Shown: piece by piece, positions 1 through 61,424 of the stretch
Numbering within the stretch: the first letter of the stretch is position 1
Layout of the letters: each line of letters starts with the position of its first letter
Origin: a virus
Virus record (IMG/VR): IMGVR_UViG_3300028840_003815
Coordinates: 1-61,424 of that record
Direction: 5' to 3' (one strand)
DNA length: 61,424 nt
The notes under the pieces: model-generated
Told to the model about the DNA's origin: nothing
The model's input: only the letters and a program-made list of their open reading frames with translations
Database searches by the model: none
Program-made: the position numbers and the translations under genes

Positions 1-957
1 GGGGCAGGAGCGACTACTGCATTAGAAGGGCAGAGAGATGCTTTGTCAGGACAGCAGGATGCAGCCAGAAAAGAGTTGCAAAACACTGAAGCAGTTGTGT
101 CTTCAATGCAGAATGCCATAGATCAATTTTCCTCAATGTTTAAACAGGTTTTTGAACAAATGGGATTTGAAATTTCTGATACAATGGGGGAAATAAAAGC
201 CACTGTTGAAGAACCCATGTCCCCTAATGTTGATGTCAATCCAGCAAAATTAGCGCTTCAGGAACTTGCACAAGAAGCAGCCACCCAAGCTGCTACACTG
301 GAAAAAGAAAAGATCAAAATGTGGGAATCGTTTCAGGAAGCGGATGCACGTTTTCAAGGGTTAATCCTGCAAAACTATGAAACTCTTGCAGATCAAGCAA
401 AAACTGCAACTGAAAAATATAAAGGCTATATGGATGAGTTAAAAAAGCCTGTTGATACATATGTTAATTTTTATGGCACTGCAAGCCCTACTCTGCCATT
501 AACTGAGACAATAAATAATGTTAATTCGTTAATGTCTGATTTTAAATCAAATGCTACTGCTCAAATTGATTCTAATGTAAATCTAACTGCTGATTCTGGA
601 AGCGGGAAAATGTCATTTTCAGGAGCTATTACAGCAGCCCGTGAGGGCGTAACTGGGTTCTATGATTCATTACGGACGGGGGCGGTATTAAATATTGATA
701 CCAGTTCAGCACATCAGGCGTTAAATGGAATAGCAGCCAAAGCAGCCGGGGTTATGGCAAGTGTGGATGTAGTACAAACACAGAAAGCAGTTACACCGAA
801 ACCGATAACAGCAAAAGATTTTTTTGGCGATGTTAAGGATCTAGGCAAGACTGATTTACAATATAATGGCAAGGCGTATCCGGTTACGGGTGATAAAGAT
901 GTCATAAGTCAACTCCAAACAGCGCTCCGGCGTGGAACAAAAATGAGCGTATCATGA
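1..957 (+). CDS. Tail tape measure protein, C-terminal part (continued from end of window)
   Basis: Position 1 is a codon start in the frame of the long ORF that runs off the other end; the true gene start is 57444. The segment is Ala/Gln/Glu-rich and helical at first (LQELAQEAATQAATLEKEKI) and becomes less regular toward the C-terminus. The TGA stop overlaps the ATG of the next gene by four bases, typical of translational coupling. The start at 43 is only an internal Met-like position and should not be used as the gene start. No C-terminal hydrolase motif is recognised here. Confidence 0.93.
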   Translation, partial: GAGATTALEGQRDALSGQQDAARKELQNTEAVVSSMQNAIDQFSSMFKQVFEQMGFEISDTMGEIKATVEEPMSPNVDVNPAKLALQELAQEAATQAATLEKEKIKMWESFQEADARFQGLILQNYETLADQAKTATEKYKGYMDELKKPVDTYVNFYGTASPTLPLTETINNVNSLMSDFKSNATAQIDSNVNLTADSGSGKMSFSGAITAAREGVTGFYDSLRTGAVLNIDTSSAHQALNGIAAKAAGVMASVDVVQTQKAVTPKPITAKDFFGDVKDLGKTDLQYNGKAYPVTGDKDVISQLQTALRRGTKMSVS

Positions 958-1463
958 AAAATATGTCAAGACCAGGCTTTATATATAGTGTTGAAATAAA
1001 TGGAAAACGATTGCCACCCAAGCGGAATATTATCACGGATGAAGGCTTGAATTATTTAAATGATGCATCATTAACAGGAGGGACTCCGATAACAGATTTT
1101 TATTTATTGCTATTTGATAGTAATTATACGCCGTTAGGTACTGAAGCGTATACCACTCCTGGCTTTGTTGAGTATACCGGATATACTGAAGCAACTAGGG
1201 TTTTATGGGATAATGCAGGGACTTTAAACGGCGAGGCGACTAATGCGGCTAATCCTGCTCAATTTTCAGTTGCAAATGAAACTGAATCGCCTATTACTAT
1301 TTATGGCACTGCCATTGTCGGTGGCGGTTCCGCTCCTGATACAAAAGGGGATATTGCAGGTGGAGGTATATTATTGTCAATCGGTCGGTTCCCTTTCGCA
1401 CAATTGATTAATCCAGGCAATACAATTATTTCAGTTACAGCAACGCATAGGATGAAGCGATAA
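954..1463 (+). CDS. Tail-tip/baseplate region protein, unknown
   Basis: A 169-aa protein translated from an ATG that overlaps the tape-measure stop (ATGA). It is Gly/Thr/Asn-rich with predicted beta-strand character, and residues near 120-128 read AIVGGGSAPD. No cysteines, signal peptide or membrane segment are seen. Its place directly after the tape measure suggests a distal tail or baseplate component. The exact role is not recognised; the virion assignment comes from position and beta-rich composition only. Confidence 0.75.
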   Translation: MKNMSRPGFIYSVEINGKRLPPKRNIITDEGLNYLNDASLTGGTPITDFYLLLFDSNYTPLGTEAYTTPGFVEYTGYTEATRVLWDNAGTLNGEATNAANPAQFSVANETESPITIYGTAIVGGGSAPDTKGDIAGGGILLSIGRFPFAQLINPGNTIISVTATHRMKR

Positions 1464-2282
1464 ATGGCAAAACTTTATACTTCCTGGAATCCCGATGACA
1501 AATATTCAGATGCTATTGTATTATCAAATAATAATTTAACTGTATCCAGGGGGGCTGGTGGCGGTTTTATTTCAATTAGAAGCGTATTAAATACAAGTAT
1601 TGTTTCTGGCAAAATTTATATTGAAGTAAAAAAACAGTGTGATCTTACAGATATAGATATAGGCGTTGTTGATATAAGTCAGCCGCTTGGTAATATGTAT
1701 AATATTCCTAATGCCTTTATTTACAGGTCTACCGGTGTCTATTACGGAACGGGGGGCAGCCCAGGACACCCAGCTTATTTTGAAAATGATATTGTAAATA
1801 TTGCAATTGATTTTGATGATAATAAAATATGGTTTGGTATTAATGGAGTTTGGAATGATGGAGACCCGGCAACAGGCTTAAATCAATCTATGTCTCTTAA
1901 CTCTCCTGTTACTTATGCAATTGTGGCAGGGTTAGCCGGCGACTCTCAATTGACTGCTAATTTTGGAGCTTCAGATTTTATTTATTCTGTTCCTGAAGGA
2001 TTTTTAAGTGGATATTTTGAAGACACATCCATTTATGTTTTATCCGGTACTGTAAAGGATGGAGCAACGCCACTTCAAAGAACAGTAAGAGTTGAAAAAC
2101 ATTCCAATAAAGGGTTTGTAGGTGAACAGACAAGCAATACTGATGGTTCTTTTGAATTTGATTCTGTTACATATCCATTATTAGCCGATAATGATACTTT
2201 TGATATTTTCGCATATGGGGATGATACAACAGAGTCAGGGCAAATTTTATCTTTTGGTAATGTAACAGCAAAAGAAACATAA
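1464..2282 (+). CDS. SPRY-domain tail protein with C-terminal Ig/carboxypeptidase-regulatory-like domain
   Basis: The ATG follows the previous stop with no gap (TAAATG). Residues of about 20-190 look like a SPRY/B30.2 fold: GKIYIEVK near 50, a Gly-rich central part, DIVNIAIDFDDNKIWFGING near 110-130, and a following NGDP-type turn (NDGDPATG). Residues of about 205-272 (SGTVKDGATPLQRTV, TSNTDGSFEF) resemble the small beta domain found in carboxypeptidase regulatory regions. SPRY domains bind peptides or carbohydrates in other proteins, and phage versions sit in tail fibres or tips. A host-surface binding role is inferred. Confidence 0.72.
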   Translation: MAKLYTSWNPDDKYSDAIVLSNNNLTVSRGAGGGFISIRSVLNTSIVSGKIYIEVKKQCDLTDIDIGVVDISQPLGNMYNIPNAFIYRSTGVYYGTGGSPGHPAYFENDIVNIAIDFDDNKIWFGINGVWNDGDPATGLNQSMSLNSPVTYAIVAGLAGDSQLTANFGASDFIYSVPEGFLSGYFEDTSIYVLSGTVKDGATPLQRTVRVEKHSNKGFVGEQTSNTDGSFEFDSVTYPLLADNDTFDIFAYGDDTTESGQILSFGNVTAKET

Positions 2283-2287
2283 CATAT

Positions 2288-3790
2288 ATGGCTATTTATA
2301 CACAGCCCGCCGGTGATGAATTATTCTTTGATTTTTCGACAGAATATACACAACCCGCCGGTGATGAATTATTCTTTGATTTTTCGGCAGGAGACGGCGG
2401 CTTATCTATTACTGAATCTGCGGTTCCTAAAGATGAATTTGAAATTATTTCAGAAGCATATTATGATAGACTTGAATCTGTGGTTCCTGAAGATGAATTT
2501 GAAATTATTTCAGAATCATATTATGACAGAATTGAATCTGTAATCCCTGAAGATGAATACGATTCATATATATTATTATTAGAATCAGATACTAATGAAA
2601 CAATTGCTCAAGATGATTACACCTTTGATATATCGTTAAGGCCGGGAGAATTTGAAGTGATAGATAATGTTGAAATCTTTTTATTTAAAAAATGGACAAC
2701 AGAAAATGGTACGGCTCTAAAAGGGTTAGTTCCTGCCTCTCATGTAATAGAAGACTGGGAAATTAATTTAAATGAAGATAATTATTGCTTTGAATTTTCA
2801 GCAAATGTTTTAGGTTCTGAATTTTGGGAATTTTGCAATCCTTTAATTGAACAAAATACCATAAAAATTAGATTTGTATTCAATAAAATACTCCCTGATG
2901 AGTCCGTATCAAGTGAAACATTCCAATTTTTAATTGAAGAAAGAGAAGATGTTTATAAGGGAGAAATCTTCAAAATATGGGGAAGGTCTGAACATGCTTT
3001 TTTAGGTGAGGGCTTTTCTGATTCAATAACAGACTCAGAAATTCCGTATGCGATTGAAGCAAACCCTTGGCAAGCCCGGCATACAACAGTGGGTGATTCT
3101 ATTCAATTTATTTATGACAATTATACCCCTGAATTGTATAGACGTGATTATTCTACAAAAATTTATCTGACTGTTGAAAATTATCCTATTTACCGGGGGC
3201 AGTTTTCAGCACAAGAAAAATACCCCATTGACATGTTAAAAGAATTTGCTGATGCAATTGGGGCAGTTATCAGGCCGTTAAATATTATTGAGTCAATTTA
3301 TAATACAGGCGGTTTTGTTTCTATTGAACCTTTTTTTGTCAAAACAGAGGAAGTTATTCCTTATCAAATAGCTGCTGAATATGACGGTGCTGTTGATCTT
3401 TTAACGCCTTCAAGCCGTGTGCTATCCATGCCTAAATATAATAAAGTCAAAGTTTATGGCCCCACTCCTTACAATGATAGAGATAAAGCAGAGGGTGGTG
3501 ATGGTTCCGGTGGCACTAATGAAGATGGTTCGGGAACTTTTAGCAGTGGTACAGGTGTTTTTGTAGCACAGCAAATATGGGTTTATGATAAAGATACACC
3601 GCACCCTCGTGAACCAGTTGCAGGCGCTTCTGTTACAATAAATGATATATCTCAAGGCGTAACAAATGAGAACGGTTATCTTGAAACAGAACCTTTTGAA
3701 GTGGGGGTTAGTATGAGTGTTCAAGTAACACATCCAGAATATGCGGAACAAATTGACACAACTATAACAGCACAAGGGTCTGCCTCGTGA
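2288..3790 (+). CDS. Baseplate/tail hub-like protein with N-terminal tandem repeats
   Basis: A 500-aa acidic protein. Residues of about 3-34 hold two copies of a 16-aa unit (YTQPAGDELFFDFS), and about 42-100 hold two and a half copies of a 20-aa unit (ESVVPEDEFEIISESYYDR). A tail-hub-like central region follows (VGDSIQFIYDNY, then ENYPIYRGQFSAQEKYPIDM). After a Gly/Ser linker, a C-terminal beta domain (PVAGASVTINDISQG) resembles carboxypeptidase-regulatory modules. Family knowledge suggests a baseplate hub or receptor-binding scaffold; this is inferred from context. The stop overlaps the next start. Confidence 0.7.
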   Translation: MAIYTQPAGDELFFDFSTEYTQPAGDELFFDFSAGDGGLSITESAVPKDEFEIISEAYYDRLESVVPEDEFEIISESYYDRIESVIPEDEYDSYILLLESDTNETIAQDDYTFDISLRPGEFEVIDNVEIFLFKKWTTENGTALKGLVPASHVIEDWEINLNEDNYCFEFSANVLGSEFWEFCNPLIEQNTIKIRFVFNKILPDESVSSETFQFLIEEREDVYKGEIFKIWGRSEHAFLGEGFSDSITDSEIPYAIEANPWQARHTTVGDSIQFIYDNYTPELYRRDYSTKIYLTVENYPIYRGQFSAQEKYPIDMLKEFADAIGAVIRPLNIIESIYNTGGFVSIEPFFVKTEEVIPYQIAAEYDGAVDLLTPSSRVLSMPKYNKVKVYGPTPYNDRDKAEGGDGSGGTNEDGSGTFSSGTGVFVAQQIWVYDKDTPHPREPVAGASVTINDISQGVTNENGYLETEPFEVGVSMSVQVTHPEYAEQIDTTITAQGSAS

Positions 3791-4362
3791 GCCATGAAAT
3801 TTTATTACGGCATAATGTTCCTTTACTGGATGATACTGTCTATGAATATGTAGACGGGAATCATTTGTTTTATTTGTCTAATATTAACAGTGAGTTTGTT
3901 AGCCCTGCAAAAAATATTTTTCTTATGGGGAAAGCAGGCCCAGGCCCTGCTGTTGGCGGTACTGATGCAGATACAAGGGCAATATCTATTACCGAGGGAG
4001 GGGATTATAATTTCAGCAATGTTAGCGGCCTTCCATGTCAATATGATTTTACTTTATTTTTGGTTTTTTATTATGACGGCCCCGACCCGAACTATAATTA
4101 TTATATTACACCGACTCTTGTGGAATGGAATGGAGAACAAGTTTTCCCTGCTCAAAACGGCGGCTTAACAGGGTTTTATGTGTCTGGAAATACCTTTAAT
4201 TTATATTCTCTTACAGCAGAATTGGATGGATTTGAAACTATCGAAATTGATAATTTTGTTAAATATAAAGAAGAAAATTTTGGGTGGGATTGTAGCACTT
4301 GGAAAATATATGAACAGTTAGGACTTAAAGTAACATTTCAAAAGATGATTGAAACGCCATAA
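3787..4362 (+). CDS. Tail-tip region protein, unknown
   Basis: A 191-aa protein starting with GTG in a GTGA overlap with the previous stop, which implies translational coupling. The sequence is aromatic and beta-rich (CQYDFTLFLVFYYDG, FNLYSLTAELDG). No catalytic motif, cysteine cluster or membrane segment is evident. It belongs to the tail-tip cluster by position; the specific function is not recognised. Confidence 0.7.
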   Translation: MSHEILLRHNVPLLDDTVYEYVDGNHLFYLSNINSEFVSPAKNIFLMGKAGPGPAVGGTDADTRAISITEGGDYNFSNVSGLPCQYDFTLFLVFYYDGPDPNYNYYITPTLVEWNGEQVFPAQNGGLTGFYVSGNTFNLYSLTAELDGFETIEIDNFVKYKEENFGWDCSTWKIYEQLGLKVTFQKMIETP

Positions 4363-4371
4363 AGGAAATAT

Positions 4372-4707
4372 ATGCCAATACAAATAATATGTAAACGTGG
4401 AAATGCTACAAGAGAAGCTCCCCCCATTCAATCTAATTTAATAAACAGCGTAACTATGGCTAAATCCATAGGAAAGCGTTTCTTTGACGATCCAAAACAG
4501 GGGAGTTTTTATTTAACTCAGTATCATAAATTTACAGCACCGTATAAAATGGGGATAGCACCGGGAAAATTTATAAAATTAACATCTGAAAGAATGGCTT
4601 TACAAAATGCTGAAATGAAAGTTAAATCAGTTAGAATTTATCCTGGGGAAGCTTCTATTATGTGTGAAATAGAAGCTATTCAATTTATAAACCCGGAAGG
4701 AGGCTAA
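4372..4707 (+). CDS. Tail-region protein, unknown
   Basis: A 111-aa basic protein preceded by an AAAGGA ribosome site. It contains a moderately conserved-looking core (APGKFIKLTSERMALQ, KSVRIYPGEASIMCEIEAIQ) with probable beta strands. It sits nine bases after the previous gene in the tail cluster. Function is not recognised; a small baseplate or tail-tip part is plausible. Confidence 0.68.
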   Translation: MPIQIICKRGNATREAPPIQSNLINSVTMAKSIGKRFFDDPKQGSFYLTQYHKFTAPYKMGIAPGKFIKLTSERMALQNAEMKVKSVRIYPGEASIMCEIEAIQFINPEGG

Positions 4708-4708
4708 A

Positions 4709-4954
4709 ATGATTGACGAAATAAAGAAAATTACAAAAAAAGATATTAAAGAGCAGCCTGTCAAGGCTGCTCAAGTTATTGCCGTTCTTGCGAATGGTCA
4801 AGTCCAAGTTAAAGATCAAGCTGGCAGAATATCTTACGCAATGGGTAACGGTGATGAGGTTTCCATTACCCAAAACGTATATATTACAGGTTCCTATGTT
4901 GTCAATACTAATGGGCCTCGTATGTTTCCAGAATTGGAGGAGTTTGATGTTTAA
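4709..4954 (+). CDS. Small OB-like tail-region protein
   Basis: An 81-aa protein with a GGAGG site just before the ATG. The middle reads AQVIAVLANGQVQVKDQAGR then ISYAMGNGDEVSITQNVYIT, the strand-turn-strand pattern of a small beta barrel such as an OB fold, which occurs in baseplate spike proteins. It is the last gene of the tail run and faces a convergent minus-strand gene. Fold assignment is inference. Confidence 0.65.
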   Translation: MIDEIKKITKKDIKEQPVKAAQVIAVLANGQVQVKDQAGRISYAMGNGDEVSITQNVYITGSYVVNTNGPRMFPELEEFDV

Positions 4955-5018
4955 CGCCCTCCTGTCAGGTAGTCCTGCAAAGGTAGTGTGAATAATATTC
5001 AGAGTGCTGGTGTTTAAA

Positions 5019-5321
5019 CTAATGAATCAGATTTATCACTACTTGTGCAGGACTATCTTCGGGTTTAATAATTTCAATTTTTGTACCGCAAAACGGACAA
5101 AATGTTATAGGCATTGTTTCATGTGTAACGACTTCCGGGTAAACAGAGCATGTATATATACATACATTATTTATTGTATTCATGTTTTTATCAAAATCGC
5201 CAAAACCGATAAATCTTGAATCCCAAGCCTCCTGAACTTTTTTACAGCAAGGTAAAAAGTTAGTTTCTGTAATTTCAAAAATATCATCTGAATATTGTAC
5301 TTTCATTGTAAATATTTTCAT
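5019..5321 (-). CDS. Small zinc-ribbon protein
   Basis: A 100-aa protein with a C-terminal zinc-ribbon half (FCPFCGTKIEIIKPED) near residues 74-90 and further cysteines upstream (LPCCKK, CIYTC). It is the last gene of the minus-strand early array and converges on the tail genes. Zinc-ribbon mini-proteins are common in phage early regions; the partner or target is unknown. Confidence 0.7.
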   Translation of the reverse strand: MKIFTMKVQYSDDIFEITETNFLPCCKKVQEAWDSRFIGFGDFDKNMNTINNVCIYTCSVYPEVVTHETMPITFCPFCGTKIEIIKPEDSPAQVVINLIH

Positions 5322-5324
5322 GAT

Positions 5325-5531
5325 TTACCGCTCTTCAAAAATAGTAATTTTTATATCAAAATAAAGTTTTCGTTTACAGGAAGGACAGATAAAATAATCA
5401 TCTTTATCATAACTTAAGATAGCATCAGACCAACCTTCAAACTCTTGTCCGCAAACACATTTTAACAAAGACAAAAAATCATTATTAGAATATCCAAAAT
5501 CAACTTTATCCGTTACATCCAAGTCTTTCAT
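5325..5531 (-). CDS. Small zinc-ribbon protein
   Basis: The 68-aa protein starts at an ATG preceded by AGAAAGGA. An upstream in-frame extension to 5645 exists but lacks a ribosome site and overlaps the neighbouring gene. It carries two CxxC-type knuckles, KCVCGQEF and FICPSCKRK, enough for one zinc. It is co-directional with two other tiny zinc-ribbon genes, so the three form a cluster. Function unknown. Confidence 0.7.
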   Translation of the reverse strand: MKDLDVTDKVDFGYSNNDFLSLLKCVCGQEFEGWSDAILSYDKDDYFICPSCKRKLYFDIKITIFEER

Positions 5532-5550
5532 GAATCTATTCCTTTCTGTC

Positions 5551-5712
5551 TTACCGTTTACTATTCCAAACTGTAATGGCTTTATTGCATATAATACACA
5601 AAACAACTGTGAATTTAGGAGAAAAAGCAACAAGGTCAACGGCATCCGTATCAGTGTGCTTATATCCGCAATGAGGACAAACGATATTCGTTATTGTTCC
5701 GGCTCTATCCAT
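5551..5712 (-). CDS. Very small zinc-knuckle protein (53 aa)
   Basis: A short gene with a strong AAAAGGAG site five to six bases before the ATG. The protein begins MDRAGTITNIVCPHCGYKHT and has a second knuckle CIICNKA, so four cysteines can hold one zinc. It lies between the ORF6N regulator and the other zinc-ribbon genes on the same strand. Codon pattern and ribosome site support it despite its size. Function unknown. Confidence 0.68.
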   Translation of the reverse strand: MDRAGTITNIVCPHCGYKHTDTDAVDLVAFSPKFTVVLCIICNKAITVWNSKR

Positions 5713-5769
5713 AGTTATACTCCTTTTAATTCATTCAACAGAAGATTTGCGGTCTCCTGTTGAATGAGA

Positions 5770-6696
5770 CTATCGCCTTCTATTTAAATCAAATTCTGTA
5801 CAGACCGGCTGCCCTGAAAATCCATATTGCCACTGTTCAGGGTATTCTTTGCTATCAATGTCAAAAGCCTTAGACAAGTGTTTTATCTTGCAAAATTTCT
5901 TCTTTGTACATATCTTGCAATAAATTGCATTCATGAGGGATTCTTCAGTTGGGGATACCGGTTTAAACGGTTGCCCTGCTTTATCCTCAAGTTTTTTTGC
6001 TACTGATTGAGGCAAGAAAACCTTATGCTTCCTGAGTATTGCAGAGACTTTTTTAACTGAGTTCCCATTACTATACCCGTAAACTCTTTTGGCGATTTGA
6101 CTTAATGATAAATCCTTGTTTCTCAATTGGATAATATCAAACTCTTTTTCAGAGTACTGTATTGGTAAATCCGGTTGGCGGTGTGGCTGTGTCGGTTGAA
6201 AATCTTGTGAAAGCTGTTGAATGATTTCCTGTGAAACCTGATATTCCAATGTCTTCAATTTTGCCTTTTTAAATTTTAAAAAGGATTCAAATAAAATTTC
6301 CATCTGACTCGGTTCATAATGCTGAATTTCGGCGCTTTGTTCAAGGGCGGAAAAAGCCCGCATAATTTGAATTGAGCGCTTGATAGCAATGTCTGTATGA
6401 AGAACGGCTGAAAGCATGTTGCAGCCTTCACGGGTGAAGGCGTGAGGAAGGTATTTAACATCTTGTAACCATTGAAAGGTCGCACCCTGCGACCTTAGAA
6501 TTCCAACTTCATCCTTTGTCATCTGGAATATAAAATCTTCCGGGAACCGTTCAGGGTTTCTTTTGACTGCTTCATTAACTCTTTTGGTTTCAGTCCCGTA
6601 AATAACTGCAATGTCTTTATCTAACATTGCGTCCGGCCTGCCTTCAAGCCTGATGATTTGCGATTGAATTTCTGTAACTGTTAATTCCGTATTCAT
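5770..6696 (-). CDS. ORF6N-domain phage regulator (anti-repressor type)
   Basis: A 308-aa protein. Residues of about 10-115 match the ORF6N domain: DKDIAVIYGTETKRVNEAVK, RFPEDFIFQMT, then LPHAFTREGCNMLSAVL. ORF6N is a DNA-binding domain of phage anti-repressors and related regulators. Residues of about 185-235 look like a helix-turn-helix (SEKEFDIIQLRNKDLSLSQI). The tail has a Cys cluster (YCKICTKKKFCKIKH) that may bind zinc. Downstream of the Rha-like gene on the same transcript, it may act in the phage decision circuit; that role is inferred. Confidence 0.85.
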   Translation of the reverse strand: MNTELTVTEIQSQIIRLEGRPDAMLDKDIAVIYGTETKRVNEAVKRNPERFPEDFIFQMTKDEVGILRSQGATFQWLQDVKYLPHAFTREGCNMLSAVLHTDIAIKRSIQIMRAFSALEQSAEIQHYEPSQMEILFESFLKFKKAKLKTLEYQVSQEIIQQLSQDFQPTQPHRQPDLPIQYSEKEFDIIQLRNKDLSLSQIAKRVYGYSNGNSVKKVSAILRKHKVFLPQSVAKKLEDKAGQPFKPVSPTEESLMNAIYCKICTKKKFCKIKHLSKAFDIDSKEYPEQWQYGFSGQPVCTEFDLNRRR

Positions 6697-6726
6697 ACTT
6701 GTCTCCTTTTTAGAATCCTGATGTCA

Positions 6727-6993
6727 TTATACATCTTTGTTTGACAGCCTTTCACATATATCCTTTTTCAAAGATATAACTTTTGATGAATTTTTCATTA
6801 ACATAACTACGAAGTAAGCTTGTACATTACTAAGCTGATAATATGTAATCGGGCGACCTCCTGAATAATTTTTTTTTTCAATCATTTTATCATTTCCGCA
6901 CTCCTGAATGATTGCTTCATGGCGTTTTATAAGCAGCACTACTGTTCTATGCTGAACGCCTGATATTTCTGACACATATAAACTTGTTAGCAT
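6727..6993 (-). CDS. Rha-like phage regulatory protein (short)
   Basis: An 88-aa protein whose N-terminus (YVSEISGVQHRTVVLLIKRH) resembles the DNA-binding start of Rha family phage regulators, followed by a GGRPITYYQLSNVQAYFVVM segment typical of the same family. Full-length Rha proteins are longer, so this is a minimal version. A good promoter lies just upstream (7030-7058), and it is followed by the ORF6N gene. Confidence 0.7.
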   Translation of the reverse strand: MLTSLYVSEISGVQHRTVVLLIKRHEAIIQECGNDKMIEKKNYSGGRPITYYQLSNVQAYFVVMLMKNSSKVISLKKDICERLSNKDV

Positions 6994-7029
6994 TTTTTAA
7001 ATTCCTTTATGTAGAAAAATATAATCATA

Positions 7030-7058
7030 TTTATACATTTATCTGTTATAAAAGTCAA
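7030..7058 (-). promoter_or_regulatory. Sigma70-like promoter for the Rha/ORF6N transcript
   Basis: On the minus strand TTGACT is followed after 17 bp by TATAAA. It lies about 40 bp upstream of the Rha-like ATG, in the divergent gap between minus-strand regulators and the plus-strand gene at 7140. Confidence 0.65.
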
Positions 7059-7139
7059 CCATTTTTAACTTTACAATCATCTTTTTTTATGATACCGGAA
7101 TAGGACACTTTATCAATTGTACTATGTTTTGGAGTTTAA

Positions 7140-7571
7140 ATGACTACACAAATTTTAAAAACAGATAATGAGATTCTCGTTACTCTGGATAATGATATGC
7201 TATGGATAGATGAGTTTGAATATAATCCAATACTTATAGATGAGTCTGACACAGCAGATTATGGGATATGGCACAACGAAGCACTCCGGCCTGATGAAGT
7301 CGGTAGAAAAATTACTCTGGAAAGTCAAGACGGATTAGGCTTTCAAAAAAGAAGTACAGTCATTGCATTAAAAATGCTTGATATTGTTCCAAATACAAAA
7401 TATAAATTAAAAATTATTGATGAGGGTTCGACTATTGAAAAAATTGTCAGGTTTGACCATTCCGGTGATGAGGGCGGGGTATCATTCCGGCCTGCGTCCA
7501 GTATTGCAGGGATAAGCCCGACAGAATTTTGGTATACAGGCCGGATAAGTATGATAGTTACAACTGTTTAA
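7140..7571 (+). CDS. Unknown acidic protein, isolated plus-strand gene
   Basis: A 143-aa protein, beta-rich and acidic, with no cysteine or membrane segment (for example YNPILIDESDTADYGIW and EGSTIEKIVRFDHSGDEGG). It is flanked by minus-strand early genes, and its stop overlaps the end of the convergent gene. Composition is closer to the tail proteins than to the early genes around it, so a late virion role or a moron is possible. Function is not recognised. Confidence 0.65.
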   Translation: MTTQILKTDNEILVTLDNDMLWIDEFEYNPILIDESDTADYGIWHNEALRPDEVGRKITLESQDGLGFQKRSTVIALKMLDIVPNTKYKLKIIDEGSTIEKIVRFDHSGDEGGVSFRPASSIAGISPTEFWYTGRISMIVTTV

Positions 7572-7777
7572 ATGCTTTCTATTGGATTGTTAGGTGTAAA
7601 TTCAGACTTTGGAATGAATGACACTATATTATGAAGATAACCGCCACAACTCCCTATACATGACCAAGAACCTGATGACTCATTTCTAAATAAATTACCT
7701 ACCATCATAGAGCCTTCTTTATCGACGGCAAGAACTTCGTCATTCAACCCGATTTCTGAAATATTATACTTTTTCAT
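7568..7777 (-). CDS. Small unknown protein, related to its upstream neighbour
   Basis: A 69-aa protein starting at an ATG behind AAAGGAGG. The sequence pattern (LNDEVLAVDKEGSMMVGNLF ... CGGYLHNIVSFIPKSE) resembles the first 60 residues of the adjacent gene (SRYLAINEKESILFGDIVNM ... MSNVVSVISENDLI), so the two look like a tandem duplication. The starts and stops overlap (ATGA). Function unknown. Confidence 0.65.
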   Translation of the reverse strand: MKKYNISEIGLNDEVLAVDKEGSMMVGNLFRNESSGSWSCIGSCGGYLHNIVSFIPKSEFTPNNPIESI

Positions 7778-8169
7778 TCTTCCTCCTTTAAAGCATATTC
7801 CATTTTTGCGTTGAATAATATATTCCACGCACGATCTTCTTTAGCAGATGCTACGTGCCATTCTTTGGAATCCTTCTCAATCGCATTCAAAATCTTTTTT
7901 GCGTCTGCATAAGCTTCAGCAGCTACCCTGACATTTTCTTCAAGTTTTTCCAGTGAAAAAGACTTTGATTGAGACTTGAACGATTCAATTAAATCATTCT
8001 CAGAAATGACAGATACAACATTGCTCATGCTGTCTCCCCCATTGATACACCAGGAAGTTTTTGCCATATTGACTATATCGCCGAAAAGAATAGATTCCTT
8101 TTCATTAATAGCCAAGTAGCGACTTTTTTGGTCAATTTCAACATCTTCAACCTTTTTCCATTTCATCAT
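7774..8169 (-). CDS. Unknown protein with C-terminal helical extension
   Basis: A 131-aa protein. The first 65 residues are beta-rich and similar to the next gene's product; residues of about 70-130 are helical and charged (LEENVRVAAEAYADAKKILN). It overlaps the end of the upstream gene, consistent with one operon. No known domain is recognised. Confidence 0.65.
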   Translation of the reverse strand: MMKWKKVEDVEIDQKSRYLAINEKESILFGDIVNMAKTSWCINGGDSMSNVVSVISENDLIESFKSQSKSFSLEKLEENVRVAAEAYADAKKILNAIEKDSKEWHVASAKEDRAWNILFNAKMEYALKEEE

Positions 8170-8470
8170 TTAACAATGCCTCTCCTTCCCTGATTAAATA
8201 TTCAAGTGTTTCTCGATGATACTCATCATCATTTATATAAATCTTTTTCCAGATTCCATTCAGATTTACAGTTTTTGGAATTGTCATTGCAATTCCGTTT
8301 ACTGCATAAAGGATTTTGGGTTGTTCCGGGTCAATTAGACAGATAGCTCCGCCTGAATACGAAGCTTTTTTGACTAAAAGAACAGCCTTTGGAATTGTTA
8401 AAGGCCATACTTTACCTTGTTCTTCAAATTGAGATTTTGAGACTCGCTTACTTTTCATGTCTTCAAACAC
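8147..8470 (-). CDS. DUF2511/YebY-like small protein
   Basis: A 107-aa protein with GTG start placed six bases after AGGAGG. The segment KVWPLTIPKAVLLVKK ... GGAICLIDPEQPKILYAVNG resembles the DUF2511 (YebY) pattern of a WPLT motif, a Cys or Lys-rich strand, then a Y(A/P)xNG ending. No signal peptide is seen, unlike secreted YebY. It overlaps neighbours on both sides. Domain match is by memory of the pattern. Confidence 0.55.
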   Translation of the reverse strand: MFEDMKSKRVSKSQFEEQGKVWPLTIPKAVLLVKKASYSGGAICLIDPEQPKILYAVNGIAMTIPKTVNLNGIWKKIYINDDEYHRETLEYLIREGEALLNDEMEKG

Positions 8471-8969
8471 TTTTCACCTCCTTTTCAGATAAAAGCCATT
8501 CATAAAAATTCTTAACAGCTTGAGATATATCATTATCAATTCTGGCATAATAATCATACTCATAATTTAGAGTACATTCATCAGCCGGAACCCCTGTTTC
8601 TATTGCAAAATCAGATTCTATATGGAGAGTATAAACTCTTTCTTTATAATGTTTTTTTATCATATCTATATATTCAGCCTGTCTGATATGACAAAAAATT
8701 ATTGAATCTGAATCTGAAACTGAATCAATTTTTTCACATAAAAGCTTCAGAGGTTTTCTGTTTGTATTCATCCAGGCTATTAATACATTTTGTAATAGTA
8801 GTCTATACTCTGAATCTTTCTCATAATTATATTTGTTGAATAGTTCTTTCACCGGGTCTATTAAAGAAAAATTTATAATTGGAATATCAGAAATTTCTTT
8901 TAAATGTCTAATAAATGTGTCTTTCCCTGCGTTTGCTTTTCCGTTTACAATAATGATAGGGTTACTCAT
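8463..8969 (-). CDS. P-loop kinase, deoxynucleoside monophosphate kinase-like
   Basis: A 168-aa protein whose N-terminus IIIVNGKANAGKDTFI is a Walker A motif of the NMP-kinase type. Later parts (IIFCHIRQAEYIDMIKK, VYTLHIESD) fit the overall layout of phage dNMP kinases related to T4 gp1. It lies near thyX and would act in nucleotide supply; that link is inferred. Length is short for the family but complete. Confidence 0.68.
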   Translation of the reverse strand: MSNPIIIVNGKANAGKDTFIRHLKEISDIPIINFSLIDPVKELFNKYNYEKDSEYRLLLQNVLIAWMNTNRKPLKLLCEKIDSVSDSDSIIFCHIRQAEYIDMIKKHYKERVYTLHIESDFAIETGVPADECTLNYEYDYYARIDNDISQAVKNFYEWLLSEKEVKSV

Positions 8970-8981
8970 AAACTCCTTTAT

Positions 8982-9014
8982 ATGAGGCTCTAAAACGCTG
9001 TGTTAGAGCCTCAT
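8982..9014 (-). other. Intergenic hairpin
   Basis: Arms ATGAGGCTCTAA and TTAGAGCCTCAT form a perfect 12-bp stem with a nine-base loop, located after the gene at 9048 and before the kinase gene. There is no T-run typical of a terminator. A sister hairpin with the same arms lies at 9387-9429. Confidence 0.6.
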
Positions 9015-9047
9015 TATTCAATGTTCTGTTAAATAATAATGTTTTTC

Positions 9048-9374
9048 TTAACAGTAGATAGTTTCAAGAAAAAACACTATATCCATATAATTGATACGGA
9101 TTCCCAAATGACGAAATTCTGACATAAATTCAATTACATTATTGTTAATCTCAGCTAAGTTAGCTCCTGGAATTATAAAATAATAAACAAAATTTCCATT
9201 TTCTTTTTTAGAAAATGATTCAAATTTGTTTTCAAATGGCAATTCATACAAACATAAGTCAGGATTGTCTTCCCATTCTTTTTTTGTAAAATGATTATTT
9301 GCAATCAATTCTTGAACAAGGGCATCAGTAAGCAAAAGTCCTACGCCAGAATATATTGTTATTGGCATATCCAT
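9048..9374 (-). CDS. Unknown small protein
   Basis: A 108-aa protein with no recognised domain. It is acidic and mixed alpha/beta (ITIYSGVGLLLTDALVQELI, FVYYFIIPGANLAEINN). It is bracketed by two copies of the same intergenic hairpin and the same ribosome-site leader, as if it entered as a cassette by recombination between copies. Confidence 0.6.
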   Translation of the reverse strand: MDMPITIYSGVGLLLTDALVQELIANNHFTKKEWEDNPDLCLYELPFENKFESFSKKENGNFVYYFIIPGANLAEINNNVIEFMSEFRHLGIRINYMDIVFFLETIYC

Positions 9375-9386
9375 AAACTCCTTTAT

Positions 9387-9429
9387 ATGAGGCTCTCAGG
9401 CTGTATAACACAGCGCTTTAGAGCCTCAT
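9387..9429 (-). other. Intergenic hairpin, second copy
   Basis: Outer arms ATGAGGCTCT and AGAGCCTCAT enclose an inner stem GCTGT/ACAGC. The outer arms and flanking AAACTCCTTTAT leader match 8982-9014; loops differ, so the paired structure rather than the loop is conserved. Confidence 0.6.
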
Positions 9430-9441
9430 TGTTGAAGGTTC

Positions 9442-10056
9442 TTAAAGAACAAGTCCTATATCATCAAATATTACAGGGTATTTGTCTTTCAAATTATGCA
9501 ACAATTGAATCATAAGCTCTCTGATTTGCGGGTGTGCAGCTTTCGATGTTCTCAGACTTAAAATATGTCTCAATTCCCTGATGTTTGCAGTCATAACAAT
9601 CACGGTTTTAAGGCTGTTAGGTAACACACTTCTGGCTTGTTCCGGCTTGGCTCCTTTTGCAAGGAGTTGTACATACATCATTTCTGCATAATTCATTGCA
9701 GTTTCCCAATTCATCATTTCCAGTGATGAATTTTTCCAGAATACCGGCCTGATGACTGCAATGCCATTTTTATACATGCAGTATCTTGTGCTTTCCTGAC
9801 TGTACGAAGCAAGGCGATGTCTTACAAGTTCATGCGATACTCCCCTATCCGTAATGAACTTTATGGTAAAGTTCATATGTTCAATCACGCTGTGATGCCC
9901 TGATTTTATAATTTTCTTTACAAATCCGGCTGCTGAATCAGCGGTTATTTTCCCCTCGCTTTGATAGCATGTTCTGCCTGCCAGTTCGATATTCTTTAAA
10001 ATAGTCTCACCATCCGGTGAGAATAAAATCTCATGAGACTGGTCAATTATCTTCAT
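9442..10056 (-). CDS. thyX: Flavin-dependent thymidylate synthase
   Basis: A 204-aa protein containing the ThyX signature: ELVRHRLASYSQESTRY at about residues 75-92 (RHRxxSxxxxSxRY). It also has HHSVIEHMNFTIKF near 54-67 and a C-terminal LRTSKAAHPQIRELM segment. ThyX methylates dUMP to dTMP using methylene-tetrahydrofolate and FAD/NADPH. Usual length is 200-250 aa, so it is full length. With the dNMP-kinase-like gene and the dCTP deaminase at 39.6 kb, it supplies dTTP for phage DNA. Confidence 0.95.
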   Translation of the reverse strand: MKIIDQSHEILFSPDGETILKNIELAGRTCYQSEGKITADSAAGFVKKIIKSGHHSVIEHMNFTIKFITDRGVSHELVRHRLASYSQESTRYCMYKNGIAVIRPVFWKNSSLEMMNWETAMNYAEMMYVQLLAKGAKPEQARSVLPNSLKTVIVMTANIRELRHILSLRTSKAAHPQIRELMIQLLHNLKDKYPVIFDDIGLVL

Positions 10057-10135
10057 TTATACCTCCTGTTCCATTTTTCTCCGATGTCATTTTAAGCGCC
10101 GTCAAACGCATCATGTGAACAATTTAATCCCATGA

Positions 10136-10330
10136 TTATTCCTTTACAGCTTCAAAATCAGGACATTTAGCTGCGGCCTGAACGATTGTTCTGTATTCTC
10201 TTTCATCACAATCATTAGTAATTCCCCAATGGGTTTTAACGCAGCCTTCATCATAAAAGCCACTGTCGTTATCATCACAAATGCCAGAATAAAAAAACCA
10301 GTGTTTGCAAAATATACAAATCTTTCCCAT
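10136..10330 (-). CDS. Cysteine-rich small protein
   Basis: A 64-aa protein with six cysteines: CIFCKHW, SGICDDN, GCVKTHWG, NDCDE and KCPDFE. The spacing suggests a metal-binding knuckle or a disulfide-rich fold. It is located between thyX and another small gene of the same strand. Function unknown. Confidence 0.6.
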   Translation of the reverse strand: MGKICIFCKHWFFYSGICDDNDSGFYDEGCVKTHWGITNDCDEREYRTIVQAAAKCPDFEAVKE

Positions 10331-10344
10331 AATTACCTCGCTTT

Positions 10345-10366
10345 CTGCCGGGCGTGAACCCGGCAG
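10345..10366 (-). other. Intergenic hairpin
   Basis: CTGCCGGG and CCCGGCAG form an 8-bp stem with a six-base loop between two minus-strand genes. No U-run follows on the minus strand, so it is more likely a processing or stability hairpin than a strong terminator. Confidence 0.5.
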
Positions 10367-10372
10367 AATTGA

Positions 10373-10567
10373 TTATTCGGTTGGGGTTACAAATCTTAAT
10401 CGACTTGGGTCGATTTCTTCCACATCGCCATTTTGACGCTCAATAGCAGCTACAAGCGAATACCCGTCTCCATTTGAATCTACACCGATAATAAGCACGT
10501 TTACAATCCCCAAAGGTTCCCCAATTTTTCTGAAATCTTTGTATAAATAAGCTTTTCTGTTAATCAT
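10373..10567 (-). CDS. Small unknown beta-rich protein
   Basis: A 64-aa protein with a strong AAGGAGAAAAA ribosome site. Sequence (YKDFRKIGEPLGIVNVLIIG, then EEIDPSRLRFVTPTE) suggests a small beta barrel. Function unknown. Confidence 0.6.
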   Translation of the reverse strand: MINRKAYLYKDFRKIGEPLGIVNVLIIGVDSNGDGYSLVAAIERQNGDVEEIDPSRLRFVTPTE

Positions 10568-10587
10568 GTTTTTCTCCTTGTAATTGA

Positions 10588-10929
10588 TTAATATTCTGGA
10601 ATCCAGAATAACTCTACCCTTAAACTTTTTAACTCAACTTTACACTTGAGATTGAGTCTTAAAGCTGGACATTTTCTTTTAGCCGGAACTGTACAATCTT
10701 TTGCTAAATACTGCAAATCCTCTATTAATTGTTTACCTTTTTTTAAATTTGAAATACTGTAAACATAGCTATCCGGCTGTTCAAAGCGGATTTCAACTCC
10801 GCCGTTAATATAAGTTCTGTTATCTTCTTTATAGAAGCCTTTCTTAGCTGCCTTGATTCCGTCCGCCAGCCATTCTTTTTCCAGTTTAAGAAAAAGATAC
10901 TTATCTTTATTTGAGAATGTTTTTACCAT
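10588..10929 (-). CDS. Small unknown basic protein
   Basis: A 113-aa protein. The start at 10929 is chosen because AGAGAGAAAA lies before it; a longer reading to 10995 would run through the promoter. The sequence is Lys-rich (DKYLFLKLEKEWLADGIKAA, RLNLKCKVELKSLRVELFW). It is the first gene after a member of the repeated promoter family. Function unknown. Confidence 0.62.
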   Translation of the reverse strand: MVKTFSNKDKYLFLKLEKEWLADGIKAAKKGFYKEDNRTYINGGVEIRFEQPDSYVYSISNLKKGKQLIEDLQYLAKDCTVPAKRKCPALRLNLKCKVELKSLRVELFWIPEY

Positions 10930-10945
10930 TTGATTTTCTCTCTTT

Positions 10946-10995
10946 GAATTGGTTAATGTTGATTTCTTTTTACAGAATTTATATTTGATTGTCAA
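10946..10995 (-). promoter_or_regulatory. Repeated early promoter unit (copy 1)
   Basis: On the minus strand TTGACA is followed after 17 bp by TAAAAA and then, near the expected transcript start, by the shared element CATTAACCAATTC (10946-10958) just upstream of the ribosome site. Six further copies are listed below. Confidence 0.65.
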
Positions 10996-11034
10996 GAAAA
11001 TAATTATAAATTTATAATTTATTTTTTTCTTGAC
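10991..11034. repeat. A+T palindrome between divergent promoters (copy 1)
   Basis: GTCAAGAAAATAATT and its near inverse ending in TTTCTTGAC flank TTATAAATTTATAA. The outer ends coincide with the -35 boxes of the two divergent promoters. Related copies lie at 20367-20407 and 22423-22457. An operator or UP-element role is inferred. Confidence 0.5.
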
Positions 11035-11059
11035 ATGGAATAGATATATATTCTATATT
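11030..11059 (+). promoter_or_regulatory. Promoter for the small plus-strand operon
   Basis: TTGACA, 18 bp, then TATATT, followed by AAAGGAGG and the ATG at 11085. Confidence 0.65.
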
Positions 11060-11084
11060 CAATAAATAGAAAGGAGGCAGCAAC

Positions 11085-11282
11085 ATGACAGCAGGAACAA
11101 TTAGAGAACTTGCGGAAGCCACTGGAAGATTCCCCGCATGGCTGTATAAAATCATGCCTGAGCTACTTGAGGCAGGCATAGTTGAAGAAAAAGGAATACG
11201 CACAAAATATATTCCTGATATGGAACAGGCTATTGATTATATTAATAGCAGAAAAGAAACGAGGGGAAGGCCGAAACAATGA
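11085..11282 (+). CDS. Small winged-helix-like DNA-binding protein
   Basis: A 65-aa protein with a ribosome site GGAGGCAGCAAC. The layout TIRELAEATGRFPAWLYKIM then LLEAGIVEEKGIRTKYIPD fits a short winged helix-turn-helix, ending in a basic RKETRGRPKQ tail. It is the first gene of a four-gene operon with three related small proteins. It may regulate the divergent promoter pair; this is inference. Confidence 0.6.
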   Translation: MTAGTIRELAEATGRFPAWLYKIMPELLEAGIVEEKGIRTKYIPDMEQAIDYINSRKETRGRPKQ

Positions 11283-11443
11283 GAAAAACTTATATAGTAA
11301 CATATAAGATAATAGTGAAAGCAGAGAATGAGGCCGAAGCGGTCTATTTCGCTGGAATTAATCCAATTCATAATGATGTTAAAGATTTAATCATTGAGAA
11401 AAAACTTGATGTAAAAGTATACATTAAAGATACATCAACATAA
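11279..11443 (+). CDS. Small repeat-family protein (54 aa), member 1
   Basis: The ATG overlaps the previous stop (ATGA). The protein reads RKTYIVTYKIIVKAENEAEA then VYFAGINP, with a strand-then-helix layout. The next two genes encode clear relatives that share the core (V)KAENEA(D/E)A and GI(N/T). The presence of three tandem relatives argues that this short gene is real. Function unknown. Confidence 0.62.
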   Translation: MRKTYIVTYKIIVKAENEAEAVYFAGINPIHNDVKDLIIEKKLDVKVYIKDTST

Positions 11444-11459
11444 GAGAAGGGGCAAAATA

Positions 11460-11645
11460 ATGAGTAAAGTTTACAAAGTAGTATACGCAGCCTTTGTAAA
11501 GGCAGAGAATGAAGCTGACGCATTAATTTTCACTGGAATTAATCAACAAAAAACTGGGTCTATTATAAAGGATGTTATTGAGATTAAAGAAGTTAATCTT
11601 GAGGAGGAGTTGAAAAATGCCCAAAAGCAAATTATACAAAGTTGA
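11460..11645 (+). CDS. Small repeat-family protein, member 2
   Basis: A 61-aa protein with GAGAAGGGGC before the ATG. KVYKVVYAAFVKAENEADAL and IFTGINQ align with the previous and next genes. Its end overlaps the next start by about 30 bases. Function unknown. Confidence 0.62.
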   Translation: MSKVYKVVYAAFVKAENEADALIFTGINQQKTGSIIKDVIEIKEVNLEEELKNAQKQIIQS

Positions 11646-11847
11646 AACTTTCACCCTTGTCCAAGCCGCATCTGAACAGGAAGCCAGGATAACTGCTGGC
11701 ATTACAAATGATTATAATGTCGATGAGAGCAAGGTGGTTGAAATCACAAATATTAAGGACATTCCAGGGACATGGAGCATTACAGATATTCCTTATCATA
11801 TGCCTGATGATAAAGATATGACAATATCAGATATTTTAAAGAGCTAA
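11617..11847 (+). CDS. Small repeat-family protein, member 3
   Basis: A 76-aa protein with a GAGGAGTTGAAAA ribosome site inside the previous gene. KLYKVETFTLVQAASEQEAR and ITAGITND keep the family pattern; the C-terminal 30 residues are unique (SITDIPYHMPDDKDM). It is the last gene before a clear terminator. Function unknown. Confidence 0.62.
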   Translation: MPKSKLYKVETFTLVQAASEQEARITAGITNDYNVDESKVVEITNIKDIPGTWSITDIPYHMPDDKDMTISDILKS

Positions 11848-11853
11848 ATAAAT

Positions 11854-11882
11854 AGCCGGGTATTATTACCCGGCCTTTTTTA
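11854..11882. terminator. Bidirectional terminator
   Basis: GCCGGGTA and TACCCGGC form an 8-bp stem with a four-base loop, followed by a T-run on the plus strand and preceded by A-rich sequence. It serves the small plus operon and the convergent PAS-protein gene. Confidence 0.75.
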
Positions 11883-12566
11883 TTTGTTACAAATGCAATC
11901 TTTATTAATAGCAAAAACCAAAACTCCATCCTTGAATTTTTTCTTTACTTTTACTATCTTAAATTTATATCCGTTTATATCTCTTATATTTTCTGTTACT
12001 ATTTCAATTTTGCCATTTTCTATAATTTCTATATCTGATTTGTGATAAGTATCCTTTTTTTCCCAGGGGACTGACAAAACATCTTTTCCGATTATTTCCT
12101 GTGGCTCATAGCCAAGCAAGCCCGCAAAAGCCCTGTTTACAACTTTATATACACCATTTTTATCTTTTACAGCAAGGTAACAAGGTATTGAATCAATTAA
12201 GGATAGCATATAATGCTGCTGCTGATACAATTCATCTGTTAATTGTTCTCGTTGTGCTGTTTCAATTGCTAATATTTTAAGTATTTTACACATTTCTGCG
12301 TAATGATTCTCTAAATTTTTAGAGGCTTTTTCTACATCTGGAGCGATGGAAATTTTTTCTACTTGATAAAGATATTTACCTAAAAAAATAAAAACAATAA
12401 CACTTGATACAAGTAGAAATAATGATATGAAGATATGTCTATCAGGGAAAAAATGTTCCCAAACAACTATAAAACCGGATGACAACATAAAGTAATTTAT
12501 AAGAAAAAAAATACTTTTCCTTATCTTTTTGGGTATTCTATAAAATGATAATAAAATTTTTTTCAT
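11880..12566 (-). CDS. Membrane-anchored PAS-domain protein
   Basis: A 228-aa protein with two N-terminal membrane spans (IFFLINYFMLSSGFIVVW near 19-36; IFISLFLLVSSVIVFIFLG near 46-64). A helical linker (about 75-120) leads to a PAS fold: SLIDSIPCYLAVKDKNGVYK, VNRAFAGLLGYEPQEIIGKD, then a beta tail. No kinase, GGDEF or methyl-accepting output domain follows. PAS domains sense small molecules, redox or light, or mediate dimerisation; such a bare sensor on a phage is unusual. It is next to the XhlA-like membrane protein, with overlapping ends, so a link to lysis timing or to host signalling is possible but inferred. Confidence 0.8.
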   Translation of the reverse strand: MKKILLSFYRIPKKIRKSIFFLINYFMLSSGFIVVWEHFFPDRHIFISLFLLVSSVIVFIFLGKYLYQVEKISIAPDVEKASKNLENHYAEMCKILKILAIETAQREQLTDELYQQQHYMLSLIDSIPCYLAVKDKNGVYKVVNRAFAGLLGYEPQEIIGKDVLSVPWEKKDTYHKSDIEIIENGKIEIVTENIRDINGYKFKIVKVKKKFKDGVLVFAINKDCICNK

Positions 12567-12817
12567 TTTTTAAAATTACCCCCACTTAAAAGATATATCA
12601 CTCCTGCCGCGATGCCAGTCCACAGGATTTTAAATAACAAATCTAACCCAGGCCGGGTAGCAGCATTACTTAACTCAAGAACTTTTATTCTTGCTTTTAA
12701 ATCTTTTATTTCTTCATTGCAAGATTCTTCATGTTTGGAAAATAATTCTCTTATATGTTTTTGTTCTTTACTACTTAATTCAAGCAGTAAAGCTATTTGC
12801 TTTTCAATTTCCTGCAT
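12563..12817 (-). CDS. XhlA/holin-like small membrane protein
   Basis: An 84-aa protein with a charged coiled-coil N-terminus (residues of about 1-50, IKDLKARIKVLELSNAAT) and one C-terminal membrane span (LLFKILWTGIAAGVIYLLSG). This is the layout of XhlA-type phage holin helpers. Ends overlap both neighbours (ATGA with the PAS gene). The lysis role is inferred; the amidase is 11 kb away on the same strand. Confidence 0.62.
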   Translation of the reverse strand: MQEIEKQIALLLELSSKEQKHIRELFSKHEESCNEEIKDLKARIKVLELSNAATRPGLDLLFKILWTGIAAGVIYLLSGGNFKK

Positions 12818-13230
12818 GTTTTCCAGTTCCGCTTAATTTCTGAAATTAATAGCGTATCTCTGACACTTCCCCAATAAAAAAACCATTCTCCGCACTTTTT
12901 TAATGGCTTCAAATATGGGTCAATCTTTTTTTTATCATCTCTTTTTTTCCCTAACTGCCAGTCATTTTTCATTCTGTTTATTACTGCAAACTCGTGGCGT
13001 TCATCAGCCGTGAATGGAGCCAAATCTGTATTTATTACATGCTGAAACCAAGTCAAATGCTCCCATTGAAGTTCCGGTGCTAATTTTTCCCATACAGGCC
13101 ATTCAAAACTATTAAGCTGATATATATCATTTTTTAGCTCGTAATTTAGAGTCCTTGTCTTTTCCCATATATTTGCGACAATAGCTATCAAAATTATCCT
13201 CTCTTTCCAAGTGCCTGAACAGGCACTCAC
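12793..13230 (-). CDS. Unknown protein (145 aa), start uncertain
   Basis: The core (LAPELQWEHLTWFQHVINTD, then DERHEFAVINRMKNDWQLGK) is Trp-rich with a look of RyR-type small domains, but the match is weak. The first Met codon lies 104 bases inside the preceding gene in another frame, an unusually long overlap. A +1 shift at an A6 run (about 13128-13133) would instead join the two readings. Function not recognised. Confidence 0.5.
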   Translation of the reverse strand: MSACSGTWKERIILIAIVANIWEKTRTLNYELKNDIYQLNSFEWPVWEKLAPELQWEHLTWFQHVINTDLAPFTADERHEFAVINRMKNDWQLGKKRDDKKKIDPYLKPLKKCGEWFFYWGSVRDTLLISEIKRNWKTCRKLKSK

Positions 13231-13426
13231 TTGTGCCTTGATAAAAATACAAGTACCCCATTATAATGTAGTTTAAAAGCTTGCTCATGTCTGTAATGCC
13301 TAATGACTTTTGACATTTTTTAAGCAATTCTTTTACTGTCGGCGTAACATGCAATACAAGCCGTTCAGATTTATTTTCGTGTATAGCTTTTTCGGAGTAG
13401 TAAGTAGGCCGTTTTTTTATAGGCAT
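13127..13426 (-). CDS. Ribbon-helix-helix-like small protein
   Basis: A 99-aa basic protein. ENKSERLVLHVTPTVKELLK followed by CQKSLGITDMSKLLNYIIMG has the strand-helix-helix layout of RHH DNA-binding proteins. The reading ends in an A-run followed by TGA. It may be an early regulator; inference from fold only. Confidence 0.6.
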   Translation of the reverse strand: MPIKKRPTYYSEKAIHENKSERLVLHVTPTVKELLKKCQKSLGITDMSKLLNYIIMGYLYFYQGTSECLFRHLEREDNFDSYCRKYMGKDKDSKLRAKK

Positions 13427-13518
13427 TTAGATAATACACTTTTTTAAGATTAATTTATATGTGTCGTTTCAATAATATTAACATATAAAAAACATAATGG
13501 CAATAGGAGATTTTAACA

Positions 13519-14133
13519 ATGGAAACCACAAATAATGAGGAGAAAAAAATGACTGATTCAGGATTTAGCACAAACGATGCAGTACTCTGGGGAGCTATGA
13601 ATAACATGGGGCGTGGCGGATATGGCGGTACTTGGGGAGGCGGCGGATATGGCGGACATGCCCCTTTTGCCAGCCCCGGAAGCAATGCTGTACGGGTCAA
13701 TCGCAATGCGGAAATTGCAAAACTCGGTATTGACAGGATTTCTGACCAAAATGAAGAAACCCGCCGGAATCTTGGCGAAGCTCGTGTAATGGACAATATT
13801 ACAGGAGGCCATAATCGGATTTGCGAAAATCTGAACAACCAGGCTATTGCAAATCGTGATCTTATTTTTCAGCAGGAGCTTCGTACATCTGACAGAATGG
13901 CTGCTATTACTGCTCAAATGAATGATTTCCGTGCTGAGGCTGCAAAATGCTGTTGCGATACAAAGCTTGAAATTTGTAACGTAAAAGCGGAACTGGCAGC
14001 AGAGATCAAAGCTGTTGAGAGCCGGGGTATTGAACGTGATCTGAACCGTGCAGAAAGAGAGCTTCAGACTCAAAAGATTCTGACAACCTGCGGCTGTGGA
14101 TGTGGTGGCGGAGTGCGACCCTGTCCTTCCTGA
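13519..14133 (+). CDS. Gly-rich / coiled-coil / Cys-rich phage protein
   Basis: A 204-aa protein: a Gly-rich N-terminus (GRGGYGGTWGGGGYGGHAPF at about 32-51), a helical centre (about 65-180, RDLIFQQELRTSDRMAAITA), a CCC cluster (AAKCCCDTKLEICN), and a Cys/Gly end (TTCGCGCGGGVRPCPS). Proteins of this odd layout recur in tailed-phage genomes with unknown function, possibly virion or cell-surface related. Two starts are possible: 13519 (AGGAG nine bases away) or 13549 (GAGGAG six to seven bases away). The frame stays open after the TGA stop into the next coding segment. Confidence 0.75.
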   Translation: METTNNEEKKMTDSGFSTNDAVLWGAMNNMGRGGYGGTWGGGGYGGHAPFASPGSNAVRVNRNAEIAKLGIDRISDQNEETRRNLGEARVMDNITGGHNRICENLNNQAIANRDLIFQQELRTSDRMAAITAQMNDFRAEAAKCCCDTKLEICNVKAELAAEIKAVESRGIERDLNRAERELQTQKILTTCGCGCGGGVRPCPS

Positions 14134-14163
14134 AATGGAGGCAACGGCGGGCTGAAAGTAACA

Positions 14164-14403
14164 ATGTGTCATCGACCTGGAACACCGGCAGAGCAGACAA
14201 TTGAAGTCCCTCTCTCTGCTGTTCCAGCACACTTGGCACATGGCGATCATTTCGGGCCATGTAAACCGCCTAAAGCAGAAGCACCAGCACCAGCACCAGC
14301 CGTTGAACCGGTAACGCCGGAAAATGAAGCACCGACACCGGAATCTATACCAGAACCAGAGATAGCACCTACACCTACACCGGAACCTGAGACAATTATT
14401 TAA
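14164..14403 (+). CDS. CHRP-motif domain with Pro-rich tail; possibly read-through extension of previous gene
   Basis: The segment MCHRPGTPAEQTIEVPLSAV then PAHLAHGDHFGPC is a motif seen in secreted or surface bacterial proteins, usually introduced by KVT(I/L)CHRP. Here the preceding in-frame codons spell LKVT, upstream of the ATG and after the TGA of the previous gene. A GGAGG at 14137-14141 is too far from the ATG but well placed for the CTG at 14152. A Pro/Glu/Thr-rich tail follows. So the unit is either a CTG-started gene or the extension of 13519-14133 by UGA read-through or mutation. Confidence 0.6.
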   Translation: MCHRPGTPAEQTIEVPLSAVPAHLAHGDHFGPCKPPKAEAPAPAPAVEPVTPENEAPTPESIPEPEIAPTPTPEPETII

Positions 14404-14412
14404 GACAATAAG

Positions 14413-14443
14413 AAAAGCCGGGAATTATTACCCGGCTTTTCTT
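14413..14443. terminator. Bidirectional terminator
   Basis: AAAAGCCGGG and CCCGGCTTTT form a 10-bp stem around an eight-base loop, with T-rich sequence on the 3' side, between convergent genes. Confidence 0.72.
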
Positions 14444-14459
14444 TAGCTCTTTGATATTA

Positions 14460-14795
14460 TTATAAAAAATCTTTTCTCTTTAACTCTTCTTTAAACTCTG
14501 TAAAAGCTTCAATTTTTATCAAATTTACAGCATTTGTCAACTGGCAAGTTGAATACCTGGCTGGAAGCCTCAATGCTTCCATTGTTTTTGATTCAAGCCA
14601 AGCAATCAACTCATCTTTGTTTTCCAGAGCCTCGGCTTCTTTCCAGAGCTTAACTCTTTCCTCGAATTTTAAGATAAATTGGCAATTTCTGATTGCCAAT
14701 GAAATGTTTATTCTTGAATCTTCAAGAAAGTTTTTCTTATATTCATGGAAAAGTTTCTCCGCTTTTTCTCTCTCTTTGATGATTTCTTTTTGCAT
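14460..14795 (-). CDS. Small helical unknown protein
   Basis: A 111-aa protein starting at the ATG behind AAGGAGAAAAACAC; longer upstream readings overlap the neighbouring gene in another frame. It is helical and charged (REKAEKLFHEYKKNFLEDSR, KLWKEAEALENKDELIAWLE). Function unknown. Confidence 0.62.
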   Translation of the reverse strand: MQKEIIKEREKAEKLFHEYKKNFLEDSRINISLAIRNCQFILKFEERVKLWKEAEALENKDELIAWLESKTMEALRLPARYSTCQLTNAVNLIKIEAFTEFKEELKRKDFL

Positions 14796-14816
14796 GTGTT
14801 TTTCTCCTTGTTGTTT

Positions 14817-14838
14817 AAGCCCGACCGGAGCCGGGCTT
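14817..14838 (-). repeat. Intergenic hairpin repeat, copy A
   Basis: AAGCCCG and CGGGCTT pair around an eight-base loop (ACCGGAGC). Identical copies occur at 19420-19441 and 19897-19918, and variants at 16269-16288 and 19090-19111. All lie between co-directional minus-strand genes, close upstream of a ribosome site. Confidence 0.6.
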
Positions 14839-14847
14839 GGTGATGGA

Positions 14848-15117
14848 TTACTGATTAAAGGATGGAAATGCAGCCTTAAATTGCTTCTCAATATCTTCGT
14901 CAAACTTAATTTCAACGGGGGATACTTCTTGTGATGGCTCCCAAGTATCATAATATCCCTCGTACCAGTCTGCCCCGCACTTAGGACAGGTACACCATTT
15001 TTCCCCTTGATACTCGCCATTGCTTTTGCAACACGTCCAGCAAAAAACATGCCCGCATGTACACTTTTTTTCAGCGTACTCATGATTGTAATTATTTGTA
15101 CAATTTTCTGTATTCAT
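14848..15117 (-). CDS. Zinc-finger small protein
   Basis: An 89-aa protein with seven clustered cysteines and two histidines: KKCTCGHVFCWTCCKSNGEY and WCTCPKCGADW. This resembles a cross-brace or treble-clef metal site. An acidic C-terminus follows. It is the first gene behind promoter copy 2. Target unknown. Confidence 0.65.
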   Translation of the reverse strand: MNTENCTNNYNHEYAEKKCTCGHVFCWTCCKSNGEYQGEKWCTCPKCGADWYEGYYDTWEPSQEVSPVEIKFDEDIEKQFKAAFPSFNQ

Positions 15118-15132
15118 GTTTTTTCTCCTATT

Positions 15133-15182
15133 GAATTGGTTAATGATGAATCCTTTTTATAGGAACTTTGAATCATTGTCAA
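15133..15182 (-). promoter_or_regulatory. Repeated early promoter unit (copy 2)
   Basis: Minus-strand TTGACA, a TATAAAAA region 15-17 bp downstream, then CATTAACCAATTC (15133-15145) and a GGAGAAAAAA ribosome site. Drives the zinc-finger gene at 14848-15117. Confidence 0.68.
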
Positions 15183-15242
15183 TAACTTTTTTCAAAAAAA
15201 TACAAAAAAATCATAAATAACTAAAATATAAAGGATATTTTT

Positions 15243-15533
15243 ATGACAGATGAATCAAAATGCACTTGTAATGATGAATTTATAACAACTCCATGTCCTA
15301 TCCATTCAGAAGAAAAATTAGGATATGGCAATAAGGATATTATCATTTCTGATGAACATTTAAAGATAAATCGCTTAGATACGTTTGTGGGATATAAATT
15401 TTTTTGTCCTGTATGCGGAATGGACTCTATTATGGAGTTTTTTAATTATTGCCCTAATTGCGGAAGTCATGTTATTGTGCGTTCTAAAATAGTAACTGAG
15501 GCCATTCGTAAATCTCAAAAAGGAGTTGAATAA
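15243..15533 (+). CDS. Zinc-ribbon small protein
   Basis: A 96-aa protein with an N-terminal CTC...C cluster (SKCTCNDEFITTPCPIH) and a C-terminal zinc ribbon (FFCPVCGMDSIM, YCPNCGSH). Its stop overlaps the next start (TAATG). Function unknown. Confidence 0.65.
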   Translation: MTDESKCTCNDEFITTPCPIHSEEKLGYGNKDIIISDEHLKINRLDTFVGYKFFCPVCGMDSIMEFFNYCPNCGSHVIVRSKIVTEAIRKSQKGVE

Positions 15534-16015
15534 TGAAAGATTCCACATTTAAAACATACAATAATGTATACAATCAGATGTTTAAGACAAAGCAGCAATA
15601 CTTGGCGCTGGCTCTGGCCTTTGATGCTGAATATTTACACGGATTCCATGATTTTGCTATGAATGAGAGTCGGGAGCGCTGGGATTATTCAGAAATGATA
15701 AGAGAACATGTTGCATTGTTCAGGCGTAAAATCCATATAACTGATTTGCCGGCCCCTGTTCAGGATTTCCCGGAAATGTCGCCGAAACAAGTTTTGGAGA
15801 TCGGATTAAAATATGATAATGCAGTCTTGAGCGCTATCAACACAGCGATTGAAGCTGTCGAAACTGGGGAAATTACATTTATGACAAAGTTGCGGGATAT
15901 TATGCAGTATCAAGTCAATGAAGTTCATGATTGTATTGCAAAGCTTGGTTTTCAGGGAGGGGATTTGTATACAGTCGATGAGGCATTAATAACCAAGTTT
16001 GGCGGATATGATTAG
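15533..16015 (+). CDS. Ferritin-like four-helix protein, ligands not conserved
   Basis: A 160-aa helical protein. The order of segments recalls ferritin: a first helix (YNQMFKTKQQYLALALAFDA), a second (MNESRERWDYSEMIREHVAL), a LPAPVQDF loop, then KYDNAVLSAINTAIEAVETG and QYQVNEVHDCIAKL. Bacterial ferritins have ILPAP-type loops and ITxxIN and EQVEEE helices at these places. The expected diiron ligands (Glu in helix A, ExxH in helix B) are not clearly present, so it may be a non-catalytic or degenerate relative. Confidence in the fold is moderate to low. Confidence 0.5.
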   Translation: MKDSTFKTYNNVYNQMFKTKQQYLALALAFDAEYLHGFHDFAMNESRERWDYSEMIREHVALFRRKIHITDLPAPVQDFPEMSPKQVLEIGLKYDNAVLSAINTAIEAVETGEITFMTKLRDIMQYQVNEVHDCIAKLGFQGGDLYTVDEALITKFGGYD

Positions 16016-16023
16016 AACAAAAA

Positions 16024-16051
16024 GTAAGGCCGGGCGTATTCCCGGCCTTAC
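16024..16051. terminator. Bidirectional terminator
   Basis: GTAAGGCCGGG and CCCGGCCTTAC form an 11-bp stem with a six-base loop between convergent genes; the following T-run is weak. Confidence 0.62.
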
Positions 16052-16053
16052 TT

Positions 16054-16248
16054 TCATAGTTTCCAGGTTGGGTTATCCTTTAAAATCAAGTCCAATATAT
16101 ATTTAGAAATATTAGGCTTATTTTTTTTTAATCTTTCTTTTATCCTTTTCGGCAGGCTAATCTGTTGCTGAGTTCTTTTTAAATGTGTGGGCTTTGTCTG
16201 TACTCCGGCCTTGCGGCCTGCCCCTTTACGCTTACCGCCACGAGCCAT
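16054..16248 (-). CDS. Small basic RHH-like DNA-binding protein
   Basis: A 64-aa protein starting MARGGKRKGAGRKAG, the GGKRxGAGRK motif common to small phage and plasmid DNA-binding proteins. QQISLPKRIKERLKK then NISKYILDLIL completes a ribbon-helix-helix layout. Probably a regulator. Confidence 0.65.
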   Translation of the reverse strand: MARGGKRKGAGRKAGVQTKPTHLKRTQQQISLPKRIKERLKKNKPNISKYILDLILKDNPTWKL

Positions 16249-16268
16249 GATTTTCTCCTTTTTGTTTT

Positions 16269-16288
16269 AGCCCGACCGGAGCCGGGCT
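16269..16288 (-). repeat. Intergenic hairpin repeat, copy B
   Basis: AGCCCG and CGGGCT pair around the same loop as copy A (14817-14838). It lies just upstream of the ribosome site of the gene at 16054-16248. Confidence 0.55.
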
Positions 16289-16307
16289 TAGTGATGAAAC
16301 ATTGATT

Positions 16308-16751
16308 TTACAGAATTATCTTTTTAATTCCAAGATATGATAAATCGTTATTGACAGTTATGCCGGTTTTTTCGTTCCGACATTTGAAAAAATCTGGTTT
16401 TTTTTCAGCTTTTTCATAAAAAATTTTTGCTGACTGCTTCCCAATGAGTTTTTGGGAATAATCTACATCTTCGACCATTTTTGTGCTACCTATTAAGGCA
16501 GCGCTTTTATCTCTTACTTTATAGCTTTTCCGATATCCTGGAAAAAATGATAGATGTTTATCGCATTTATCTGTAACAGGCATAGATATTTTTTCTGTAT
16601 ATATCTTCCCGCAAAAAGAGCAGCTATCGAATTTATTCGCTTCTCTTGTTTCAAGATATTCAAGCCCTGAGATATTCGAATCGATATTACAGTTTTCACA
16701 TGCGAAGGTGGCTCCGAACCACCCTTTTTTATAAATATTTATTTTAGCCAT
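16308..16751 (-). CDS. Zinc-binding unknown protein
   Basis: A 147-aa basic protein with two CxxC knuckles (FACENCNID, DSCSFCGKIY) near residues 17-48 and a further Cys at FKCRNEK. The rest is Lys-rich. It is the first gene behind promoter copy 3. Function unknown. Confidence 0.62.
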   Translation of the reverse strand: MAKINIYKKGWFGATFACENCNIDSNISGLEYLETREANKFDSCSFCGKIYTEKISMPVTDKCDKHLSFFPGYRKSYKVRDKSAALIGSTKMVEDVDYSQKLIGKQSAKIFYEKAEKKPDFFKCRNEKTGITVNNDLSYLGIKKIIL

Positions 16752-16765
16752 TTTTTTCTCCTATT

Positions 16766-16815
16766 GAATTGGTTAATGATGAATCCTTTTTATAGGAACT
16801 TTGAAACATTGTCAA
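16766..16815 (-). promoter_or_regulatory. Repeated early promoter unit (copy 3)
   Basis: Minus-strand TTGACA, TATAAAAA 15-17 bp downstream, then CATTAACCAATTC (16766-16778). Nearly identical to copy 2 over 80 bases. Confidence 0.68.
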
Positions 16816-16837
16816 CAGCTTTTTTCAAGAAAAATAC

Positions 16838-16872
16838 AAAAAAGCCTATTATTTTTATAACAGGCTTTTTTT
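16838..16872 (-). terminator. Terminator between minus-strand units
   Basis: GCCTaTTAT and ATAAcAGGC pair with one mismatch and are flanked by A/T-runs, giving a U-run on the minus-strand transcript. It ends the transcript of the gene at 16897 just before the next promoter. Confidence 0.65.
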
Positions 16873-16896
16873 ATTACTTAATCAGTATCTTTTTTT

Positions 16897-17094
16897 TTAG
16901 GCTCCACCTTCAACTGAAAAAGCAATTTTAGAAATTGGAAATATATTTAAAGGCCCCCAGTCAATTTCTTCAATGGTATCCCCTAATTTTTCAGCAACCA
17001 GTTTCATTGCTTCATTTTTATTCTCAGCGATTGCAAATGCTAATCCTGAACTACAATCAGGGCTATACTCATCCCATACAAATAATTTAAGCAT
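16897..17094 (-). CDS. Small repeat-family protein, member 4
   Basis: A 65-aa protein. KLFVWDEYSPDCSSGLAFAI then AENKNEAMKLVAEKLG keeps the strand-AEN-helix pattern of the 11.3-11.8 kb family. It is the last gene before a terminator. Function unknown. Confidence 0.58.
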   Translation of the reverse strand: MLKLFVWDEYSPDCSSGLAFAIAENKNEAMKLVAEKLGDTIEEIDWGPLNIFPISKIAFSVEGGA

Positions 17095-17095
17095 A

Positions 17096-17332
17096 TCATT
17101 TTGTCTCCTGTTCTGTCCGGCTATCGAATAAAATCACTGGCGCAAAAGGATCGTTAATTTTTTTGTATTCTGCTAATAACTTTTTTAATTCAGGAAAAGA
17201 TTCAATACAAAATGGTAACGCTCTGCTTTCACCAAAACCTAAATTTTCTATACATGTAACAATTTCATCAAGCAATTTGCTTTTATCTTCAAGCTTTTTG
17301 ATTATTTCATCTGTTATTAATTCATGAACCAT
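17096..17332 (-). CDS. Small unknown acidic protein
   Basis: A 78-aa helical protein (IIKKLEDKSKLLDEIVTCIE), one base from the next gene. No domain recognised. Confidence 0.55.
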   Translation of the reverse strand: MVHELITDEIIKKLEDKSKLLDEIVTCIENLGFGESRALPFCIESFPELKKLLAEYKKINDPFAPVILFDSRTEQETK

Positions 17333-17386
17333 TTTCCAAAACCTGTTTTCTTTCCGGCTATCGATGCAATAGCCAGAATTTATTAA

Positions 17387-17611
17387 TTAATAGATAAATC
17401 GAGAAAGAAACCATCCCTTTTTAGTATGGGGATTCTTTCTATTTGTTCCAAGCCTGTGTCCGACATGCCACTTCCCACAAAAATTGCAATGATAAACAGT
17501 GAGATTATCATTGCATCTCATGTTCATGAGAGCTTTTTTTGCAGCATAAAATGTGTCATGCTTTACTTTATTGCTGCATGTTTTCCGCCTCAACAGCCTT
17601 TTACTTGTCAT
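17387..17611 (-). CDS. Small zinc-knuckle basic protein
   Basis: A 74-aa basic protein with VYHCNFCGKWHVGHRLG, a C-x2-C-x3-H-x3-H-like metal site, near residues 39-56. It overlaps the stop of the upstream gene. Nucleic acid binding is likely but unproven. Confidence 0.62.
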   Translation of the reverse strand: MTSKRLLRRKTCSNKVKHDTFYAAKKALMNMRCNDNLTVYHCNFCGKWHVGHRLGTNRKNPHTKKGWFLSRFIY

Positions 17612-17862
17612 TTTGATTCTCCCTTACTGTACCGGCTTGAGATTTCCCATGCTGAGAATAAATCAAGCTGTTTTTGAGGATTAAACTTAACAGCGCTCAA
17701 ATGAGTGTGAATCGTTTCTAAGTCTTTTTGCATAGCTTCAATAATCTCTTGTTGTTCTTTGACCTTGTAGACGATTTCACGGGCTTTAAAGCCTATCCTT
17801 TGCTGATATAAATGGGACTCACAGCCTGAGAAAAACTCTTTTCTTTTGGGCAGACTTATCAT
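17608..17862 (-). CDS. Small helical unknown protein
   Basis: An 84-aa protein with a coiled-coil centre (REIVYKVKEQQEIIEAMQKD) in a tight operon with overlapping ends. Function unknown. Confidence 0.58.
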   Translation of the reverse strand: MISLPKRKEFFSGCESHLYQQRIGFKAREIVYKVKEQQEIIEAMQKDLETIHTHLSAVKFNPQKQLDLFSAWEISSRYSKGESK

Positions 17863-18242
17863 TTTTTAAACTCCTCAATATCTTTGTATAATTCGTTAAT
17901 AAATTCTTTCCTGTCTTCTACATCCCATTCCCAAAAGAAATCATATTTCCGGGAATAACAGCGATCTTTATCATGGGTTGTCTTTGCGAAAATCTTCCAT
18001 AAGTCTTTCTTTTTCATTTCAAAAAACTCCTGTTTCACTTCATTGAAAAGTTGTTTTTCAAATGTTCTGAATTGGTTATGTCTCATATCAAGCTGGTCTT
18101 CCAGGTCATCTAAATCAACATCTTTGAAGTGTTTTTTATTAAAATAGATTTCTTCAATGTCTGCTGTAAGTCTCTTGATTTCCTTTATGATATAATCTCT
18201 TGCTGATTTTTTGAAGGCTCTGGAGAACTGGGCTTTGTCCAT
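17859..18242 (-). CDS. Unknown helical charged protein
   Basis: A 127-aa highly charged, helical protein (YIIKEIKRLTADIEEIYFNK, DLDDLEDQLDMRHNQFRTFE). Overlaps the next gene by four bases. Function unknown. Confidence 0.6.
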   Translation of the reverse strand: MDKAQFSRAFKKSARDYIIKEIKRLTADIEEIYFNKKHFKDVDLDDLEDQLDMRHNQFRTFEKQLFNEVKQEFFEMKKKDLWKIFAKTTHDKDRCYSRKYDFFWEWDVEDRKEFINELYKDIEEFKK

Positions 18243-18254
18243 GTCTTTTCCTTC

Positions 18255-18458
18255 CTAAATTAAATCAAGCGCTGTGAAATAAATTTTTGATTTCAAATCA
18301 TTAAATTCATTTAAAATCATGTCAATAATTTCATCTTCTTCAAATTCTTCTGCCAATTCTTCATGGAAAAGAGTTGAATCAATAAGTCGAATTTCGGATA
18401 ACAGTCGCTTTAAAGCCTTTGCTTTAACTATTTTTTTTATCTCATTGTCTATACTCAT
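18255..18458 (-). CDS. Small unknown acidic helical protein
   Basis: A 67-aa protein (ALKRLLSEIRLIDSTLFHEE, then LAEEFEEDEIIDMILN), with AGGAAGGGAAAAG before the start. No domain recognised. Confidence 0.57.
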   Translation of the reverse strand: MSIDNEIKKIVKAKALKRLLSEIRLIDSTLFHEELAEEFEEDEIIDMILNEFNDLKSKIYFTALDLI

Positions 18459-18478
18459 GTCTTTTCCCTTCCTGTTTA

Positions 18479-18498
18479 AGCCGGGATACTTCCCGGCT
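18479..18498 (-). other. Intergenic hairpin
   Basis: AGCCGGG and CCCGGCT pair around a six-base loop between two minus-strand genes. It belongs to the same positional class as the repeated hairpins but has a different loop. Confidence 0.5.
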
Positions 18499-18511
18499 AT
18501 GTGGTTAAAAT

Positions 18512-19072
18512 TTATGACGAAATTGAATCGATATAGCTAATTTCATCATAATCGAAAATCAAATCCGCTAAATTCTCTGGTATCTTTGAGTTTTCAAATT
18601 GGATTACAATAGAGTCAAACACATTTTGATCTTTAAATTTATGCAGATGTTCTAAGATTTCTGCTTTTGTTCCGGTAAAACTTTTACCAGAATAAAAGCA
18701 AACAAACAGTTGTTCGTGATATGGAATACATGAACTTAATGCCCATGTTTTTTCTTTTATTTTATTTGGAATGATGACATTAATACGTTTCGAGTCAATA
18801 ATATTTGTAACAAGTCCAATTGCCCCTGAGTGCTTGTTTTTAACAATTGAACCAAGTCGAATTTTGTTGACATTGTAAGCCATTAGCGTGGGGCTGTTGT
18901 TATCGTAACCGCCAATTGATACAAATTCGATATTGTTCCAAATATCGAATTTTCTCTTGAACTTCTTACCTTTTTTATCTGTAAATATTATAAATTTTTT
19001 AGTGCGACCTGTTACTGTAAACGTTTCTGCATCTGATTTATACCCTCTGCATACATGGAATCTTCTAATCAT
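18512..19072 (-). CDS. Unknown protein (186 aa)
   Basis: The N-terminal half is beta-rich with basic turns (RTKKFIIFTDKKGKKFKRKF) and a possible second small barrel (LGSIVKNKHSGAIGLVTNII). The C-terminal third is acidic. No cysteine cluster or known motif is seen. It is flanked by intergenic hairpins on both sides. Confidence 0.58.
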   Translation of the reverse strand: MIRRFHVCRGYKSDAETFTVTGRTKKFIIFTDKKGKKFKRKFDIWNNIEFVSIGGYDNNSPTLMAYNVNKIRLGSIVKNKHSGAIGLVTNIIDSKRINVIIPNKIKEKTWALSSCIPYHEQLFVCFYSGKSFTGTKAEILEHLHKFKDQNVFDSIVIQFENSKIPENLADLIFDYDEISYIDSISS

Positions 19073-19089
19073 TTCTTTCTCCTTTGTTT

Positions 19090-19111
19090 AAGCCCGGCCG
19101 GAGCCGAGCTT
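19090..19111 (-). repeat. Intergenic hairpin repeat, copy C (variant)
   Basis: Same position and length as copy A but with two base changes; one A-C mismatch weakens the AAGC...GCTT stem. Confidence 0.5.
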
Positions 19112-19120
19112 GGGATGGTG

Positions 19121-19402
19121 TTATGGATAACAAATTGGAATATTATACCTAATCTCTCTAAATTTTTCCAGGGCTTCTTGCTCTTCTATCGCATCGCCAC
19201 TTAGAGAATTATTCTTGCTTCGATAGCAGCAGGTGTTCCCATTAAATGCAATAAAGAATATGTAACAATCTGAATCGTTTTCATACCAAGGAGCTTCTAC
19301 TGAAAACATTTTCTTGCTTGATTTTTTCATTCCATCCTCAATTGAGGATATGTTAGCTTGAAAACCTTTCCCCATTGTTCCGTTATAAATCCACGCTTTC
19401 AT
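19121..19402 (-). CDS. Unknown small protein
   Basis: A 93-aa protein (MKAWIYNGTMGKGFQANISS, DSDCYIFFIAFNGNTCCYRS). Behind it is hairpin copy C and before it copy D. Function unknown. Confidence 0.57.
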   Translation of the reverse strand: MKAWIYNGTMGKGFQANISSIEDGMKKSSKKMFSVEAPWYENDSDCYIFFIAFNGNTCCYRSKNNSLSGDAIEEQEALEKFREIRYNIPICYP

Positions 19403-19419
19403 GATTCCCCCCTTTATTT

Positions 19420-19441
19420 AAGCCCGACCGGAGCCGGGCTT
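19420..19441 (-). repeat. Intergenic hairpin repeat, copy D
   Basis: Identical to copy A: AAGCCCG and CGGGCTT around ACCGGAGC, just upstream of the ribosome site of the gene at 19121-19402. Confidence 0.6.
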
Positions 19442-19446
19442 GAGTT

Positions 19447-19878
19447 TCAATAATCTAATTTAATCCCCCCCAATACAGATGCAAGAGCAAGGAAGTCAAT
19501 TGTTTCAGATGTTTTTAATATCTCAATTGCCCTTTCCTTTAATATTTCTTGTATCTCACGCCCCCCCTCATACCACCCAGGGATGGGTTTTAACCATTCC
19601 AATGCAGCGATATTAAAATAGTCGCTTTGGATGCCTTTGTTATATCCCCCATTTCTGAGAGACTCTAAACAGATGTTTTTCAGTTCTTCTGGAAAACATG
19701 AACGTTCTCCGCCAAATTTTTTTCTCAATTGTGTTGCCGGGTCTTTTATATATGTTGCGTTTTCGTTTAAAATTATTTTTATTGAGAAACCTTCTGTTAC
19801 AGTCCCAGAAATCCATGCGTAAATGCACGGTGTCGATTCCAATGTTATCCGGATTTTAATTCTTTCATTCATAATCAT
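19447..19878 (-). CDS. Unknown protein (143 aa)
   Basis: Starts MIMNERIKIRITLESTP; a second Met two codons on is also possible. Mixed alpha/beta with a Trp/Pro/Gly turn (LKPIPGWYEGG) and a C-terminal helix. Between hairpin copies D and E. Function unknown. Confidence 0.57.
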   Translation of the reverse strand: MIMNERIKIRITLESTPCIYAWISGTVTEGFSIKIILNENATYIKDPATQLRKKFGGERSCFPEELKNICLESLRNGGYNKGIQSDYFNIAALEWLKPIPGWYEGGREIQEILKERAIEILKTSETIDFLALASVLGGIKLDY

Positions 19879-19896
19879 AAAAATTCCCCTTTATTT

Positions 19897-19918
19897 AAGC
19901 CCGACCGGAGCCGGGCTT
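19897..19918 (-). repeat. Intergenic hairpin repeat, copy E
   Basis: Identical to copies A and D. Confidence 0.6.
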
Positions 19919-19926
19919 GATTAATG

Positions 19927-20307
19927 TTAGTATTCGCCCTCAATCTCTGATTCAATGGCACTTACCCAGTCAGAGATGCTTTCTTCCCGGTGCTGGGCAT
20001 TGACTTCTTCTATAAAGTCCTCTTCTGAGGACCATTTATCATCTTCAGCGATGTCTGTATCCCCATCGCCCTTGATGTTCCATTCTAAGGAATCAGTCGC
20101 AATTATCCCCAATCCAATGAAGTATTCTCCGATTTGTGGCCGGTAGGCGTTCCCTGGGGGAGTTCCTACTGAGATTTCAATTCCCTTTGTTTCAGAGTCA
20201 TAAAAGACTCTGGCTGTTGGTTCGAGATCATCTTTGCATGACTCAACGATTACGAAATTTGTATCTTTAAGTGCTGCTTCCAGTGCTGCTTTAATTTTTT
20301 CTCTCAT
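19927..20307 (-). CDS. Unknown acidic protein (126 aa)
   Basis: N-terminal helix (REKIKAALEAALKDTNFVIV), central Gly/Pro-rich strands (VGTPPGNAYRPQIGEYFIG), strongly acidic C-terminus (SSEEDFIEEVN). It is the first gene behind promoter copy 4. The acidity recalls DNA mimics, but nothing else supports that. Confidence 0.6.
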   Translation of the reverse strand: MREKIKAALEAALKDTNFVIVESCKDDLEPTARVFYDSETKGIEISVGTPPGNAYRPQIGEYFIGLGIIATDSLEWNIKGDGDTDIAEDDKWSSEEDFIEEVNAQHREESISDWVSAIESEIEGEY

Positions 20308-20324
20308 AATTTTTTCTCCATGTT

Positions 20325-20371
20325 GAATTGGTTAATGATTCTCTTTTATAGGATTCAGGTTAGTCTGTCAA
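20325..20371 (-). promoter_or_regulatory. Repeated early promoter unit (copy 4)
   Basis: Minus-strand TTGACA, TATAAAAG 15 bp downstream, then CATTAACCAATTC (20325-20337). The -35 box overlaps the A+T palindrome 20367-20407. Confidence 0.68.
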
Positions 20372-20407
20372 GAAAATAATTAGTAATTTATAATTTATTT
20401 TCTTGAC
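20367..20407. repeat. A+T palindrome (copy 2)
   Basis: GTCAAGAAAATAATT ... ATTTATTTTCTTGAC. Arms are inverted repeats; the left arm overlaps a promoter -35 box. Same sequence family as 10991-11034 and 22423-22457. Confidence 0.52.
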
Positions 20408-20418
20408 TATCTGATTTA

Positions 20419-20799
20419 TTAGATAAATTTGACTAACAGATATTTATACCCGTCAATCTCAATCACCCCTTCATGTACTTCTTCAGAAGTCAATGACCAG
20501 TCTCCCCTGCTCATGATTGCCCGGCCTTTTTGGGCTTCAGATACGATAAAGCTCTTTAAGTCTTCCATGTTGATTCCTTTCAAGTGTTTATACAATGTTG
20601 AAATTTCCAAAAAAGAAAAATCTTTTTTTGCCTGATTGTAAGCATCAACAATGGTTTCTCTGTTTGGTGTTGTCTTCACCTGGATTACTTTGTTTCCGTT
20701 CCATGTCTCTATATTGCCATTTATAATTACTGTGAAATTAATTTCATCGACATCAATAACTTTTCCGATTTTTTTGGTTTCTGTATTCATAACTTTCAT
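20419..20799 (-). CDS. Unknown protein (126 aa)
   Basis: The start at 20799 has GGGAGAAAACA before it; a longer reading to 20865 would cover the promoter. N-terminal beta strands (KKIGKVIDVDEINFTVIING) and a C-terminal segment (AIMSRGDWSLTSEEVHEGVI). First gene behind promoter copy 5. Function unknown. Confidence 0.6.
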   Translation of the reverse strand: MKVMNTETKKIGKVIDVDEINFTVIINGNIETWNGNKVIQVKTTPNRETIVDAYNQAKKDFSFLEISTLYKHLKGINMEDLKSFIVSEAQKGRAIMSRGDWSLTSEEVHEGVIEIDGYKYLLVKFI

Positions 20800-20814
20800 T
20801 GTTTTCTCCCTGTT

Positions 20815-20865
20815 GAATTGGTTAATGTTAAGTAAGGTTATATATGAAAGTTGAAACATTGTCAA
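20815..20865 (-). promoter_or_regulatory. Repeated early promoter unit (copy 5)
   Basis: Minus-strand TTGACA, 17 bp, TATAAC, then CATTAACCAATTC (20815-20827). Confidence 0.68.
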
Positions 20866-20908
20866 TAACTTTTTTCAAAAAGAATATAAAAATGTAAAAG
20901 ATTTTTTA

Positions 20909-20932
20909 TTGACCGGCTTTTATGCCGGTCAA
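20909..20932 (-). terminator. Hairpin at end of the 471-aa gene
   Basis: TTGACCGGC and GCCGGTCAA pair around a six-base loop, with a U-run on the minus strand, 12 bases after the gene's stop. Confidence 0.62.
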
Positions 20933-20943
20933 CTTTAGGTTAT

Positions 20944-22359
20944 TCATAGTAGCAAAAATTTCAATTCTTTTTTACAACGCCTGATGTTTGCAGCGTTGTT
21001 TGCCAACTCATATGCCGGAAAGCCTTCATATAGTCGGGCTTCAGAGAAGGACTTGACTTGATTTTCAGTCAATCCCAATTCAGCAATAGCCGCTCGTTTC
21101 TCATCTGATGAGATTGGTTTTCTGCAAATTTTGTTTACAGACTTTAAGAATTGCTGTCTTTCCTCCATTGCAGCAATTTTGTCTTGCATTTTAGGTATTG
21201 CATCCGGGTCATCTGATGATATTGACAGATTAGACCGGGCGTTCACGGTCTTAGAATCGTAGATAATATGGCTGCCTTCACTATACGGAATCACTTCAGC
21301 AGACTTCCTGTCCGCTTCATAAAGTTCTGATGACATGTCAGCGGCTTCAACTGATTTCAGTTTAAAATAATCAGCTTTGTCAGATTGTCTCTGTTCATAT
21401 TTATTAAGTTCCATCAAGCCTGCATTTGTCTTGATTGTCAGGGGTGCTGGATTTTCTTCTATCAATGAAGATACCGCTTCTTGCTGTTCATCTGTCAGGC
21501 TGCCAACCAGTTCTTTGTATGTTTCAAGAATTTCCGTTTCTGATTCATTGATTTCCGGTTCTGCGGTGGATGTTTCAGGCGGTACGTTTAAGCTGTTTAT
21601 TTCAGAAATTATCAAATCAGGATTATCATTAAGAAATTGTATACGTTCCGAGGTGTCCATTTGCTCAAACTGCCATAATGTTTCACATGTATACTCAATC
21701 GGAAACATATCTGTATCAATTTCGTAAACGCCGTCTATTATGCTAACGCCGTTATTGTCGGTTTTTGCTGTCTTATATCTCAAAATGTCATTTTTTGAGA
21801 TATTGTGATAATTCAGATCGTTAAAATTTTGACCGAAACTTGTAAACTCAAGAGTAAACTCCCCTGGTTTCCAATATCCTATTATATCAGGTTCACCGTC
21901 CAGTTTGACTGCGATAAAATGCCTTTGTTCATTCCCACCGATTATAAAGTTATATCCTGGAAATCTGTTTTCAATGAGATTGAGAGCATGACTGCCAATA
22001 ATTGTGATTTCAGTTTCATGCGGTTTTGACTCAATAATCATGGGGGGGTAAAAATTTTCCAGTTCAGGAGTTTCAATGATTTCTGTTGTTTCTTCTGTTA
22101 TTTCTTCTGTCATCCAGTCTGGTTTTAAAACTTTTGTGTCGGTAGCGAAAAGTACAGGACACATTGAATAATGACCTGCTGGAAAACAATATTCAGCATC
22201 ATCTCTATCCTTATGAATTTTCACTCTTTTTTCTTCGCCTCGTTCATTCTGTAATGTTACGAAACATTTAGTCGTTTTTATTACTGTGTATTTAAAAATA
22301 CAATTGTGATCGCAAGCTGAACTGGTAAAGTATGTTTTTCCGATTTCAAATTTTGTCAT
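20944..22359 (-). CDS. Large unknown protein (471 aa)
   Basis: The largest unrecognised early gene. N-terminus reads GKTYFTSSACDHNCIFKYTV with HNC and Cys residues, a small barrel-like region. The centre (EITIIGSHALNLIENRFPGY, FIIGGNEQRHFIAVKLDGEP, PGEFTLEFTSFGQNFNDLNY) is beta-rich. A Glu/Thr/Pro-rich linker leads to a helical C-terminus (LTDEQQEAVSSLIEENPAPL, KMQDKIAAMEERQQFLKSVN). No enzyme motif was identified. Driven by promoter copy 6. Confidence 0.65.
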   Translation of the reverse strand: MTKFEIGKTYFTSSACDHNCIFKYTVIKTTKCFVTLQNERGEEKRVKIHKDRDDAEYCFPAGHYSMCPVLFATDTKVLKPDWMTEEITEETTEIIETPELENFYPPMIIESKPHETEITIIGSHALNLIENRFPGYNFIIGGNEQRHFIAVKLDGEPDIIGYWKPGEFTLEFTSFGQNFNDLNYHNISKNDILRYKTAKTDNNGVSIIDGVYEIDTDMFPIEYTCETLWQFEQMDTSERIQFLNDNPDLIISEINSLNVPPETSTAEPEINESETEILETYKELVGSLTDEQQEAVSSLIEENPAPLTIKTNAGLMELNKYEQRQSDKADYFKLKSVEAADMSSELYEADRKSAEVIPYSEGSHIIYDSKTVNARSNLSISSDDPDAIPKMQDKIAAMEERQQFLKSVNKICRKPISSDEKRAAIAELGLTENQVKSFSEARLYEGFPAYELANNAANIRRCKKELKFLLL

Positions 22360-22376
22360 GATTGTTTTCTCCTTGT

Positions 22377-22427
22377 GAATTGGTTAATGTTGAGTAAGGT
22401 TATATAGGATTCAGTTTAATCTGTCAA
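22377..22427 (-). promoter_or_regulatory. Repeated early promoter unit (copy 6)
   Basis: Minus-strand TTGACA, 17 bp, TATAAC, then CATTAACCAATTC (22377-22389). Confidence 0.68.
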
Positions 22428-22457
22428 GAAAATAATTAGTAATTTATAATTTATTTT
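22423..22457. repeat. A+T palindrome (copy 3, partial)
   Basis: Same left arm and centre as 20367-20407 but the right arm ends in TTTGTTTGAG instead of TTTCTTGAC. It overlaps the 3' end of the next gene and the -35 box of promoter copy 6. Confidence 0.48.
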
Positions 22458-22918
22458 GTTTGAGTAATAAGAACCTGTAAAACTTCGCCATTCTGCATTA
22501 CTAATCCTGCATCAGCCTTTATAATCCCGTCATGCGGAATATATCCGTAGCGGGTTAAGTCTTCATCTTTCCATATCGGCCTAAAAACTTCTTTTGTTAC
22601 CAGCATGCTGCAAACATGATGCCGGATAACCAGCATTGGTTCACCTTCTTTATTTACATAGTGCCATGCTGCGTGGCAGGCTGCGGTAAAATTACCTGTA
22701 TTACTTCTCCATTCTTTTATTTTTGCTTTTCTTTTCTTATCTACATCACCAATTTTATTTATTATTTCAATATTAAAGTTTCCAAAATTTTCTTTTTCTT
22801 CCTTTGCCATTTTCAGACACATGGCCCAAGAAATTTCCATTACTTTACAGTTGTATTTTTTTGCTGCTTCTCTTCTGATTTTCCATGCTTTCTTAATTAA
22901 TACTGATGTGAATTTCAT
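22451..22918 (-). CDS. Unknown protein (155 aa)
   Basis: Basic N-terminus (SVLIKKAWKIRREAAKKYNC), Trp/His-rich centre (ACHAAWHYVNKEGEPMLVIR), and a C-terminal segment GIIKADAGLVMQNGEVLQVL. First gene behind promoter copy 7. The N-terminus recalls phage proteins that begin with a K-A-W-x-I helix, but no function is assigned. Confidence 0.6.
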   Translation of the reverse strand: MKFTSVLIKKAWKIRREAAKKYNCKVMEISWAMCLKMAKEEKENFGNFNIEIINKIGDVDKKRKAKIKEWRSNTGNFTAACHAAWHYVNKEGEPMLVIRHHVCSMLVTKEVFRPIWKDEDLTRYGYIPHDGIIKADAGLVMQNGEVLQVLITQTK

Positions 22919-22931
22919 TGTTTTTTCCTGT

Positions 22932-22982
22932 GAATTGGTTAATGTTGAGTAGTCTTATACAGGAGGCTTGAAATAATGTCAA
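22932..22982 (-). promoter_or_regulatory. Repeated early promoter unit (copy 7)
   Basis: Minus-strand TTGACA, 17 bp, TATAAG, then CATTAACCAATTC (22932-22944). Confidence 0.66.
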
Positions 22983-23004
22983 TAGCTTTTTTCAAAAAGA
23001 ATAT

Positions 23005-23040
23005 AAAAAAAGCCCGTTATTTTTATAACGGGCTTTTTTT
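23005..23040 (-). terminator. Strong terminator between minus-strand units
   Basis: AAAAAAGCCCGTTAT and ATAACGGGCTTTTTT form a perfect stem of about 15 bp with a four-base loop; T-runs on both strands. It ends the transcript of the gene at 23065 before promoter copy 7. Compare the similar hairpin at 16838-16872. Confidence 0.8.
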
Positions 23041-23064
23041 ATTACTTAATCAGTAGCTTTTTTT

Positions 23065-23250
23065 TTACAAATTACCTTCTTGAAAAACAAGGCCGGGCTT
23101 TGTTGCGTCTATTTCTTCAATATAATATTCAATCTCAGAGAGAATATCTTCTAATTCCGCTATTTTTAGAGCGGCAGTCTCATTCTCTGCGGTTATGATA
23201 TAAACTTGTTGCCTGTTCCAATGATGAACTACCAAAGCAAAAATTTTCAT
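23065..23250 (-). CDS. Small repeat-family protein, member 5
   Basis: A 61-aa protein (KIFALVVHHWNRQQVYIITA, then ENETAALKIAELEDILSEI) with the same strand-AENE-helix layout as the 11.3-11.8 kb family and the protein at 16897. Last gene before the terminator. Function unknown. Confidence 0.58.
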   Translation of the reverse strand: MKIFALVVHHWNRQQVYIITAENETAALKIAELEDILSEIEYYIEEIDATKPGLVFQEGNL

Positions 23251-23256
23251 AATATT

Positions 23257-23760
23257 TCACTCCCACATATAACGTAAATGTTTATATGGCATTATCCAGA
23301 AATGACGATCAAGGATTTCACGGCATAAGCTAATCAAAAGTTCATAATCTTCTTTATTTTCAAAATTAAATGGCTGCCAATCTGAAGACTCAATAATTAT
23401 TAAAAAGAGTCTGCATTCAAGCTTGTTGTATATCCATTCTATATTGCCATACTTTGAAAATGCTGTTACTTCTTCAGAACAACCGTAAGATGTTAATGTA
23501 TGATTTAAAAATTCATTACAATCATCACAAAAAGTAGTTGAATCGCTTTCATATCCAAAACCCTCCATTAAATAAAATGTTTCATCAGGAAAAGTTTTTT
23601 CTAACATCTGTATCTTTTTTATTACACAATCTTTGCAATAATTTAAGCCTTGATCTACATCCCCACCAGCAAGCCAATAGTCATCAAGCAAACGTTCACC
23701 TTGACTGTTTAAATACCATTCCAACCTGCTTTTTTCAAGTTCTGACAATTCACATTTCAT
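23257..23760 (-). CDS. Unknown acidic protein (167 aa)
   Basis: Acidic, aromatic, with Cys pairs (GLNYCKDCVIKK, TTFCDDCNEFL). The C-terminus (FWIMPYKHLRYMWE) is Trp/Tyr-rich. It overlaps the amidase stop by four bases, so it is translated after the amidase. Function unknown; immunity or lysis accessory is possible from position only. Confidence 0.57.
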   Translation of the reverse strand: MKCELSELEKSRLEWYLNSQGERLLDDYWLAGGDVDQGLNYCKDCVIKKIQMLEKTFPDETFYLMEGFGYESDSTTFCDDCNEFLNHTLTSYGCSEEVTAFSKYGNIEWIYNKLECRLFLIIIESSDWQPFNFENKEDYELLISLCREILDRHFWIMPYKHLRYMWE

Positions 23761-24278
23761 ATTACCTCCGCAATCTTATCGATGGCTCTGCCGTAAGCTT
23801 CAGCCAGAGCTTCAATGTTATCCTGAGCTGTCTTTAAATCTTTGTTATTGTCGATAAAAAAAGATTCTGCAATAACGCATGGGGCTTTTGTATGCTTCAG
23901 AAGATAACCGCCCCTGTCTTTTTCAGTTTTGGGCTTGATTCCCCTGTCAGCAAGCCCCAAGCAGTTTACAATTTCATTTTGCAGAATTTCAGCCATTTGA
24001 CGGCCTTTTTCAGAGCCATGATAATATAGCATTTCCGTCCCGGATGCCTTTTTATTGAAGGCATTACAATGCAATTCAATGATAAAATCCGGCCTCATTC
24101 TATTTGCTTCCAATGGAAGTGATTTATATGATGTCCGGTAATACGGACGAATACAATTATTTGACGGTGTTCTCCATGCCAGATTATCATTAAATTCAAA
24201 CTCCGATATACCTGAATTTGAGTTTATGGCCCCGGGTGATTTTTCTGTATGTCCAATTATCAATAAACATTTCTTCAT
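23757..24278 (-). CDS. N-acetylmuramoyl-L-alanine amidase (endolysin)
   Basis: A 173-aa Amidase_3-type zinc hydrolase. Expected ligands are visible: His in LLIIGHTEKSPG (about residue 10), Glu in SEFEFND (about 26-28), His in FIIELHCNAFN (about 67), and the catalytic Glu in CVIAESFFIDN (about 138). It cleaves the amide bond between muramic acid and the stem peptide. No separate wall-binding domain or signal peptide is present, so release needs a holin (candidate at 12563). The start at 24278 fits AAGGAGACAAA; an earlier Met at 24293 lacks this. Its ATG overlaps the stop of the preceding mini-gene. Confidence 0.88.
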   Translation of the reverse strand: MKKCLLIIGHTEKSPGAINSNSGISEFEFNDNLAWRTPSNNCIRPYYRTSYKSLPLEANRMRPDFIIELHCNAFNKKASGTEMLYYHGSEKGRQMAEILQNEIVNCLGLADRGIKPKTEKDRGGYLLKHTKAPCVIAESFFIDNNKDLKTAQDNIEALAEAYGRAIDKIAEVI

Positions 24279-24436
24279 TTTGTCTCCTTCCATTTTAAGA
24301 ATTTTTGTTTAGTATTTTCAGCCTTTATATAAACTTTCAATACTTGCTTAATAAATCTTTTTATACCGACTGAGCCAGCTAACTCAGTCAATTTTTTATG
24401 ATCTTTGTCTGCAATTTCAAGTATTACCTTTTTGAT
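24275..24436 (-). CDS. Mini-gene with apparent AUC start codon (53 aa, RHH-like)
   Basis: An open frame ending in an ATGA overlap with the amidase. Its product would read (M)KKVILEIADKDHKKLTELAG then SVGIKRFIKQVLKVY, a strand-helix-helix layout like ribbon-helix-helix proteins. No ATG, GTG or TTG lies in frame between the upstream stop and this segment. An AUC codon sits seven bases after a perfect AAGGAG, exactly where a start belongs. It overlaps the end of the ASCH gene. Coding is supported by amino-acid pattern and by the ribosome site; the start codon is inference. Confidence 0.55.
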   Translation of the reverse strand: MKKVILEIADKDHKKLTELAGSVGIKRFIKQVLKVYIKAENTKQKFLKWKETK

Positions 24437-24699
24437 TTCTTAACTCCTTCCCAGTTTTGGATTTCAAGTATTTTCCCCAGTTGAATTGCATAGCAGTCTT
24501 TTATCTTTATGCCTTTAAATTCAACACTCATGAACGGCCTGTCCTTGCCGTATCCGTTCCGAAAATGGATAATGTCATAGTCTCTATCTTTAAGCCTAGA
24601 ATCCCAATACGGCTTAATCTCTCTGTATTCTTCAGTTTTTTGACCTGTTGCAATTAGATCAAACCATTTCCGATGTAATGTCAGGTGTAAAATTTTCAT
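24424..24699 (-). CDS. ASCH-domain protein
   Basis: A 91-aa protein of ASCH type: KILHLTLHRKWFDLIATGQK then TEEYREIKPYW, the N-terminal hallmark with the invariant E-Y/R and KxxxYW. The rest (IIHFRNGYGKDRPFMSVEFK) continues the barrel. ASCH domains bind RNA or nucleotides (PUA-like) and some cleave modified nucleosides or act as RNases. The end overlaps the mini-gene; the start overlaps the previous stop (TAATG). Confidence 0.85.
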   Translation of the reverse strand: MKILHLTLHRKWFDLIATGQKTEEYREIKPYWDSRLKDRDYDIIHFRNGYGKDRPFMSVEFKGIKIKDCYAIQLGKILEIQNWEGVKKSKR

Positions 24700-24878
24700 T
24701 ATCTCTCCTGTTCAGTGTAAATTTTCCCATCTGATTCTTTTATCATAGAAGCTTCTTCTTTATTCCACAAGTAACCTGTAAGGATGTCTATTATTTCATC
24801 CCTTTCTTTTGAACACATAAGAGACAGAATATTAACGGCGTTAAAGACAATTGTATATTCATTTTTTTGTGATCTCAT
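24699..24878 (-). CDS. Small unknown protein (59 aa)
   Basis: ATG behind GGAGAAAAA; protein RSQKNEYTIVFNAVNILSLM ... KERDEIIDILTGYLWNKEEA. It overlaps both neighbours (ATGA and TAATG), so it is embedded in the operon. Helical. Function unknown. Confidence 0.6.
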   Translation of the reverse strand: MRSQKNEYTIVFNAVNILSLMCSKERDEIIDILTGYLWNKEEASMIKESDGKIYTEQER

Positions 24879-25111
24879 TTTTTCTCCAATCTATTACAAT
24901 ACATTAACCTGTTATTCTTTCTGATTCTTTTGTTTTTCGCATATGAAAGTTTAATTTTGGGCTGCTTTACCGGATAGCCAGCCGGAGGTATTGAACTTGG
25001 TTTATGTTTAGAAAATATTGGTTTTTCCATATCTTCTAATATTTCAATAGTTTCGCTGAAAGATTTTAAATACCAAAAATCTTCTTCTGTAAAATATTCA
25101 TATTTTTTCAT
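24875..25111 (-). CDS. Small unknown protein (78 aa)
   Basis: Acidic N-terminal half (YFTEEDFWYLKSFSETIEIL), basic C-terminal half (LSYAKNKRIRKNNRLMYCNR). Overlaps the next start by four bases. Function unknown. Confidence 0.57.
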   Translation of the reverse strand: MKKYEYFTEEDFWYLKSFSETIEILEDMEKPIFSKHKPSSIPPAGYPVKQPKIKLSYAKNKRIRKNNRLMYCNRLEKK

Positions 25112-25121
25112 ACCACTCCAC

Positions 25122-25382
25122 CTAAATCGCTGAAACTACGCATTTTATTTTTTCTATCGGAACATTACCTTCATTCCAATAAGCATCACCGAACTGATTA
25201 TGATGATCTGGTAATTTATGCGGGTTCCCGGCTTCGATTTCATAGATAATTTTCCGGCCTGTTTTCATACTCCAAAACATGGCAGCTTGCAGTGTTGTGA
25301 ACCCCCGCACTGGGGATTTAATAAAGCCGACCTGCTGGTATCTTTTGGCTTTTTTTGGGGTTGTGGCGTGATATAGTTTCAT
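25122..25382 (-). CDS. Small protein with ADP-ribosyltransferase-like start
   Basis: An 86-aa protein beginning MKLYHATTPKKAKRYQQVGF then GFTTLQAAMFWSMKTGRKII. The LYHxTxxxxAxxIxxxGF pattern followed by a TT/AxxF strand is seen in small ADP-ribosyltransferase-fold proteins. The classical H-Y-E triad is not clearly complete. The start at 25382 is preferred over 25409 because it begins with the family motif. Low to moderate confidence in the fold. Confidence 0.55.
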   Translation of the reverse strand: MKLYHATTPKKAKRYQQVGFIKSPVRGFTTLQAAMFWSMKTGRKIIYEIEAGNPHKLPDHHNQFGDAYWNEGNVPIEKIKCVVSAI

Positions 25383-25416
25383 ATCTTTTCCCTGAATATT
25401 TGAGTGCATATCTAAG

Positions 25417-25452
25417 CGACTCCGATACGTTTAGAGATAGGCCGGAGACGCT
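25417..25452 (-). other. Intergenic hairpin
   Basis: GCGaCTCCG and CGGAGaCGC pair around an 18-base loop upstream of the gene at 25122. Possible processing site or terminator without a T-run. Confidence 0.4.
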
Positions 25453-25497
25453 CAAATTCAGTCTTTGTATGTCTTGATATATAGCCAGTCCTTAAAC

Positions 25498-25605
25498 CTA
25501 TTTAACGCATATATCAATAAAGATTTTATCTGTACCTGGAAATTCATTCATACAAGAAATAATAAAAGGTGTATAATCATACTTATTTGCATGAAATATT
25601 TTTCA
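25498..25605 (-). pseudogene. Possible coding remnant
   Basis: After the TGA of the gene at 25609 the same frame meets a second TGA and then reads IFHANKYDYTPFIISCMNEF, PGTDKIFIDICVK and a stop. The composition looks coding, but there is no proper start or ribosome site. It may be the leftover 3' end of a longer version of the upstream gene. The rest of 25383-25608 shows only the hairpin. Confidence 0.3.
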
Positions 25606-25608
25606 AGA

Positions 25609-25839
25609 TCAAGCTCGTGGGCTGTGGATATTATCATAAAAAAACTTTTTAGAGCAATATAGGAAAAGGTTTGTACAGATTCCACAATTGAACACCCTTC
25701 CGCAATAATCACATTTACTCTTCTCTATTTTTTTTATAATTTCCTTAACAGATAATTCTTTCATTCTGCCTCCAATATTGTTTTTTTCAATATCCATATC
25801 TGACAATATTTTATTGAATAGGTCTTTTGCTTTACTCAT
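25609..25839 (-). CDS. Small zinc-knuckle protein
   Basis: A 76-aa protein with SKCDYCGRVFNCGICTNLFL, four closely spaced cysteines, then CSKKFFYD. Two starts are possible: 25839 (overlapping the previous stop) and 25764 (GGAGG four bases upstream). Function unknown. Confidence 0.58.
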   Translation of the reverse strand: MSKAKDLFNKILSDMDIEKNNIGGRMKELSVKEIIKKIEKSKCDYCGRVFNCGICTNLFLYCSKKFFYDNIHSPRA

Positions 25840-26306
25840 TTCTTATTAGCTTCATACCAAGCTTTGCTTCGTGCTTTTATCTTATCCTTATTAGCCTCAT
25901 AGTAAGTTTTTGCTTTATCCTTATTAGCCTCATAGTAAGTTTTTGCTTTATCCTTATTAGCCTCATAATAAGCTTTTGCTTTATCCTTATTAGCCTCATA
26001 ATAAGCTTTTGCTTTATCCTTATTAGCCTCATAATAAGCTTTCTTCCGTGCTTTTATCTTATCCTTATTAGCCTCATAGTAAGTTTTTGCTTTATCCTTA
26101 TTAGCTTCATAGTAAGTTTTTGCTTTATCCTTATTAGCCTCATAATAAGCTTTATTGTAAGCTTTTGCTTTATCCTTATTAGCCTCATAATAAGCTTTTG
26201 CTTTATCCTTATTAGCCTCATAATAAGCTTTCTTCCGTGCTTTTATCTTATCCTTATTAGCCTCATAATAAGCTTTGTTTTTTGCTTTGCGTTCTTCTGG
26301 TGTCAT
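25836..26306 (-). CDS. Repeat protein of YYEANKDK units
   Basis: A 156-aa protein made almost entirely of the unit YYEANKDKAKA (11 residues) with longer units of 14-15 residues (KARKKAYYEANKDKI). It is highly charged and probably one long helix. Similar linkers occur in phage zinc-finger/HNH proteins, where they join an N-terminal zinc knuckle to a nuclease; here both ends are missing. Compare 41194-41706, which keeps the zinc knuckles. The repeats are nearly identical at DNA level, so unit number is likely unstable. Confidence 0.6.
   Translation of the reverse strand: MTPEERKAKNKAYYEANKDKIKARKKAYYEANKDKAKAYYEANKDKAKAYNKAYYEANKDKAKTYYEANKDKAKTYYEANKDKIKARKKAYYEANKDKAKAYYEANKDKAKAYYEANKDKAKTYYEANKDKAKTYYEANKDKIKARSKAWYEANKK
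25846..26280 (-). repeat. Tandem 33-bp coding repeats
   Basis: About ten units built on TTATTAGCCTCATAATAAGC (plus strand) with 33-bp spacing and occasional longer units. They encode the YYEANKDK protein; there are no spacers of unrelated sequence. Confidence 0.85.
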
Positions 26307-26420
26307 GATCTTTATCTTTCTTATTAAGCGTAACAGATACGAGCTATCTGATTAATGACAGACTTTCAGCAGCACTGGTTATGCCGGTATATATCATATT
26401 GATATGGATTCTCTGAGCTT

Positions 26421-26993
26421 TTATGACTTGTTACAGCTTTGCAAGCTTATAAACTGTTTGATTGTCAGCATATTATCATATTTTTTTCTGTTCTTCTTTG
26501 TTTTTATATATTCCTTCTGTTTGCCGGGTCTATGTTTTCTTATAAAATCAGGTGCGAAAGTTTCTTTAAAAAAAATATCTGGAATTATTTTATATATATA
26601 TATTCCATACTTATCATAAACCCATTTTTGATTTATAATAAAATCTCTTCCATCTCCATTTCTTGTATAAGAACCTTTTATATCTACAAAAATATTTGTA
26701 GTATCAGGATGAAATACAGTATTAAATAAATGAGTATTTAATTTAAAATTCCAGTCTGCTGTGTAATGATGGCTTGATAAAAGTACTCTTTTTATTGTTT
26801 TTTCTTTTTCTTCTTGTCGAACTTTAGTTTTATATTTTTTGATGATAGAAATAAATTGTTTATCTGATAACAAAAATGATTCAGGCTGATAAATTGAATT
26901 TGAAATCAGATCGGCCTGCTCGCATTCTTTAAGCCAATGAAAGAATACTAACTCCTCAAAAGAGGAGTAATTATGAGTTAAAATTTTTGCCAT
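26421..26993 (-). CDS. DUF1064-like PD-(D/E)XK nuclease
   Basis: A 190-aa protein. The core reads SSHHYTADWNFKLNT ... NIFVDIKGSYTRNGDGRDFI ... WVYDKYGIYIYKIIP. Tyr-x-Ala-Asp, then VDIKG with a following Lys, fits the Asp...(D/E)xK active site of the DUF1064 phage nuclease/resolvase family. A Holliday-junction or endonuclease role next to the recombination genes is consistent. C-terminal tail is Lys-rich. Confidence 0.72.
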   Translation of the reverse strand: MAKILTHNYSSFEELVFFHWLKECEQADLISNSIYQPESFLLSDKQFISIIKKYKTKVRQEEKEKTIKRVLLSSHHYTADWNFKLNTHLFNTVFHPDTTNIFVDIKGSYTRNGDGRDFIINQKWVYDKYGIYIYKIIPDIFFKETFAPDFIRKHRPGKQKEYIKTKKNRKKYDNMLTIKQFISLQSCNKS

Positions 26994-27017
26994 TTATAGC
27001 TTTCCTTTGTCTGTTTT

Positions 27018-27040
27018 ATGCCGGGAATTATTCCCGGCAT
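27018..27040 (-). other. Intergenic hairpin
   Basis: ATGCCGGGAA and TTCCCGGCAT form a 10-bp stem with a three-base loop just after the Gp3-like gene. No T-run on the minus strand. Confidence 0.5.
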
Positions 27041-27047
27041 TGATTAT

Positions 27048-28538
27048 TTAAAATGGTTGTTTTTCTGTTTCTGCTGTTTCTGCTGTATCAACTATAAATT
27101 CAGACTCAAATTTGTCTAAATTCTTATTAATAAAATTAATGGTACGTGGCAACAAGCAATACCAGTGCCCAATTTCATCAAAATTTACAGGTGTTGCGAA
27201 TTCTGGCATTTTCTGCTTTATAAATTCTGTTAATCCAGGAGTACGCTGCTCTCTCTTTCCCAGATCAACAAATAATTTATGATGTTCTGTCAGTTCGGTG
27301 AGAAAATCAGCCCACATTGGAACATGCTGAACCTGAATCAATTTTGTTGACTCCACCCGGAACGGAAAAAATTTGTCTTTGCCTTTTGGATGCCTGCTGA
27401 AATTCTGCATAGCGATTTTTACGCCGTCTCTATCATAACCGCGCTCTGAAACCTGAGCATGAATTTTTTTCAGCAGTTTGCGCTCCGGATCGTCTCCGAT
27501 TAAATCTGTTTTGGCTCCTGTATATTGTGCTGGTGATTGTTCCGGCTGTTGCTGTTTTTCTGTATCAGGCTGTTGACTTGCTGTAACAAAATTCAATTCC
27601 CCTGAAGGCATGGCATCAGTCTGTGTAACAATTTCATTATCAGTTTTTTCAGGATAAAATTCTTCTGAATTTTCAGGATAAAATTCTTCTGAAAAATCCT
27701 GAGAATCATCAACAGTAGAATCAAAAGCGATTGATTTTATTTGAGATAATGCAAGCTCTTTGACTTGTCCGAATTGCTGTGAACGAAATTCAATGGATTG
27801 CGCCTGTTTAAATGCCAAAGTCTGTAATTCATCAACTGAGCCTTTAAAAACTATCGAAACAACCGGAATTGTGGTTTGCCCTCCATTCGGTATTGTAATG
27901 GCCTGGGGTACAAGCATCAGGTATAATGGAAGAAATGCAAGATTTCCACCTGTAAAATTTTGCAAGAAATATAGACTGCCCATAATGGAGCTGATTGTCC
28001 TGAAAGATGTTGTACGAAATCTGAAACAGCCTCCAATGTATTCTGCCTGATCTATCAAAAAAGTCAGGCAGCCATTCGGTTTGCATTTTCTTGCCCCGCT
28101 TGAATTTGGATTGAGCAAATGACATGTGCATTTTACTTTCTCACGTTTTCCGGATTGCTGGTTCAGACTCAAACCCATATGCCCGTCTCCTTCACATTGA
28201 CATTGAGAGCCATTGTAATAAGCATACCGGGTATAAAAGATTAAGTCCATATCCTGCTCAGACTGGCAATTATGCAAGAGCCTGATAGGGATTCCAATTA
28301 TATTCCCGTCTTTATTCAATAAAGCCGGTCTTTTTTGATCTGCTTTGAGTTTTTCAATCAAATCAGTATCAAGGATAAAATTGTCATCTGAACCACGCTC
28401 GGTTTTTGTGATTAAAAAATGGTCTGTTTTTTGCGGAAGCCGGAATTCTTTTCCGGCTTTGCTTTTCCGCTTTTCGCCTTTGAAACCGACTTTTACAGAG
28501 CCTGTATGCAACAGTTGTGGTGTAAAATTCTTAATCAT
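27048..28538 (-). CDS. Gp3-like phage recombination-associated protein
   Basis: A 496-aa protein starting MIKNFTPQLLHTGSVKVGFK, typical of the phage Gp3-like (recombination directionality-like, often called hydrolase or metal-binding) family. A Cys cluster (SQCQCEGDGHM, KCTCHLLNP, RKCKPNGCLTFL) at about 130-175 fits zinc binding. GGCFRFRTTSFRTISSIMGS and GGNLAFLPLYLMLVPQAITI are further family segments. Residues 310-400 are a low-complexity linker with a small repeat (EEFYPE). It overlaps the exonuclease gene upstream, a frequent pairing in phages. The exact activity is not established. Confidence 0.78.
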   Translation of the reverse strand: MIKNFTPQLLHTGSVKVGFKGEKRKSKAGKEFRLPQKTDHFLITKTERGSDDNFILDTDLIEKLKADQKRPALLNKDGNIIGIPIRLLHNCQSEQDMDLIFYTRYAYYNGSQCQCEGDGHMGLSLNQQSGKREKVKCTCHLLNPNSSGARKCKPNGCLTFLIDQAEYIGGCFRFRTTSFRTISSIMGSLYFLQNFTGGNLAFLPLYLMLVPQAITIPNGGQTTIPVVSIVFKGSVDELQTLAFKQAQSIEFRSQQFGQVKELALSQIKSIAFDSTVDDSQDFSEEFYPENSEEFYPEKTDNEIVTQTDAMPSGELNFVTASQQPDTEKQQQPEQSPAQYTGAKTDLIGDDPERKLLKKIHAQVSERGYDRDGVKIAMQNFSRHPKGKDKFFPFRVESTKLIQVQHVPMWADFLTELTEHHKLFVDLGKREQRTPGLTEFIKQKMPEFATPVNFDEIGHWYCLLPRTINFINKNLDKFESEFIVDTAETAETEKQPF

Positions 28539-29418
28539 AATAGATAATTCCTTTCTGTGTTTTTGTATTGCCTTCAATCCATGTTGCCCATGATGGGAGT
28601 GTAATATATTCCGTTTTTTCTGAATATCCGGGCCATTCATCAGCAGTCAGGCATTTTCCGTATAAATCCAAATATTGCTGGTATTGTTGCCGTGCGGATT
28701 CTATATCAGCGGAATGGAGTCTGTAAACAGCAACTCCAATTTCAGGATTCTGTTCTGGTAATTTTTTTTCTACTGCGATAAACCTGAAATCGTTGAATTT
28801 TATCCCAGGGTTCGCTTCTGTCAATACATCCAGATAAAATGCGGCGCTCCAATGATATTTAAAATTCCCTATTGATTTTGAAAAGCCTTCCATAGATGCG
28901 TCAGAAGTGCTTTTTAAATCGATGCAGGTAAAGCCTGTATCAGTCGGTTTCAAGTAGTCAGGGCGGCATTTCTTCCAGAATCCGCGCCAGTCTTTTGAAA
29001 AAACGGAATGTTCTGCGTATCCATTTGACACCAATCGTGCGGCTTCAGGATGATTCATGACGGCCTGCTGCATTCTGCTAATCGTATCAAAATCTCTCTG
29101 ACGTACAGGCAATTTCCCGGATTCAAGAGGGAGCTTTGTTTTTTTCCCGTCTTCTATCACTTCATATTGTTCGCCAAATTTTTTCGGTTCCAGTACTAAT
29201 GTATGAAATAAAGTGCCTATTTGAAGAACTGATAAGCGGTTAAAATTCCACTCCGGTTCAGGTTCGGTAAATGTTTGAAATGCTTTTGCAGGGCTGCTGT
29301 CTGCCAGTTTTTTGAGTGTAGAAGATGACAGAATATATCTGTCTTCTGGGTCCCTAACATCTCTATGATAAACATGATTTGACATATCAGGAATAATACC
29401 GGGTTTGTCTATTTTCAT
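28531..29418 (-). CDS. RecE/DUF3799-type PD-(D/E)XK exonuclease
   Basis: A 295-aa protein. KPGIIPDMSNHVYHRD ... LSSSTLKKLADSSPAKAF is the usual start of this family; LQIGTLFHTLVLEP follows. The active site is seen as KCRPDYLKP (Asp) then FTCIDLKSTSDAS (D-x-K) near residues 150-175, and a conserved YHWSAAFYLDVL follows. Such enzymes chew 5' ends for phage recombination. The annealing partner may be the Gp3-like protein. Confidence 0.85.
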   Translation of the reverse strand: MKIDKPGIIPDMSNHVYHRDVRDPEDRYILSSSTLKKLADSSPAKAFQTFTEPEPEWNFNRLSVLQIGTLFHTLVLEPKKFGEQYEVIEDGKKTKLPLESGKLPVRQRDFDTISRMQQAVMNHPEAARLVSNGYAEHSVFSKDWRGFWKKCRPDYLKPTDTGFTCIDLKSTSDASMEGFSKSIGNFKYHWSAAFYLDVLTEANPGIKFNDFRFIAVEKKLPEQNPEIGVAVYRLHSADIESARQQYQQYLDLYGKCLTADEWPGYSEKTEYITLPSWATWIEGNTKTQKGIIYYD

Positions 29419-29432
29419 GATGATAATCCTTT

Positions 29433-29684
29433 CTAATCATGTGAGCGCTCATTATAGACGCTTTGTAAGACAGGATATAATTCTGTTTGTAGTTCAATTT
29501 CAAAATTTTTTACAAGCTTATGAAAACTTTCTACAAATTCAGATTGTTCCTTTGTCAGTTTATCTCTGTCAATTGCCAAGACTGAATTGGGGGCTGTTGT
29601 GCGTTCTGCATCCCAGAGAACTTGAGCTATTTTTTCAAATAAATCATAGATTTCTTTTAGATTTGGCCTTTTCGTTTCTCCCAT
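29433..29684 (-). CDS. Small unknown helical protein
   Basis: An 83-aa helical acidic protein (EIYDLFEKIAQVLWDAERTT, FHKLVKNFEIELQTELYPVL). It lies upstream of the exonuclease gene in the same direction. Function unknown. Confidence 0.58.
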   Translation of the reverse strand: MGETKRPNLKEIYDLFEKIAQVLWDAERTTAPNSVLAIDRDKLTKEQSEFVESFHKLVKNFEIELQTELYPVLQSVYNERSHD

Positions 29685-29694
29685 GATCCCCTCC

Positions 29695-30066
29695 TTATTT
29701 TCTTATTAAATCACCTGTCATAAGAGAGTGCCATTCCTCATGGCATTCTCTGCACAATAAACTTTTCGGCCATTCATCAGCATCCTTAAAAAATTTATGC
29801 GGTGCCCAGTGGTGTTCTTCAACGTGAGTATGTTTATTGCATCTCTGACATATGCCTAAATTTGGCTGATAAATTTTTCCAGGTTCACTATTCAATATTT
29901 CTTCAGGAACATTTTTCTTTTTTACAAAAAATGTTGTTCTCTTCCCGCAAAATGAGCAGGCATAAGGGAATCTTGATCTTTCATTGCTATCAATGATTTT
30001 AACTATTTTCCATTTCGGGCCTTGTCCGCAATATTGGCAAGGCTTCATTAAATCTTTTCTTAACAT
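29695..30066 (-). CDS. HNH-type protein with extra zinc knuckle
   Basis: A 123-aa protein. An N-terminal CQYCGQG and CSFCGKR pair precedes the HNH-like core: ICQRCNKHTHVEEHHWAPHK (H-H near 90), then LLCRECHEEWHSLM. Zinc-stabilised HNH proteins nick or cut DNA in phages. It is the first gene of the leftward early transcript, driven by the promoter at 30110-30138. Confidence 0.72.
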   Translation of the reverse strand: MLRKDLMKPCQYCGQGPKWKIVKIIDSNERSRFPYACSFCGKRTTFFVKKKNVPEEILNSEPGKIYQPNLGICQRCNKHTHVEEHHWAPHKFFKDADEWPKSLLCRECHEEWHSLMTGDLIRK

Positions 30067-30109
30067 TTAATTTACATCTCCATTTGATCTGAAATTTAAA
30101 AGATGGTTT

Positions 30110-30138
30110 CTTATAAAAAATCTGTGTATGCTTGTCAA
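30110..30138 (-). promoter_or_regulatory. Leftward early promoter
   Basis: Minus-strand TTGACA, 17 bp, TATAAG, 44 bp upstream of the HNH gene. It lacks the CATTAACCAATTC element of the other leftward promoters. Confidence 0.68.
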
Positions 30139-30190
30139 GCATTTTTTTGACTGTGTGTTAATTTTTTTTGATATGTAGTTAAAAAATATC

Positions 30191-30219
30191 TTGACTTGTT
30201 AATTATATATATTTATAAA
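30191..30219 (+). promoter_or_regulatory. Rightward promoter of the replication operon
   Basis: TTGACT, 17 bp, TATAAA, followed at 22 bp by the ATG of the HTH gene with GAGAGG ribosome site. Divergent from 30110-30138, so this 175-bp gap is the main early switch. Confidence 0.75.
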
Positions 30220-30240
30220 AGGACAAGAAAGAGAGGTTTT

Positions 30241-30441
30241 ATGCAGAAAAGAATTTTAAGATTGTCTGAAATAAGGAAATTAGTCGATAAAAAAATTATC
30301 AACATGAAGTTTTTATCAAGAGAAACAGGTATTTCATATAATAATATCTGGACAGCGTTGAAGCGAAATAAAAATCCGTCCTATACTGTAATTGAAAAAA
30401 TTTCAGATTGCATTGATAAAAATTTCAGGGAGAGAATATGA
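30241..30441 (+). CDS. Small HTH regulator
   Basis: A 66-aa protein. NMKFLSRETGISYNNIWTAL then KRNKNPSYTVIEKISDCID is a Cro/CI-type helix-turn-helix. It is the first gene of the rightward replication transcript and sits beside two divergent promoters, so it probably controls one or both. Four-base overlap with the primase gene. Confidence 0.75.
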   Translation: MQKRILRLSEIRKLVDKKIINMKFLSRETGISYNNIWTALKRNKNPSYTVIEKISDCIDKNFRERI

Positions 30442-33041
30442 ATCCATCTTTTAAAAATAAAGTATTAGATTGTTTAAAAAACAGTCAATTTTGGACTCAA
30501 AAGACAAAAGACAATGGCAGTAAAATTTCGGGATTAACTTGTCCTGAGTGCGGAAAAAATGAAGCGTGGGCGTATAGCAAAAGCCCTATGGCTATATTTT
30601 GCAGCAGGGGAAATAAATGCTACGCAAAAACACTGACTTTATCCCTGTTCCCGGAAATCAGACAGAACGTAGAGAGGGATTATCCAGCTACAAAAACAGA
30701 ACCCCATAAACCAGCACTTCATTATTTACAATCCAGAGGGCTTAATAAGAGTCTGGAAGGGCTTGACTTCCAATATTGGAAAAAAACCCGCAAGGGCTGC
30801 GGTGGCGCTGTCATGTTCCCTGTTTCTAAAGATGTTTGGAATGGCCGTTTATTTAACCCAAACGGAAGCGGGAAAAGCCATACAAAAGGGGCGTATGGCG
30901 GAATATTCTGGAAGCATCCGGGAATACAGTATGATTCCGATAAAAAAACGTATGTTACTGAGGGGATTCTTGACGCACTTTCCTTTATAGAGATGGGATT
31001 TCAGGCAATTGCGATTATTTCAGCAGGGCAGACACCTGAAAATATAAAGCTGATTGAGTTTCATAACGTATGGTTAGCTTTTGATAACGATAACGCAGGT
31101 ATAAACGCCCTGAAAAAATGGAAAGATAAATTTCCGGGATACAAGGCTATTCTGCCGGACAAGGGGCAGGATTGGAATGATTTTCTTGCATTGAATGATG
31201 ACAAAGCATCTGAAATTTTTAAGAAAAAGAGTGGGAAATTTCAATTCAATGCAGAGCTGGCATTATCCAAGACTGCCCTTGAATACACAGAAAAGTTTTA
31301 TGGATTTCATAAATTTCTGCCTGGATTATTTCAATTCAATGGCTGTTACTGGATGGCAGGTATTAAGCAAAAGAAAGATGATGTAGAGATTAACGTTTAT
31401 AAATGTTCTGATTTCATCATGAAACCGCTTTATAAGCGATTGTTTATGGAATCTAAACAAACTGCTGAATATAGTTATTACCTACGGGTAACTCCAAAAA
31501 ATGAGAAATCCGTTGATATAACTATATCCGGTAAGGATTTGGCAGTTTTAAATAATACAAGACAAGTTTTTGGATTCAGGGCCGGGGTTTCATGGGTGGG
31601 AGATAATGAAGCCTTGACAAAATTACAGGAAAAAATCAGGCGCGCAAAGATTCAGGAAATCAAAATTGTTGATAATGTAGGATATAATGACGGTTGTTAT
31701 ATCCATTCCCATTTTATGATTGATGAGCGTGGAAATTTTCATTTACCGGATAAAATCGGAATAATCAAAAGTTTTGAACCGTTTGAAGCTGAGGACGCAT
31801 TAAAGCCACTTTCTGAACCTGTTTTAAATGCTCAAAAAGTGCAAAATATGATTTACAAAGCATGGGGAAATCAAGGTCTTGTGGCTATGGCTTGGACAGT
31901 TGCTTCGTGGTTCCGGTCTCAGATTCTTGAATCAGCCGGTTTTTTTCCGTTTTTATCGTTATATGGCGACCCCCAAACCGGCAAAAGTAACTTGATAAAG
32001 CTTTTACAGCATTGTCAGGGGTTCAGAAATGAAGGACATGGACTAAAAAAGGCTGATACAATCAAATTTATTGCTCGGTCTATCGCTCAAAGAAGCAATC
32101 TGTTTTATGCAATTCTGGAAGAACAGGGAAAACATGATAGTAAATTTGATTATCCAGGTATTATCCTGACTGGATATAATGGGAGCAGTATTCAGGGCCG
32201 TGCAGCTTTTTCAAATAATAACAAAACTCAATCCAGCCCGCTTGAGTGCGGAATAGTTTTTGTACAAAATTTTGAGCCATTCACAACCCAACAGGAAAAA
32301 GAAAGAGTTTTTTCTGTTCCATTCCGGATATCCCAGCTTTCAGAACAATCCTTTACAGCATTCAGGGAGCTTTTAAAGTATCAACCTGCTGCATTTTTAC
32401 AGGTTTTTATAGATGTCATGTTAAATAAGCAGGTTATTGAATCTGACTGGTTTGAAAGATTTAATATTCTAAGAGATGAGTTTATTCAGACTCTCCATGA
32501 CAACCGACTTGCTGAAGTATCGGCTATACTTATGACTTTTCATAATATTCTTTGTGCTATTACCGGCAATAATTTTGATATTAAGGATTACATATTACAG
32601 CTTACAAGAGAAAAGCAGGTGAATAAATCAAATGATTTGCCAGAAGCGGATATGATCCTTGATTATATTTATACAAATGCAGAAAAAGATTTAAGTCAAT
32701 TTGTAAAAATTGACTTACAAAACAGTCTTTTATGCTTCCACTGGGTTTCAGTGAAACAGCATGTTGAATCTTTCAGAGGGTTAAAACAGAGTGAAATTGT
32801 TAAGCAATTCAAGCGGCATGAGGCTTTCAACGCATGTAATAAAACTGTTAGATATGGCGATAATACATATAAATCATATGTATTTGATATTGAAAAAATG
32901 TCATGTGCTGTGAATTCTGGCTCTAACAATTGCTTTAATTGTGAATGGATTTACAGGGAAAATGGGATATTTACATGCCTAAAACACAATGGATCATCCA
33001 TTGAATCAGTGGTAGATTGTCAGCATTTTGAGCAATCATAA
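30438..33041 (+). CDS. Primase-helicase (zinc finger, Toprim, P-loop)
   Basis: An 867-aa protein. Residues of about 35-63 hold a zinc finger (CPECGKN ... FCSRGNKCYAK). A Toprim-like part follows with TYVTEGILDALSFIEMG (catalytic Glu about 175) and VWLAFDNDNAG (DxD near 205-209). The C-terminal half has a P-loop (LSLYGDPQTGKSNLIK, about 507-522) and further ATPase-like segments. This is the layout of phage DNA primase-helicase fusions that load at the origin. The candidate origin lies directly downstream. The very C-terminus has a Cys cluster (CFNCEWIYREN, FTCLKH). Confidence 0.85.
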   Translation: MNPSFKNKVLDCLKNSQFWTQKTKDNGSKISGLTCPECGKNEAWAYSKSPMAIFCSRGNKCYAKTLTLSLFPEIRQNVERDYPATKTEPHKPALHYLQSRGLNKSLEGLDFQYWKKTRKGCGGAVMFPVSKDVWNGRLFNPNGSGKSHTKGAYGGIFWKHPGIQYDSDKKTYVTEGILDALSFIEMGFQAIAIISAGQTPENIKLIEFHNVWLAFDNDNAGINALKKWKDKFPGYKAILPDKGQDWNDFLALNDDKASEIFKKKSGKFQFNAELALSKTALEYTEKFYGFHKFLPGLFQFNGCYWMAGIKQKKDDVEINVYKCSDFIMKPLYKRLFMESKQTAEYSYYLRVTPKNEKSVDITISGKDLAVLNNTRQVFGFRAGVSWVGDNEALTKLQEKIRRAKIQEIKIVDNVGYNDGCYIHSHFMIDERGNFHLPDKIGIIKSFEPFEAEDALKPLSEPVLNAQKVQNMIYKAWGNQGLVAMAWTVASWFRSQILESAGFFPFLSLYGDPQTGKSNLIKLLQHCQGFRNEGHGLKKADTIKFIARSIAQRSNLFYAILEEQGKHDSKFDYPGIILTGYNGSSIQGRAAFSNNNKTQSSPLECGIVFVQNFEPFTTQQEKERVFSVPFRISQLSEQSFTAFRELLKYQPAAFLQVFIDVMLNKQVIESDWFERFNILRDEFIQTLHDNRLAEVSAILMTFHNILCAITGNNFDIKDYILQLTREKQVNKSNDLPEADMILDYIYTNAEKDLSQFVKIDLQNSLLCFHWVSVKQHVESFRGLKQSEIVKQFKRHEAFNACNKTVRYGDNTYKSYVFDIEKMSCAVNSGSNNCFNCEWIYRENGIFTCLKHNGSSIESVVDCQHFEQS

Positions 33042-33063
33042 TCTAAGTCGTTGTAAATATTCA

Positions 33064-33312
33064 CTTGTTACCTTTTTGTTACCTTTTTTTGAATAGGTAA
33101 CAAAAAGGTAACACTCTAAGCTGTTAAAAATATTACATTGTTACCTTGTTACCTATGTTACCTGATATATGTATGTATATATGTGCGAGCCTATATGTTT
33201 TTATTTATATATGTAGTGAAAAATCAGGTAACATAGGTAACAAGGTAACAATGTAATATTTTTAACAGCTTAGAGTGTTACCTTTTGTTACCTTTTTTGA
33301 AAAAGGTAACAT
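33064..33312. other. Candidate replication origin: long inverted repeat with GTTACC words
   Basis: Positions 33103-33166 and 33223-33286 are a perfect 64-bp inverted repeat around a 56-base A+T-rich centre. Within 33067-33310 the word GTTACC or its inverse GGTAAC occurs 13 times. A nested perfect inverted repeat (33067-33083 with 33096-33112) extends the left side. It lies between the primase-helicase and RecD-like helicase genes, with no coding frame of its own. Iteron-like words, dyad and an A+T-rich centre are common marks of phage origins; the role is inferred. Confidence 0.72.
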
Positions 33313-33349
33313 TTTTAAAAGGCAATTTTTAGAGAAAGGAATCTATTTT

Positions 33350-35428
33350 ATGAATGAAATAGAGGGAGTTATACAGCAAATCAGGGGGCCATACGGAAAA
33401 GGTAACAACTGGTTTATCATGACATTGAAAGATGGACAAATGGTAACAGGCTGCAAACCCAGTCATATTGCAATTGGTGATAATTGCAAATTTACAGGAA
33501 ATTATAAAGAGAGCAAATACGGTCAGCAGTTTGCAGCTTCACAATTCAGCGTGTCTATGCCTAAAGATATGGCCGGGATTCTGGAATATTTAAAAAGACA
33601 CATGCCTGGAATCGGAAATAAAACTGGTAGAGCGATTGTTCAGCATTTCAGAGAAAATATATTTTCCATTCTGGATAATGAACCTGAACGACTTGCAGAA
33701 ATCAGGGGAATATCACAGAAAAAGGCCGAAAAAATAGCGGAAGTATACAAAGAGATAAAAGCCAGGCAAGATATGGATATATTTTATGCTGAAAATGGTA
33801 TTACTGCAAATTTGAGAGCAAGATTTGTTGATGCTTTAGGTGATGATGACAGTTTTATTATCAGACAAATTAAAAAGAATCCATACGGGCTTATTGAAAG
33901 AGTAGACGGATTCGGATTTATGACTGCTGACAGAATATTTCTGTCAATCAATAATACTGATATGGAAAATTCTTACCGGATTAATGCAGGTATTTCGCAC
34001 ACATTGAGAGACGCTGAAAATCAAGGACATTGTTATTTACTGGAAGCTGAACTTTTTAAGAAGGCAAGCAAATTATTATCAGTCTCAATAGAATCTGTCA
34101 TTGAAGCGTTTAAAGCTGATAGATTTGAAATTGAAGGTAATAGAGTTTACAATGATGATTTGTATTTTGCTGAAAAATCTGTATCTGAGAAGCTTAAACA
34201 GATGCTTTCTTGTCATAATTATATGGAAATTAATGATATATCACAGAAAGATTTTTTAGATTTATCGCCAGACCAGCAACAGGCTTTCCGATTTGCCACT
34301 AAAAATAAAGTCTGCATTATTACGGGCGGGCCTGGAACTGGCAAAACTCATATGCTTAAAATGTTATTGCAAGCCTTTTCTGAATTAGAAGTGGCGTTAG
34401 CAAGTCCGACCGGGAAAGCAGCAAAGAGGATGCAGGAGAGTACAGGGAAGCAGGCTTTTACTATTCATAGGCTTTTAAAATACAGACCATTTGAAGGATT
34501 TCAGCATAATGAAAAGAATCAACTTGAATATGATGTTGTTATTATAGATGAAAGCAGTATGATTGATATCCGGCTTTTTTCAGCTTTATTAAAAGCTATA
34601 CCGATAGATAGCCGGGTTGTCATTGTAGGAGATGCCGATCAGTTGCCAAGTGTGGGGCCGGGGCGGTGTCTTGCTGATATGATTAAGGCCAGGGTTCCTA
34701 CTGCAATGTTGACAACATTACATAGACAGGAATCAGGATCATTGATTGATTTAAATGCTCAAAAGATTAATAACGGGCAAGGTATTCGAGGAGGCAATAT
34801 AAAATCAGATTTTATATTCTGTATTGAAGAAGACCCGGAAACACTGGCAGACAGAATTGTAAAAGCCTGTAAATATTACATTGATGACAATCCGCAGGTA
34901 CTTTGCCCACAAAAAAAGGGGGTTATCGGAGTTTTTAATCTTAATGAACGGCTGCGTAATGAGGTTTTTAACCCGGATGGTGAACCGGTTCCAGGAACTT
35001 TTTTCAGGCTTGGTGATAGGGTTATTCAGCTTCGGAATAATTATAATCTGGAAATCTTTAATGGTGATATTGGAATAATCACAGGTATACATGAAGATAA
35101 GGACAAGCAGGTATTTATCAAAATCGAGTTTGACACTGGGCCGGTTTTATATCCGAAACATATGATTGACGACTTACAACTTGCATACGCATTGACAATC
35201 CACAAGAGCCAAGGCAGTGAATTTCATACTATAATTATGCCGGTACACACTCAAAATTATATTATGTTAAAGCGTCAATTGCTTTATACCGGTATCACAC
35301 GAGGCAAAAAGCGTGTTGTGTTAATTGGGACTGAGAAAGCCGTAAATCTGGCTATTAAAATGCCCGATACTTCGGTTAGATATTCAGCTTTGGCTGAAAG
35401 AATTAAAAAAGAAAGGAAAATAGATTAA
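33350..35428 (+). CDS. RecD2-like helicase
   Basis: A 692-aa protein starting at the ATG behind AGAGAAAGGAA; an earlier reading from 33275 would run through the inverted repeat. N-terminal OB-like part (EGVIQQIRGPYGKGNNWFIM), helix-hairpin-helix (MPGIGNKTGRAIVQHF), Walker A CIITGGPGTGKTHMLKM (about 323-338), Walker B VVIIDESSMIDI, GDADQLPSVGPGRCLADM, and the C-terminal LAYALTIHKSQGSEFHTIIM and YTGITRGKKRVVLIG. This is superfamily 1 RecD2/TraA-type 5'-3' helicase. It probably works in replication or recombination with SSB. Confidence 0.92.
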   Translation: MNEIEGVIQQIRGPYGKGNNWFIMTLKDGQMVTGCKPSHIAIGDNCKFTGNYKESKYGQQFAASQFSVSMPKDMAGILEYLKRHMPGIGNKTGRAIVQHFRENIFSILDNEPERLAEIRGISQKKAEKIAEVYKEIKARQDMDIFYAENGITANLRARFVDALGDDDSFIIRQIKKNPYGLIERVDGFGFMTADRIFLSINNTDMENSYRINAGISHTLRDAENQGHCYLLEAELFKKASKLLSVSIESVIEAFKADRFEIEGNRVYNDDLYFAEKSVSEKLKQMLSCHNYMEINDISQKDFLDLSPDQQQAFRFATKNKVCIITGGPGTGKTHMLKMLLQAFSELEVALASPTGKAAKRMQESTGKQAFTIHRLLKYRPFEGFQHNEKNQLEYDVVIIDESSMIDIRLFSALLKAIPIDSRVVIVGDADQLPSVGPGRCLADMIKARVPTAMLTTLHRQESGSLIDLNAQKINNGQGIRGGNIKSDFIFCIEEDPETLADRIVKACKYYIDDNPQVLCPQKKGVIGVFNLNERLRNEVFNPDGEPVPGTFFRLGDRVIQLRNNYNLEIFNGDIGIITGIHEDKDKQVFIKIEFDTGPVLYPKHMIDDLQLAYALTIHKSQGSEFHTIIMPVHTQNYIMLKRQLLYTGITRGKKRVVLIGTEKAVNLAIKMPDTSVRYSALAERIKKERKID

Positions 35429-35916
35429 TGGCAGGAATGTTAAAAGGCATTATTATTGGCAATCTTGGAGGCAATCCAGAACTTAAATACGGACAAGACG
35501 GGCTTGCACGGTGTCATTTCTCTGTTGCTTGCAATGAAAAAGTTAAGGGTGAAGACAGAACGGAATGGATACGGGTTACGGTATTCGGTAAACTGGCAGA
35601 AATATGCAGCCAATATCTTTTTAAAGGTAAACAGGTTTATCTTGAAGGCAGGCTTCAGACAAATACATGGGAAGATCAACAGGGGCAGTCCAGGTTTTCA
35701 CTGGAAATGGTTGCAAATAATATGGTAATGCTTGGGACAAAAGCGGATAATGGACAGGGCGGCGGTTATCAAGGCCGGCAGGGAGGCTACCAGCAGAATT
35801 CGTATAACCAGCCGCAGCAGGGAGGAAGCGGTTATCAGCCTACCCCACCCATACCGCAGGGACACCAGCAGTTACCGGAACAGCCTCCGGTTGATAATGA
35901 TGATATTCCATTTTAG
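35428..35916 (+). CDS. ssb: Single-stranded DNA-binding protein
   Basis: A 162-aa protein with a bacterial SSB OB fold (KGIIIGNLGGNPELKYGQDG, RCHFSVACNEK, TEWIRVTVFGKLAEICSQYL, KGKQVYLEGRLQTNTW), a Gly/Gln/Pro-rich linker, and the acidic tip DNDDIPF that binds partner proteins. Start overlaps the helicase stop (TAATG). Protects and organises ssDNA at the fork. Confidence 0.95.
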   Translation: MAGMLKGIIIGNLGGNPELKYGQDGLARCHFSVACNEKVKGEDRTEWIRVTVFGKLAEICSQYLFKGKQVYLEGRLQTNTWEDQQGQSRFSLEMVANNMVMLGTKADNGQGGGYQGRQGGYQQNSYNQPQQGGSGYQPTPPIPQGHQQLPEQPPVDNDDIPF

Positions 35917-35970
35917 ATTTATTGATAAATGGCTTAACATATCATCATAAAATTTACATCATTTTTATAC

Positions 35971-35999
35971 TTGACACATAAAAATGATGTTGCTATAAA
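35971..35999 (+). promoter_or_regulatory. Promoter for the first leader-RNA cassette
   Basis: TTGACA, 17 bp, TATAAA. The predicted transcript start (about 36005-36008) falls exactly at the first base of the three-way-junction leader, so the structured RNA would form the 5' end of the transcript. Confidence 0.75.
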
Positions 36000-36008
36000 G
36001 AAAATACT

Positions 36009-36072
36009 TTCAGGGATAGATTTCGGGTAGCTCCCGGAATTGATAAGCCGGTATTCACGAACCGGCTTCCCT
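36009..36072 (+). ncRNA. Three-way-junction 5' leader RNA, copy 1
   Basis: AGGGA pairs with TCCCT to close the element. Inside, CGGG/CCCG forms one hairpin (loop TAGCT) and AAGCCGGT/ACCGGCTT a second (loop ATTCACGA). Followed by CTCTTTACGTGAAAGGAG and the KilA-N gene's ATG at 36122. Copies 2 and 3 lie upstream of two other genes. A riboswitch, attenuator or RNA-stability role is inferred. Confidence 0.62.
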
Positions 36073-36121
36073 TAAAAACCTCACTCGTGAAATCTTTACT
36101 CTTTACGTGAAAGGAGCTTTT

Positions 36122-36787
36122 ATGAAAACCGAAGTTATTATGTATCGGCCTTTTCTTACTTTTCAAGTTCGGCAAATGTCAAAATGTGAATTTTTGAATT
36201 GCAATGATGCACTTAAGGCTGTCAATGTTATTCGAATTGCTAATGGAAAAAGTGAAAAACGCCTTGATAAGTTTTTTGAAAATGACCATTCAGAATATTT
36301 AGAGGCTCTTTGTAAGTATTTGAATCAAGACAATATTTTAATTCCCCAGAAAAATGGGGAATTAAAACCTACTGATTTAATTATAGTAAAAAAGGGTCGC
36401 TATGGCGGGACTTGGTTGCATCCGTATTACTATACGAAATTTGCCAGATGGCTTTCTCCTGAATTTGAGGCTGCTGTTGATATATGGATAACAGATAACT
36501 TGCTCATGTTTCGGAATAATGGCGGCGATTCTTTTAAATTTCTAAATCGTATTCTTGATTCAAAATTTGAGATTGGTTCAAAATATTGGGAATATGCAAA
36601 GGTCGCAAAGTTTGTGCAAATTACAGTTTTTGGACATGAAGGGAATGATCTTTGGAACTTTGCAAATCAGGAACAACTTGCAAAAAGAGAACGCATTTTA
36701 ATTGAAATCGAAGCCGCTGCAAAGTATGGTAATTTTTCAAGCCTTGATGATCTTCTTGATTCTGTGGAAATCTCAATAAATAAATAA
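36122..36787 (+). CDS. KilA-N domain protein
   Basis: A 221-aa protein. Residues of about 75-125 (KPTDLIIVKKGRYGGTWLHP, YYYTKFARWLSPEFEAAVDI, WITDNLL) are the hallmark of the KilA-N DNA-binding domain. N-terminal half (FLNCNDALKAVNVIRIANGK) completes it. The start at 36122 follows GAAAGGAGCTTTT; an upstream GTG at 36107 is not needed. It is the first gene behind the structured leader and may act on the shared leader/palindrome sites; that is inference. Confidence 0.88.
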   Translation: MKTEVIMYRPFLTFQVRQMSKCEFLNCNDALKAVNVIRIANGKSEKRLDKFFENDHSEYLEALCKYLNQDNILIPQKNGELKPTDLIIVKKGRYGGTWLHPYYYTKFARWLSPEFEAAVDIWITDNLLMFRNNGGDSFKFLNRILDSKFEIGSKYWEYAKVAKFVQITVFGHEGNDLWNFANQEQLAKRERILIEIEAAAKYGNFSSLDDLLDSVEISINK

Positions 36788-36839
36788 CCGGATGCAAGCC
36801 GGAATAATATCCGGGGTGCAGTTCAAAAGGATATAAAAA

Positions 36840-37223
36840 ATGGAAAATAATGTCTTTGTTGTAGATGGCCTAACAAATAAATTTTTTTTATCGGTAGATT
36901 GTTTTTTATGTTTCATTAATCCTATAATGCAAGACACGGAAAAACTTGCAAGAACGGCGCACATTCCACAATTTAAATGGGAAGATGAAAAAGACTCTTT
37001 TATCCCCCTTGATATAGCTGAACGAGAAATAAAGGAAGAGTTAAAACATTGTGATACAAATTTTCAGGATTTATTTTATGAAATTTTAAATATTTTTAAT
37101 GAAATGAGAGATACATGTGAATTTAGTTTAAAGGGAAATTATTCTTATGTGTCCGCTCTTTTAAAGGCTTATCCAGATTTCAAAAATCATAAAATGTATA
37201 AAAAATATTATACTAAACTTTAA
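36840..37223 (+). CDS. Unknown protein (127 aa)
   Basis: Acidic, mixed alpha/beta with aromatic residues (FFLSVDCFLCFINPIMQDTE, NFQDLFYEILNIFNEMRDTC). AAAAGGATATAAAAA lies before the ATG. The stop is followed one base later by parS-like palindrome 1. Function unknown. Confidence 0.6.
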   Translation: MENNVFVVDGLTNKFFLSVDCFLCFINPIMQDTEKLARTAHIPQFKWEDEKDSFIPLDIAEREIKEELKHCDTNFQDLFYEILNIFNEMRDTCEFSLKGNYSYVSALLKAYPDFKNHKMYKKYYTKL

Positions 37224-37224
37224 T

Positions 37225-37240
37225 TGTTCTACGTGGAACA
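37225..37240. repeat. parS-like palindrome, site 1
   Basis: TGTTCTACGTGGAACA, a 16-bp dyad with one imperfect pair. It differs from the bacterial parS consensus (TGTTTCACGTGAAACA) at few positions. Starts one base after a stop codon and ends four bases before leader copy 2. Confidence 0.65.
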
Positions 37241-37243
37241 TTT

Positions 37244-37306
37244 CAGGGATAGATTTCGGGTAGCTCCCGGAATTGATAAGCCGGTATTCACGAACCGGCT
37301 TCCCTG
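37244..37306 (+). ncRNA. Three-way-junction 5' leader RNA, copy 2
   Basis: CAGGGA/TCCCTG close the element; CGGG/CCCG and AAGCCGGT/ACCGGCTT form the inner hairpins. Nearly identical to copy 1 over the whole element. Followed by CTCTTTACGTGAAAGGAG and the pentapeptide gene. Confidence 0.65.
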
Positions 37307-37360
37307 GAATCCTTCTTATCGTGAATCTCTATAACTCTTTACGTGAAAGGAGTCCAAAAA

Positions 37361-37954
37361 ATGATTGATCTTCTTAAAGAATCGGTAGATAAATTTAATT
37401 CATTCAGACAAGAAAATCCTGAGATAAAAATTGACTTTCAGGGGGTAGATTTACAGGGTATGAATCTCCAGAATGTTGACCTGCAGGGTGCGAATCTCCA
37501 GAATGTTGACCTGCGATATACAGACCTTCAGAATGCGAAGCTCGAAAATGCTGATCTCCGATGTACATCTCTTAGATATGCAGACATTCAGAGGGCAAAC
37601 CTTAGATATGCTAAGCTCTCTGATGCTGACCTTCGTGGTGCTGACCTCAGTCATACTATTCTTCTAAGGGCAGACATTAGAGATGCGGATCTCCGGTATG
37701 TTGATCTCCATAATGCTGATCTCAGTCATGCAGACATCAGGGGAGCCGTTTTAGATTTCTCTTGCATCCCTTTATCCTGCAAAACAACTGGGATAATCGT
37801 TGATGACAGATTTATTGCTCAACAGTTATTTTATTTAACACGGCAAAATACAAAATATTGTTCCGGTGGGGTTCAAGAAGCCATTGAACATATAAAAGAT
37901 ATGGCGGTCTCTGATTTGTTTTGCGAATACCGTAATGATATTTCTCGATTATAA
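37361..37954 (+). CDS. Pentapeptide-repeat protein
   Basis: A 197-aa protein. Residues of about 28-135 are A(D/N)LxxA-type pentapeptide repeats (NLQNVDLQGANLQNVDLRYT, ADLRGADLSH, ADIRDADLRYVDLHNADLS), forming a right-handed beta helix. The C-terminus is helical (GGVQEAIEHIKDMAVSDLF). Some members mimic DNA and inhibit gyrase (Qnr, MfpA); phage roles are mostly unknown. The start at 37361 follows AAAGGAGTCCAAAAA. Confidence 0.88.
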   Translation: MIDLLKESVDKFNSFRQENPEIKIDFQGVDLQGMNLQNVDLQGANLQNVDLRYTDLQNAKLENADLRCTSLRYADIQRANLRYAKLSDADLRGADLSHTILLRADIRDADLRYVDLHNADLSHADIRGAVLDFSCIPLSCKTTGIIVDDRFIAQQLFYLTRQNTKYCSGGVQEAIEHIKDMAVSDLFCEYRNDISRL

Positions 37955-37958
37955 AAAT

Positions 37959-37974
37959 TGTTCCACGTAGAACA
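37959..37974. repeat. parS-like palindrome, site 2
   Basis: TGTTCCACGTAGAACA, the reverse complement of site 1, four bases after the pentapeptide stop and three bases before leader copy 3. Confidence 0.65.
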
Positions 37975-37977
37975 TTT

Positions 37978-38039
37978 CAGGGATAGATTTCGGGTAGCTC
38001 CCGGAATTGATAAGCCGGATTAATGCACCGGCTTCCCTG
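37978..38039 (+). ncRNA. Three-way-junction 5' leader RNA, copy 3
   Basis: CAGGGA/TCCCTG close the element; CGGG/CCCG and AAGCCGG/CCGGCTT form hairpins. The loop of the second hairpin (ATTAATGCA) and its top pair differ from copies 1 and 2 while the stem is kept. The downstream sequence to the ATG at 38107 is unrelated to the other copies. Confidence 0.63.
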
Positions 38040-38106
38040 ATATCTCTCACCATGAGGGGTTATGAACTTCATGAGTTGCCAAAAACATTAAGGGGAAATA
38101 TTCATA

Positions 38107-38385
38107 ATGAAATGGTATCAGTGTGATATTATCAAAAAGTCAGGGGATATTAAGTTTTGGTGCAGGTTTATCGCTCATGATGCCCAAGATGCTGAAAAAC
38201 GCATTGAAACACTTTTAAAAAAAACTTTAACTGGGAGTATAAAAAATAAAGCCTACTTGTTTGCGGCTAAAAGATACATTGATGATTTTAGGATTACAGC
38301 CGTACCGGAAAATATTTTGGCAATGTATGACTTAAATAAATCTTCAGATGTGGATTTGTTTTATGTGAAAGGCAAGGAGGGTTAA
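38107..38385 (+). CDS. Small unknown protein, distant member of the AEN family
   Basis: A 92-aa protein. WYQCDIIKKSGDIKFWCRFI then AHDAQDAEKRIETLLKK has a strand-A(H/E)x(A/N)xxA-helix layout like the 11-kb small-protein family, with weaker similarity. AAGGGGAAATATTCATA precedes the ATG. Third gene with the structured leader. Confidence 0.58.
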   Translation: MKWYQCDIIKKSGDIKFWCRFIAHDAQDAEKRIETLLKKTLTGSIKNKAYLFAAKRYIDDFRITAVPENILAMYDLNKSSDVDLFYVKGKEG

Positions 38386-38392
38386 AAAGTTC

Positions 38393-38516
38393 TTGACATA
38401 TGATACACGTTAGTATAGTATACCAAACATAAGTTTTTTTTGCCAAAATAATTCAACATTGGGTGTGGACTTATTTTGTCGGGGGGCGTTCCATAGGGGA
38501 GCGCTCCCTTTTTTTT
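38393..38516 (+). ncRNA. Promoter-to-terminator short transcript unit
   Basis: TTGACA at 38393 with TAGTAT 17 bp downstream starts a transcript that meets a G+C-rich hairpin with T8 at 38481-38516, with no ORF in between. It could be a small RNA of about 95 nt or an attenuated leader for the next genes. Confidence 0.5.
38481..38516 (+). terminator. Terminator/attenuator
   Basis: GGGGGCG and CGCTCCC pair (one G-T) around a 13-base loop, followed by an uninterrupted run of eight T residues. Another TTGACA follows at 38519. Confidence 0.7.
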
Positions 38517-38562
38517 GCTTGACAGAGTTAAAGCTTTAGTATAACTTGACAATGTCATACTA

Positions 38563-38870
38563 ATGGTTTTTCAAAAAGTTGGAATAAAAATAGTTATTAT
38601 CCTAATGGTAAAGAAAAATTTGGTGTTTCATTAAAATATAAATTTTTAGAATATTTGGGTAAGGGGTGGTATCGTCCAGATTTTGCTCCGGTAGACTATT
38701 CAATAACAACACAACATTCTGACATTAAAGATATTATTAACAAGTGGAGAAAAAGATTAGATCGTAAAGTGGCTTTTGCAATATATAAAAATTGGGGATT
38801 TTTTAAAAAATATCAAATTGAAAGCATAACTGTCTTAAAAAACAAAATTGAAACGGGAGAATTACTATGA
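38563..38870 (+). pseudogene. Frameshifted or 5'-damaged gene upstream of the DUF262 gene
   Basis: The coding frame reads SKSWNKNSYYPNGKEKFGVS, then KFLEYLGKGWYRPDF and IINKWRKRLDRKVAFAIYKN up to a stop overlapping the next ATG (ATGA). It has no in-frame start except a TTG at 38655. A good ATG at 38563 is one base out of frame; adding one A to the A5 run at 38573-38577 would join them. It is either a recent frameshift, a sequencing error in the homopolymer, or programmed. Confidence 0.5.
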
Positions 38871-39331
38871 CTATAAAGAATTTGGAATCAAGTATTCCTG
38901 CAAATAATGAAAAAATTATTGAGATATACAAAAAAGTAAAGGCTGGACAACTTGATCATAGTCCTGACTTTCAAAGAAAACTTGTTTGGAAAAAGCAACA
39001 TAAAATTAATTTTATAAAAACTATACTGCTTAATTATCCTTTCCCGGAGATATATAAAGCACCAGGAGATTTGAATGTTGATGATTTAGAATTGACAGAT
39101 TTGATTGTTGATGGCCAGCAAAGAGTAAATGCGATTGTAAATTTTATTGATTCTAAAGATGTTTTCGCCTTACCTAAAACATCTTTAAAATTTACAAATC
39201 TTACCAAAAAAGAAAAAGAAGATTTTCTGAATTATGAAGTTTCTGTACGTTATTTGAAAAATGCTGATAAAGCACAAATAAAAGAAATTTTTCAGCGAAT
39301 AAACAATACAGATATGACATTGTCAAGTTAA
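38867..39331 (+). CDS. DUF262-like protein, truncated
   Basis: A 154-aa protein. IIEIYKKVKAGQLDHSPDFQ then RKLVWKKQHKINFIKTILLN and LIVDGQQRVNAIVNFIDSK are the DUF262 hallmarks (ParB/Srx-like fold, FQRxxVW and DGQQR). It ends at RINNTDMTLSS, where the family usually continues (TLSxxE). DUF262 is found in GmrS/BrxU-type restriction enzymes and in phage proteins. The C-terminal part is missing, so it may be inactive. Confidence 0.75.
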   Translation: MTIKNLESSIPANNEKIIEIYKKVKAGQLDHSPDFQRKLVWKKQHKINFIKTILLNYPFPEIYKAPGDLNVDDLELTDLIVDGQQRVNAIVNFIDSKDVFALPKTSLKFTNLTKKEKEDFLNYEVSVRYLKNADKAQIKEIFQRINNTDMTLSS

Positions 39332-39366
39332 AGTGCTGGAACATATTCCAAAGCTTATAAAATAAT

Positions 39367-39382
39367 TGTTCTACGTGGAACA
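39367..39382. repeat. parS-like palindrome, site 3
   Basis: TGTTCTACGTGGAACA, same orientation as site 1, upstream of the small frameshifted gene at 39405. Confidence 0.65.
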
Positions 39383-39404
39383 TTTTTAAAAGGAATAAAG
39401 CTAA

Positions 39405-39594
39405 ATGTGTAAACATATAGAATCAAAAACTTGCTGGTGTAATCCCACTGTTGAAGACTATTCAAAAAAAAAAGAAAGTTAATTTCTGCTGGCATTGTGG
39501 TCGAAAACTTCAAGGAAATCATCGTGTTGAAAAGTTTATAGATGGTGAAATAAGAACACTCCATAAACAATGTGCTAAAAATTGTTCCACGTAG
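39405..39594 (+). pseudogene. Small zinc-knuckle gene split at an A10 run
   Basis: ATG with AAAAGGAATAAAG before it gives MCKHIESKTCWCNPTVEDYS then stops soon after an A10 run (39464-39473). The next frame continues KKVNFCWHCGRKLQGNHRVE ... HKQCAKNCST and stops inside palindrome site 4. One A fewer would make a single 62-aa zinc-knuckle protein. It is a frameshift mutation, a homopolymer error, or programmed slippage. Confidence 0.5.
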
Positions 39595-39598
39595 AACA
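39583..39598. repeat. parS-like palindrome, site 4
   Basis: TGTTCCACGTAGAACA, same as site 2, overlapping the stop of the split gene and just upstream of the dCTP deaminase ribosome site. Confidence 0.65.
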
Positions 39599-39616
39599 TT
39601 TTTAAAAGGAGTAAAA

Positions 39617-40132
39617 ATGATACTATGTGATTTAGAAATTAAAGAAATGGCTCAAGCCGGTATGATTGAGCCATTCTCTATAAAAAATCTTAATCCCGCA
39701 AGCTACGATCTTACACTTGGGGATAAATTCAGAGTACCGGAATCCGGGGGCTGGTCTGATGAAGTCCATATGCCAGAAGCAGGTATTGATCTTGATGTTT
39801 TCCCCTTTATCCTCGCTCATTCTCTTGAATACCTGAACATGCCTGATAATATAGCAGCTATGCTATATAGTAAAAGCACTGCCGGCCGCAAAGGGATTGA
39901 GCATTCTCACGCCGGATTTATTGATCCAGGATTTCCAGGGCAACTGACTTTTGAAGTTAGTTGCCTATGGCCTTTTAAGCGGATTATAAAACCCGGTAAT
40001 AAATTATTCCAGATTGTATTTTTCAGAATGTCCGGGAAGCCGGAAAAGAATTATATGGAAAAATCTGATTCTCATTATGTAAATCAGTCCGGAGCCACTG
40101 CTAATTATGATAATGGAAGGAGCAGTTTATGA
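39617..40132 (+). CDS. dcd: dCTP deaminase / dUTPase-family protein
   Basis: A 171-aa protein. NLNPASYDLTLGDKFRVPES near 24-43, AAMLYSKSTAGRKGIEHSHA then GFIDPGFPGQLTFEV near 90-120 are the dCTP deaminase/dUTPase signatures. It deaminates dCTP to dUTP and/or hydrolyses dUTP, feeding ThyX with dUMP. The start is set by AAAAGGAGTAAAA. Bifunctionality cannot be told from sequence. Confidence 0.88.
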   Translation: MILCDLEIKEMAQAGMIEPFSIKNLNPASYDLTLGDKFRVPESGGWSDEVHMPEAGIDLDVFPFILAHSLEYLNMPDNIAAMLYSKSTAGRKGIEHSHAGFIDPGFPGQLTFEVSCLWPFKRIIKPGNKLFQIVFFRMSGKPEKNYMEKSDSHYVNQSGATANYDNGRSSL

Positions 40133-40476
40133 AATTTAGGAATTTAACAGATTGTACTATCGAAGTAGTTAATCATTTGTCCGGTGAAACTGTTTTATTT
40201 ATAGAACCTGAATACATTGGATTGGATGTAATAAAAAAAGCTATCCATGTCGATTCTGTCCATGTAAAAGATATTCCATTTTTCAAAATATACCATAAAG
40301 TTAATGGCTTACCAGAGCCTCAAGCCGATACAATGTTAATTGTACCGTATGATTTTTTTATGTTAGTATCAGATAGGTATGATATTTGTTGCCCAGATAC
40401 ATGGCCTGAAGCACTGAGCGGGGTTCATGGAAATGTGTTTAAGGCTAATGGGTTTCAGGTTCATCATGTCAAATAA
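40129..40476 (+). CDS. Unknown protein (115 aa)
   Basis: Starts in an ATGA overlap with the dcd stop. Mixed alpha/beta (FRNLTDCTIEVVNHLSGETV, ADTMLIVPYDFFMLVSDRYD). Repeated occurrence next to nucleotide genes in phages is possible, but no function is recognised. Confidence 0.6.
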   Translation: MKFRNLTDCTIEVVNHLSGETVLFIEPEYIGLDVIKKAIHVDSVHVKDIPFFKIYHKVNGLPEPQADTMLIVPYDFFMLVSDRYDICCPDTWPEALSGVHGNVFKANGFQVHHVK

Positions 40477-40798
40477 TAATATAAAGCCCTCAGTATGTCC
40501 AAAATGCTGGAAAAAAACATTATATAAGTTTTCAAGCAATGATATGTATTGTGATAGTTGTGGCTTTACATGCCCTGAAATAATAGAAATAGACAGAGAT
40601 CGTATTAATTTAATTTCTGAAATGGATGAAACACAAAAAGATTTTTTTGCAATCGGGCTTGCGTTTCATTCTGTATGGATGACAGACAAAGCTTTAAAAC
40701 GAGGCGAAAAAAATGTGCATCCAAGCGATATTAAATGTATGGAAATAATTGTAAGCCTATTGAATAAATACGGATTAAGTCATTCTTTAGGTGGTTAA
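40466..40798 (+). CDS. Zinc-ribbon unknown protein
   Basis: A 110-aa protein with a zinc ribbon: SVCPKCWKKTLYKFSSND then YCDSCGFTCPEI. The rest is helical (ETQKDFFAIGLAFHSVWMTD). Start chosen at 40466 just after AGGTTCATC. Function unknown. Confidence 0.62.
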   Translation: MSNNNIKPSVCPKCWKKTLYKFSSNDMYCDSCGFTCPEIIEIDRDRINLISEMDETQKDFFAIGLAFHSVWMTDKALKRGEKNVHPSDIKCMEIIVSLLNKYGLSHSLGG

Positions 40799-40851
40799 AA
40801 AATGGCGTGACAATAGATTTAATACAGAGTATTATATTTTATATTAAATAT

Positions 40852-40895
40852 AAATGGATTGATATACCACGAAAAAAGGGTGTATTAATCCATTT
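40852..40895. other. Long A+T hairpin
   Basis: AAATGGATT(G)ATATACC and GGTGTAT(T)AATCCATTT form a stem of about 16 bp around a ten-base loop. It lies in the 395-bp gap between 40798 and 41194. Confidence 0.5.
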
Positions 40896-40970
40896 ATAGC
40901 GGATAAAACATGGTGTTTAATCTGGTTCCCCAACCGATTTAAATTCGTTTTTGTCTGCAAAACTTCTTAA

Positions 40971-41027
40971 AAACCGGGTTTATTCAAGGTGTTGGCGCAC
41001 CTTAGTGAGTCCGGTTTTTTTATTTTT
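40971..41027 (+). terminator. Nested-stem terminator
   Basis: AAACCGG/CCGGTTT outer stem encloses AAGGTG/CACCTT and is followed by a T-run of seven. It ends the cargo transcript. Confidence 0.68.
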
Positions 41028-41033
41028 TTATAC

Positions 41034-41175
41034 TTGACATTCAAATATGAATCCTGTATATATATTTACAGTAATTGGGAGCTTTCTGTTTTTATTTCAT
41101 AAAGATTTTTTCCTTTTGAGTGTTAATGTTAAGAAAGGGGGATGGTGCGCAGGGCATCACCCCCTTTTCTTTTTG
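41034..41175 (+). ncRNA. Promoter-to-terminator short transcript unit
   Basis: TTGACA, 17 bp, TATATA (41034-41062) starts a transcript that reaches a strong hairpin (GGGGG.TGGTGC/GCATCACCCCC, 41137-41164) plus T-rich tail without an ORF. It resembles the unit at 38393-38516 in layout. Small RNA or attenuator for 41194. Confidence 0.52.
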
Positions 41176-41193
41176 TAAGGATATTGATAAAAA

Positions 41194-41706
41194 ATGATTT
41201 GCCGTAATTGTGGTGTAGAATCAGAGTTTTATAAGGGTAGACGAGTCTGTAAGGCTTGTGTTCGCAAAAAACATCAAGCATATAGAAGCCGTCCTGATGT
41301 TAAAGAGAGACAAAAAGAATACCATAAAGAGTACAAAAAACGGCCTGAAGTTAGAGAAAAAAGAAAAAAATATATTCAAAAATATAATCAACGCCCTGAA
41401 GTTAAAGAAAAAATAAAAATATATAAAAGAGAATATGAAAAACGCCCTCATGTTCTTAAATATAGGCAGGAATATAGAAACCGGCCTGAAGTTAAAAAGA
41501 GAGCTGCGGAAATGAGAGTTAAACCTAAAAAAGTTAAAATCAAAAAAGACCCCTTTCATTTTAAAAAATATATTGACAATGGCAGAAAATGCAGATTGTG
41601 TAATGAAAACACTCAGGGAAATTGGTTTTATTGTCCTGTATGTTATAAAAAAGTTTGTAAAAAAACTAATTATGCCGAAACTGATAACAATACTGCGGAG
41701 ATTTGA
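41194..41706 (+). CDS. Repeat-linker zinc-knuckle protein (HNH-like family)
   Basis: A 170-aa basic protein. N-terminal knuckle CRNCGVESEFYKGRRVCKAC, then about six RPEVKEK/KKY-type repeats (residues of about 30-105), and a C-terminal knuckle (KCRLCNENTQ, FYCPVCYKKVCKK). The layout of knuckle-repeat helix-knuckle recalls phage HNH-related proteins, but an HNH active site is not evident. Compare 25836-26306. Confidence 0.6.
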   Translation: MICRNCGVESEFYKGRRVCKACVRKKHQAYRSRPDVKERQKEYHKEYKKRPEVREKRKKYIQKYNQRPEVKEKIKIYKREYEKRPHVLKYRQEYRNRPEVKKRAAEMRVKPKKVKIKKDPFHFKKYIDNGRKCRLCNENTQGNWFYCPVCYKKVCKKTNYAETDNNTAEI

Positions 41707-41726
41707 CCAGACTTAATAAATAATAC

Positions 41727-41756
41727 TTGACATTTTATTGATTTTTTTGATAGATA
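41727..41756 (+). promoter_or_regulatory. Promoter for the late virion operon
   Basis: TTGACA, 18 bp, TAGATA. The predicted start falls within a few bases of the ATG at 41765, so the transcript may be almost leaderless. Confidence 0.58.
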
Positions 41757-41764
41757 TAAATATT

Positions 41765-42886
41765 ATGATTGGATATCCTCAAATAACGCTTCCATCCGGG
41801 AGCGAAAATCAAATTTTAGCTTTTAACGGTTCTGGACAATTACAAGTCTTTAGCTTATTTGACGGAGCCGGGAAAATAGACGCTCAATACCTTCCTGATA
41901 TAACAATTACTACAACACATGTGGTTACGAGCGAGGCTGCGCAAATACTTCTTACTGTTCAAGAGGGTGATGTTGCTATAAGAACAGACTTGAATAAGTC
42001 ATATATTGCACTCAATTCTGATAATTTAGATATGGAAGACTGGCAAGAATTATTATCACCATTGGATTCTGTATCTTCTGTTTTCGGAAGAACAGGAAAT
42101 GTAATTGCTGAAAATAATGATTATACGTGGGCGCAGATTAATAAAACAACATCTTCTCTTGCTGATATTACCACAAAAAATCATTCTGATTTATCCGGGA
42201 TAACTACTAATATTCATACTCCTGTGGATGCCGGTACAGCCGATTACAATACTCTTGTATGGGATAATGATAATCAGAAATTTATCCCTAACAATGTTTT
42301 AAGTGTTGATTTTGATAATAAAAAAATAAAGCTGAAATATTCTGATAGCATTTATACTGACATATTCACTGATAGCGATGGTTATTCTTATATTGAGCCT
42401 CTTGGAGGGGAATTATTTTTAAAATCAGATAATACAGCTCTTGGGCATAAATTATTAAATATTATAGGGCCGAGACCGGCTATTTATCAGGAAGTTCAGC
42501 GCAGTGCCGGAGGATTCGCTTTTTATACAAATCAGCTTTATGCTAAAAATACAAATACTTTATTAACGGCGAAAATGGCAGAAATTGGGGTATACGGAGA
42601 TGTACAATCTGGAGAGAACCCGCCGTCATTAACTTATTTTTATATTGCGACTCAAACAGAAGATTATTCCAATGCGTCATTTAAAATTTATTCAGACTAT
42701 TTTAATTTAAATAAAAATTTAGGCGTTGGAATGTCTAATTTCGCTAATGGGCAAAAAGTAGTAGGGATTGGTAACGGAACAGCGCCCACCGGAACGCCTT
42801 CCGGAGGAGGTCTGTTATATGTTGAAGCCGGTGCATTAAAATATAAAGGCTCATCTGGAACTATAACAACAATTGGGGTAGCATAG
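41765..42886 (+). CDS. Fibre/structural repeat protein
   Basis: A 373-aa protein. The [20 protein letters not shown] segment (about 110-130) is the hallmark of a repeat in many phage tail-fibre and structural proteins; VSSVFGRTG is its core. The C-terminus ([20 protein letters not shown]) is another widely shared fibre ending. The start at 41765 is an ATG without ribosome site; an earlier TTG (41738) would place the start upstream of the -10 box. First gene of the late operon. Confidence 0.75.
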
Positions 42887-43123
42887 ATGATTGATATTGT
42901 TGGATTTATAATTAGTCAAGACCCTGTTGCAAGCATGACAGCGGCACAAAAACAAGCAATATTAGACAGGTTTTGCCGGGCAAGAGGATATGTTGAGGAA
43001 AGCGGGCAAACTAAAAAAGAATTTATGAATCAAGACATTTGTCAATATATAAAAACCATGTTCGATGCTGACGCAAAAAAAGAAGCCACAAGAGGCTTAA
43101 TATATGATACTTTGGAGTTTTAA
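42887..43123 (+). CDS. Small unknown protein (78 aa)
   Basis: Directly follows the fibre-like gene (TAG-ATG). ASMTAAQKQAILDRFCRARG then FMNQDICQYIKTMFDADAKK, helical. Probably virion-associated by position. Confidence 0.6.
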   Translation: MIDIVGFIISQDPVASMTAAQKQAILDRFCRARGYVEESGQTKKEFMNQDICQYIKTMFDADAKKEATRGLIYDTLEF

Positions 43124-43126
43124 TAT

Positions 43127-43261
43127 ATGGAATTAACAAAAGAAGAAATTAATTTTTTATATAATCTATTACAGTCTCCTATCCCCGCAAGTGCAGATGG
43201 GCATAAACTCATAGCTGATTTATACGAAAAATTGAAAAAGGTAGCCAATGACAACAAATAA
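43127..43261 (+). CDS. Very small unknown protein (44 aa)
   Basis: MELTKEEINFLYNLLQSPIP then ADGHKLIADLYEKLKKVAND. Helical with a regular pattern; overlaps the next gene by 14 bases. No strong ribosome site (GGAGTTTTAAT) but well placed. Function unknown. Confidence 0.52.
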   Translation: MELTKEEINFLYNLLQSPIPASADGHKLIADLYEKLKKVANDNK

Positions 43262-44312
43262 CGGCTATGCAAATTTAGGGGATACAATTCGTTTTATAGC
43301 AGTATTCCCGGATTCAACAGGGGCATTTCAAACGGGATTAAGCCCGACAATATCTGTAAAGCTATTGACAGGGGTATCGTTACTTGTAACCGGTGCTGCA
43401 ATGACTGAAGATAGCAATTTGCCGGGAGTCTATTATTATGAGTATACCCCTCCCTCTGCTGGAATATATATAAGCAAAGCCATTACTGGAACACTTCACG
43501 CTATTCCATACATGATTATCGGCGATGGGCTTGGAGCGATTGAGGCAACAAGTCAGAATATTTTATCAGATACAGCTAAGCTTGACATTGCAGTAAGTAC
43601 ACGAGCGAGCGCTGCGGATGTTTGGACATATGGAACACGGACTTTATCAAGTTTTGGTTCTCTAATTTCTGATATATGGAATTATGTAAGCCGGACACTG
43701 ACTACATTCGGATTTACAGTAACAACAGATACAGCAAGTCGGGATGCCAGCAAAGCGGATATAACAAACCTTGCTACAAGCGCAGAAATATCAAATTTGA
43801 ATAATTTAAGTGCGCAACAGGTATGGGAATATGTAACTCGTGAATTGACATCGGCGGGGGCAGGGGGAGCGACTGCACAAGAAGTATGGGAATATGCAAC
43901 CCGTGAATTAACATCAGCAGCAGGGATAACTGAAACTCAATTCCATGATTATCTACAATCATATCCTGATAGCCTTGATCCTGCAGATACCCCTGCGATA
44001 CCTCTCCCCCCTGAAAATACAGCAGTAGTTTTGATTTATAAATATTGCAGAAACAAAGATGATTCAATACTTGCAAGTGCAACTCCGTCATGTCAACTGT
44101 TAGAATATACAACTGCGGATGGAAAAGCTTATTATGTTAATAAAGAAGCTATGTCATTTAACCCTGAGACAGGTTTAGCGTCAATACTTGTGCCTCCCAA
44201 TGCTTATATAAGAGTAAAGATTCCTGAGATAGATATGGATATTATAGGCTATTCCGGGGCTGGTGGCACGTCTCTTGACGCTGATTTGCTTTATACGGAA
44301 AGGCAAGTTTAA
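43248..44312 (+). CDS. Structural protein with VW-repeat segments
   Basis: A 354-aa protein. N-terminal beta domain (about 1-95, LGDTIRFIAVFPDSTGAFQT), then segments of the type A(x)(E/D)VW(E/T)Y(A/V)(T)R(E/T)L repeated four times between about 120 and 225 (VWTYGTRTLSS, QVWEYVTRELTS, EVWEYATRELTS). Such VWxxxxRxL repeats occur in phage and bacteriocin-like structural proteins. C-terminal beta domain. Probably a virion or fibre part. Confidence 0.7.
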   Translation: MTTNNGYANLGDTIRFIAVFPDSTGAFQTGLSPTISVKLLTGVSLLVTGAAMTEDSNLPGVYYYEYTPPSAGIYISKAITGTLHAIPYMIIGDGLGAIEATSQNILSDTAKLDIAVSTRASAADVWTYGTRTLSSFGSLISDIWNYVSRTLTTFGFTVTTDTASRDASKADITNLATSAEISNLNNLSAQQVWEYVTRELTSAGAGGATAQEVWEYATRELTSAAGITETQFHDYLQSYPDSLDPADTPAIPLPPENTAVVLIYKYCRNKDDSILASATPSCQLLEYTTADGKAYYVNKEAMSFNPETGLASILVPPNAYIRVKIPEIDMDIIGYSGAGGTSLDADLLYTERQV

Positions 44313-44636
44313 ATGAATCATAACGATATAGAAAATTTGTTTCAAGAACACCCAGATGTTAAATTTTTTGATTTTGTGGGTGAATGCCATGATTGCGGTA
44401 AAGATACAACTGTAACAATTGAGAGGCTGATAGATGGGTTTAAAATTTCAGGCGGGGCTTTGTATACAAAAAACATTAAATGCCAAAAATGCTATGAATT
44501 AGAGCCTGCTTTAAAGCAAAAATGTGAAATATACAGCAGAGTAGTTGGGTATATGCGACCCGTGCAAAGCTGGAATAATGGCAAACAACAGGAGTTTGAA
44601 AAGCGAAAAAAATTCGATGGGGATGTAAATGCTTAG
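44313..44636 (+). CDS. Anaerobic ribonucleotide reductase-like zinc peptide
   Basis: A 107-aa protein. A CHDCGKD knuckle near residues 25-31 and KCQKCYE near 54-60 precede CEIYSRVVGYMRPVQSWNNG then KQQEFEKR, the C-terminal signature of NrdD-type anaerobic reductases (SR-x-xGY-x-RPV-x-x-WN-x-GK). Only this C-terminal zinc/radical-domain ending is present. Similar mini-proteins are seen in anaerobes. It may fit an anaerobic host. Confidence 0.72.
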   Translation: MNHNDIENLFQEHPDVKFFDFVGECHDCGKDTTVTIERLIDGFKISGGALYTKNIKCQKCYELEPALKQKCEIYSRVVGYMRPVQSWNNGKQQEFEKRKKFDGDVNA

Positions 44637-45396
44637 AAGACTTGGAAACAAAAAGAAAATATTACCGCATTTGCTTCCTTTATTCCCGGAATGCAAAACT
44701 TTTATTGATATGTTCATGGGAACAGGGTCCGTATCCTTTGCAATGATAAAGCGCTGTAATTATGTATTTGCAAATGATATTGAGAATGAAATATTTAATC
44801 TGTATCAGGTACTTAAAAATGATAAAGATGAATTGATTAAACAGCTTCAGATTATGCCTGTTCATAATGGATTGTTTCAGCATTGGAGGCATAATAAAGA
44901 ATCTGAAGCGGTTATGAAGGCAGTCAGGTTTTTGTTTTTAAGTAATTTTGGGTATATGGGTGTATCAGAAGCGCTTCGTTTTGGCATGGTGAAATCTAAA
45001 AAAATCTTACTCAATAATATTGAAGAAGTTTTTAGGAAAATCCAGAATGTTCAGTTTTTGAATTATGATTTCAGAGAAGTTTTAAAGAAAATAGAAATAA
45101 AGAATATTCAAAACGCTTTCCTATACTGCGACCCGCCGTATTTAAACACTACATCAAATTATAATTCAGAATGGAAATTGCAGGATACTGAAGACTTATT
45201 CCAGATATGTATGGATTCCGGCTTGCGTTTTGCCATTTCTGAATTTGAGAATCCTATCATTGTTGATATGGCTAAATCTTCCGGCTTAAAAGTGAATCAT
45301 GTTATTGAGCGTAAATCTTTAAGGAATCGTAATAATGAAATTTTAATAACTAATTATTCAACAGCAAAACAAAGATTATTATTTTATGGAACTTAA
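44629..45396 (+). CDS. DNA adenine methyltransferase (Dam/D12 class)
   Basis: A 255-aa protein of D12 type. LRRLGNKKKILPHLLPLFPE at the N-terminus, TFIDMFMGTGSVSFAMIKRC (AdoMet-binding FxGxG), NDIENEIFNLYQVLKND, and the catalytic AFLYCDPPYLNTTS (DPPY, about 168-171) are all present. It transfers a methyl group to N6 of adenine. Possibly anti-restriction or packaging control; the target site cannot be told. Confidence 0.9.
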   Translation: MLRRLGNKKKILPHLLPLFPECKTFIDMFMGTGSVSFAMIKRCNYVFANDIENEIFNLYQVLKNDKDELIKQLQIMPVHNGLFQHWRHNKESEAVMKAVRFLFLSNFGYMGVSEALRFGMVKSKKILLNNIEEVFRKIQNVQFLNYDFREVLKKIEIKNIQNAFLYCDPPYLNTTSNYNSEWKLQDTEDLFQICMDSGLRFAISEFENPIIVDMAKSSGLKVNHVIERKSLRNRNNEILITNYSTAKQRLLFYGT

Positions 45397-45721
45397 ACAT
45401 TTTATATTCTCATTAGTATTAATTCCTGTATCTGTTGCATTTTTTAAAAAAGAAATAGGGGATTTCATTACAGCATTTTCAATCTACCGGAACAGGCGCT
45501 TTGATGAAGATAGAGACCCAAACACCCCGGACACATGCCAGTTATTAAATCCAGCCAAAGGCAAATGGACAACTGTTATTATTGAAAAATATGTGTTTAG
45601 TCTCAATAAAAATAAAAGCGGTGTTTATGTATTGCATCCCTGTAAAAACAATAAACACGCTCGTGAGATTTTCAGATTTTCTGACTGGGATAAAATAAGA
45701 AAAAGGGAATTACCAAAATAG
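45386..45721 (+). CDS. Unknown protein with N-terminal membrane segment
   Basis: A 111-aa protein. FIFSLVLIPVSVAFFKKEIG near the start may be one membrane span; the rest is soluble and basic (VIIEKYVFSLNKNKSGVYVL). Overlaps the methylase stop. Function unknown. Confidence 0.58.
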   Translation: MELKHFIFSLVLIPVSVAFFKKEIGDFITAFSIYRNRRFDEDRDPNTPDTCQLLNPAKGKWTTVIIEKYVFSLNKNKSGVYVLHPCKNNKHAREIFRFSDWDKIRKRELPK

Positions 45722-45722
45722 T

Positions 45723-46022
45723 ATGGACAAAACGATTTATGAAAAAACTTTAAAACATTATGGAGAAGATAAACAGATTCTCAAAATTGCAGAGGCTTGT
45801 AATGAGTTATCTGTTAAAGTTTTTCACTTGAGAGATAATAAAGTGAGTTTGGGGCAGGTTGCGGAAAAGATCGCAGAAGTTGAAATTATGTGTCAGCAAG
45901 GCCGGTTAATCGTAGGGGATGATATAGTTGACAATGAAAAAAGAATGAAGCTTAAACAGCTTGAGTATAATATCCAGAGAGAAAAGTTTGGAAAGATATT
46001 GAATGAAACTAAAAAAATATAA
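45723..46022 (+). CDS. MazG-like all-alpha nucleotide pyrophosphohydrolase
   Basis: A 99-aa helical protein. YEKTLKHYGEDKQILKIAEA then CNELSVKVFHLRDNKVSLGQ, VAEKIAEVEIMCQQGRLIVG, fits the phage MazG-like pattern: E-x-x-x-E in helix one and E-x-x-x-(D/E) in helix two for metal binding. MazG-like enzymes hydrolyse NTPs/dNTPs. The Glu pairs look conserved. Confidence 0.65.
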   Translation: MDKTIYEKTLKHYGEDKQILKIAEACNELSVKVFHLRDNKVSLGQVAEKIAEVEIMCQQGRLIVGDDIVDNEKRMKLKQLEYNIQREKFGKILNETKKI

Positions 46023-46134
46023 AATTTCAGATATTCAAGAGTACCCAGGCAATTATAATCAGCACCCGGAATATTGTGATATAATAATTAAACGCTTTGA
46101 AGATTATGCCGGAATTAAGGCAGAAAAGATATAA
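46003..46134 (+). pseudogene. Internally deleted ParB-domain DNA methyltransferase remnant (43 aa)
   Basis: A complete small ORF. Its first half (KLKKYKISDIQEYPGNYNQH) is the start of a ParB-like domain, and its second half (EYCDIIIKRFEDYAGIKAEK) matches the usual last 20 residues of phage DNA methylases of the ParB-MTase fusion type. The roughly 350-400 residues in between are absent, yet the frame is kept. It sits exactly where such methylases often lie, before the terminase genes. Confidence 0.55.
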
Positions 46135-46136
46135 TT

Positions 46137-46553
46137 ATGCCAGAAACACCTAAAAAAAACGGTAGACCGTATAAAGTAATTGATAAAGATGAATTTGAAA
46201 AACTTTGCATGATTCAATGCACAAAACTTGAGATGTGCGATTGGTTCTGCTGCGATGATAAAACGCTTGAGTCTTGGTGTAAACGCACGTATAATAAAGG
46301 TTTTTCCGAAATTTTTAAACAAAAAAGGGGAAAAGGCAAGATTTCACTCAGGCGGACAGGCTTTCAAATGGCTCAGGAAGTCCCGGCTGTATGGATATTT
46401 CACGCTAAGAATTTTCTTGGCATGTCTGATAAGCAGGAAATTAAGCAGGAAGTAACGCAGAAAACAGATATAGATTATTCAAAGTATACGCCTGAAGAAC
46501 TTGAACAGCTTGAAATGTTATTGAAAAAAGGTACTAATGACACGCCTGGATGA
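46137..46553 (+). CDS. Terminase small subunit
   Basis: A 138-aa protein. KDEFEKLCMIQCTKLEMCDW then FCCDDKTLESWCKRTYNKGF is a helix-turn-helix segment like the DNA-recognition part of phage small terminases; GRPYKVIDKDEFEKL leads in. C-terminal acidic tail. It overlaps TerL by 17 bases and recognises the packaging start. Confidence 0.82.
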   Translation: MPETPKKNGRPYKVIDKDEFEKLCMIQCTKLEMCDWFCCDDKTLESWCKRTYNKGFSEIFKQKRGKGKISLRRTGFQMAQEVPAVWIFHAKNFLGMSDKQEIKQEVTQKTDIDYSKYTPEELEQLEMLLKKGTNDTPG

Positions 46554-47970
46554 TCTACAAAAATTCAGATGCCAGACATCCTTATCATATTTTATCAGGC
46601 ATTTCTGGAATACGGTAGACCCATCTGACTATATTCATAACTGGCATATTGACGCTATTTGTGAACATTTACAAGCCGTGTCAGAAAGCAAAATCAGGCG
46701 GTTAATTATTAACGTACCGCCGAGACATCAAAAAAGCCTGTCCACTTGCGTATTTTGGCCTGCATGGGATTGGATAAACAGACCAGCCCGGCAATGGCTT
46801 TATTTTTCATACGCTCATGCCCTTAGCATTAGAGACTCAATAAAATGCAGACGGTTAATCGAGTCTGATAAATATCAAAAATTCTTTGGCGATGGTTTCC
46901 AGTTAATGGGAGACCAAAACACCAAAATAAAATTTGAGAATGATAAAAACGGCTGCCGGATATGTTCCTCAATTGGCGGTGTGGCGACAGGGGAAGGCGG
47001 AGACGCGATAGTTATTGACGACCCTCATAATATTAAAGATATAGAATCAGAAATTAAGAGGGAGTCTGTTTTATTGTGGTGGGATTCAGTATTAGGAACC
47101 CGTCTAAATCATCCGAAAACGGGCGCTATCGTTATCATAATGCAACGGACTCATAAAAGGGATTTAGTAGGGCATGTCCTGGAAAATGAAACCGGGTGGG
47201 AACATCTTATGCTGCCTGAAAGATATGAAAGCAATCACCCCTTCATAAGTCATACATCTTTAGGCTTTGTAGATAAGCGGAATGAAGGTGAACTCTTATG
47301 GCCTGACAGGTTTGGAGCTTCTGAAATTGCTGAAATAAATAAGCGGCTTGGTTCTTACGGAGTCGCAGGACAAAAGCAGCAACGCCCCTCCCCTCGTGGC
47401 GGCGGAATGATAAAGCTTGCATGGTTTAAAAGTTCAAGATATAAAGCCTTGCCTGTCAAATTCAATAGAATAATTCAATCATGGGATACAGCGCAAAAAG
47501 TTAAAGAGATAAACGATTATTCTGTCTGTACTACGTGGGGGGAACTGGCAGATGGGCGGATATTTCTTATTGATGTATTCAGAAAAAAGCTTGAATATCC
47601 TGAATTAAAGCGGGCAGTGCAAATGTTATTCGATAAATACAAACCTGCTGCTACACTTATTGAAGACAAGGGAAGCGGAACTACACTAATTCAGGATTTA
47701 AAATATAAAGTAAAAGCTATTGCCATTGAGCCAAAAGGCAATAAAGCTTACAGACTTGACTCTGTTCTCCGTGCGGATGCTGAAACGCCCACGCTTGAAA
47801 GCGGTGCGGTATGGCTGCCTGAGAGCGCAACATGGCTTTTAGAATTTGAATCTGAATTAGAAGCATTCCCCAATGCAGCCCATGACGATCAGATTGACAG
47901 TATGACTCAATATCTCAACTGGAAAAACAGGGGTGTGAAATACCGGAAGCGAAAGCAGAAAGGCTTTTGA
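46537..47970 (+). CDS. terL: Terminase large subunit
   Basis: A 477-aa protein. The ATPase Walker A-like LIINVPPRHQKSLSTCVFWP (about 57-76), Walker B-type DAIVIDDPHNIKD (about 148-160), and C-terminal nuclease acids IIQSWDTAQKVK (about 313), TLIEDKGSGTTLIQDL and NAAHDDQIDSMTQYL (about 445) are all visible. It pumps DNA into the head and cuts it. Family resembles headful-type TerL, consistent with circular permutation. Confidence 0.95.
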   Translation: MTRLDDLQKFRCQTSLSYFIRHFWNTVDPSDYIHNWHIDAICEHLQAVSESKIRRLIINVPPRHQKSLSTCVFWPAWDWINRPARQWLYFSYAHALSIRDSIKCRRLIESDKYQKFFGDGFQLMGDQNTKIKFENDKNGCRICSSIGGVATGEGGDAIVIDDPHNIKDIESEIKRESVLLWWDSVLGTRLNHPKTGAIVIIMQRTHKRDLVGHVLENETGWEHLMLPERYESNHPFISHTSLGFVDKRNEGELLWPDRFGASEIAEINKRLGSYGVAGQKQQRPSPRGGGMIKLAWFKSSRYKALPVKFNRIIQSWDTAQKVKEINDYSVCTTWGELADGRIFLIDVFRKKLEYPELKRAVQMLFDKYKPAATLIEDKGSGTTLIQDLKYKVKAIAIEPKGNKAYRLDSVLRADAETPTLESGAVWLPESATWLLEFESELEAFPNAAHDDQIDSMTQYLNWKNRGVKYRKRKQKGF

Positions 47971-47971
47971 T

Positions 47972-48283
47972 ATGAATAAGGTTTTGAATGATAAAACTAT
48001 CAGGTTATGTGGACAAGATATTGAAATAGTATGTAATGACCCAAAAGAATGGGCCAATGGAGGCATGGGTCAATGTTCTGAAAAGCAGTGCAAAATTTTA
48101 GTTCATTCTGCAATGGTAAAATCTGCAATAGATTCAACAATTTTACATGAAATAGTTCATCTGATACTTAATTTTAATGGATTCCATAATGAATCAGCCA
48201 ATGAGCAACTTGTATCAGTGTTAGGCAATTCATTTCTTGCATTAATAAGAGATAATCCAGAGTTTATCAAGGATTTGATATGA
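47972..48283 (+). CDS. Small HExxH metalloprotease-like protein
   Basis: A 103-aa protein. AIDSTILHEIVHLILNFNGF holds HEIVH, with a following Glu in NESANEQLVSVLGN; together they can bind zinc as in minimal metallopeptidases. No other domain. It is between terL and portal with overlapping ends. It could process capsid or be an ImmA-like host-repressor protease; inference from motif only. Confidence 0.65.
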   Translation: MNKVLNDKTIRLCGQDIEIVCNDPKEWANGGMGQCSEKQCKILVHSAMVKSAIDSTILHEIVHLILNFNGFHNESANEQLVSVLGNSFLALIRDNPEFIKDLI

Positions 48284-49701
48284 ATAAAGAACAACTTTTA
48301 GCAACAGATTCTTATTATGATAGTCATATTGACACTTGGCAATATTTACAGGCTGCGTATGATGGTGCGAAAGCCCTTGTTGAATATGGGATATTGGAAG
48401 GATTTAAAGAGCCTGAACAGTATAAAAAGAACGGCGCTGTGTATGGATATGAATACACAAGCCGGATAAATAAAATATTAACTGGCTTTATCGCAAATTC
48501 AAAATTTATAAACGATTATGGCAAACTTTCAGATGACGAAATGTTTCAAAACTTTATGCAGGATTGCGATTTATACGGAACTGATTTTAATCTTTGGTTC
48601 AATGAACGCCGGGAAGTAGTTTCTTATATGGGGCATATCGGAATAGTAGTTGACATGCCTGTTGAACCAACGGGAGAAGGCAATCTTCAGGCTCAAAAAG
48701 ATTTAGGGATTTATCCTTATTTATCGAGCTATGACCCTGTTAATATTTTGGAAATGCAGATAAGCAGAAATCCGCAAACAAATAGACCCTTTTTTAGTAA
48801 AGTAAAATTGAGGGAATATAATCCTGATAGAGTAATTATTTTAACACCGGAAAAAATAGAAAAATATTCAATTCCCATTGAAGATGATGAAGAAGCGGAA
48901 CAGTTAAATGCCGGGAATGATATTAATAAATTGGGTGTTATCCCTTTTTTCCTTTTTATCAATGACAAAAAGCCCGGAACTCTGGAAACAAAATCAAGTG
49001 TCAGGGGTATCGCAGATATAGACGTGTCTCTTATAAAGGATGGATTAAAATCTGAAAAAGTTTTGTTTAATGCTGCATTCCCGGCGCTGGTAATGGCTGC
49101 TGATAGGGATGACCCAACCCTTAGTGAGCAGACAATGGAAAAGGGCGTGAATCAGCTTTTAACGGAAACTCCTGAAACAAAAGGCATTCATAGATGGATT
49201 TCTTCAGAGGCTTGGAGTGCAATACAGCCCATTTTAGCCTCAACAGATGATAAGCGGCGTGAAATTTACTTAATGGCTAATCTGGGGGCGATTCTGCAAT
49301 CAACAAGCAATGAAGCCAGGAGCGGTGAGAGTTTAAAACAGTCATTCAGATATTTAGAGGGAAGCTTGGCACGGATGGTTTCTAATGAGTTAGAGGCAAG
49401 AAGAAATGTTTTCAGGTATTGGTTATTATGGTTAAATCGGCTTGATGAATTTCAAGAAATATCCATAGGACATGATGGGGATTTCGATATTGAGAGCATG
49501 ATTTCTTCTATGGACGATATTCTTGTTGAGCAGTCATTACTGCAAGCCTCCCCAACTGCTCAAAAAGAATTATCTAAAAAGATTGTAAACATTGGGACTT
49601 TAAAGACTTTGGATTTGTCTACAATATCAATTATTAATGATGAAATTGACAATTTTAAAATTGGCCTGGATGAGAATATCCAAAACGAAACCTCTCAATA
49701 A
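48280..49701 (+). CDS. Portal protein (DUF4055-like)
   Basis: A 473-aa acidic protein located directly after terL and before the scaffold and capsid genes. N-terminus (LQAAYDGAKALVEYGILEGF), central stem-like segments (LGVIPFFLFINDKKPG, GIADIDVSLIKDGLKSEKVL) and C-terminal helices (LARMVSNELEARRNVFRYWL) fit the DUF4055 portal family. Portals form the dodecameric DNA channel at one vertex. Confidence 0.85.
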   Translation: MNKEQLLATDSYYDSHIDTWQYLQAAYDGAKALVEYGILEGFKEPEQYKKNGAVYGYEYTSRINKILTGFIANSKFINDYGKLSDDEMFQNFMQDCDLYGTDFNLWFNERREVVSYMGHIGIVVDMPVEPTGEGNLQAQKDLGIYPYLSSYDPVNILEMQISRNPQTNRPFFSKVKLREYNPDRVIILTPEKIEKYSIPIEDDEEAEQLNAGNDINKLGVIPFFLFINDKKPGTLETKSSVRGIADIDVSLIKDGLKSEKVLFNAAFPALVMAADRDDPTLSEQTMEKGVNQLLTETPETKGIHRWISSEAWSAIQPILASTDDKRREIYLMANLGAILQSTSNEARSGESLKQSFRYLEGSLARMVSNELEARRNVFRYWLLWLNRLDEFQEISIGHDGDFDIESMISSMDDILVEQSLLQASPTAQKELSKKIVNIGTLKTLDLSTISIINDEIDNFKIGLDENIQNETSQ

Positions 49702-49957
49702 TGCTTGTTCTTACTAAAGCTTCTGCAATTTCAGAAGCTTTTAAAATCTCAAATCTTGGTAGACACATTTTTTTATGACAGCCAGTTTTTAAATCTTTCT
49801 GTTTTGAAAATGATTTTAAAAGTTGTGTTCTGAATGTAAACCCCGCTTTCCTGCCTTTTTTTCCGGCTTGAGCCAAACAGATTAAGCAATCTGCTTTTTT
49901 GGGTACAAACGGATTAATAAGTGGGAGTCTTATCGCCTGTTTCTCTAAAAGTGTCAT
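49655..49957 (-). CDS. Small Cys-containing protein on minus strand
   Basis: A 100-aa basic protein with an AAAGGAGAAAAT ribosome site. ADCLICLAQAGKKGRKAGFT gives one CxxC. It is the third gene of a minus-strand island within the late operon and its end overlaps the portal end by 47 bases. Function unknown. Confidence 0.6.
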   Translation of the reverse strand: MTLLEKQAIRLPLINPFVPKKADCLICLAQAGKKGRKAGFTFRTQLLKSFSKQKDLKTGCHKKMCLPRFEILKASEIAEALVRTSIIERFRFGYSHPGQF

Positions 49958-50118
49958 ATTTTCTCCTTTGATAATACATGTTTTGGCAAATGTATATTTG
50001 TCAAAGAAAACTTGTTTTCAGGATTTTCTTTGACATTTTTGGTTATGGCTATATCAAACCAATGTTTTACCCTATCTCTGTTTGGTACGGTACAATTTGA
50101 ATCATCATGAATTGTCAT
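49954..50118 (-). CDS. Small unknown protein (54 aa) on minus strand
   Basis: A short frame MTIHDDSNCTVPNRDRVKHW then FDIAITKNVKENPENKFSLT, ending in an ATGA overlap with the next gene. AGGAGG lies four bases before the ATG (a second Met is three bases further up). Position between two genes of the island supports it. Function unknown. Confidence 0.55.
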   Translation of the reverse strand: MTIHDDSNCTVPNRDRVKHWFDIAITKNVKENPENKFSLTNIHLPKHVLSKEKI

Positions 50119-50575
50119 CATGCCTCCTTATTTCAGTTATAGCTATACCAGACCAACTACTTACGCTATCTATATCTTTTGTGTACATGTCGGAAAGTAT
50201 TGATATAGATTTGTCTATGCTAAAACCAACCCTTAATAATAATTCTACATCCTCTGCAACCTGTTTAACAGGTAAACGAGTTTGAGAAGCCAAAGTTTTG
50301 ATTTTATCAATTATTTGTGTAATTTCATCCCTAACTGCCTCAGTATTCCGCATCTGGTCATCAAAATCTGTAACCGGTTCAATCTCAAAAATAAATCGCT
50401 TATCTGCCTGATTATTTTTCTCTGGAAAAGATATATTCTTTTCAAAGATTAAATTTTTTAAAGGTGCTGGTTCAAACCTTTCAAAGAGATTGTTAAAAAC
50501 ATAACCTGTTGCAAAAATCTTTATTTTTATTTCTTTTTGATCTTTATCTAATTCAATCTGAAAATTATTACTCAT
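50105..50575 (-). CDS. Unknown protein (156 aa) on minus strand
   Basis: Starts at the ATG behind GAAAGGAGAAAGT. N-terminal beta part (FQIELDKDQKEIKIKIFATG), C-terminal helices (AVRDEITQIIDKIKTLASQT, VAEDVELLLRVGFSIDKSIS). First gene of the minus-strand island, with its own promoter. It may be a moron-type gene; the function is not recognised. Confidence 0.62.
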   Translation of the reverse strand: MSNNFQIELDKDQKEIKIKIFATGYVFNNLFERFEPAPLKNLIFEKNISFPEKNNQADKRFIFEIEPVTDFDDQMRNTEAVRDEITQIIDKIKTLASQTRLPVKQVAEDVELLLRVGFSIDKSISILSDMYTKDIDSVSSWSGIAITEIRRHDDNS

Positions 50576-50595
50576 ACTTTCTCCTTTCTTTATAA

Positions 50596-50624
50596 TTATT
50601 ACCAAAAAAATATAATTAAGTCAA
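50596..50624 (-). promoter_or_regulatory. Promoter of the minus-strand island
   Basis: Minus-strand TTGACT, 17 bp, TAATAA, about 21 bp upstream of the start at 50575. Confidence 0.6.
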
Positions 50625-50632
50625 TAAAAAGC

Positions 50633-50662
50633 TTGACATGGTATTTTATTGTATAGTACACT
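50633..50662 (+). promoter_or_regulatory. Promoter for the capsid genes
   Basis: TTGACA, 18 bp, TACACT (weaker -10), about 75 bp before the scaffold ATG; divergent from 50596-50624. Confidence 0.5.
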
Positions 50663-50735
50663 TTACACATTGTACTAATACACTTTAATTTAAAAAGGCG
50701 TGATGCCTAACACACTTTTAAAAAGGGAGGGCGAG

Positions 50736-51545
50736 ATGCCCTGGAATTTTGATGACAACGGAAATTTTGTAAAGGATGAGTCGGGTAATCCCGTCTGGAT
50801 AGACGAAACCGACAAAACAGAAAAAGCTGTAAATCCTGAAGCTTATTTCAAGAAAATTTCTGAATTAAATAAAGAGTCAATGAACCACAGGCTTAAAGCC
50901 AAAGAAGTACAGGAAGCTTTTGAACAATTCAAAACGCAATATAAAGACCTTGACGACCCGGAACAAGCCTTGAAAGCCCTTGAAACTGTTAAGAATCTGA
51001 AAGATGGGGATTTTTTGAAGGCAGACCAGGTTGACGCTCTGAAAGAAAAAATCCGCCGTGAGTTTGCGGAATCTTACGAGTCTAAAATAAAAGAGACTTC
51101 AGAGACGTATAAATCTCAAGTTGAAAAATATAAAAAGAAATCTGACACTCTTGAATATGAAATTGAGCAGGGGATGAAAGAGCGTGCTATCGCAAATTCT
51201 TTGCAGTCAGGCGTTTTGAAATCAAAAACAACCCTGGGAAACCTTCGTGCCGGAATGGGATATTTTGGCGACAGGTTTAAAAGAGACCCTGAAACCGGTA
51301 AAATGGTCGGGTATCACTGGAACTCTGACAGAAAGATTATTTCTACAAATACAGAAAATGCAGGCGAACCGGCTGACATGGAAACATGTTTAAAAGTGCT
51401 GTATGAAACAGACACATTTAAAGACGGGATTTCAAAAGAAATTCCCGGCGGTGCTGGCAGTACAGGAGGACACGGAACGCCTACAAAAGAGGGAGCCGTT
51501 TCAACTGAGGAGTGGATAAGCGGACTCGGCTTTGACGGTTCTTAA
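50736..51545 (+). CDS. Scaffolding protein
   Basis: A 269-aa charged, helical protein (ELNKESMNHRLKAKEVQEAF, KIKETSETYKSQVEKYKKKS) with a flexible C-terminus, located before the major capsid gene. This is typical of phage scaffolds that shape the procapsid. Start at 50736 has GGGAGG five bases before it; an upstream GTG at 50700 lacks one. Confidence 0.75.
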   Translation: MPWNFDDNGNFVKDESGNPVWIDETDKTEKAVNPEAYFKKISELNKESMNHRLKAKEVQEAFEQFKTQYKDLDDPEQALKALETVKNLKDGDFLKADQVDALKEKIRREFAESYESKIKETSETYKSQVEKYKKKSDTLEYEIEQGMKERAIANSLQSGVLKSKTTLGNLRAGMGYFGDRFKRDPETGKMVGYHWNSDRKIISTNTENAGEPADMETCLKVLYETDTFKDGISKEIPGGAGSTGGHGTPTKEGAVSTEEWISGLGFDGS

Positions 51546-51556
51546 TAGGAAAAAAT

Positions 51557-52459
51557 ATGGCAACATTACCAGAACTTTCTAATTTATACGCAAAAAAGCA
51601 GCCTCATCAGGTTGATTATTTAACAGAAAATGCACCGCTTTTAGCGATGTTTCCTTTTGAAAAAGCATCGCACGGGCTTTGGAATGCTTATGAAGAAATA
51701 AAAGATGTTAAAGGAGCATCTTTTGTCGAGATGGATGCTCCCCTTCCCACTGTTTCTGCGGAGTCAGAATTGAAACAGTTTAGTTTGCAGGTTATGGGGG
51801 GGCAAATCGAAGTAGGGGAAGATAAAGCGAAAATGTTTGGCGGTGCTGCAAAGTATTTTGCAACTAAAATGCCAGCCGTACTGAGAAAATCCGGTCAAAG
51901 TGCTGAAAGTGCTATTTTACACGATACAATCCGGGCGTATGCTATTGCAACTGGGAATGTGATTGAACCAGCGGACGCCGCAGGTGATGCAAACTACACA
52001 ATTTTATGCGTAAGATTTGTATCAGGAGAAACGACAGGACTTTACAGCCCGGATGGATTCAAAAACGGAGCGACTCTTGACGCTATGGCTCTGAATAGCG
52101 GGGCTTTGTATAAAAACGAAGATGGTATTAATGTTTACGGAATGAGGCTTAAAGGGTATTTTGGCTTTCAGATAGCCAACCCGAAAACTGTATCAGCAAT
52201 TGTCAATGTTAAGAAAACAAAACAGCCCACAGCAGATCAGCTGGATGAACTTATTGAAATGGCGAGGGGAACATCCGGTTCTACTTATATAATGTGTCAT
52301 CCAGCGGTCAAAAGCATGTTGTATAAGCTGAAAAATGCTAAAATGACAACAGTTCCGAATGATAAAAATATCAATAACATGATTGAGATGTGGAATGACA
52401 TCCCCATTTTGACTTCATACAACTTTGCAAACGGCACTGAAGTGGATGTGGCTATCTAA
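51557..52459 (+). CDS. Major capsid protein
   Basis: A 300-aa protein. NLYAKKQPHQVDYLTENAPL (N-arm), GASFVEMDAPLPTVSAESEL, GGQIEVGEDKAKMFGGAAKY and FGFQIANPKTVSAIVNVKKT, then SGSTYIMCHPAVKSMLYKLK fit a HK97-fold major capsid of the small-genome siphovirus type. Size (about 33 kDa) and position after scaffold support it. Forms the icosahedral shell. Confidence 0.82.
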   Translation: MATLPELSNLYAKKQPHQVDYLTENAPLLAMFPFEKASHGLWNAYEEIKDVKGASFVEMDAPLPTVSAESELKQFSLQVMGGQIEVGEDKAKMFGGAAKYFATKMPAVLRKSGQSAESAILHDTIRAYAIATGNVIEPADAAGDANYTILCVRFVSGETTGLYSPDGFKNGATLDAMALNSGALYKNEDGINVYGMRLKGYFGFQIANPKTVSAIVNVKKTKQPTADQLDELIEMARGTSGSTYIMCHPAVKSMLYKLKNAKMTTVPNDKNINNMIEMWNDIPILTSYNFANGTEVDVAI

Positions 52460-52471
52460 GGAGTTTTTATT

Positions 52472-52882
52472 ATGTATAATCATACTGTTAAGGATTATGA
52501 CGGTTATCTTGCAAAAGATCAGACAGTGCCTCAAAATGATACAGCAGACGGGAACGGCGGAGGGTTAAAACTTTCCGGGACTATGGGAGGTATTGAAGTC
52601 GTTGCAGTCGTTGGCTCTGTAAAGCTTGATCTGGCAGACACAAAAGTTATGACTATCAAACTTCAGCAAAGCTCTGATGACGGTGATGCTGATGCGTATA
52701 CAGACTTGCATACATTGTATACAGTTACAGCAGCCGGTGCTACTTCAGTAGCTATCGGAACAGAATTAGGACGTTTTGTAATCCCCTCCAATGCTGAGAC
52801 GTATATAAAAGCAACTATTACAAATGATGATATAGCCGCAACCGGGAAAGTGGAAATTTATCCGCATTACCTGCCGAGATAA
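52472..52882 (+). CDS. Capsid decoration-like protein
   Basis: A 136-aa Gly/Asp/Ala-rich beta protein (TADGNGGGLKLSGTMGGIEV, MTIKLQQSSDDGDADAYTDL) ending YPHYLPR. Position right after the major capsid and a Bbp16-like pattern suggest a decoration or cement protein. AAGGAG precedes the start. Confidence 0.65.
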   Translation: MYNHTVKDYDGYLAKDQTVPQNDTADGNGGGLKLSGTMGGIEVVAVVGSVKLDLADTKVMTIKLQQSSDDGDADAYTDLHTLYTVTAAGATSVAIGTELGRFVIPSNAETYIKATITNDDIAATGKVEIYPHYLPR

Positions 52883-52884
52883 TC

Positions 52885-53493
52885 ATGAGATATTGTAATG
52901 ATTCCGATATAGAAAAAATAAGAGAGTCAGCATTGTCAAATTTGACAATTGACTCTTTACAGCCGGAAGATTTTCAAAAAATGGCCGGGCAGAATATCGA
53001 AATGGATTTAGTTTCATTATGGTATTCAGGAACAGACCCATTTAACGCCCGGCTCTTACCCTATTCTTTTGATTACGATTATAAACAAAGAGTTTCAGTT
53101 GTGTCGATAGGAGAACGAGTTGATAAAAAAGGAATTATTTATGAAAAAATAAATTCAGATTTATCAATAAATTATCTTACTGATACAGACTTTACAGATA
53201 CGGATAACTGGAAAAAAATTGAATGTACTTTTCCGGCATTATTCCGGGACTTGGCTGCATATCAAACTTTATTTTTAATATATCGTTATCAGGCAGGGGA
53301 TTCCGAAACGGAAAACACTTTTGAACGGCAAAGGGATTATTTTTTAGAAGCATATCGTAATGAGTTAGCCAGAATACTTGAAATCGGAATTGATTATGAT
53401 CTGGATGAATCCGGGGTTATCGATACTGATAATGAAAAACGAATAATTTCTAATAAGGTACGCCCTGCATTGCAGAGCGTAACGGTTTGGTAA
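52885..53493 (+). CDS. Head-tail adaptor protein
   Basis: A 202-aa protein. SDIEKIRESALSNLTIDSLQ, NIEMDLVSLWYSGTDPFNAR, RDLAAYQTLFLIYRYQAGDS. Helical ends and length fit a head-tail connector; precise family not recalled. The last 45 bases are repeated downstream (53884-53931). Confidence 0.65.
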   Translation: MRYCNDSDIEKIRESALSNLTIDSLQPEDFQKMAGQNIEMDLVSLWYSGTDPFNARLLPYSFDYDYKQRVSVVSIGERVDKKGIIYEKINSDLSINYLTDTDFTDTDNWKKIECTFPALFRDLAAYQTLFLIYRYQAGDSETENTFERQRDYFLEAYRNELARILEIGIDYDLDESGVIDTDNEKRIISNKVRPALQSVTVW

Positions 53494-53497
53494 AAAA
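53450..53497 (+). repeat. Direct repeat D1, copy 1
   Basis: The end of the adaptor gene; repeated at 53884-53931 with about 10% change (TACGCCCTGCATTGCAGAGC against TACGCTCTGCAATGCAGAGC). Confidence 0.85.
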
Positions 53498-53510
53498 GGA
53501 GGATTTAAAA

Positions 53511-53795
53511 ATGACTAAAAAAACATTGCATAATTCAACAGTATCGGCGGCAAAGGACAATGTGAAAGATATGGAAGTTGTAGGTAACGGTGATATGTTT
53601 CGGCTTCTCTGTAAAGCCAGTTCAAAAACAGAGGGCTGGATGAAATCTACAAAAGCTTGTGAAATACCTGGTGTGGGCTGTGTTGTTCAAGTAACAACTC
53701 AACAGGGGGAAAATGTTGCCGAGGCGGTTACTTTTGTTCCGGGGGTAACAATTTATGCTGATAAAAATAATGGCAGAAAACTTGTAAGGTTTTAA
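53511..53795 (+). CDS. Small unknown virion-region protein (94 aa), cassette X1
   Basis: ATG behind AAGGAGGATTTAAAA. HNSTVSAAKDNVKDMEVVGN ... ACEIPGVGCVVQVTTQQGEN, beta-rich. It is bounded by D1 copy 1 and D2 copy 1, while 53933-54220 is bounded by D1 copy 2 and D2 copy 2; the two products are unrelated. Function unknown. Confidence 0.65.
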   Translation: MTKKTLHNSTVSAAKDNVKDMEVVGNGDMFRLLCKASSKTEGWMKSTKACEIPGVGCVVQVTTQQGENVAEAVTFVPGVTIYADKNNGRKLVRF

Positions 53796-53884
53796 AACAA
53801 TTGCAGAAATTAATGATATATTTCAAGCTACTGAAGATAAGATTGACAGCTTATTAAAACAAACGATGCAAATATCGTTAAGTC
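53791..53884 (+). repeat. Direct repeat D2, copy 1
   Basis: A damaged copy of the start of the minor head gene (ATG changed to TTG, one A lost in an A-run); matches 54216-54310. Confidence 0.85.
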
Positions 53885-53931
53885 TAACAAGGTACGCTCT
53901 GCAATGCAGAGCGTAACGGTTTGGTGAAAAA
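53884..53931 (+). repeat. Direct repeat D1, copy 2
   Basis: Second copy of the adaptor gene end, immediately after D2 copy 1. Confidence 0.85.
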
Positions 53932-53932
53932 A

Positions 53933-54220
53933 ATGGGAATTGATTTGAAAACAGGTAGTAAAGAAGAAGTAAGAAGCCGGTTGCTTGATTGGCTTGATAA
54001 GGTTCTGAATCCTGTCAATAAAGATTTTGTTCGGATAACAGAGGATGCTTTTACTTATCGGGTTGAGTATTCAAAAAAACCTAAAATTGAAGCTGATGAT
54101 ATTAGATCAATTATAAAAAATACATCTTCTGAAACACCTATTCGGGTTTCTTATTTTGAAACTGATGAAGGCACGGTTGAAGTCTTGCATATAGAAAAAC
54201 CGGGAACCACAAGGCTTTAA
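53933..54220 (+). CDS. Small unknown protein (95 aa), cassette X2
   Basis: MGIDLKTGSKEEVRSRLLDW ... PIRVSYFETDEGTVEVLHIE. Mixed alpha/beta. No strong ribosome site, perhaps because the upstream sequence is a recombination scar. A TTG at 53921 is an alternative start. Function unknown. Confidence 0.6.
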   Translation: MGIDLKTGSKEEVRSRLLDWLDKVLNPVNKDFVRITEDAFTYRVEYSKKPKIEADDIRSIIKNTSSETPIRVSYFETDEGTVEVLHIEKPGTTRL

Positions 54221-54310
54221 AACAATGGCAGAAATCAATGACATTTTTCAAGCTACTGAAGATAAAATTGACAGCTTATTAAAAACAAACGATGCAAATA
54301 TCGTTAAGTC
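54216..54310 (+). repeat. Direct repeat D2, copy 2
   Basis: Intact version: the real start of the minor head gene. Confidence 0.85.
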
Positions 54311-55124
54311 AATAAAAAAGCTTGAAAAGAATATTCTAAATCTTTATCAGGCGGAATACCCAAAGGGGAAAGCTAAATTTAAGATTGCTCAAGCTACAAA
54401 AGTTCATAAGGGAATGATAAGGCTTATGAACACTGAATATAATACGGCGATGCAGTCAATTACTAATGAATATTCAAAAGTCATTTCTGCCATTCAAGCG
54501 GAGTTTGCAGCACTTGAAGTTCCGGTAAGCTTTACCAATGTTGATTCAAAGATTTTTTCAGAATTACAAACAACTGCTTATAATTCCTTTAATCAATTGG
54601 GAAATAAAGCATTAAACGAATTATCGCAAAGTTTATATAACGGTGTGGCATTAGGTTCTGACTTTGCGTCTCTTGTAGGCGAAATGAAGGGCGCTCTTAT
54701 AGGGCTTGAGACGGTTACAGGCACGTCTTTAGCGTCTTATGCCTCAAGATATGCACATGATAGCTTAATGTCTTATTATTCGACTGTTCAGAAGCGTACC
54801 GCAAAAAAAGCCGGATTAAACTATTTCTTATATATGGGGAATATCCAGTTTAATACAAGACCGTTTTGTGCTGCCCGTGCTGGATTGGTTTTTTCAGAAT
54901 CTCAAATCGACTCCTGGAATAATATGAGTTGGCGAGGTCAATCCGGTGATGTTTGGACAAATCGGGGTGGTTTCAGATGCAGGCATTCATTTCATGCTGT
55001 TGATCCGGAATGGATCAAAGAGGGCAAGATTGAAGTTCAGTCTATTTTTGATGAAAAGCCAGACTTGATGACAGCTAAAAATGCTGCTGCTGTTGAAAAG
55101 GAAAAGGCAAGGATGTATGGCTAA
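54225..55124 (+). CDS. Minor head protein (SPP1 gp7-like)
   Basis: A 299-aa protein with an N-terminal helical part and the C-terminal SPP1 gp7 signature: NIQFNTRPFCAARAGLVFSE, SQIDSWNNMSWRGQSGD, then GGFRCRHSFHAVDPEW (C and H conserved). Family members bind portal and help DNA ejection or head assembly. Its first bases form D2 copy 2. Confidence 0.85.
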   Translation: MAEINDIFQATEDKIDSLLKTNDANIVKSIKKLEKNILNLYQAEYPKGKAKFKIAQATKVHKGMIRLMNTEYNTAMQSITNEYSKVISAIQAEFAALEVPVSFTNVDSKIFSELQTTAYNSFNQLGNKALNELSQSLYNGVALGSDFASLVGEMKGALIGLETVTGTSLASYASRYAHDSLMSYYSTVQKRTAKKAGLNYFLYMGNIQFNTRPFCAARAGLVFSESQIDSWNNMSWRGQSGDVWTNRGGFRCRHSFHAVDPEWIKEGKIEVQSIFDEKPDLMTAKNAAAVEKEKARMYG

Positions 55125-55548
55125 ACCTGTAAAAATCAAGGGGCTTGATGAATTATTTAAAAAGCTTGACCCGATAAACATTTTTGATTCAGAGCGTACT
55201 TTGTCAAAAATGGCAGCATATGGGAAAACCAAAATACTTTCCAGAACATCTTCTGGAAAAGACTATTTAAACAGACCATTTAAGCCATATACTGAAGCAT
55301 ATAAGCAGACCCGTTCAAAGCTTGGTTTGCCAAGTAAAAAACCTGATTTATTTAAAACAGGCAGGATGCTTGGCAGTTTATCTTTTTATCTTGAAAAAGA
55401 TGAAGCTCATTTATTCTTTTTGAATCCACAAGAAAGTCTTAAAGCCTATGTAAATAACAAAATAAGGAATTTCTTTGAATTTAATGATAAAGATGAAAAA
55501 GGAATGCTGCGTATTGCTGAAACTGATATAAAAAAGGCTTTGAAATAA
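55117..55548 (+). CDS. Tail completion/virion morphogenesis protein
   Basis: A 143-aa basic protein starting at an ATG that overlaps the previous stop. AAYGKTKILSRTSSGKDYLN then RPFKPYTEAYKQTRSKLG and DLFKTGRMLGSLSFYLEKDE fits the phage virion morphogenesis (gpG/gp10-like) family. The stop is followed two bases later by parS-like palindrome site 5. Confidence 0.72.
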   Translation: MAKPVKIKGLDELFKKLDPINIFDSERTLSKMAAYGKTKILSRTSSGKDYLNRPFKPYTEAYKQTRSKLGLPSKKPDLFKTGRMLGSLSFYLEKDEAHLFFLNPQESLKAYVNNKIRNFFEFNDKDEKGMLRIAETDIKKALK

Positions 55549-55550
55549 AA

Positions 55551-55566
55551 TGTTCTACGTGGAACA
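55551..55566. repeat. parS-like palindrome, site 5
   Basis: TGTTCTACGTGGAACA. Flanks (AAAA left, ATTAAA right) match the other sites in reverse orientation. It lies 16 kb from the other four, between two tail genes. Confidence 0.65.
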
Positions 55567-55587
55567 ATTAAACAGGACTGTAAAAAA

Positions 55588-56043
55588 ATGGCTCATGACT
55601 CAATAAGAGAACAGATAATCCAAAATGTTATTGATACAGTTCAAAATATTGAGAATGTAAAATCTGTTGAGCGCTCCCACCCGGCAACCCCTACTATATT
55701 AAAAAAAATTCCATCAACGCAATTACCGAGAATAGGCATAACAGCCGGACTTCCTAAGCCTGAAAAAACTTTAGGCGATAAAATGGGTGATAATGATTTT
55801 AAGATTAATTCAAATCTTCAAATTGTATTATCATTTTTTGCTCAACATAAAACAAGCCCTGATAAATGGATTTCATTTTATTTAGATGAGTTATGGAGAG
55901 AATTATATAAAGATCAAACACGGGGCGGCTTGGCAGTTTTAACTAATTTAGAGCCGGATATTGAAGACGGGGTAGAAAGTCCGTATATAGGCTTTTATCT
56001 TATTATTACAGTAAACTATTATCATGATACAAAGGGGATATAA
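55588..56043 (+). CDS. Tail terminator-like protein
   Basis: A 151-aa protein. IREQIIQNVIDTVQNIENVK ... FKINSNLQIVLSFFAQHKTS ... GVESPYIGFYLIITVNYYHD is the alpha-beta layout of tail terminator/minor tail proteins, and it directly precedes the major tail gene. Caps the tail tube. Confidence 0.7.
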   Translation: MAHDSIREQIIQNVIDTVQNIENVKSVERSHPATPTILKKIPSTQLPRIGITAGLPKPEKTLGDKMGDNDFKINSNLQIVLSFFAQHKTSPDKWISFYLDELWRELYKDQTRGGLAVLTNLEPDIEDGVESPYIGFYLIITVNYYHDTKGI

Positions 56044-56045
56044 AA

Positions 56046-56795
56046 ATGGCTGGAGGCACTGAATTATCAAAGACAAATTTTGCGTTAGGTAAAGGAGAAT
56101 TACTTTTTGATGAAAAAGTGGATGGCTCTTATACCGGTTTAATCCCATTCGGAAACGTACCGGAGTTATCAACTTCGTTTGAAATTGAATCGCTCCAGGT
56201 TTATTCCAGTATGGAAGGCTTGAAAAAACTTGAATTAGATCAAGTTATTTCGGTAGCTCCCAAAATTTCATTTGTTGTTAATAATATGACAGCCAGGAAT
56301 TTTGGTTTAAACACAATGGGAAATCAAACATCAGTTTCACAGGCTTCGGGGATAGATACAACTTTTGAGTTTACATCAAAAAAATTCCAGTATTTTGACA
56401 CTGGATATAGAGATATATCGGATGTAACAATTCCGACATATTCAGAAAATACGGATTTCATTGTTTATAGTAAAATGGGTTACATTTTCATCCCCGCCGA
56501 CTCCACAATTGCGGATGATACAACAGTAACAGCAACTTTTGATGTGGCAGCAAAAGATTATGAAAGCGTTTCAATGTTCACAAGAACAGCTATTGAAGGC
56601 AAGATGGTCTTTTTGGGTGCTAATCCATCTGGCTATCAGCCACTATGGAAGGATGTCCATGTATCACTCAAACCTGCAGGTGAACTGGCTTTTATTTCCG
56701 ATGGTGATGTTTTGTCAATGGCGTTTGAGGGAACAATTATAAGCAATGCCACTGCCAACCCCACCTATCCTTATGGAAAAATTGATTTATTATAA
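56046..56795 (+). CDS. Major tail protein
   Basis: A 249-aa beta-rich protein (LIPFGNVPELSTSFEIESLQ, ISFVVNNMTARNFGLNTMGN, AIEGKMVFLGANPSGYQPLW). Position between terminator and chaperones and size fit the tail tube protein. No sheath gene is seen, so the tail is non-contractile. Confidence 0.85.
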   Translation: MAGGTELSKTNFALGKGELLFDEKVDGSYTGLIPFGNVPELSTSFEIESLQVYSSMEGLKKLELDQVISVAPKISFVVNNMTARNFGLNTMGNQTSVSQASGIDTTFEFTSKKFQYFDTGYRDISDVTIPTYSENTDFIVYSKMGYIFIPADSTIADDTTVTATFDVAAKDYESVSMFTRTAIEGKMVFLGANPSGYQPLWKDVHVSLKPAGELAFISDGDVLSMAFEGTIISNATANPTYPYGKIDLL

Positions 56796-56817
56796 TATCT
56801 AAATAAAAGGGGTGTAT

Positions 56818-57246
56818 ATGGCTCGTATTGCAAAGATTTTAAAGATTGAAGGCAGAAAAGAGTACACAATTAAGGAGTTGAAAAACAGCCATTCCAAACA
56901 AATTATCTTGATGATAAAAGAAATGGAAGACATAAACAGCTTCGATTCATTGACTGCCTTTTTTTCTCAAAATTTGAAAAAGATTTTAGAATGGGTTTCA
57001 AATATTCCGATTGAAGATTTTGAAGACTTTTCGCATTCCGAAACCGCTCAAGTCTGGGAAATGTTCAAGTCTATAAACCCTTTTTTTTTGCAAACAATCA
57101 AGCTGTTGAAAGTCAAAGAAAATCTGGGAAGGATGACAAACTTGGGATGGGAGGGGTTTATGATGGGTTATGCAAGATCGTTGCAAAACTTATCAGAAAC
57201 GGACACTCAGAAGCCTGGGATTACGGATGGCACTTCTCCGAAATAG
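56818..57246 (+). CDS. Tail assembly chaperone (zero-frame product)
   Basis: A 142-aa protein with AAAAGGGGTGTAT before the ATG. MARIAKILKIEGRKEYTIKE then FFSQNLKKILEWVSNIPIED is the usual helical layout. A T9 run at 57081-57089 gives the slippery site T TTT TTT in the right phase. Ribosomes that slip -1 there make the longer chaperone. Confidence 0.8.
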   Translation: MARIAKILKIEGRKEYTIKELKNSHSKQIILMIKEMEDINSFDSLTAFFSQNLKKILEWVSNIPIEDFEDFSHSETAQVWEMFKSINPFFLQTIKLLKVKENLGRMTNLGWEGFMMGYARSLQNLSETDTQKPGITDGTSPK

Positions 57247-57437
57247 CAATAAATGAACTGATAGAATCACAACGGCAATATCAAAGAGATATTGCCGTTG
57301 CTATAAATATGGCTTTTGCTGATGAAAAGAAATTGAATGAGTTCCTTAATCCTGAAAATGAAAAGAAGACAGATAATGATAATGGATTAGGGGAATGGAA
57401 AAGACTCGCTAATACTTTAAATTCGCTCGGTAATTAA
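57087..57437 (+). CDS. Tail assembly chaperone, -1 frameshift extension
   Basis: After a -1 slip at 57081-57087 the frame is open for 116 codons (FANNQAVESQRKSGKDDKLG ... LIRNGHSEAWDYGWHFSEIA ... INELIESQRQYQRDIAVAIN). The extended product would be about 206 aa. An internal ATG at 57147 lacks a ribosome site. GT-type chaperones bind the tape measure and tube proteins; the arrangement is as in lambda gpG/gpGT. Confidence 0.8.
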   Translation, partial: FANNQAVESQRKSGKDDKLGMGGVYDGLCKIVAKLIRNGHSEAWDYGWHFSEIAINELIESQRQYQRDIAVAINMAFADEKKLNEFLNPENEKKTDNDNGLGEWKRLANTLNSLGN

Positions 57438-57443
57438 AAATTT

Positions 57444-60400
57444 ATGTCATCAAAAATTGAAATTATAATAGCTCTCAAAAATGCAACTAAAGCCGGATTG
57501 GATTCCGTAAAAAAAGGTTTAACCGGCATTCAGGGCGCTGCTAATAATGTTTCAGATTCCTTGTTTAATCTGAAAAGCGGGCTTGCGACTATCGGAGTGG
57601 GAGCGGGTTTAAATCAAGTCATTTCTACATTTGCAAGTTTTGATGACCAGATGCGGAGCGTGGGCGCTATTGCGGGAGCTACCGGAGATCAACTTGCGCT
57701 CATGACGGCTAAAGCCGAGGCTTTAGGCTCTGAAACTCGTTATTCTGCTACACAGGCAGCAGAGGGAATGCAGTTTTTATCAATGGCTGGCTTTGATGTA
57801 GGGCAGTCTATGGAAGCCATTGACGGCGTGTTAGAACTGGCAGCAGCTAACATGATGGACTTAGGGCAAGCTTCTGATATTGCCACAAATGTTTTATCCG
57901 GCATGAGTCTCCCCATTGAAGATTTAGGAAGGGTAAACGATGTTCTTACAAAAACTGCTTTTTCCGCAACTACAAGTGTAATAGAATTAGGGGAAGCAAT
58001 GAAGATTGCAGGCCCCGCAGCAGACGGTTCAAACATGTCATTGGAAAAGGTTGTTTCTGTTTTGGGTGGGCTTGGTAATAAAGGTATTCGAGGGGCGGAA
58101 GCGGGTAATGCAGTCAAGCGTATGCTTATGGCATTACAGTCTCCCACTGCCAGAGCAAAAAAACAGCTTTCTGATTTAGGAATAGAATTAACAGATCAAG
58201 AAGGGAAATTTCGAGGTTTAATTCCTATATTAAAAGATATGGGTAAATCCCAGATTGATCTTGCTCAGTCAACTGAAATTTTTGGCAAGTTTACAGCAAC
58301 ATCTGCCCTTGCTGCTGCTAAAAGTTCAATATCTATTGAAAATTTAGAACAAACACTCAAATCCGCAGCCGGAACAGCAAAGAAAGCTGCAACTGAAATG
58401 GAGGCCGGTCTCGGCGGTTCTATCAGGGCTTTAAAATCTGCATGGGAAGGTCTTCAAATTGCTTTTGGGAAAGGGCTTGAAAGCGGTGCTATAAGCTTTG
58501 TTCAATTCCTTACTGCTGAATTTAGAAATCTCACAGAAACAATAAAGGCTTTAAATACAGATGGTTCTCTTAATAAATGGAGAGATTTATTTGTAACAGC
58601 ACTTAAAGAAACGTATAATCAGATAGTTTCTTTTTCTAAAATTTTATTAGAATTGCTGGATATTTTTTCACCTGTAATAAAACAACTTATTGAAATAACA
58701 CCGTATGTAGTAGCTTTTGGAGCTGCTGCTTTCACGACTTCTAAATCTATCGAGTTGATGAATGGAGCTATCAGTCTAACAACTGCTGCAATGGATATGT
58801 TACGCAAAGTTTTTTATGCTGATATTTTAGGCACTTCTATTGCACGAATCCAAAGATTGACAATGGAGTTCGGTATTCTCCGCACGGCTGCAATGGGGAT
58901 GCAGGCGGTAATGAGTACGGTATGGGGGTTTTTCCTTGTTCCGGCTGCTATCGGCGTGGCATTAGGCACTTTGATTGCTAACTTTGACAAAGTAGCTGAT
59001 GCCGCTGTAATTTCATTTAATGCTGTAAGGAATGTTTTATCTGGAACAAGCAAAAAAAATCAGGCAGAATTAGAAAATTTAATAGCGATTACTGATAAAG
59101 TCATTAATAAGTATGCTGAATTTAAAAATGTAAAGCTTCCTGCTGATATTGCTTCAGAATCAATTCAATCGTTAAAAACACTTAATGATGAGTTGAATAG
59201 ATCAAAAACATATTGGAGTTCATATATTACACAATTAGAAGCCACAAACGATGGAAGTCGGGAAATGGCTATCCTAATTGAAGATGCAAAAGAGAAACTT
59301 AACGCAGTTAAATCTGCTCTTATATCAGTTCAACAGGAAATGCAAGCCTATGGTGAAAGCTATCAGTCTGCAATAGATCAGGCAAGTAAAGTACATGAGA
59401 ATCATTTAAAATTAATTAACGATCTTACTGAAAAGCAAATAACTGAAGAAATGGCAGCCCGCAGAAAAGCCCTGTCTGATGCTGAAAAAGCTTATAGGGA
59501 TTCCGGCAAAACAGAAACGGCTGAATTAGAAAAACTTCAGGCTGAAAAACAGAAAATTATTTCTGAATCTGAAAATAAAATTATTGGATTCCGCAAAGCT
59601 GCTGCTGAAAATATCCAGAGTACTGCGGCAGATGAGATCGCCATTGCAGAAAGTATCAGGGATGAAAAGTTACGGATTTTACAAGATCAACTTGAAAGGG
59701 AAGTAGTTAATCAAGGACAATTTTCACAACAAAAAAATGAAATTATAAAACAATACGAAGCTGAAAAAGTAAAGATTTCAGAAACTACTGAAAAAGCAGC
59801 AGCGAAAGCAATTGAGTCTATACAGAAAGAGAGTGTTAAGAATTATCTTAAAAGTGTAGAGTCTCGAAATAAGCAGGAAAAATTAATCTATGAGTCAAAA
59901 ATAAAAGAGATTGAGAAGCTTGAATCCAAAGGAGCTATTTCATATAAAAAAGCTAATGAACTAAAAGAAAAAGAAACCATTGATTTTTATAAGAAAATTG
60001 CAGATAGGGCAAGGGTAAATTTTGCGGACGCTGCAAAAGTTTATGATACAGATTCAACAAAATATATTGACTCTCTTGAAAATAAGCTTAAAGCAGAACA
60101 AAATTTAAGCGATAAAATTGTCGAGGTAAACAGAAATAAACAGCAACAAATAAAAGCCCTTGAGGATGCTGAACTCGGTTTAAGAAAAGCTCAAATGGAT
60201 GCGGAACTTGCAAAAACTGAGCAATGGCTTGAGGCCGGGGTTATTTCCGCAGAGACGGCTGCTTATAGAAAGATAGATGCTGAAAAAGAATTTTACACAT
60301 TCAAGCTTGATATGGCTAAAAAAGCCGTTTCTGAATTAGCTGAAGCCGGAAAACAGGAAACTGCTGATTATAAAAATGCGGTAGCTGAAAAAATTGCAGC

Positions 60401-61424
60401 AGAACAGGAGCTTGAAACTGTAAGGATTTCAGCTTATAAAAATGTTTCTCAAAATTTAAAAGAGGTTGGAACTGAAGCTAAAAAAACACTTGATACTGTT
60501 GATGGGAAAGAATCTACATTAAAAGTTAATACACAACAAGCCAAAGAAGGGATTCATGAAAGCAAATCCCTTTTTGAGCAATTCACAGTCGCAGCCGGGT
60601 CGCCTGTTCAGGTTCCTACAATAGATATTAATGCGGATTCAGGGGCAGGGCCGGTTCCGTTCCATGAGGGTATTCAGCAAATCACAGAAGATTTTGAAGC
60701 AATGAAAACTAAAGTTGCTGATGCTGAAATACGGGGAGTTGTAGGCTTTGACGTAGACAGCCAGACGCTTGATGACGGGTTGGGATATGTTCAATCTGCT
60801 TTTGATACACTTATGACTGACTTGTCCGGGCGTTCTACTCAGTACGGGGCTGACTTTGCTTCTATAATGCAAGATGGGGGTGCGGCTGCCATGACTATGG
60901 CTCAAGATGTTATTAGTCATGGAGAAGAAATGATTTCAGCACTTACGCAGTCTATTTCTGATTTCGGGAATCAGATAGCAGCCATTGAAGCGGAGATATT
61001 GGGGGTTGGAGCTAATACAGAAGAACAGATTCGGACGTTACAGCAGGGCTTGATGTCCGATTATGAAGTTTGGATGGCAGACAGAGCCAGAGTTGATGAG
61101 CTTTATGCCGAAGGAAAAGCGGCACTTGAGCAGGGGAATTATGAAAAGTCAAAAGAATTAATGCTGGCTGCTCAAGACTTGGCAAAAGGACTGGCTCAGG
61201 AAGTTACAGACGCTAATGGAGAAGTCGTTGTCTCATTGGAAGAAGCCACAACACAGGCGATTGCACTTGTTGAGCAGGCCGGGGCAGGAGCGACTACTGC
61301 ATTAGAAGGGCAGAGAGATGCTTTGTCAGGACAGCAGGATGCAGCCAGAAAAGAGTTGCAAAACACTGAAGCAGTTGTGTCTTCAATGCAGAATGCCATA
61401 GATCAATTTTCCTCAATGTTTAAA
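57444..61424 (+). CDS. Tail tape measure protein, N-terminal and central part (continues at position 1)
   Basis: This ORF begins at an ATG just after the tail chaperone stop and is still open at the end of the window. Because 61281-61424 equals 1-144, it continues in frame to a stop at 957, giving about 1597 aa. Residues of roughly 55-280 match the TP901-type tape-measure core: DDQMRSVGAIAGATGD, then SETRYSATQAAEGMQFLSMA. A hydrophobic stretch lies at about 390-510 (for example VWGFFLVPAAIGVALGTLIA). Long charged helical segments rich in Glu, Lys and Ala follow at about 560-1020 and are probably coiled coil. Family knowledge: the protein sets tail length and passes through the tail tube during DNA delivery. 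Its position after the frameshifted chaperones and before tail-tip genes is the usual siphovirus order. Confidence 0.95.
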   Translation, partial: MSSKIEIIIALKNATKAGLDSVKKGLTGIQGAANNVSDSLFNLKSGLATIGVGAGLNQVISTFASFDDQMRSVGAIAGATGDQLALMTAKAEALGSETRYSATQAAEGMQFLSMAGFDVGQSMEAIDGVLELAAANMMDLGQASDIATNVLSGMSLPIEDLGRVNDVLTKTAFSATTSVIELGEAMKIAGPAADGSNMSLEKVVSVLGGLGNKGIRGAEAGNAVKRMLMALQSPTARAKKQLSDLGIELTDQEGKFRGLIPILKDMGKSQIDLAQSTEIFGKFTATSALAAAKSSISIENLEQTLKSAAGTAKKAATEMEAGLGGSIRALKSAWEGLQIAFGKGLESGAISFVQFLTAEFRNLTETIKALNTDGSLNKWRDLFVTALKETYNQIVSFSKILLELLDIFSPVIKQLIEITPYVVAFGAAAFTTSKSIELMNGAISLTTAAMDMLRKVFYADILGTSIARIQRLTMEFGILRTAAMGMQAVMSTVWGFFLVPAAIGVALGTLIANFDKVADAAVISFNAVRNVLSGTSKKNQAELENLIAITDKVINKYAEFKNVKLPADIASESIQSLKTLNDELNRSKTYWSSYITQLEATNDGSREMAILIEDAKEKLNAVKSALISVQQEMQAYGESYQSAIDQASKVHENHLKLINDLTEKQITEEMAARRKALSDAEKAYRDSGKTETAELEKLQAEKQKIISESENKIIGFRKAAAENIQSTAADEIAIAESIRDEKLRILQDQLEREVVNQGQFSQQKNEIIKQYEAEKVKISETTEKAAAKAIESIQKESVKNYLKSVESRNKQEKLIYESKIKEIEKLESKGAISYKKANELKEKETIDFYKKIADRARVNFADAAKVYDTDSTKYIDSLENKLKAEQNLSDKIVEVNRNKQQQIKALEDAELGLRKAQMDAELAKTEQWLEAGVISAETAAYRKIDAEKEFYTFKLDMAKKAVSELAEAGKQETADYKNAVAEKIAAEQELETVRISAYKNVSQNLKEVGTEAKKTLDTVDGKESTLKVNTQQAKEGIHESKSLFEQFTVAAGSPVQVPTIDINADSGAGPVPFHEGIQQITEDFEAMKTKVADAEIRGVVGFDVDSQTLDDGLGYVQSAFDTLMTDLSGRSTQYGADFASIMQDGGAAAMTMAQDVISHGEEMISALTQSISDFGNQIAAIEAEILGVGANTEEQIRTLQQGLMSDYEVWMADRARVDELYAEGKAALEQGNYEKSKELMLAAQDLAKGLAQEVTDANGEVVVSLEEATTQAIALVEQAGAGATTALEGQRDALSGQQDAARKELQNTEAVVSSMQNAIDQFSSMFK
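61281..61424. repeat. End copy of the 144-bp overlap (circular closure)
   Basis: Identical to 1-144 and in frame within the tape-measure gene. Most likely an assembly overlap from a circular or circularly permuted genome. Confidence 0.95.

Follow-up and report, generated by a model that had tools for sequence, protein, structure and literature searches.

Between the primase-helicase gene and recD2 of a viral genome lies a 308-bp gap filled with copies of a single six-base word; the question raised by this locus is whether the gap holds the replication origin of the phage, as an initial annotation had suggested, and which protein would recognize it. The window (the whole 61,424-bp stretch analysed, IMG/VR record IMGVR_UViG_3300028840_003815) has ends that share a 144-bp direct repeat (1-144 and 61281-61424), and the record is therefore considered complete, circular or circularly permuted, at about 61.3 kb. 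Terminase, portal and major head genes are present; the prevailing gene direction is leftward from ~30.1 kb down to ~5 kb and rightward beyond 30.2 kb. Elsewhere the genome encodes ThyX (9442-10056), a GmrSD N-domain (38867-39331), a dCTP deaminase-like protein (39572-40132) and a D12 adenine methylase (44629-45396), as well as a highly repetitive Lys/Ala-rich protein with YEANKDKAKAY repeats (25836-26306, minus strand) and a recombination directionality factor-like (Gp3-like) protein (27048-28640, minus strand); no integrase was seen among the scanned proteins. The features surrounding the gap are as follows.

30196-30441, plus strand: short Cro/C1-type HTH gene preceding the primase, with a probable regulatory role
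30438-33041, plus strand: primase-helicase of 867 aa, proposed initiator, with a Zn finger, Toprim primase, SaPI-Rep/Cch-like AAA+ helicase and C-terminal winged helix
32640-32924, plus strand: winged-helix domain at the C-terminus (residues 735-829), proposed to read the iterons on the basis of models and co-variation
33042-33349: gap between the primase-helicase stop (33041) and recD2, which holds the array
33350-35428, plus strand: RecD2-like helicase gene (recD2), ATG at 33350
35428-35916, plus strand: single-strand DNA-binding protein gene (ssb)

The sequence description given by the initial annotation is confirmed throughout: the position between the two helicase genes, the exact 64-bp arms, the 13 words in 244 bp, the A+T-rich centre and the nested repeat on the left are all as claimed. 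The elements of the array are listed below.

33067-33310, no strand: iteron array, proposed replication origin, 13 copies of GTTACC/GGTAAC, in the same place in relatives
33103-33166, plus strand: left arm of the inverted repeat, exact reverse complement of the right arm
33223-33286, minus strand: right arm, separated from the left by 56 bp
33066-33113, no strand: nested exact 19-bp inverted repeat (33066-33084/33095-33113) with four words
33140-33162, plus strand: left word triplet (33140, 33148, 33157) at 8-9 bp pitch
33227-33249, minus strand: right word triplet, inverted (33227, 33236, 33244), at an adjacent-word distance of 71 bp from the left triplet
33167-33222, no strand: A+T-rich centre (77% A+T), candidate melting region by analogy with the A+T block of relatives
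33286-33311, plus strand: short inverted repeat TGTTACCTTTTTTGAAAAAGGTAACA followed by T5, two words, weakly terminator-like
33401-33447, minus strand: two more words within the start of recD2 (33401, 33442)

With mismatches allowed, arms of 98 nt are obtained at 85% identity (33085-33182/33207-33304); the runner-up among exact inverted repeats in the window (arms within 1 kb) is the nested 19-bp repeat, all others being 18 bp or shorter. The cluster is unique in the genome. Besides these 13 words and the two in recD2, 11 more GTTACC/GGTAAC words occur in the 61 kb, close to the 12.4 that chance would give for the whole window; other 6-mers stay below 13 per 250 bp, the nearest reaching 12 in a coding repeat at 26 kb, and the best 6-mer cluster of simulated genomes holds 5-8 per 250 bp. 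Written as arrows with the word TGTTACC, the array reads >11>19<11<32[>8>9>]71[<9<8<]32>10>19<, which is close to mirror-symmetric about its own centre; with the word GGTAACA the layout is the same and all arrows are reversed. The orientation of the word relative to that in relatives is ambiguous, as GGTAACA matches the words GGTGACA/GGTTACA at 6/7 positions while TGTTACC suits the geometry of facing triplets. As a single strand the region folds at z = -19.9, strong folding being inevitable for any long inverted repeat.

The protein encoded directly upstream of the array matches the PHROG 1139 DNA primase family (E 2.8e-73, residues 6-706), and its structure was modelled with a pLDDT of 82 and a pTM of 0.60. 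Residues 82-300 of the model match DnaG/T7 primases; for residues 295-824 the best solved match is SaPIbov1 Rep (8tch, Z 23.6), followed closely by SCCmec Cch (5dgk, Z 23.3 over 460 residues), the next fold being MCM at ~13. Folded alone, the C-terminal domain is predicted to form a winged helix with a pLDDT of ~90 over residues 740-820; its best matches are TcpK, both free and bound to oriT DNA (Z 9.2-9.4), and it also matches residues 453-556 of SaPIbov1 Rep (8tch, Z 8.1). By these models the window protein shares the SaPIbov1 Rep/Cch helicase fold together with its C-terminal winged helix. At the sequence level, phmmer with the single primase sequence found no match among solved structures, and the family profile retrieved only Toprim primases and weak P-loops. 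DUF927 and D5 signatures were absent from the window protein, and DUF927 matched 2/40 family members (best E 0.006). The last 45 residues are Cys-rich and modelled with low confidence; this extra tail (codons 823-867) is absent from the aligned close relatives.

Relatives of the locus are distant. Scanning viral contigs with the primase and with RecD2 as single proteins found no relative, nor did a search for the exact 28-base array pattern, and these searches gave no close relative that keeps both flanking genes; blastn against phage records matched only ssb. The phage records do contain distant primases (20-27% identical), and an alignment of these recovered two loci in viral contigs, L012 (37%) and L013 (35%); an alignment of the primases from the window, L012 and L013 then recovered five loci in bacterial genomes, of which three are labelled Desulfobulbaceae, one Desulfoprunum and one a Paludibacter MAG. 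The primase is present in 16/258 genomes of the order of Desulfoprunum compared to 3/395 in a phylum sample; the primase relatives are mostly Desulfobulbales prophages, and the closest is about 43% identical to the window protein at most.

Where a locus extends past the primase gene into the following gap, a short-word array nearly always fills it; such arrays begin right after the primase gene in L012, L013, L092-L095, L112-L115, L118, L119, L121, L122, L125 and L129. In relatives the downstream gene is a different one, while the array stays with the primase. The typical layout is two to three words at 8-9 bp pitch with an inverted set facing them 71-84 bp away (71 in the window); in L013, L092, L093 and L094 the arrows read about >9>22>32[>9>9>]75-84[<9<9<]62-97>21>21>. 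The relatives' word is 9 bp long, often TGG-NNN-CAG, and varies between elements with its copies changing together; examples are TGGTGACAG, TGGCAACAG, TTGTAACAG, TGGGTGCAG, TGGGTACAG, TGGCCACAG and TGGCTACAC. L093 and L094 have 76% identical primases and very similar surrounding DNA, yet most copies of the word have changed between them (TGGCAACAG versus TTGTAACAG). A 50-bp block of 86-98% A+T lies beside or within the array in 15/16 array-bearing relatives, where it sits beside one triplet; the window is without such a block, its most A+T-rich 50 bp reaching 80%. The exact palindromes of relatives measure only 8-29 bp versus 64 bp in the window. Comparison with relatives, which the initial annotation had called for, thus bears out the array layout and leaves the long palindrome without a counterpart; among the sequences compared, the perfect 64-bp palindrome appears peculiar to this phage and the conserved part is the iteron layout. 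Cruciform extrusion, which had been raised as a use of the symmetry, finds no support, since the perfect palindrome is not kept.

Arrays are not universal. In L116 and L117 (Desulfobulbales) the primase is present and an array was not detected; L123 has a weaker word cluster located elsewhere. Most members of the wider PHROG 1139 family have no detectable 7-mer array near the gene, exceptions being Pseudomonas phage phi3, L052 and the E. coli elements. In several Desulfobulbales prophages (L095 at 4733-7287, L112, L121, L115) the primase gene is broken by stops or frameshifts and the array persists.

The word appears to follow the C-terminus of the primase. Across 15 diverse members, with word strings picked by eye from the arrays, word mismatches are correlated with C-terminal identity once mid-protein identity is removed (partial Mantel, partial r -0.56, permutation p 0.0003-0.0006); the result is unchanged without the window and outliers (p 0.0007-0.002), and no other region of the primase is significantly related to word mismatch (p 0.12 or more). 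A second case is provided by 13 E. coli-type elements with near-identical primases, in which the array lies ~1.27 kb downstream of the primase, past an integrase gene, and the words fall into three classes, CGGTTACAA, GGGTCACAA and AGGTTACAA. The last 130 residues of these primases are 68-74% identical between classes and 88-100% within them, compared to 90-99% identity outside the C-terminus. Shared inheritance can mimic this pattern because the primase C-terminus and the array are linked; the class signal fades between integrase and array (positions 3450-3900) and persists in the integrase, which tends to follow the word class yet varies within class C. Loci L097-L107, L042, L080 and L081 are P2-derived elements of E. 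coli whose primases belong to this family and whose arrays, in three word classes, follow the primase C-terminus.

Arrays of operators exist in phages, and the words could be where the small HTH protein, or a different regulator, binds to control recD2-ssb and the genes beyond; the array does lie upstream of recD2, and a Cro/C1-type gene is present at 30196-30441. This is considered improbable, as the word is absent near the divergent promoter at 30.1 kb, the array remains with the primase when the downstream gene changes, word divergence is tracked by the primase C-terminus, and the 1-kb region holds one promoter-like match, fewer than its shuffles. The HTH product had been named as a word binder alongside the primase-helicase; no support was found for the former, and the latter is the favoured binder. 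Less probable still is that the stretch between the primase and recD2 genes acts as a transcription terminator or RNA hairpin: the hairpin potential is huge and 33286-33311 followed by T5 is a terminator-like match, but that stem has only three G-C pairs, and relatives keep the word spacing and not the long hairpin. Moreover, in L095, L121 and L122 the layout is mirrored relative to the gene, which indicates that the array acts as DNA rather than as an RNA of fixed sense; all Rfam matches score below gathering scores, those over the array being to microRNA-precursor hairpins.

Inverted word clusters are also found in centromeres and resolution sites, and the resemblance of the C-terminal domain to TcpK, a relaxosome protein, could point to a partition, recombination or packaging site instead of an origin. 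Such a function is just as unlikely as a terminator, as no par or relaxase gene was found among the scanned proteins and the array is constantly partnered by a primase-helicase whose helicase domain is initiator-like. Against the origin reading, cumulative GC skew, suggested earlier as a check, does not point to the array, turning at 30081 (the divergent promoter) and not at 33.2 kb, a turn that gene orientation alone could explain and that is not separable from gene layout; DnaA-box-like 9-mers number five in the genome with none within 20 kb of the array.

The array is very probably a replication origin of the SaPI/PICI type in a complete phage, one that would be recognized by the C-terminus of the primase-helicase. 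The origin proposed by the initial annotation is supported by a symmetric array that recurs in relatives with word copies changing in concert, by the co-variation of word and C-terminus, and by the SaPI Rep/Cch-type model. From these we infer a course of events that leads from binding through ring loading and melting to bidirectional forks: the winged helix at the C-terminus of the protein encoded upstream would bind the GGTAACA/TGTTACC copies, and the two opposed sets would load one helicase ring on each side of the A+T-rich centre, which the rings would melt. Two forks would then start, primed by the Toprim domain of the same protein; phage SSB and RecD2 would take part downstream, presumably with a host polymerase. 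Bidirectional loading fits the symmetry of the array, and the palindrome may be a symmetrised version of an array whose relatives have a one-sided outer A+T block.

In SaPIs the C-terminal domain of Rep reads iterons directly downstream of its own gene (PMC7581432), and origins of Gram-negative PICIs, situated right after rep, have an A+T-rich region with a set of iterons on either side, an arrangement that works in plasmids and has been called common to PICIs and "no other known bacterial replicon" (PMC6092414). The window resembles this rep-ori module (SaPIbov1, EcCICFT073) in having an initiator helicase gene followed by two word triplets around a 77% A+T centre, and in its modelled helicase fold; word reading by the C-terminus is known for SaPI Rep and is proposed here. 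The primases of SaPIbov1 and SaPI5 are AEP (PMC7581432), whereas that of the window is a DnaG-like Toprim fused with the helicase in one protein, and the array is far more palindromic. As a circular phage of about 61.3 kb with terminase, portal and major head genes, the window is not a PICI or a small helper-dependent satellite. SCCmec Cch superposes over the whole helicase region and C-terminal domain, but was solved as a helicase without a primase part, and the DUF927 model misses the window protein. The origin of P4 (ori/crr) uses separated sites. The alpha protein of this phage-related element fuses primase and helicase (PMC7145576) as the window protein does. Phage primases of PHROG 1139 (Peduoviridae-like phages) belong to the same primase-helicase family, although, unlike the window, most lack a detectable array beside the gene.

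A probable origin with PICI-like layout in a complete phage and many prophages, served by a Toprim and not an AEP primase, widens that origin class; the natural word variants paired with cognate domains offer a ready-made set for studying the recognition of origin words by a winged helix. More tentatively, the origin of this phage and prophage family may be modular: its spacing would stay nearly constant, while the core of the word (often TGG-NNN-CAG) could be exchanged along with corresponding changes in the winged helix at the C-terminus of the Toprim primase-helicase. In the window, the palindrome could allow symmetric loading of two rings across a single melting region. If true, this modular pairing of word and winged helix would provide every element with a replication identity of its own.

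Follow-up and report, generated by a model that had tools for sequence, protein, structure and literature searches.

The window, by which we mean the whole 61,424-nt stretch of viral DNA analysed here, contains three copies of a structured RNA element that is best read as an int-alpA-like, cis-acting 5′ leader, in which the loop of the third stem (L3) would switch between two downstream sites, AL1 and AL2, to control translation of the following gene; we put the probability of this reading at roughly two in three. The element is repeated three times, as claimed in an earlier note on this DNA; the copies, all on the plus strand, measure 60–61 nt and each form a three-way junction. A 41-base stretch is identical across the copies (36011–36051, 37244–37284 and 37978–38018), a 27-base core occurs three times in the window versus none expected (100 shuffles), and copies 1 and 2 agree at every position of a 65-nt stretch. 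Inside the element, the only departure of copy 3 is at the top of the second hairpin, where the note had placed the change. Folded alone, each copy gives the proposed three-way junction, at −27.3 to −29.8 kcal/mol (z −3.5 to −4.6). In the refined anatomy, stem P1 (AGGGA/UCCCU) is followed by a UA junction, a P2 stem of nine pairs with the loop UAGCU (L2), a GAUA junction, and a P3 stem of seven pairs in copies 1 and 2 and six in copy 3, which adjoins P1 directly. The features are as follows.

35971–35999, plus strand: sigma-70-like promoter of copy 1, TTGACA-17-TATAAA (6/6 and 5/6 box matches)
36012–36072, plus strand: leader copy 1 (from fold and covariation in relatives)
36012–36016/36068–36072, plus strand: P1 of copy 1
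36019–36027/36033–36041, plus strand: P2 of copy 1, with loop L2 (UAGCU) at 36028–36032
36042–36045, plus strand: J23 of copy 1, GAUA
36046–36052/36061–36067, plus strand: P3 of copy 1, with loop L3 at 36053–36060
36085–36091, plus strand: putative AL1 of copy 1, TCGTGAA, 7 bp with L3
36106–36111, plus strand: putative AL2 of copy 1, CGTGAA, 6 bp with L3, abutting the Shine-Dalgarno region AGGAG (36112–36116)
36122–36787, plus strand: KilA-N domain gene behind copy 1 (PF04383, E 1.3e-12)
37245–37305, plus strand: leader copy 2, anatomy as copy 1
37319–37326, plus strand: putative AL1 of copy 2, TCGTGAAT, 8 bp with L3
37342–37347, plus strand: putative AL2 of copy 2, CGTGAA, 6 bp with L3, abutting the Shine-Dalgarno region
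37361–37954, plus strand: pentapeptide-repeat gene behind copy 2 (PF00805, E 1.4e-40)
37979–38038, plus strand: leader copy 3, L3 recoded (ATTAATGCA)
38086–38091, plus strand: putative AL2 of copy 3, CATTAA, 6 bp with L3, directly 5′ of a GGGG Shine-Dalgarno
38107–38385, plus strand: 92-aa ORF behind copy 3, without a Pfam match

The genes behind the three copies are unrelated, and the view that conservation attaches to the leader and not to the protein holds. Copy 1 had also been placed at the very 5′ end of its transcript; this is likely from the position of the promoter, with 12 nt between the end of its −10 box and the AGGGA of the element, and many relatives are arranged alike. The consensus promoter scanner misses this promoter because it requires T as the sixth base, and in the 100 nt preceding copy 2, or copy 3, it reports no promoter-like site on the plus strand. 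Across the wider set of elements, a promoter-like box lies just upstream in 41 of 58 (mean 20.5, maximum 30 in 300 shuffles), and elements with such a box are likely to sit at the mRNA 5′ end. The phages concerned have promoters of both the Bacteroidetes type and the sigma-70 type.

The earlier note had proposed a covariance-model search, and covarying copies are indeed present outside the window. Pattern scans and the model together gave 61 distinct elements, counting the two distinct ones of the window, with four candidates (L204, L153, L205:9589 and L207:1777) set aside ahead of all counts. Among 60 model-aligned matches, both partners vary in 18 of the 21 pairs; this holds for 11 of 21 in an alignment made without structure (six sequences, five of them distinct). 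The changes are of RNA type, G-U pairs included. Conservation of AGGGATA, GANAA and the ends of P1 and P3 is partly imposed by selection, since the scan patterns fixed these positions. Alignment A3 was fitted to its own model and includes one false match (window:14390); that match, at 14390–14442, was rejected as a terminator-like hairpin, and its R2 score is inflated because it sits within A3. L082 was also dropped as an element (13.7 bits). The genes downstream are mostly homing-endonuclease-like or replication genes of phages, and more than one accepted copy is found in the window and in seven other loci. Among 41 relatives of the L008 endonuclease, the leader is present in only two (L112 and L113) and is therefore optional for such genes.

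An exact 26-mer had no match in viral contigs, nor an exact 25-mer in genome contigs. Megablast of 33000–42000 against phages found nothing, and when the leader regions were compared with phages and plasmids by BLAST, no match to the leader appeared. A related-locus search with the KilA-N and primase proteins confirmed none, and their tblastn relatives in phages (65 and 22 records) are all below 60% identity. TAGCT patterns yielded three real loci out of 10; a widened version yielded 20 loci, two of them real by reading and both previously found, and none of six loci in genome contigs was real. In five genomes searched at E≤1, model R1 gave only weak matches (best E 0.006). With strict filters and E≤1e-4, R1 matched 0 of 398 Bacillota, and R2 matched 1 of 398 Bacillota and 0 of 395 Bacteroidota. 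R2 had no match in seven further genomes: T4, SPO1, SPBc2, Lactococcus AM1, Staphylococcus PMBT8 and vB_SepM_BE06, and Clostridioides ES-S-0173-01.

The earlier note, which mentioned neither the alternative targets of the P3 loop nor the palindrome in the loop of P2, had pointed to ACTCTTTACGTGAAAGGAG, common to copies 1 and 2 around the ribosome site, and proposed masking by a CTTT/AAAG hairpin. The shared sequence is real; the hairpin is not needed for masking, because the P3 loop can pair there, and complementarity of its CGTGAA to that loop is the better explanation. In copy 3, L3 and AL2 are recoded together. Across the elements, the L3–AL1 score is at least 12 in 55 of 58, compared to a mean of 7.6 and a maximum of 16 when L3 is swapped among elements (1000 swaps), and the L3–AL2 score is at least 11 in 43 of 52 (mean 14.5, maximum 24; 1000 swaps), the high null arising because a match to Shine-Dalgarno bases comes partly without effort. 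Both sites are present in 42 elements (mean 6.0, maximum 14; 1000 swaps), and 50 of 58 have two separate L3 sites (mean 6.9, maximum 13; 300 swaps). AL1 starts 11 or 12 nt past the junction/P1 in 22 of 40 (range 8–21), and AL2 is located in the start region, at the ribosome site or the initiation codon, including in phages with TAnnTTTG promoters. AL1 was not found in copy 3 of the window, L085 and L184 among the 58 elements scored, and a good AL2 is absent from the tested zone in nine of 52, some probably owing to a misassigned start codon. The same arrangement is seen in two elements that first came from model R2, which scores neither self-complementarity nor any downstream sequence: L3 matches 8 bp at AL1 and 6 bp at AL2 in L112, and 7 bp at each in L218.

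The loop of P2 is palindromic in most elements. A palindrome of at least 4 nt is present in 39 of 41 distinct L2 loops (mean 19.2, maximum 28 in 5000 shuffles), and one of at least 6 nt in 26 of 41 (mean 4.3, maximum 13). The corresponding values for the subset from a pattern that did not constrain L2 are 30 of 31 (mean 14.4, maximum 24) and 18 of 31 (mean 3.0, maximum 11; 10000 shuffles each). L3 loops, taken as a control, have 10 of 36 and 0 of 36, respectively. L112 and L218 carry the 6-nt palindromes TCGCGA and TTGCAA; in L2 of the window itself the palindrome is limited to the four bases AGCU. No palindrome is present in L2 of L175 or, as parsed, of L113, and the GACG tetraloops of the E. 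coli int-alpA elements L214 and L216 are not palindromic by eye. A self-complementary loop kept while its sequence changes, as expected for a kissing-loop homodimer, is thus what L2 presents.

These features suggest the following mechanism. The three-way junction P1/P2/P3 would present L3, which may pair with the decoy AL1, mostly 11–12 nt past P1, leaving the ribosome site free (presumably the on state). Its other possible partner is AL2, at or immediately next to the Shine-Dalgarno sequence or start codon (presumably the off state). As in a translational riboswitch, the two pairings, as judged from complementarity, would be mutually exclusive, because they use the same L3 bases. The mean score is higher for AL1 (15.0) than for AL2 (13.5), and therefore the default state would be on unless AL1 is blocked. 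Palindromic L2 could form a kissing dimer between two leaders, and dimerisation would likely shift the AL1/AL2 balance with leader concentration, and hence with phage copy number; alternatively, the input may be a small ligand or protein at the conserved junction. In phages, the elements would hold back the expression of cargo such as homing endonucleases and replication initiators. The fold, the complementarity of L3 to both sites, the L2 palindromes and the 5′-end position are supported by the sequence comparisons; we infer which pairing is on and which is off, the formation of dimers in the cell, and the signal. It is somewhat doubtful that such leaders count themselves, L2 kissing moving L3 so that translation tracks mRNA, phage or plasmid copies without ligand or protein.

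A possible alternative is a ligand-sensing riboswitch, in which the GGAUA and GANAA junctions bind a molecule or ion, the L3–AL1 pseudoknot is the bound state, AL2 is the expression platform and palindromic L2 is a side feature. The conserved junction bases beside highly variable helices (partly imposed by the scan patterns), the single core before unrelated genes and the fairly fixed pseudoknot distance are consistent with this. However, the downstream genes have no common metabolism, neither the window nor any of 29 loci reaches the cut-off of an Rfam riboswitch, and the persistence of the L2 palindrome despite sequence change is left unexplained. It is unlikely that a phage or host protein at the junction or P2 toggles translation in the manner of phage autorepressors: protein-bound operators are known in phage leaders, such as those of T4 gp32 and gp43 (PMC3014915), but the loop sequences vary and the protein would have to be near-universal, given the two promoter types and unrelated genes. 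Still less probable is a trans-acting small RNA, a processed leader with L3 antisense to other messages. Rfam does type int-alpA as ‘Gene; sRNA’, yet L3 fits the start region of its own downstream gene, anew for each element, and both partners are recoded in copy 3. A DNA-level cassette, a recombination or insertion site whose promoter and hairpin shuffle cargo with no switching role, is highly improbable: it would suit the near-identical copies ahead of unrelated genes within one genome and the loci with multiple copies, but does not need RNA-type covariation with G-U pairs, L3–AL covariation or an mRNA 5′-end position. A self-cleaving ribozyme was dropped for want of an Rfam match, and simple 5′-end protection because it leaves L3–AL2 unexplained.

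The switching leader is best placed by comparison with int-alpA RNA (RF02996), an orphan motif reportedly described by Weinberg et al. in 2017. The earlier note did not recognise the element as a known riboswitch or ribozyme, yet it is not wholly new. The window falls below all Rfam 15 cut-offs (35900–38150 at E≤5 gave nothing relevant; RF02996 scores 12.3 bits at 37987–38058, out of register, against a cut-off of 35.8), but two relatives among 25 element-bearing loci scanned, L113 (50.8 bits) and L150 (46.9 bits), pass the RF02996 gathering cut-off; both had been recovered by the model built from the window or by its patterns. Across the window and 29 scanned loci, the only Rfam 15 matches at cut-off are RF02996 (L113, L150 and L214–L217) and HEARO (L008, outside the element). 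From sequence and predicted fold, the window copies form a divergent branch of a superfamily related to int-alpA. The layout of int-alpA RNA is P1, UA, a short P2 hairpin, GAAAA, P3, CU and P1, and a conserved AGGG about 10 nt past P1, complementary to CCUU of L3, parallels AL1. A loop-complementary site of 7–8 bp is likewise found downstream of copies 1 and 2, and not of copy 3, which lacks AL1. The window copies retain UA, but unlike int-alpA have a long P2, GAUA in place of GAAAA and no CU. The form with a 5-nt junction and CU fits 13 of 61 elements. The neighbours in the window are SSB, KilA-N and pentapeptide genes, that is, phage cargo instead of an integrase/alpA-like setting, whereas three E. 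coli int-alpA copies are flanked by an integrase gene and a hypothetical gene, and an HTH regulator gene follows at some distance. AL1 is also present in three int-alpA copies from E. coli or phage (scores 13–15), together with a weaker AL2 (10.5, 10.5 and 13), just under threshold in two of the three. Outside the original int-alpA paper, we found no description of an L3–AL2 site or palindromic L2 for this RNA.

The orphan int-alpA motif would thereby gain a testable function and join a larger family, most scanned members of which escape every Rfam model. The distribution suggests one RNA device for self-restraint common to mobile genes of phages infecting different bacteria. If the leaders do dimerise, they would be a natural case of an RNA sensing how abundant it is, and a possible part for synthetic dosage control.

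Other known systems share parts of this design. Retroviral-type kissing-loop dimers have a 6-nt palindrome inside a hairpin loop with flanking purines, as do L2 loops of the AAGUCAUGAG type; here, in contrast, the RNA is a bacterial-virus mRNA leader and the dimer is predicted from sequence. PeSL mobile regulatory cassettes of T4-type phages likewise repeat a promoter plus stem-loop before unrelated phage genes; we know of no three-way junction, decoy pairing or palindromic loop in them. Similar in role are the leaders of the T4-type homing endonucleases I-TevI, mobE and segB, which sequester the Shine-Dalgarno sequence and are described as local ribosome-site structures without a three-way junction, decoy or common sequence (PMC3014915); there, a leader structure restrains translation of phage homing endonucleases, as is proposed here.

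The window carries three copies of the leader, as the earlier note had described, each of which folds on its own into a three-way junction and precedes an unrelated gene:

36012-36072, leader copy 1, 5' of a KilA-N gene
37245-37305, leader copy 2, 5' of a pentapeptide repeat gene
37979-38038, leader copy 3, 5' of an ORF without a family

Stem P1 (AGGGA/UCCCU) is followed by a UA linker, a 9-pair stem P2 closed by the loop UAGCU (L2), a GAUA linker and stem P3, which has 6-7 pairs and stacks directly on P1. The ORF at 36840-37223, between the KilA-N and pentapeptide genes, has no leader of its own. A match of the covariance model at 14390-14442 was rejected as false; it is a terminator-like hairpin (AAAAGCCGGG/CCCGGCTTTT) that imitates P3-P1.

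In copies 1 and 2, the P3 loop (L3, AUUCACGA) has a complement, UCGUGAA(U), 12 nt past P1 and a second one, CGUGAA, immediately 5' of the Shine-Dalgarno sequence. We refer to the first site, the proposed decoy, as AL1 and to the second, at the ribosome site or start codon, as AL2. Copy 3 lacks AL1; its L3 is changed to AUUAAUGCA and the bases immediately 5' of the Shine-Dalgarno sequence to CAUUAA, complementary to UUAAUG. L3 and its target have altered jointly within one genome.

Several other features were observed in the window. Five copies of a near-palindrome, TTCTACGTGGAA or its reverse complement (37227-37238, 37961-37972, 39369-39380, 39585-39596 and 55553-55564; 0.33 expected for the core), each sit shortly 5' of a gene start or of leader copies 2 and 3, and four are embedded in a longer TGTTC..GAACA. 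The sequence resembles bacterial parS and may serve as an operator or as a ParB-type site. A short 154-aa ORF at 38867-39331 matches the GmrSD N-terminal domain (PF03235, E 9.5e-20) and is possibly a truncated gene, and an ORF at 25836-26306 is built of near-tandem YYEANKDKAK repeats.

Relatives were gathered with three successive patterns. The first (AGGGATA N9 TAGCT N9 GATAA, stems free) returned 10 viral loci; judged by stem complementarity, three of these (L005, L006 and L008) were real. These and the three window copies were used to build a covariance model, R1, in whose alignment 11 of 21 pairs vary on both sides, compared to 1-6 with the partners slid. R1 found a second element on the L008 contig, which also bears a HEARO RNA (RF02033, 86.8 bits, positions 1-175), and 11 credible elements in 9 of the 53 new loci among 56 returned by a looser pattern. 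The third pattern (AGGGATAR N12-26 GANAAG N14-30 CTTCCCT), with both loops and all downstream sequence unconstrained, returned 73 loci, 67 of them new, and elements were accepted in 55 of these. Since the scans fix the element core, they inflate its apparent conservation and fail to pick up divergent members. Covarying relatives, which the earlier note had named as a check, were found: 82 records are listed, or 78 without four doubtful ones, with 61 distinct sequences including the window's two. In an alignment of 60 matches, which is fitted to its model and contains one false member, 94.5% of cells are paired and 18 of 21 pairs vary on both sides; compensated changes in P1 include AAAGA/UCUUU, GGGGA/UCCCC and CAGGA/UCCUG. 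The leader was not found in seven named phages.

The dual complementarity of L3 extends to these relatives. Among 58 dereplicated elements, L3 is well matched between 6 and 28 nt past P1, the AL1 zone, in 55 (control with swapped L3: mean 7.6, maximum 16), and 50 have two separate L3 sites (mean 6.9, maximum 13). With the count restricted to third-pattern elements, 40 of 41 show a good AL1 (mean 5.7, maximum 13), which begins at 11 or 12 nt in 22 of the 40 (range 8-21). A good match around the start codon is present in 43 of the 52 elements with a usable start (mean 14.5, maximum 24), a count that scores as lacking AL2 those elements with a TAnnTTTG promoter, whose starts were missed by the automatic call. 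This promoter type occurs in Bacteroidetes phages. In these elements AL2 lies off the Shine-Dalgarno sequence yet is kept just 5' of a start codon, and L3 (GTCGAAG, GCTGAAG, GCAGAAG) covaries with AL2 (CTTCGAC, CTTCAGC, CTTCTGC). The AUG falls inside AL2 in L147, L167 and L172.

A TATAAT box (at least 5 of 6 matches, 2-16 nt upstream) or an immediately upstream TAnnTTTG precedes 41 of 58 elements (300 shuffles: mean 20.5, maximum 30), although kinship among the elements makes this and the other shuffle tests somewhat overstate significance. The most frequent gap from the TATAAT-like box is 6 nt, so that transcription would start at the element. Against PHROG, 24 of 60 downstream proteins match 'HNH endonuclease' phrog_559 and 7 a replication initiation PHROG; the treble-clef domain DUF4379 is found in 15 and GIY-YIG in 6. 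Examined protein by protein (58 of the 60), 24 give matches of nuclease or NUMOD type, several of them under Pfam's own cut-off, and a further 8 match DUF4379, CapR or DUF723. Other cargo includes RepA_N (L006), DnaD-like loaders (L191), glycosyltransferases (L174, L185), an integrase (L197), KilA-N and pentapeptide proteins, and some proteins match no family. No ORF could be called in five of the 78 accepted records. Identical leaders at L085 3335-3394 and L089 13135-13194 have a promoter-like box and neither AL1 nor a callable ORF 3' of them, which looks like a decayed cassette.

The earlier note recognised no known riboswitch or ribozyme here. This holds for the window, where no Rfam model reaches its cut-off and a scan of the leader region at E<=5 gave nothing relevant. 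Among the relatives, L113 (50.8 bits) and L150 (46.9) match the orphan int-alpA RNA (RF02996, cut-off 35.8), while the other 23 of 25 element-bearing loci scanned at cut-off do not. Copies of int-alpA were located in E. coli chromosomes and in Klebsiella phage P12620-1, which was not among the seven phages:

L214, 2496-2562, int-alpA copy
L215, 2480-2547, int-alpA copy
L216, 2496-2561, int-alpA copy
L217, 2480-2547, int-alpA copy

A later model, R2, detects these weakly (E 7e-4 for L215 and L217, 0.13-0.21 for L216 and L214). On these grounds, we place the window leader in a putative int-alpA-like superfamily, outside RF02996 itself. The int-alpA consensus has linkers UA, GAAAA and CU, and a conserved AGGG ~10 nt past P1 that is complementary to CCUU of its L3. 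For three of the E. coli/phage copies, L3 scores 15, 15 and 13 against AL1, and 10.5, 10.5 and 13 against the Shine-Dalgarno region, the first two just below the threshold of 11 applied to AL2 in the other elements. In three E. coli chromosomes the RNA is flanked by an integrase on one side and by a hypothetical gene on the other, with the start codon of the hypothetical gene 16-20 nt past the RNA; the phage has the same sequence 5' of an ORF. PMC12370729 lists int-alpA only as a small RNA; in L214-L217 it looks like a 5' leader belonging to the next gene rather than a free-standing sRNA gene. Novelty was judged against Rfam 15 and a literature search, with the original description of int-alpA outside that search.

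Despite variation in the sequence of L2, a palindrome of 4 nt or longer is present in 39 of 41 distinct loops, and in 26 of the 41 one reaches 6 nt or more (TAGCTA, TAATTA, TGATCA, TCATGA, TTGCAA, TCGCGA, TTCGAA, GTCGAC, GAGCTC, CTGCAG and others). Because the early patterns held TAGCT or TANNT, the test was redone on third-pattern elements, giving 30 and 18 of 31 (shuffle means 14.4 and 3.0); the corresponding counts in control L3 loops are 10 and 0 of 36. Exceptions are L175, L113 as parsed, and E. coli int-alpA, whose loops are GACG tetraloops; the window's own L2 has just the 4-nt palindrome AGCU. R2, which scores neither self-complementarity in L2 nor the downstream sites, revealed further elements in L112 and in L218, a locus of a Bacillota genome. 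Each has a 6-nt palindrome in L2, and L3 matches AL1 over 8 bp and AL2 over 6 bp in L112, and each of the two sites over 7 bp in L218. Since the palindromes are too short-looped to self-fold and self-complementarity is kept despite sequence change, L2 points to pairing between two leader copies.

We propose a leader switch, for which the support is comparative. L3 would have to pick one partner, the decoy AL1 or the ribosome site AL2. The main rival for what moves this choice is a ligand or protein bound at the conserved junction. We favor dimerization via L2 as the input, or part of it, that shifts L3 between AL1 and AL2, because it would best account for the palindromes. Masking of the ribosome site through L3 pairing at AL2 would have a precedent in T4-like phages, which, according to PMC3014915, hide the ribosome site of the homing endonucleases I-TevI, mobE and segB.
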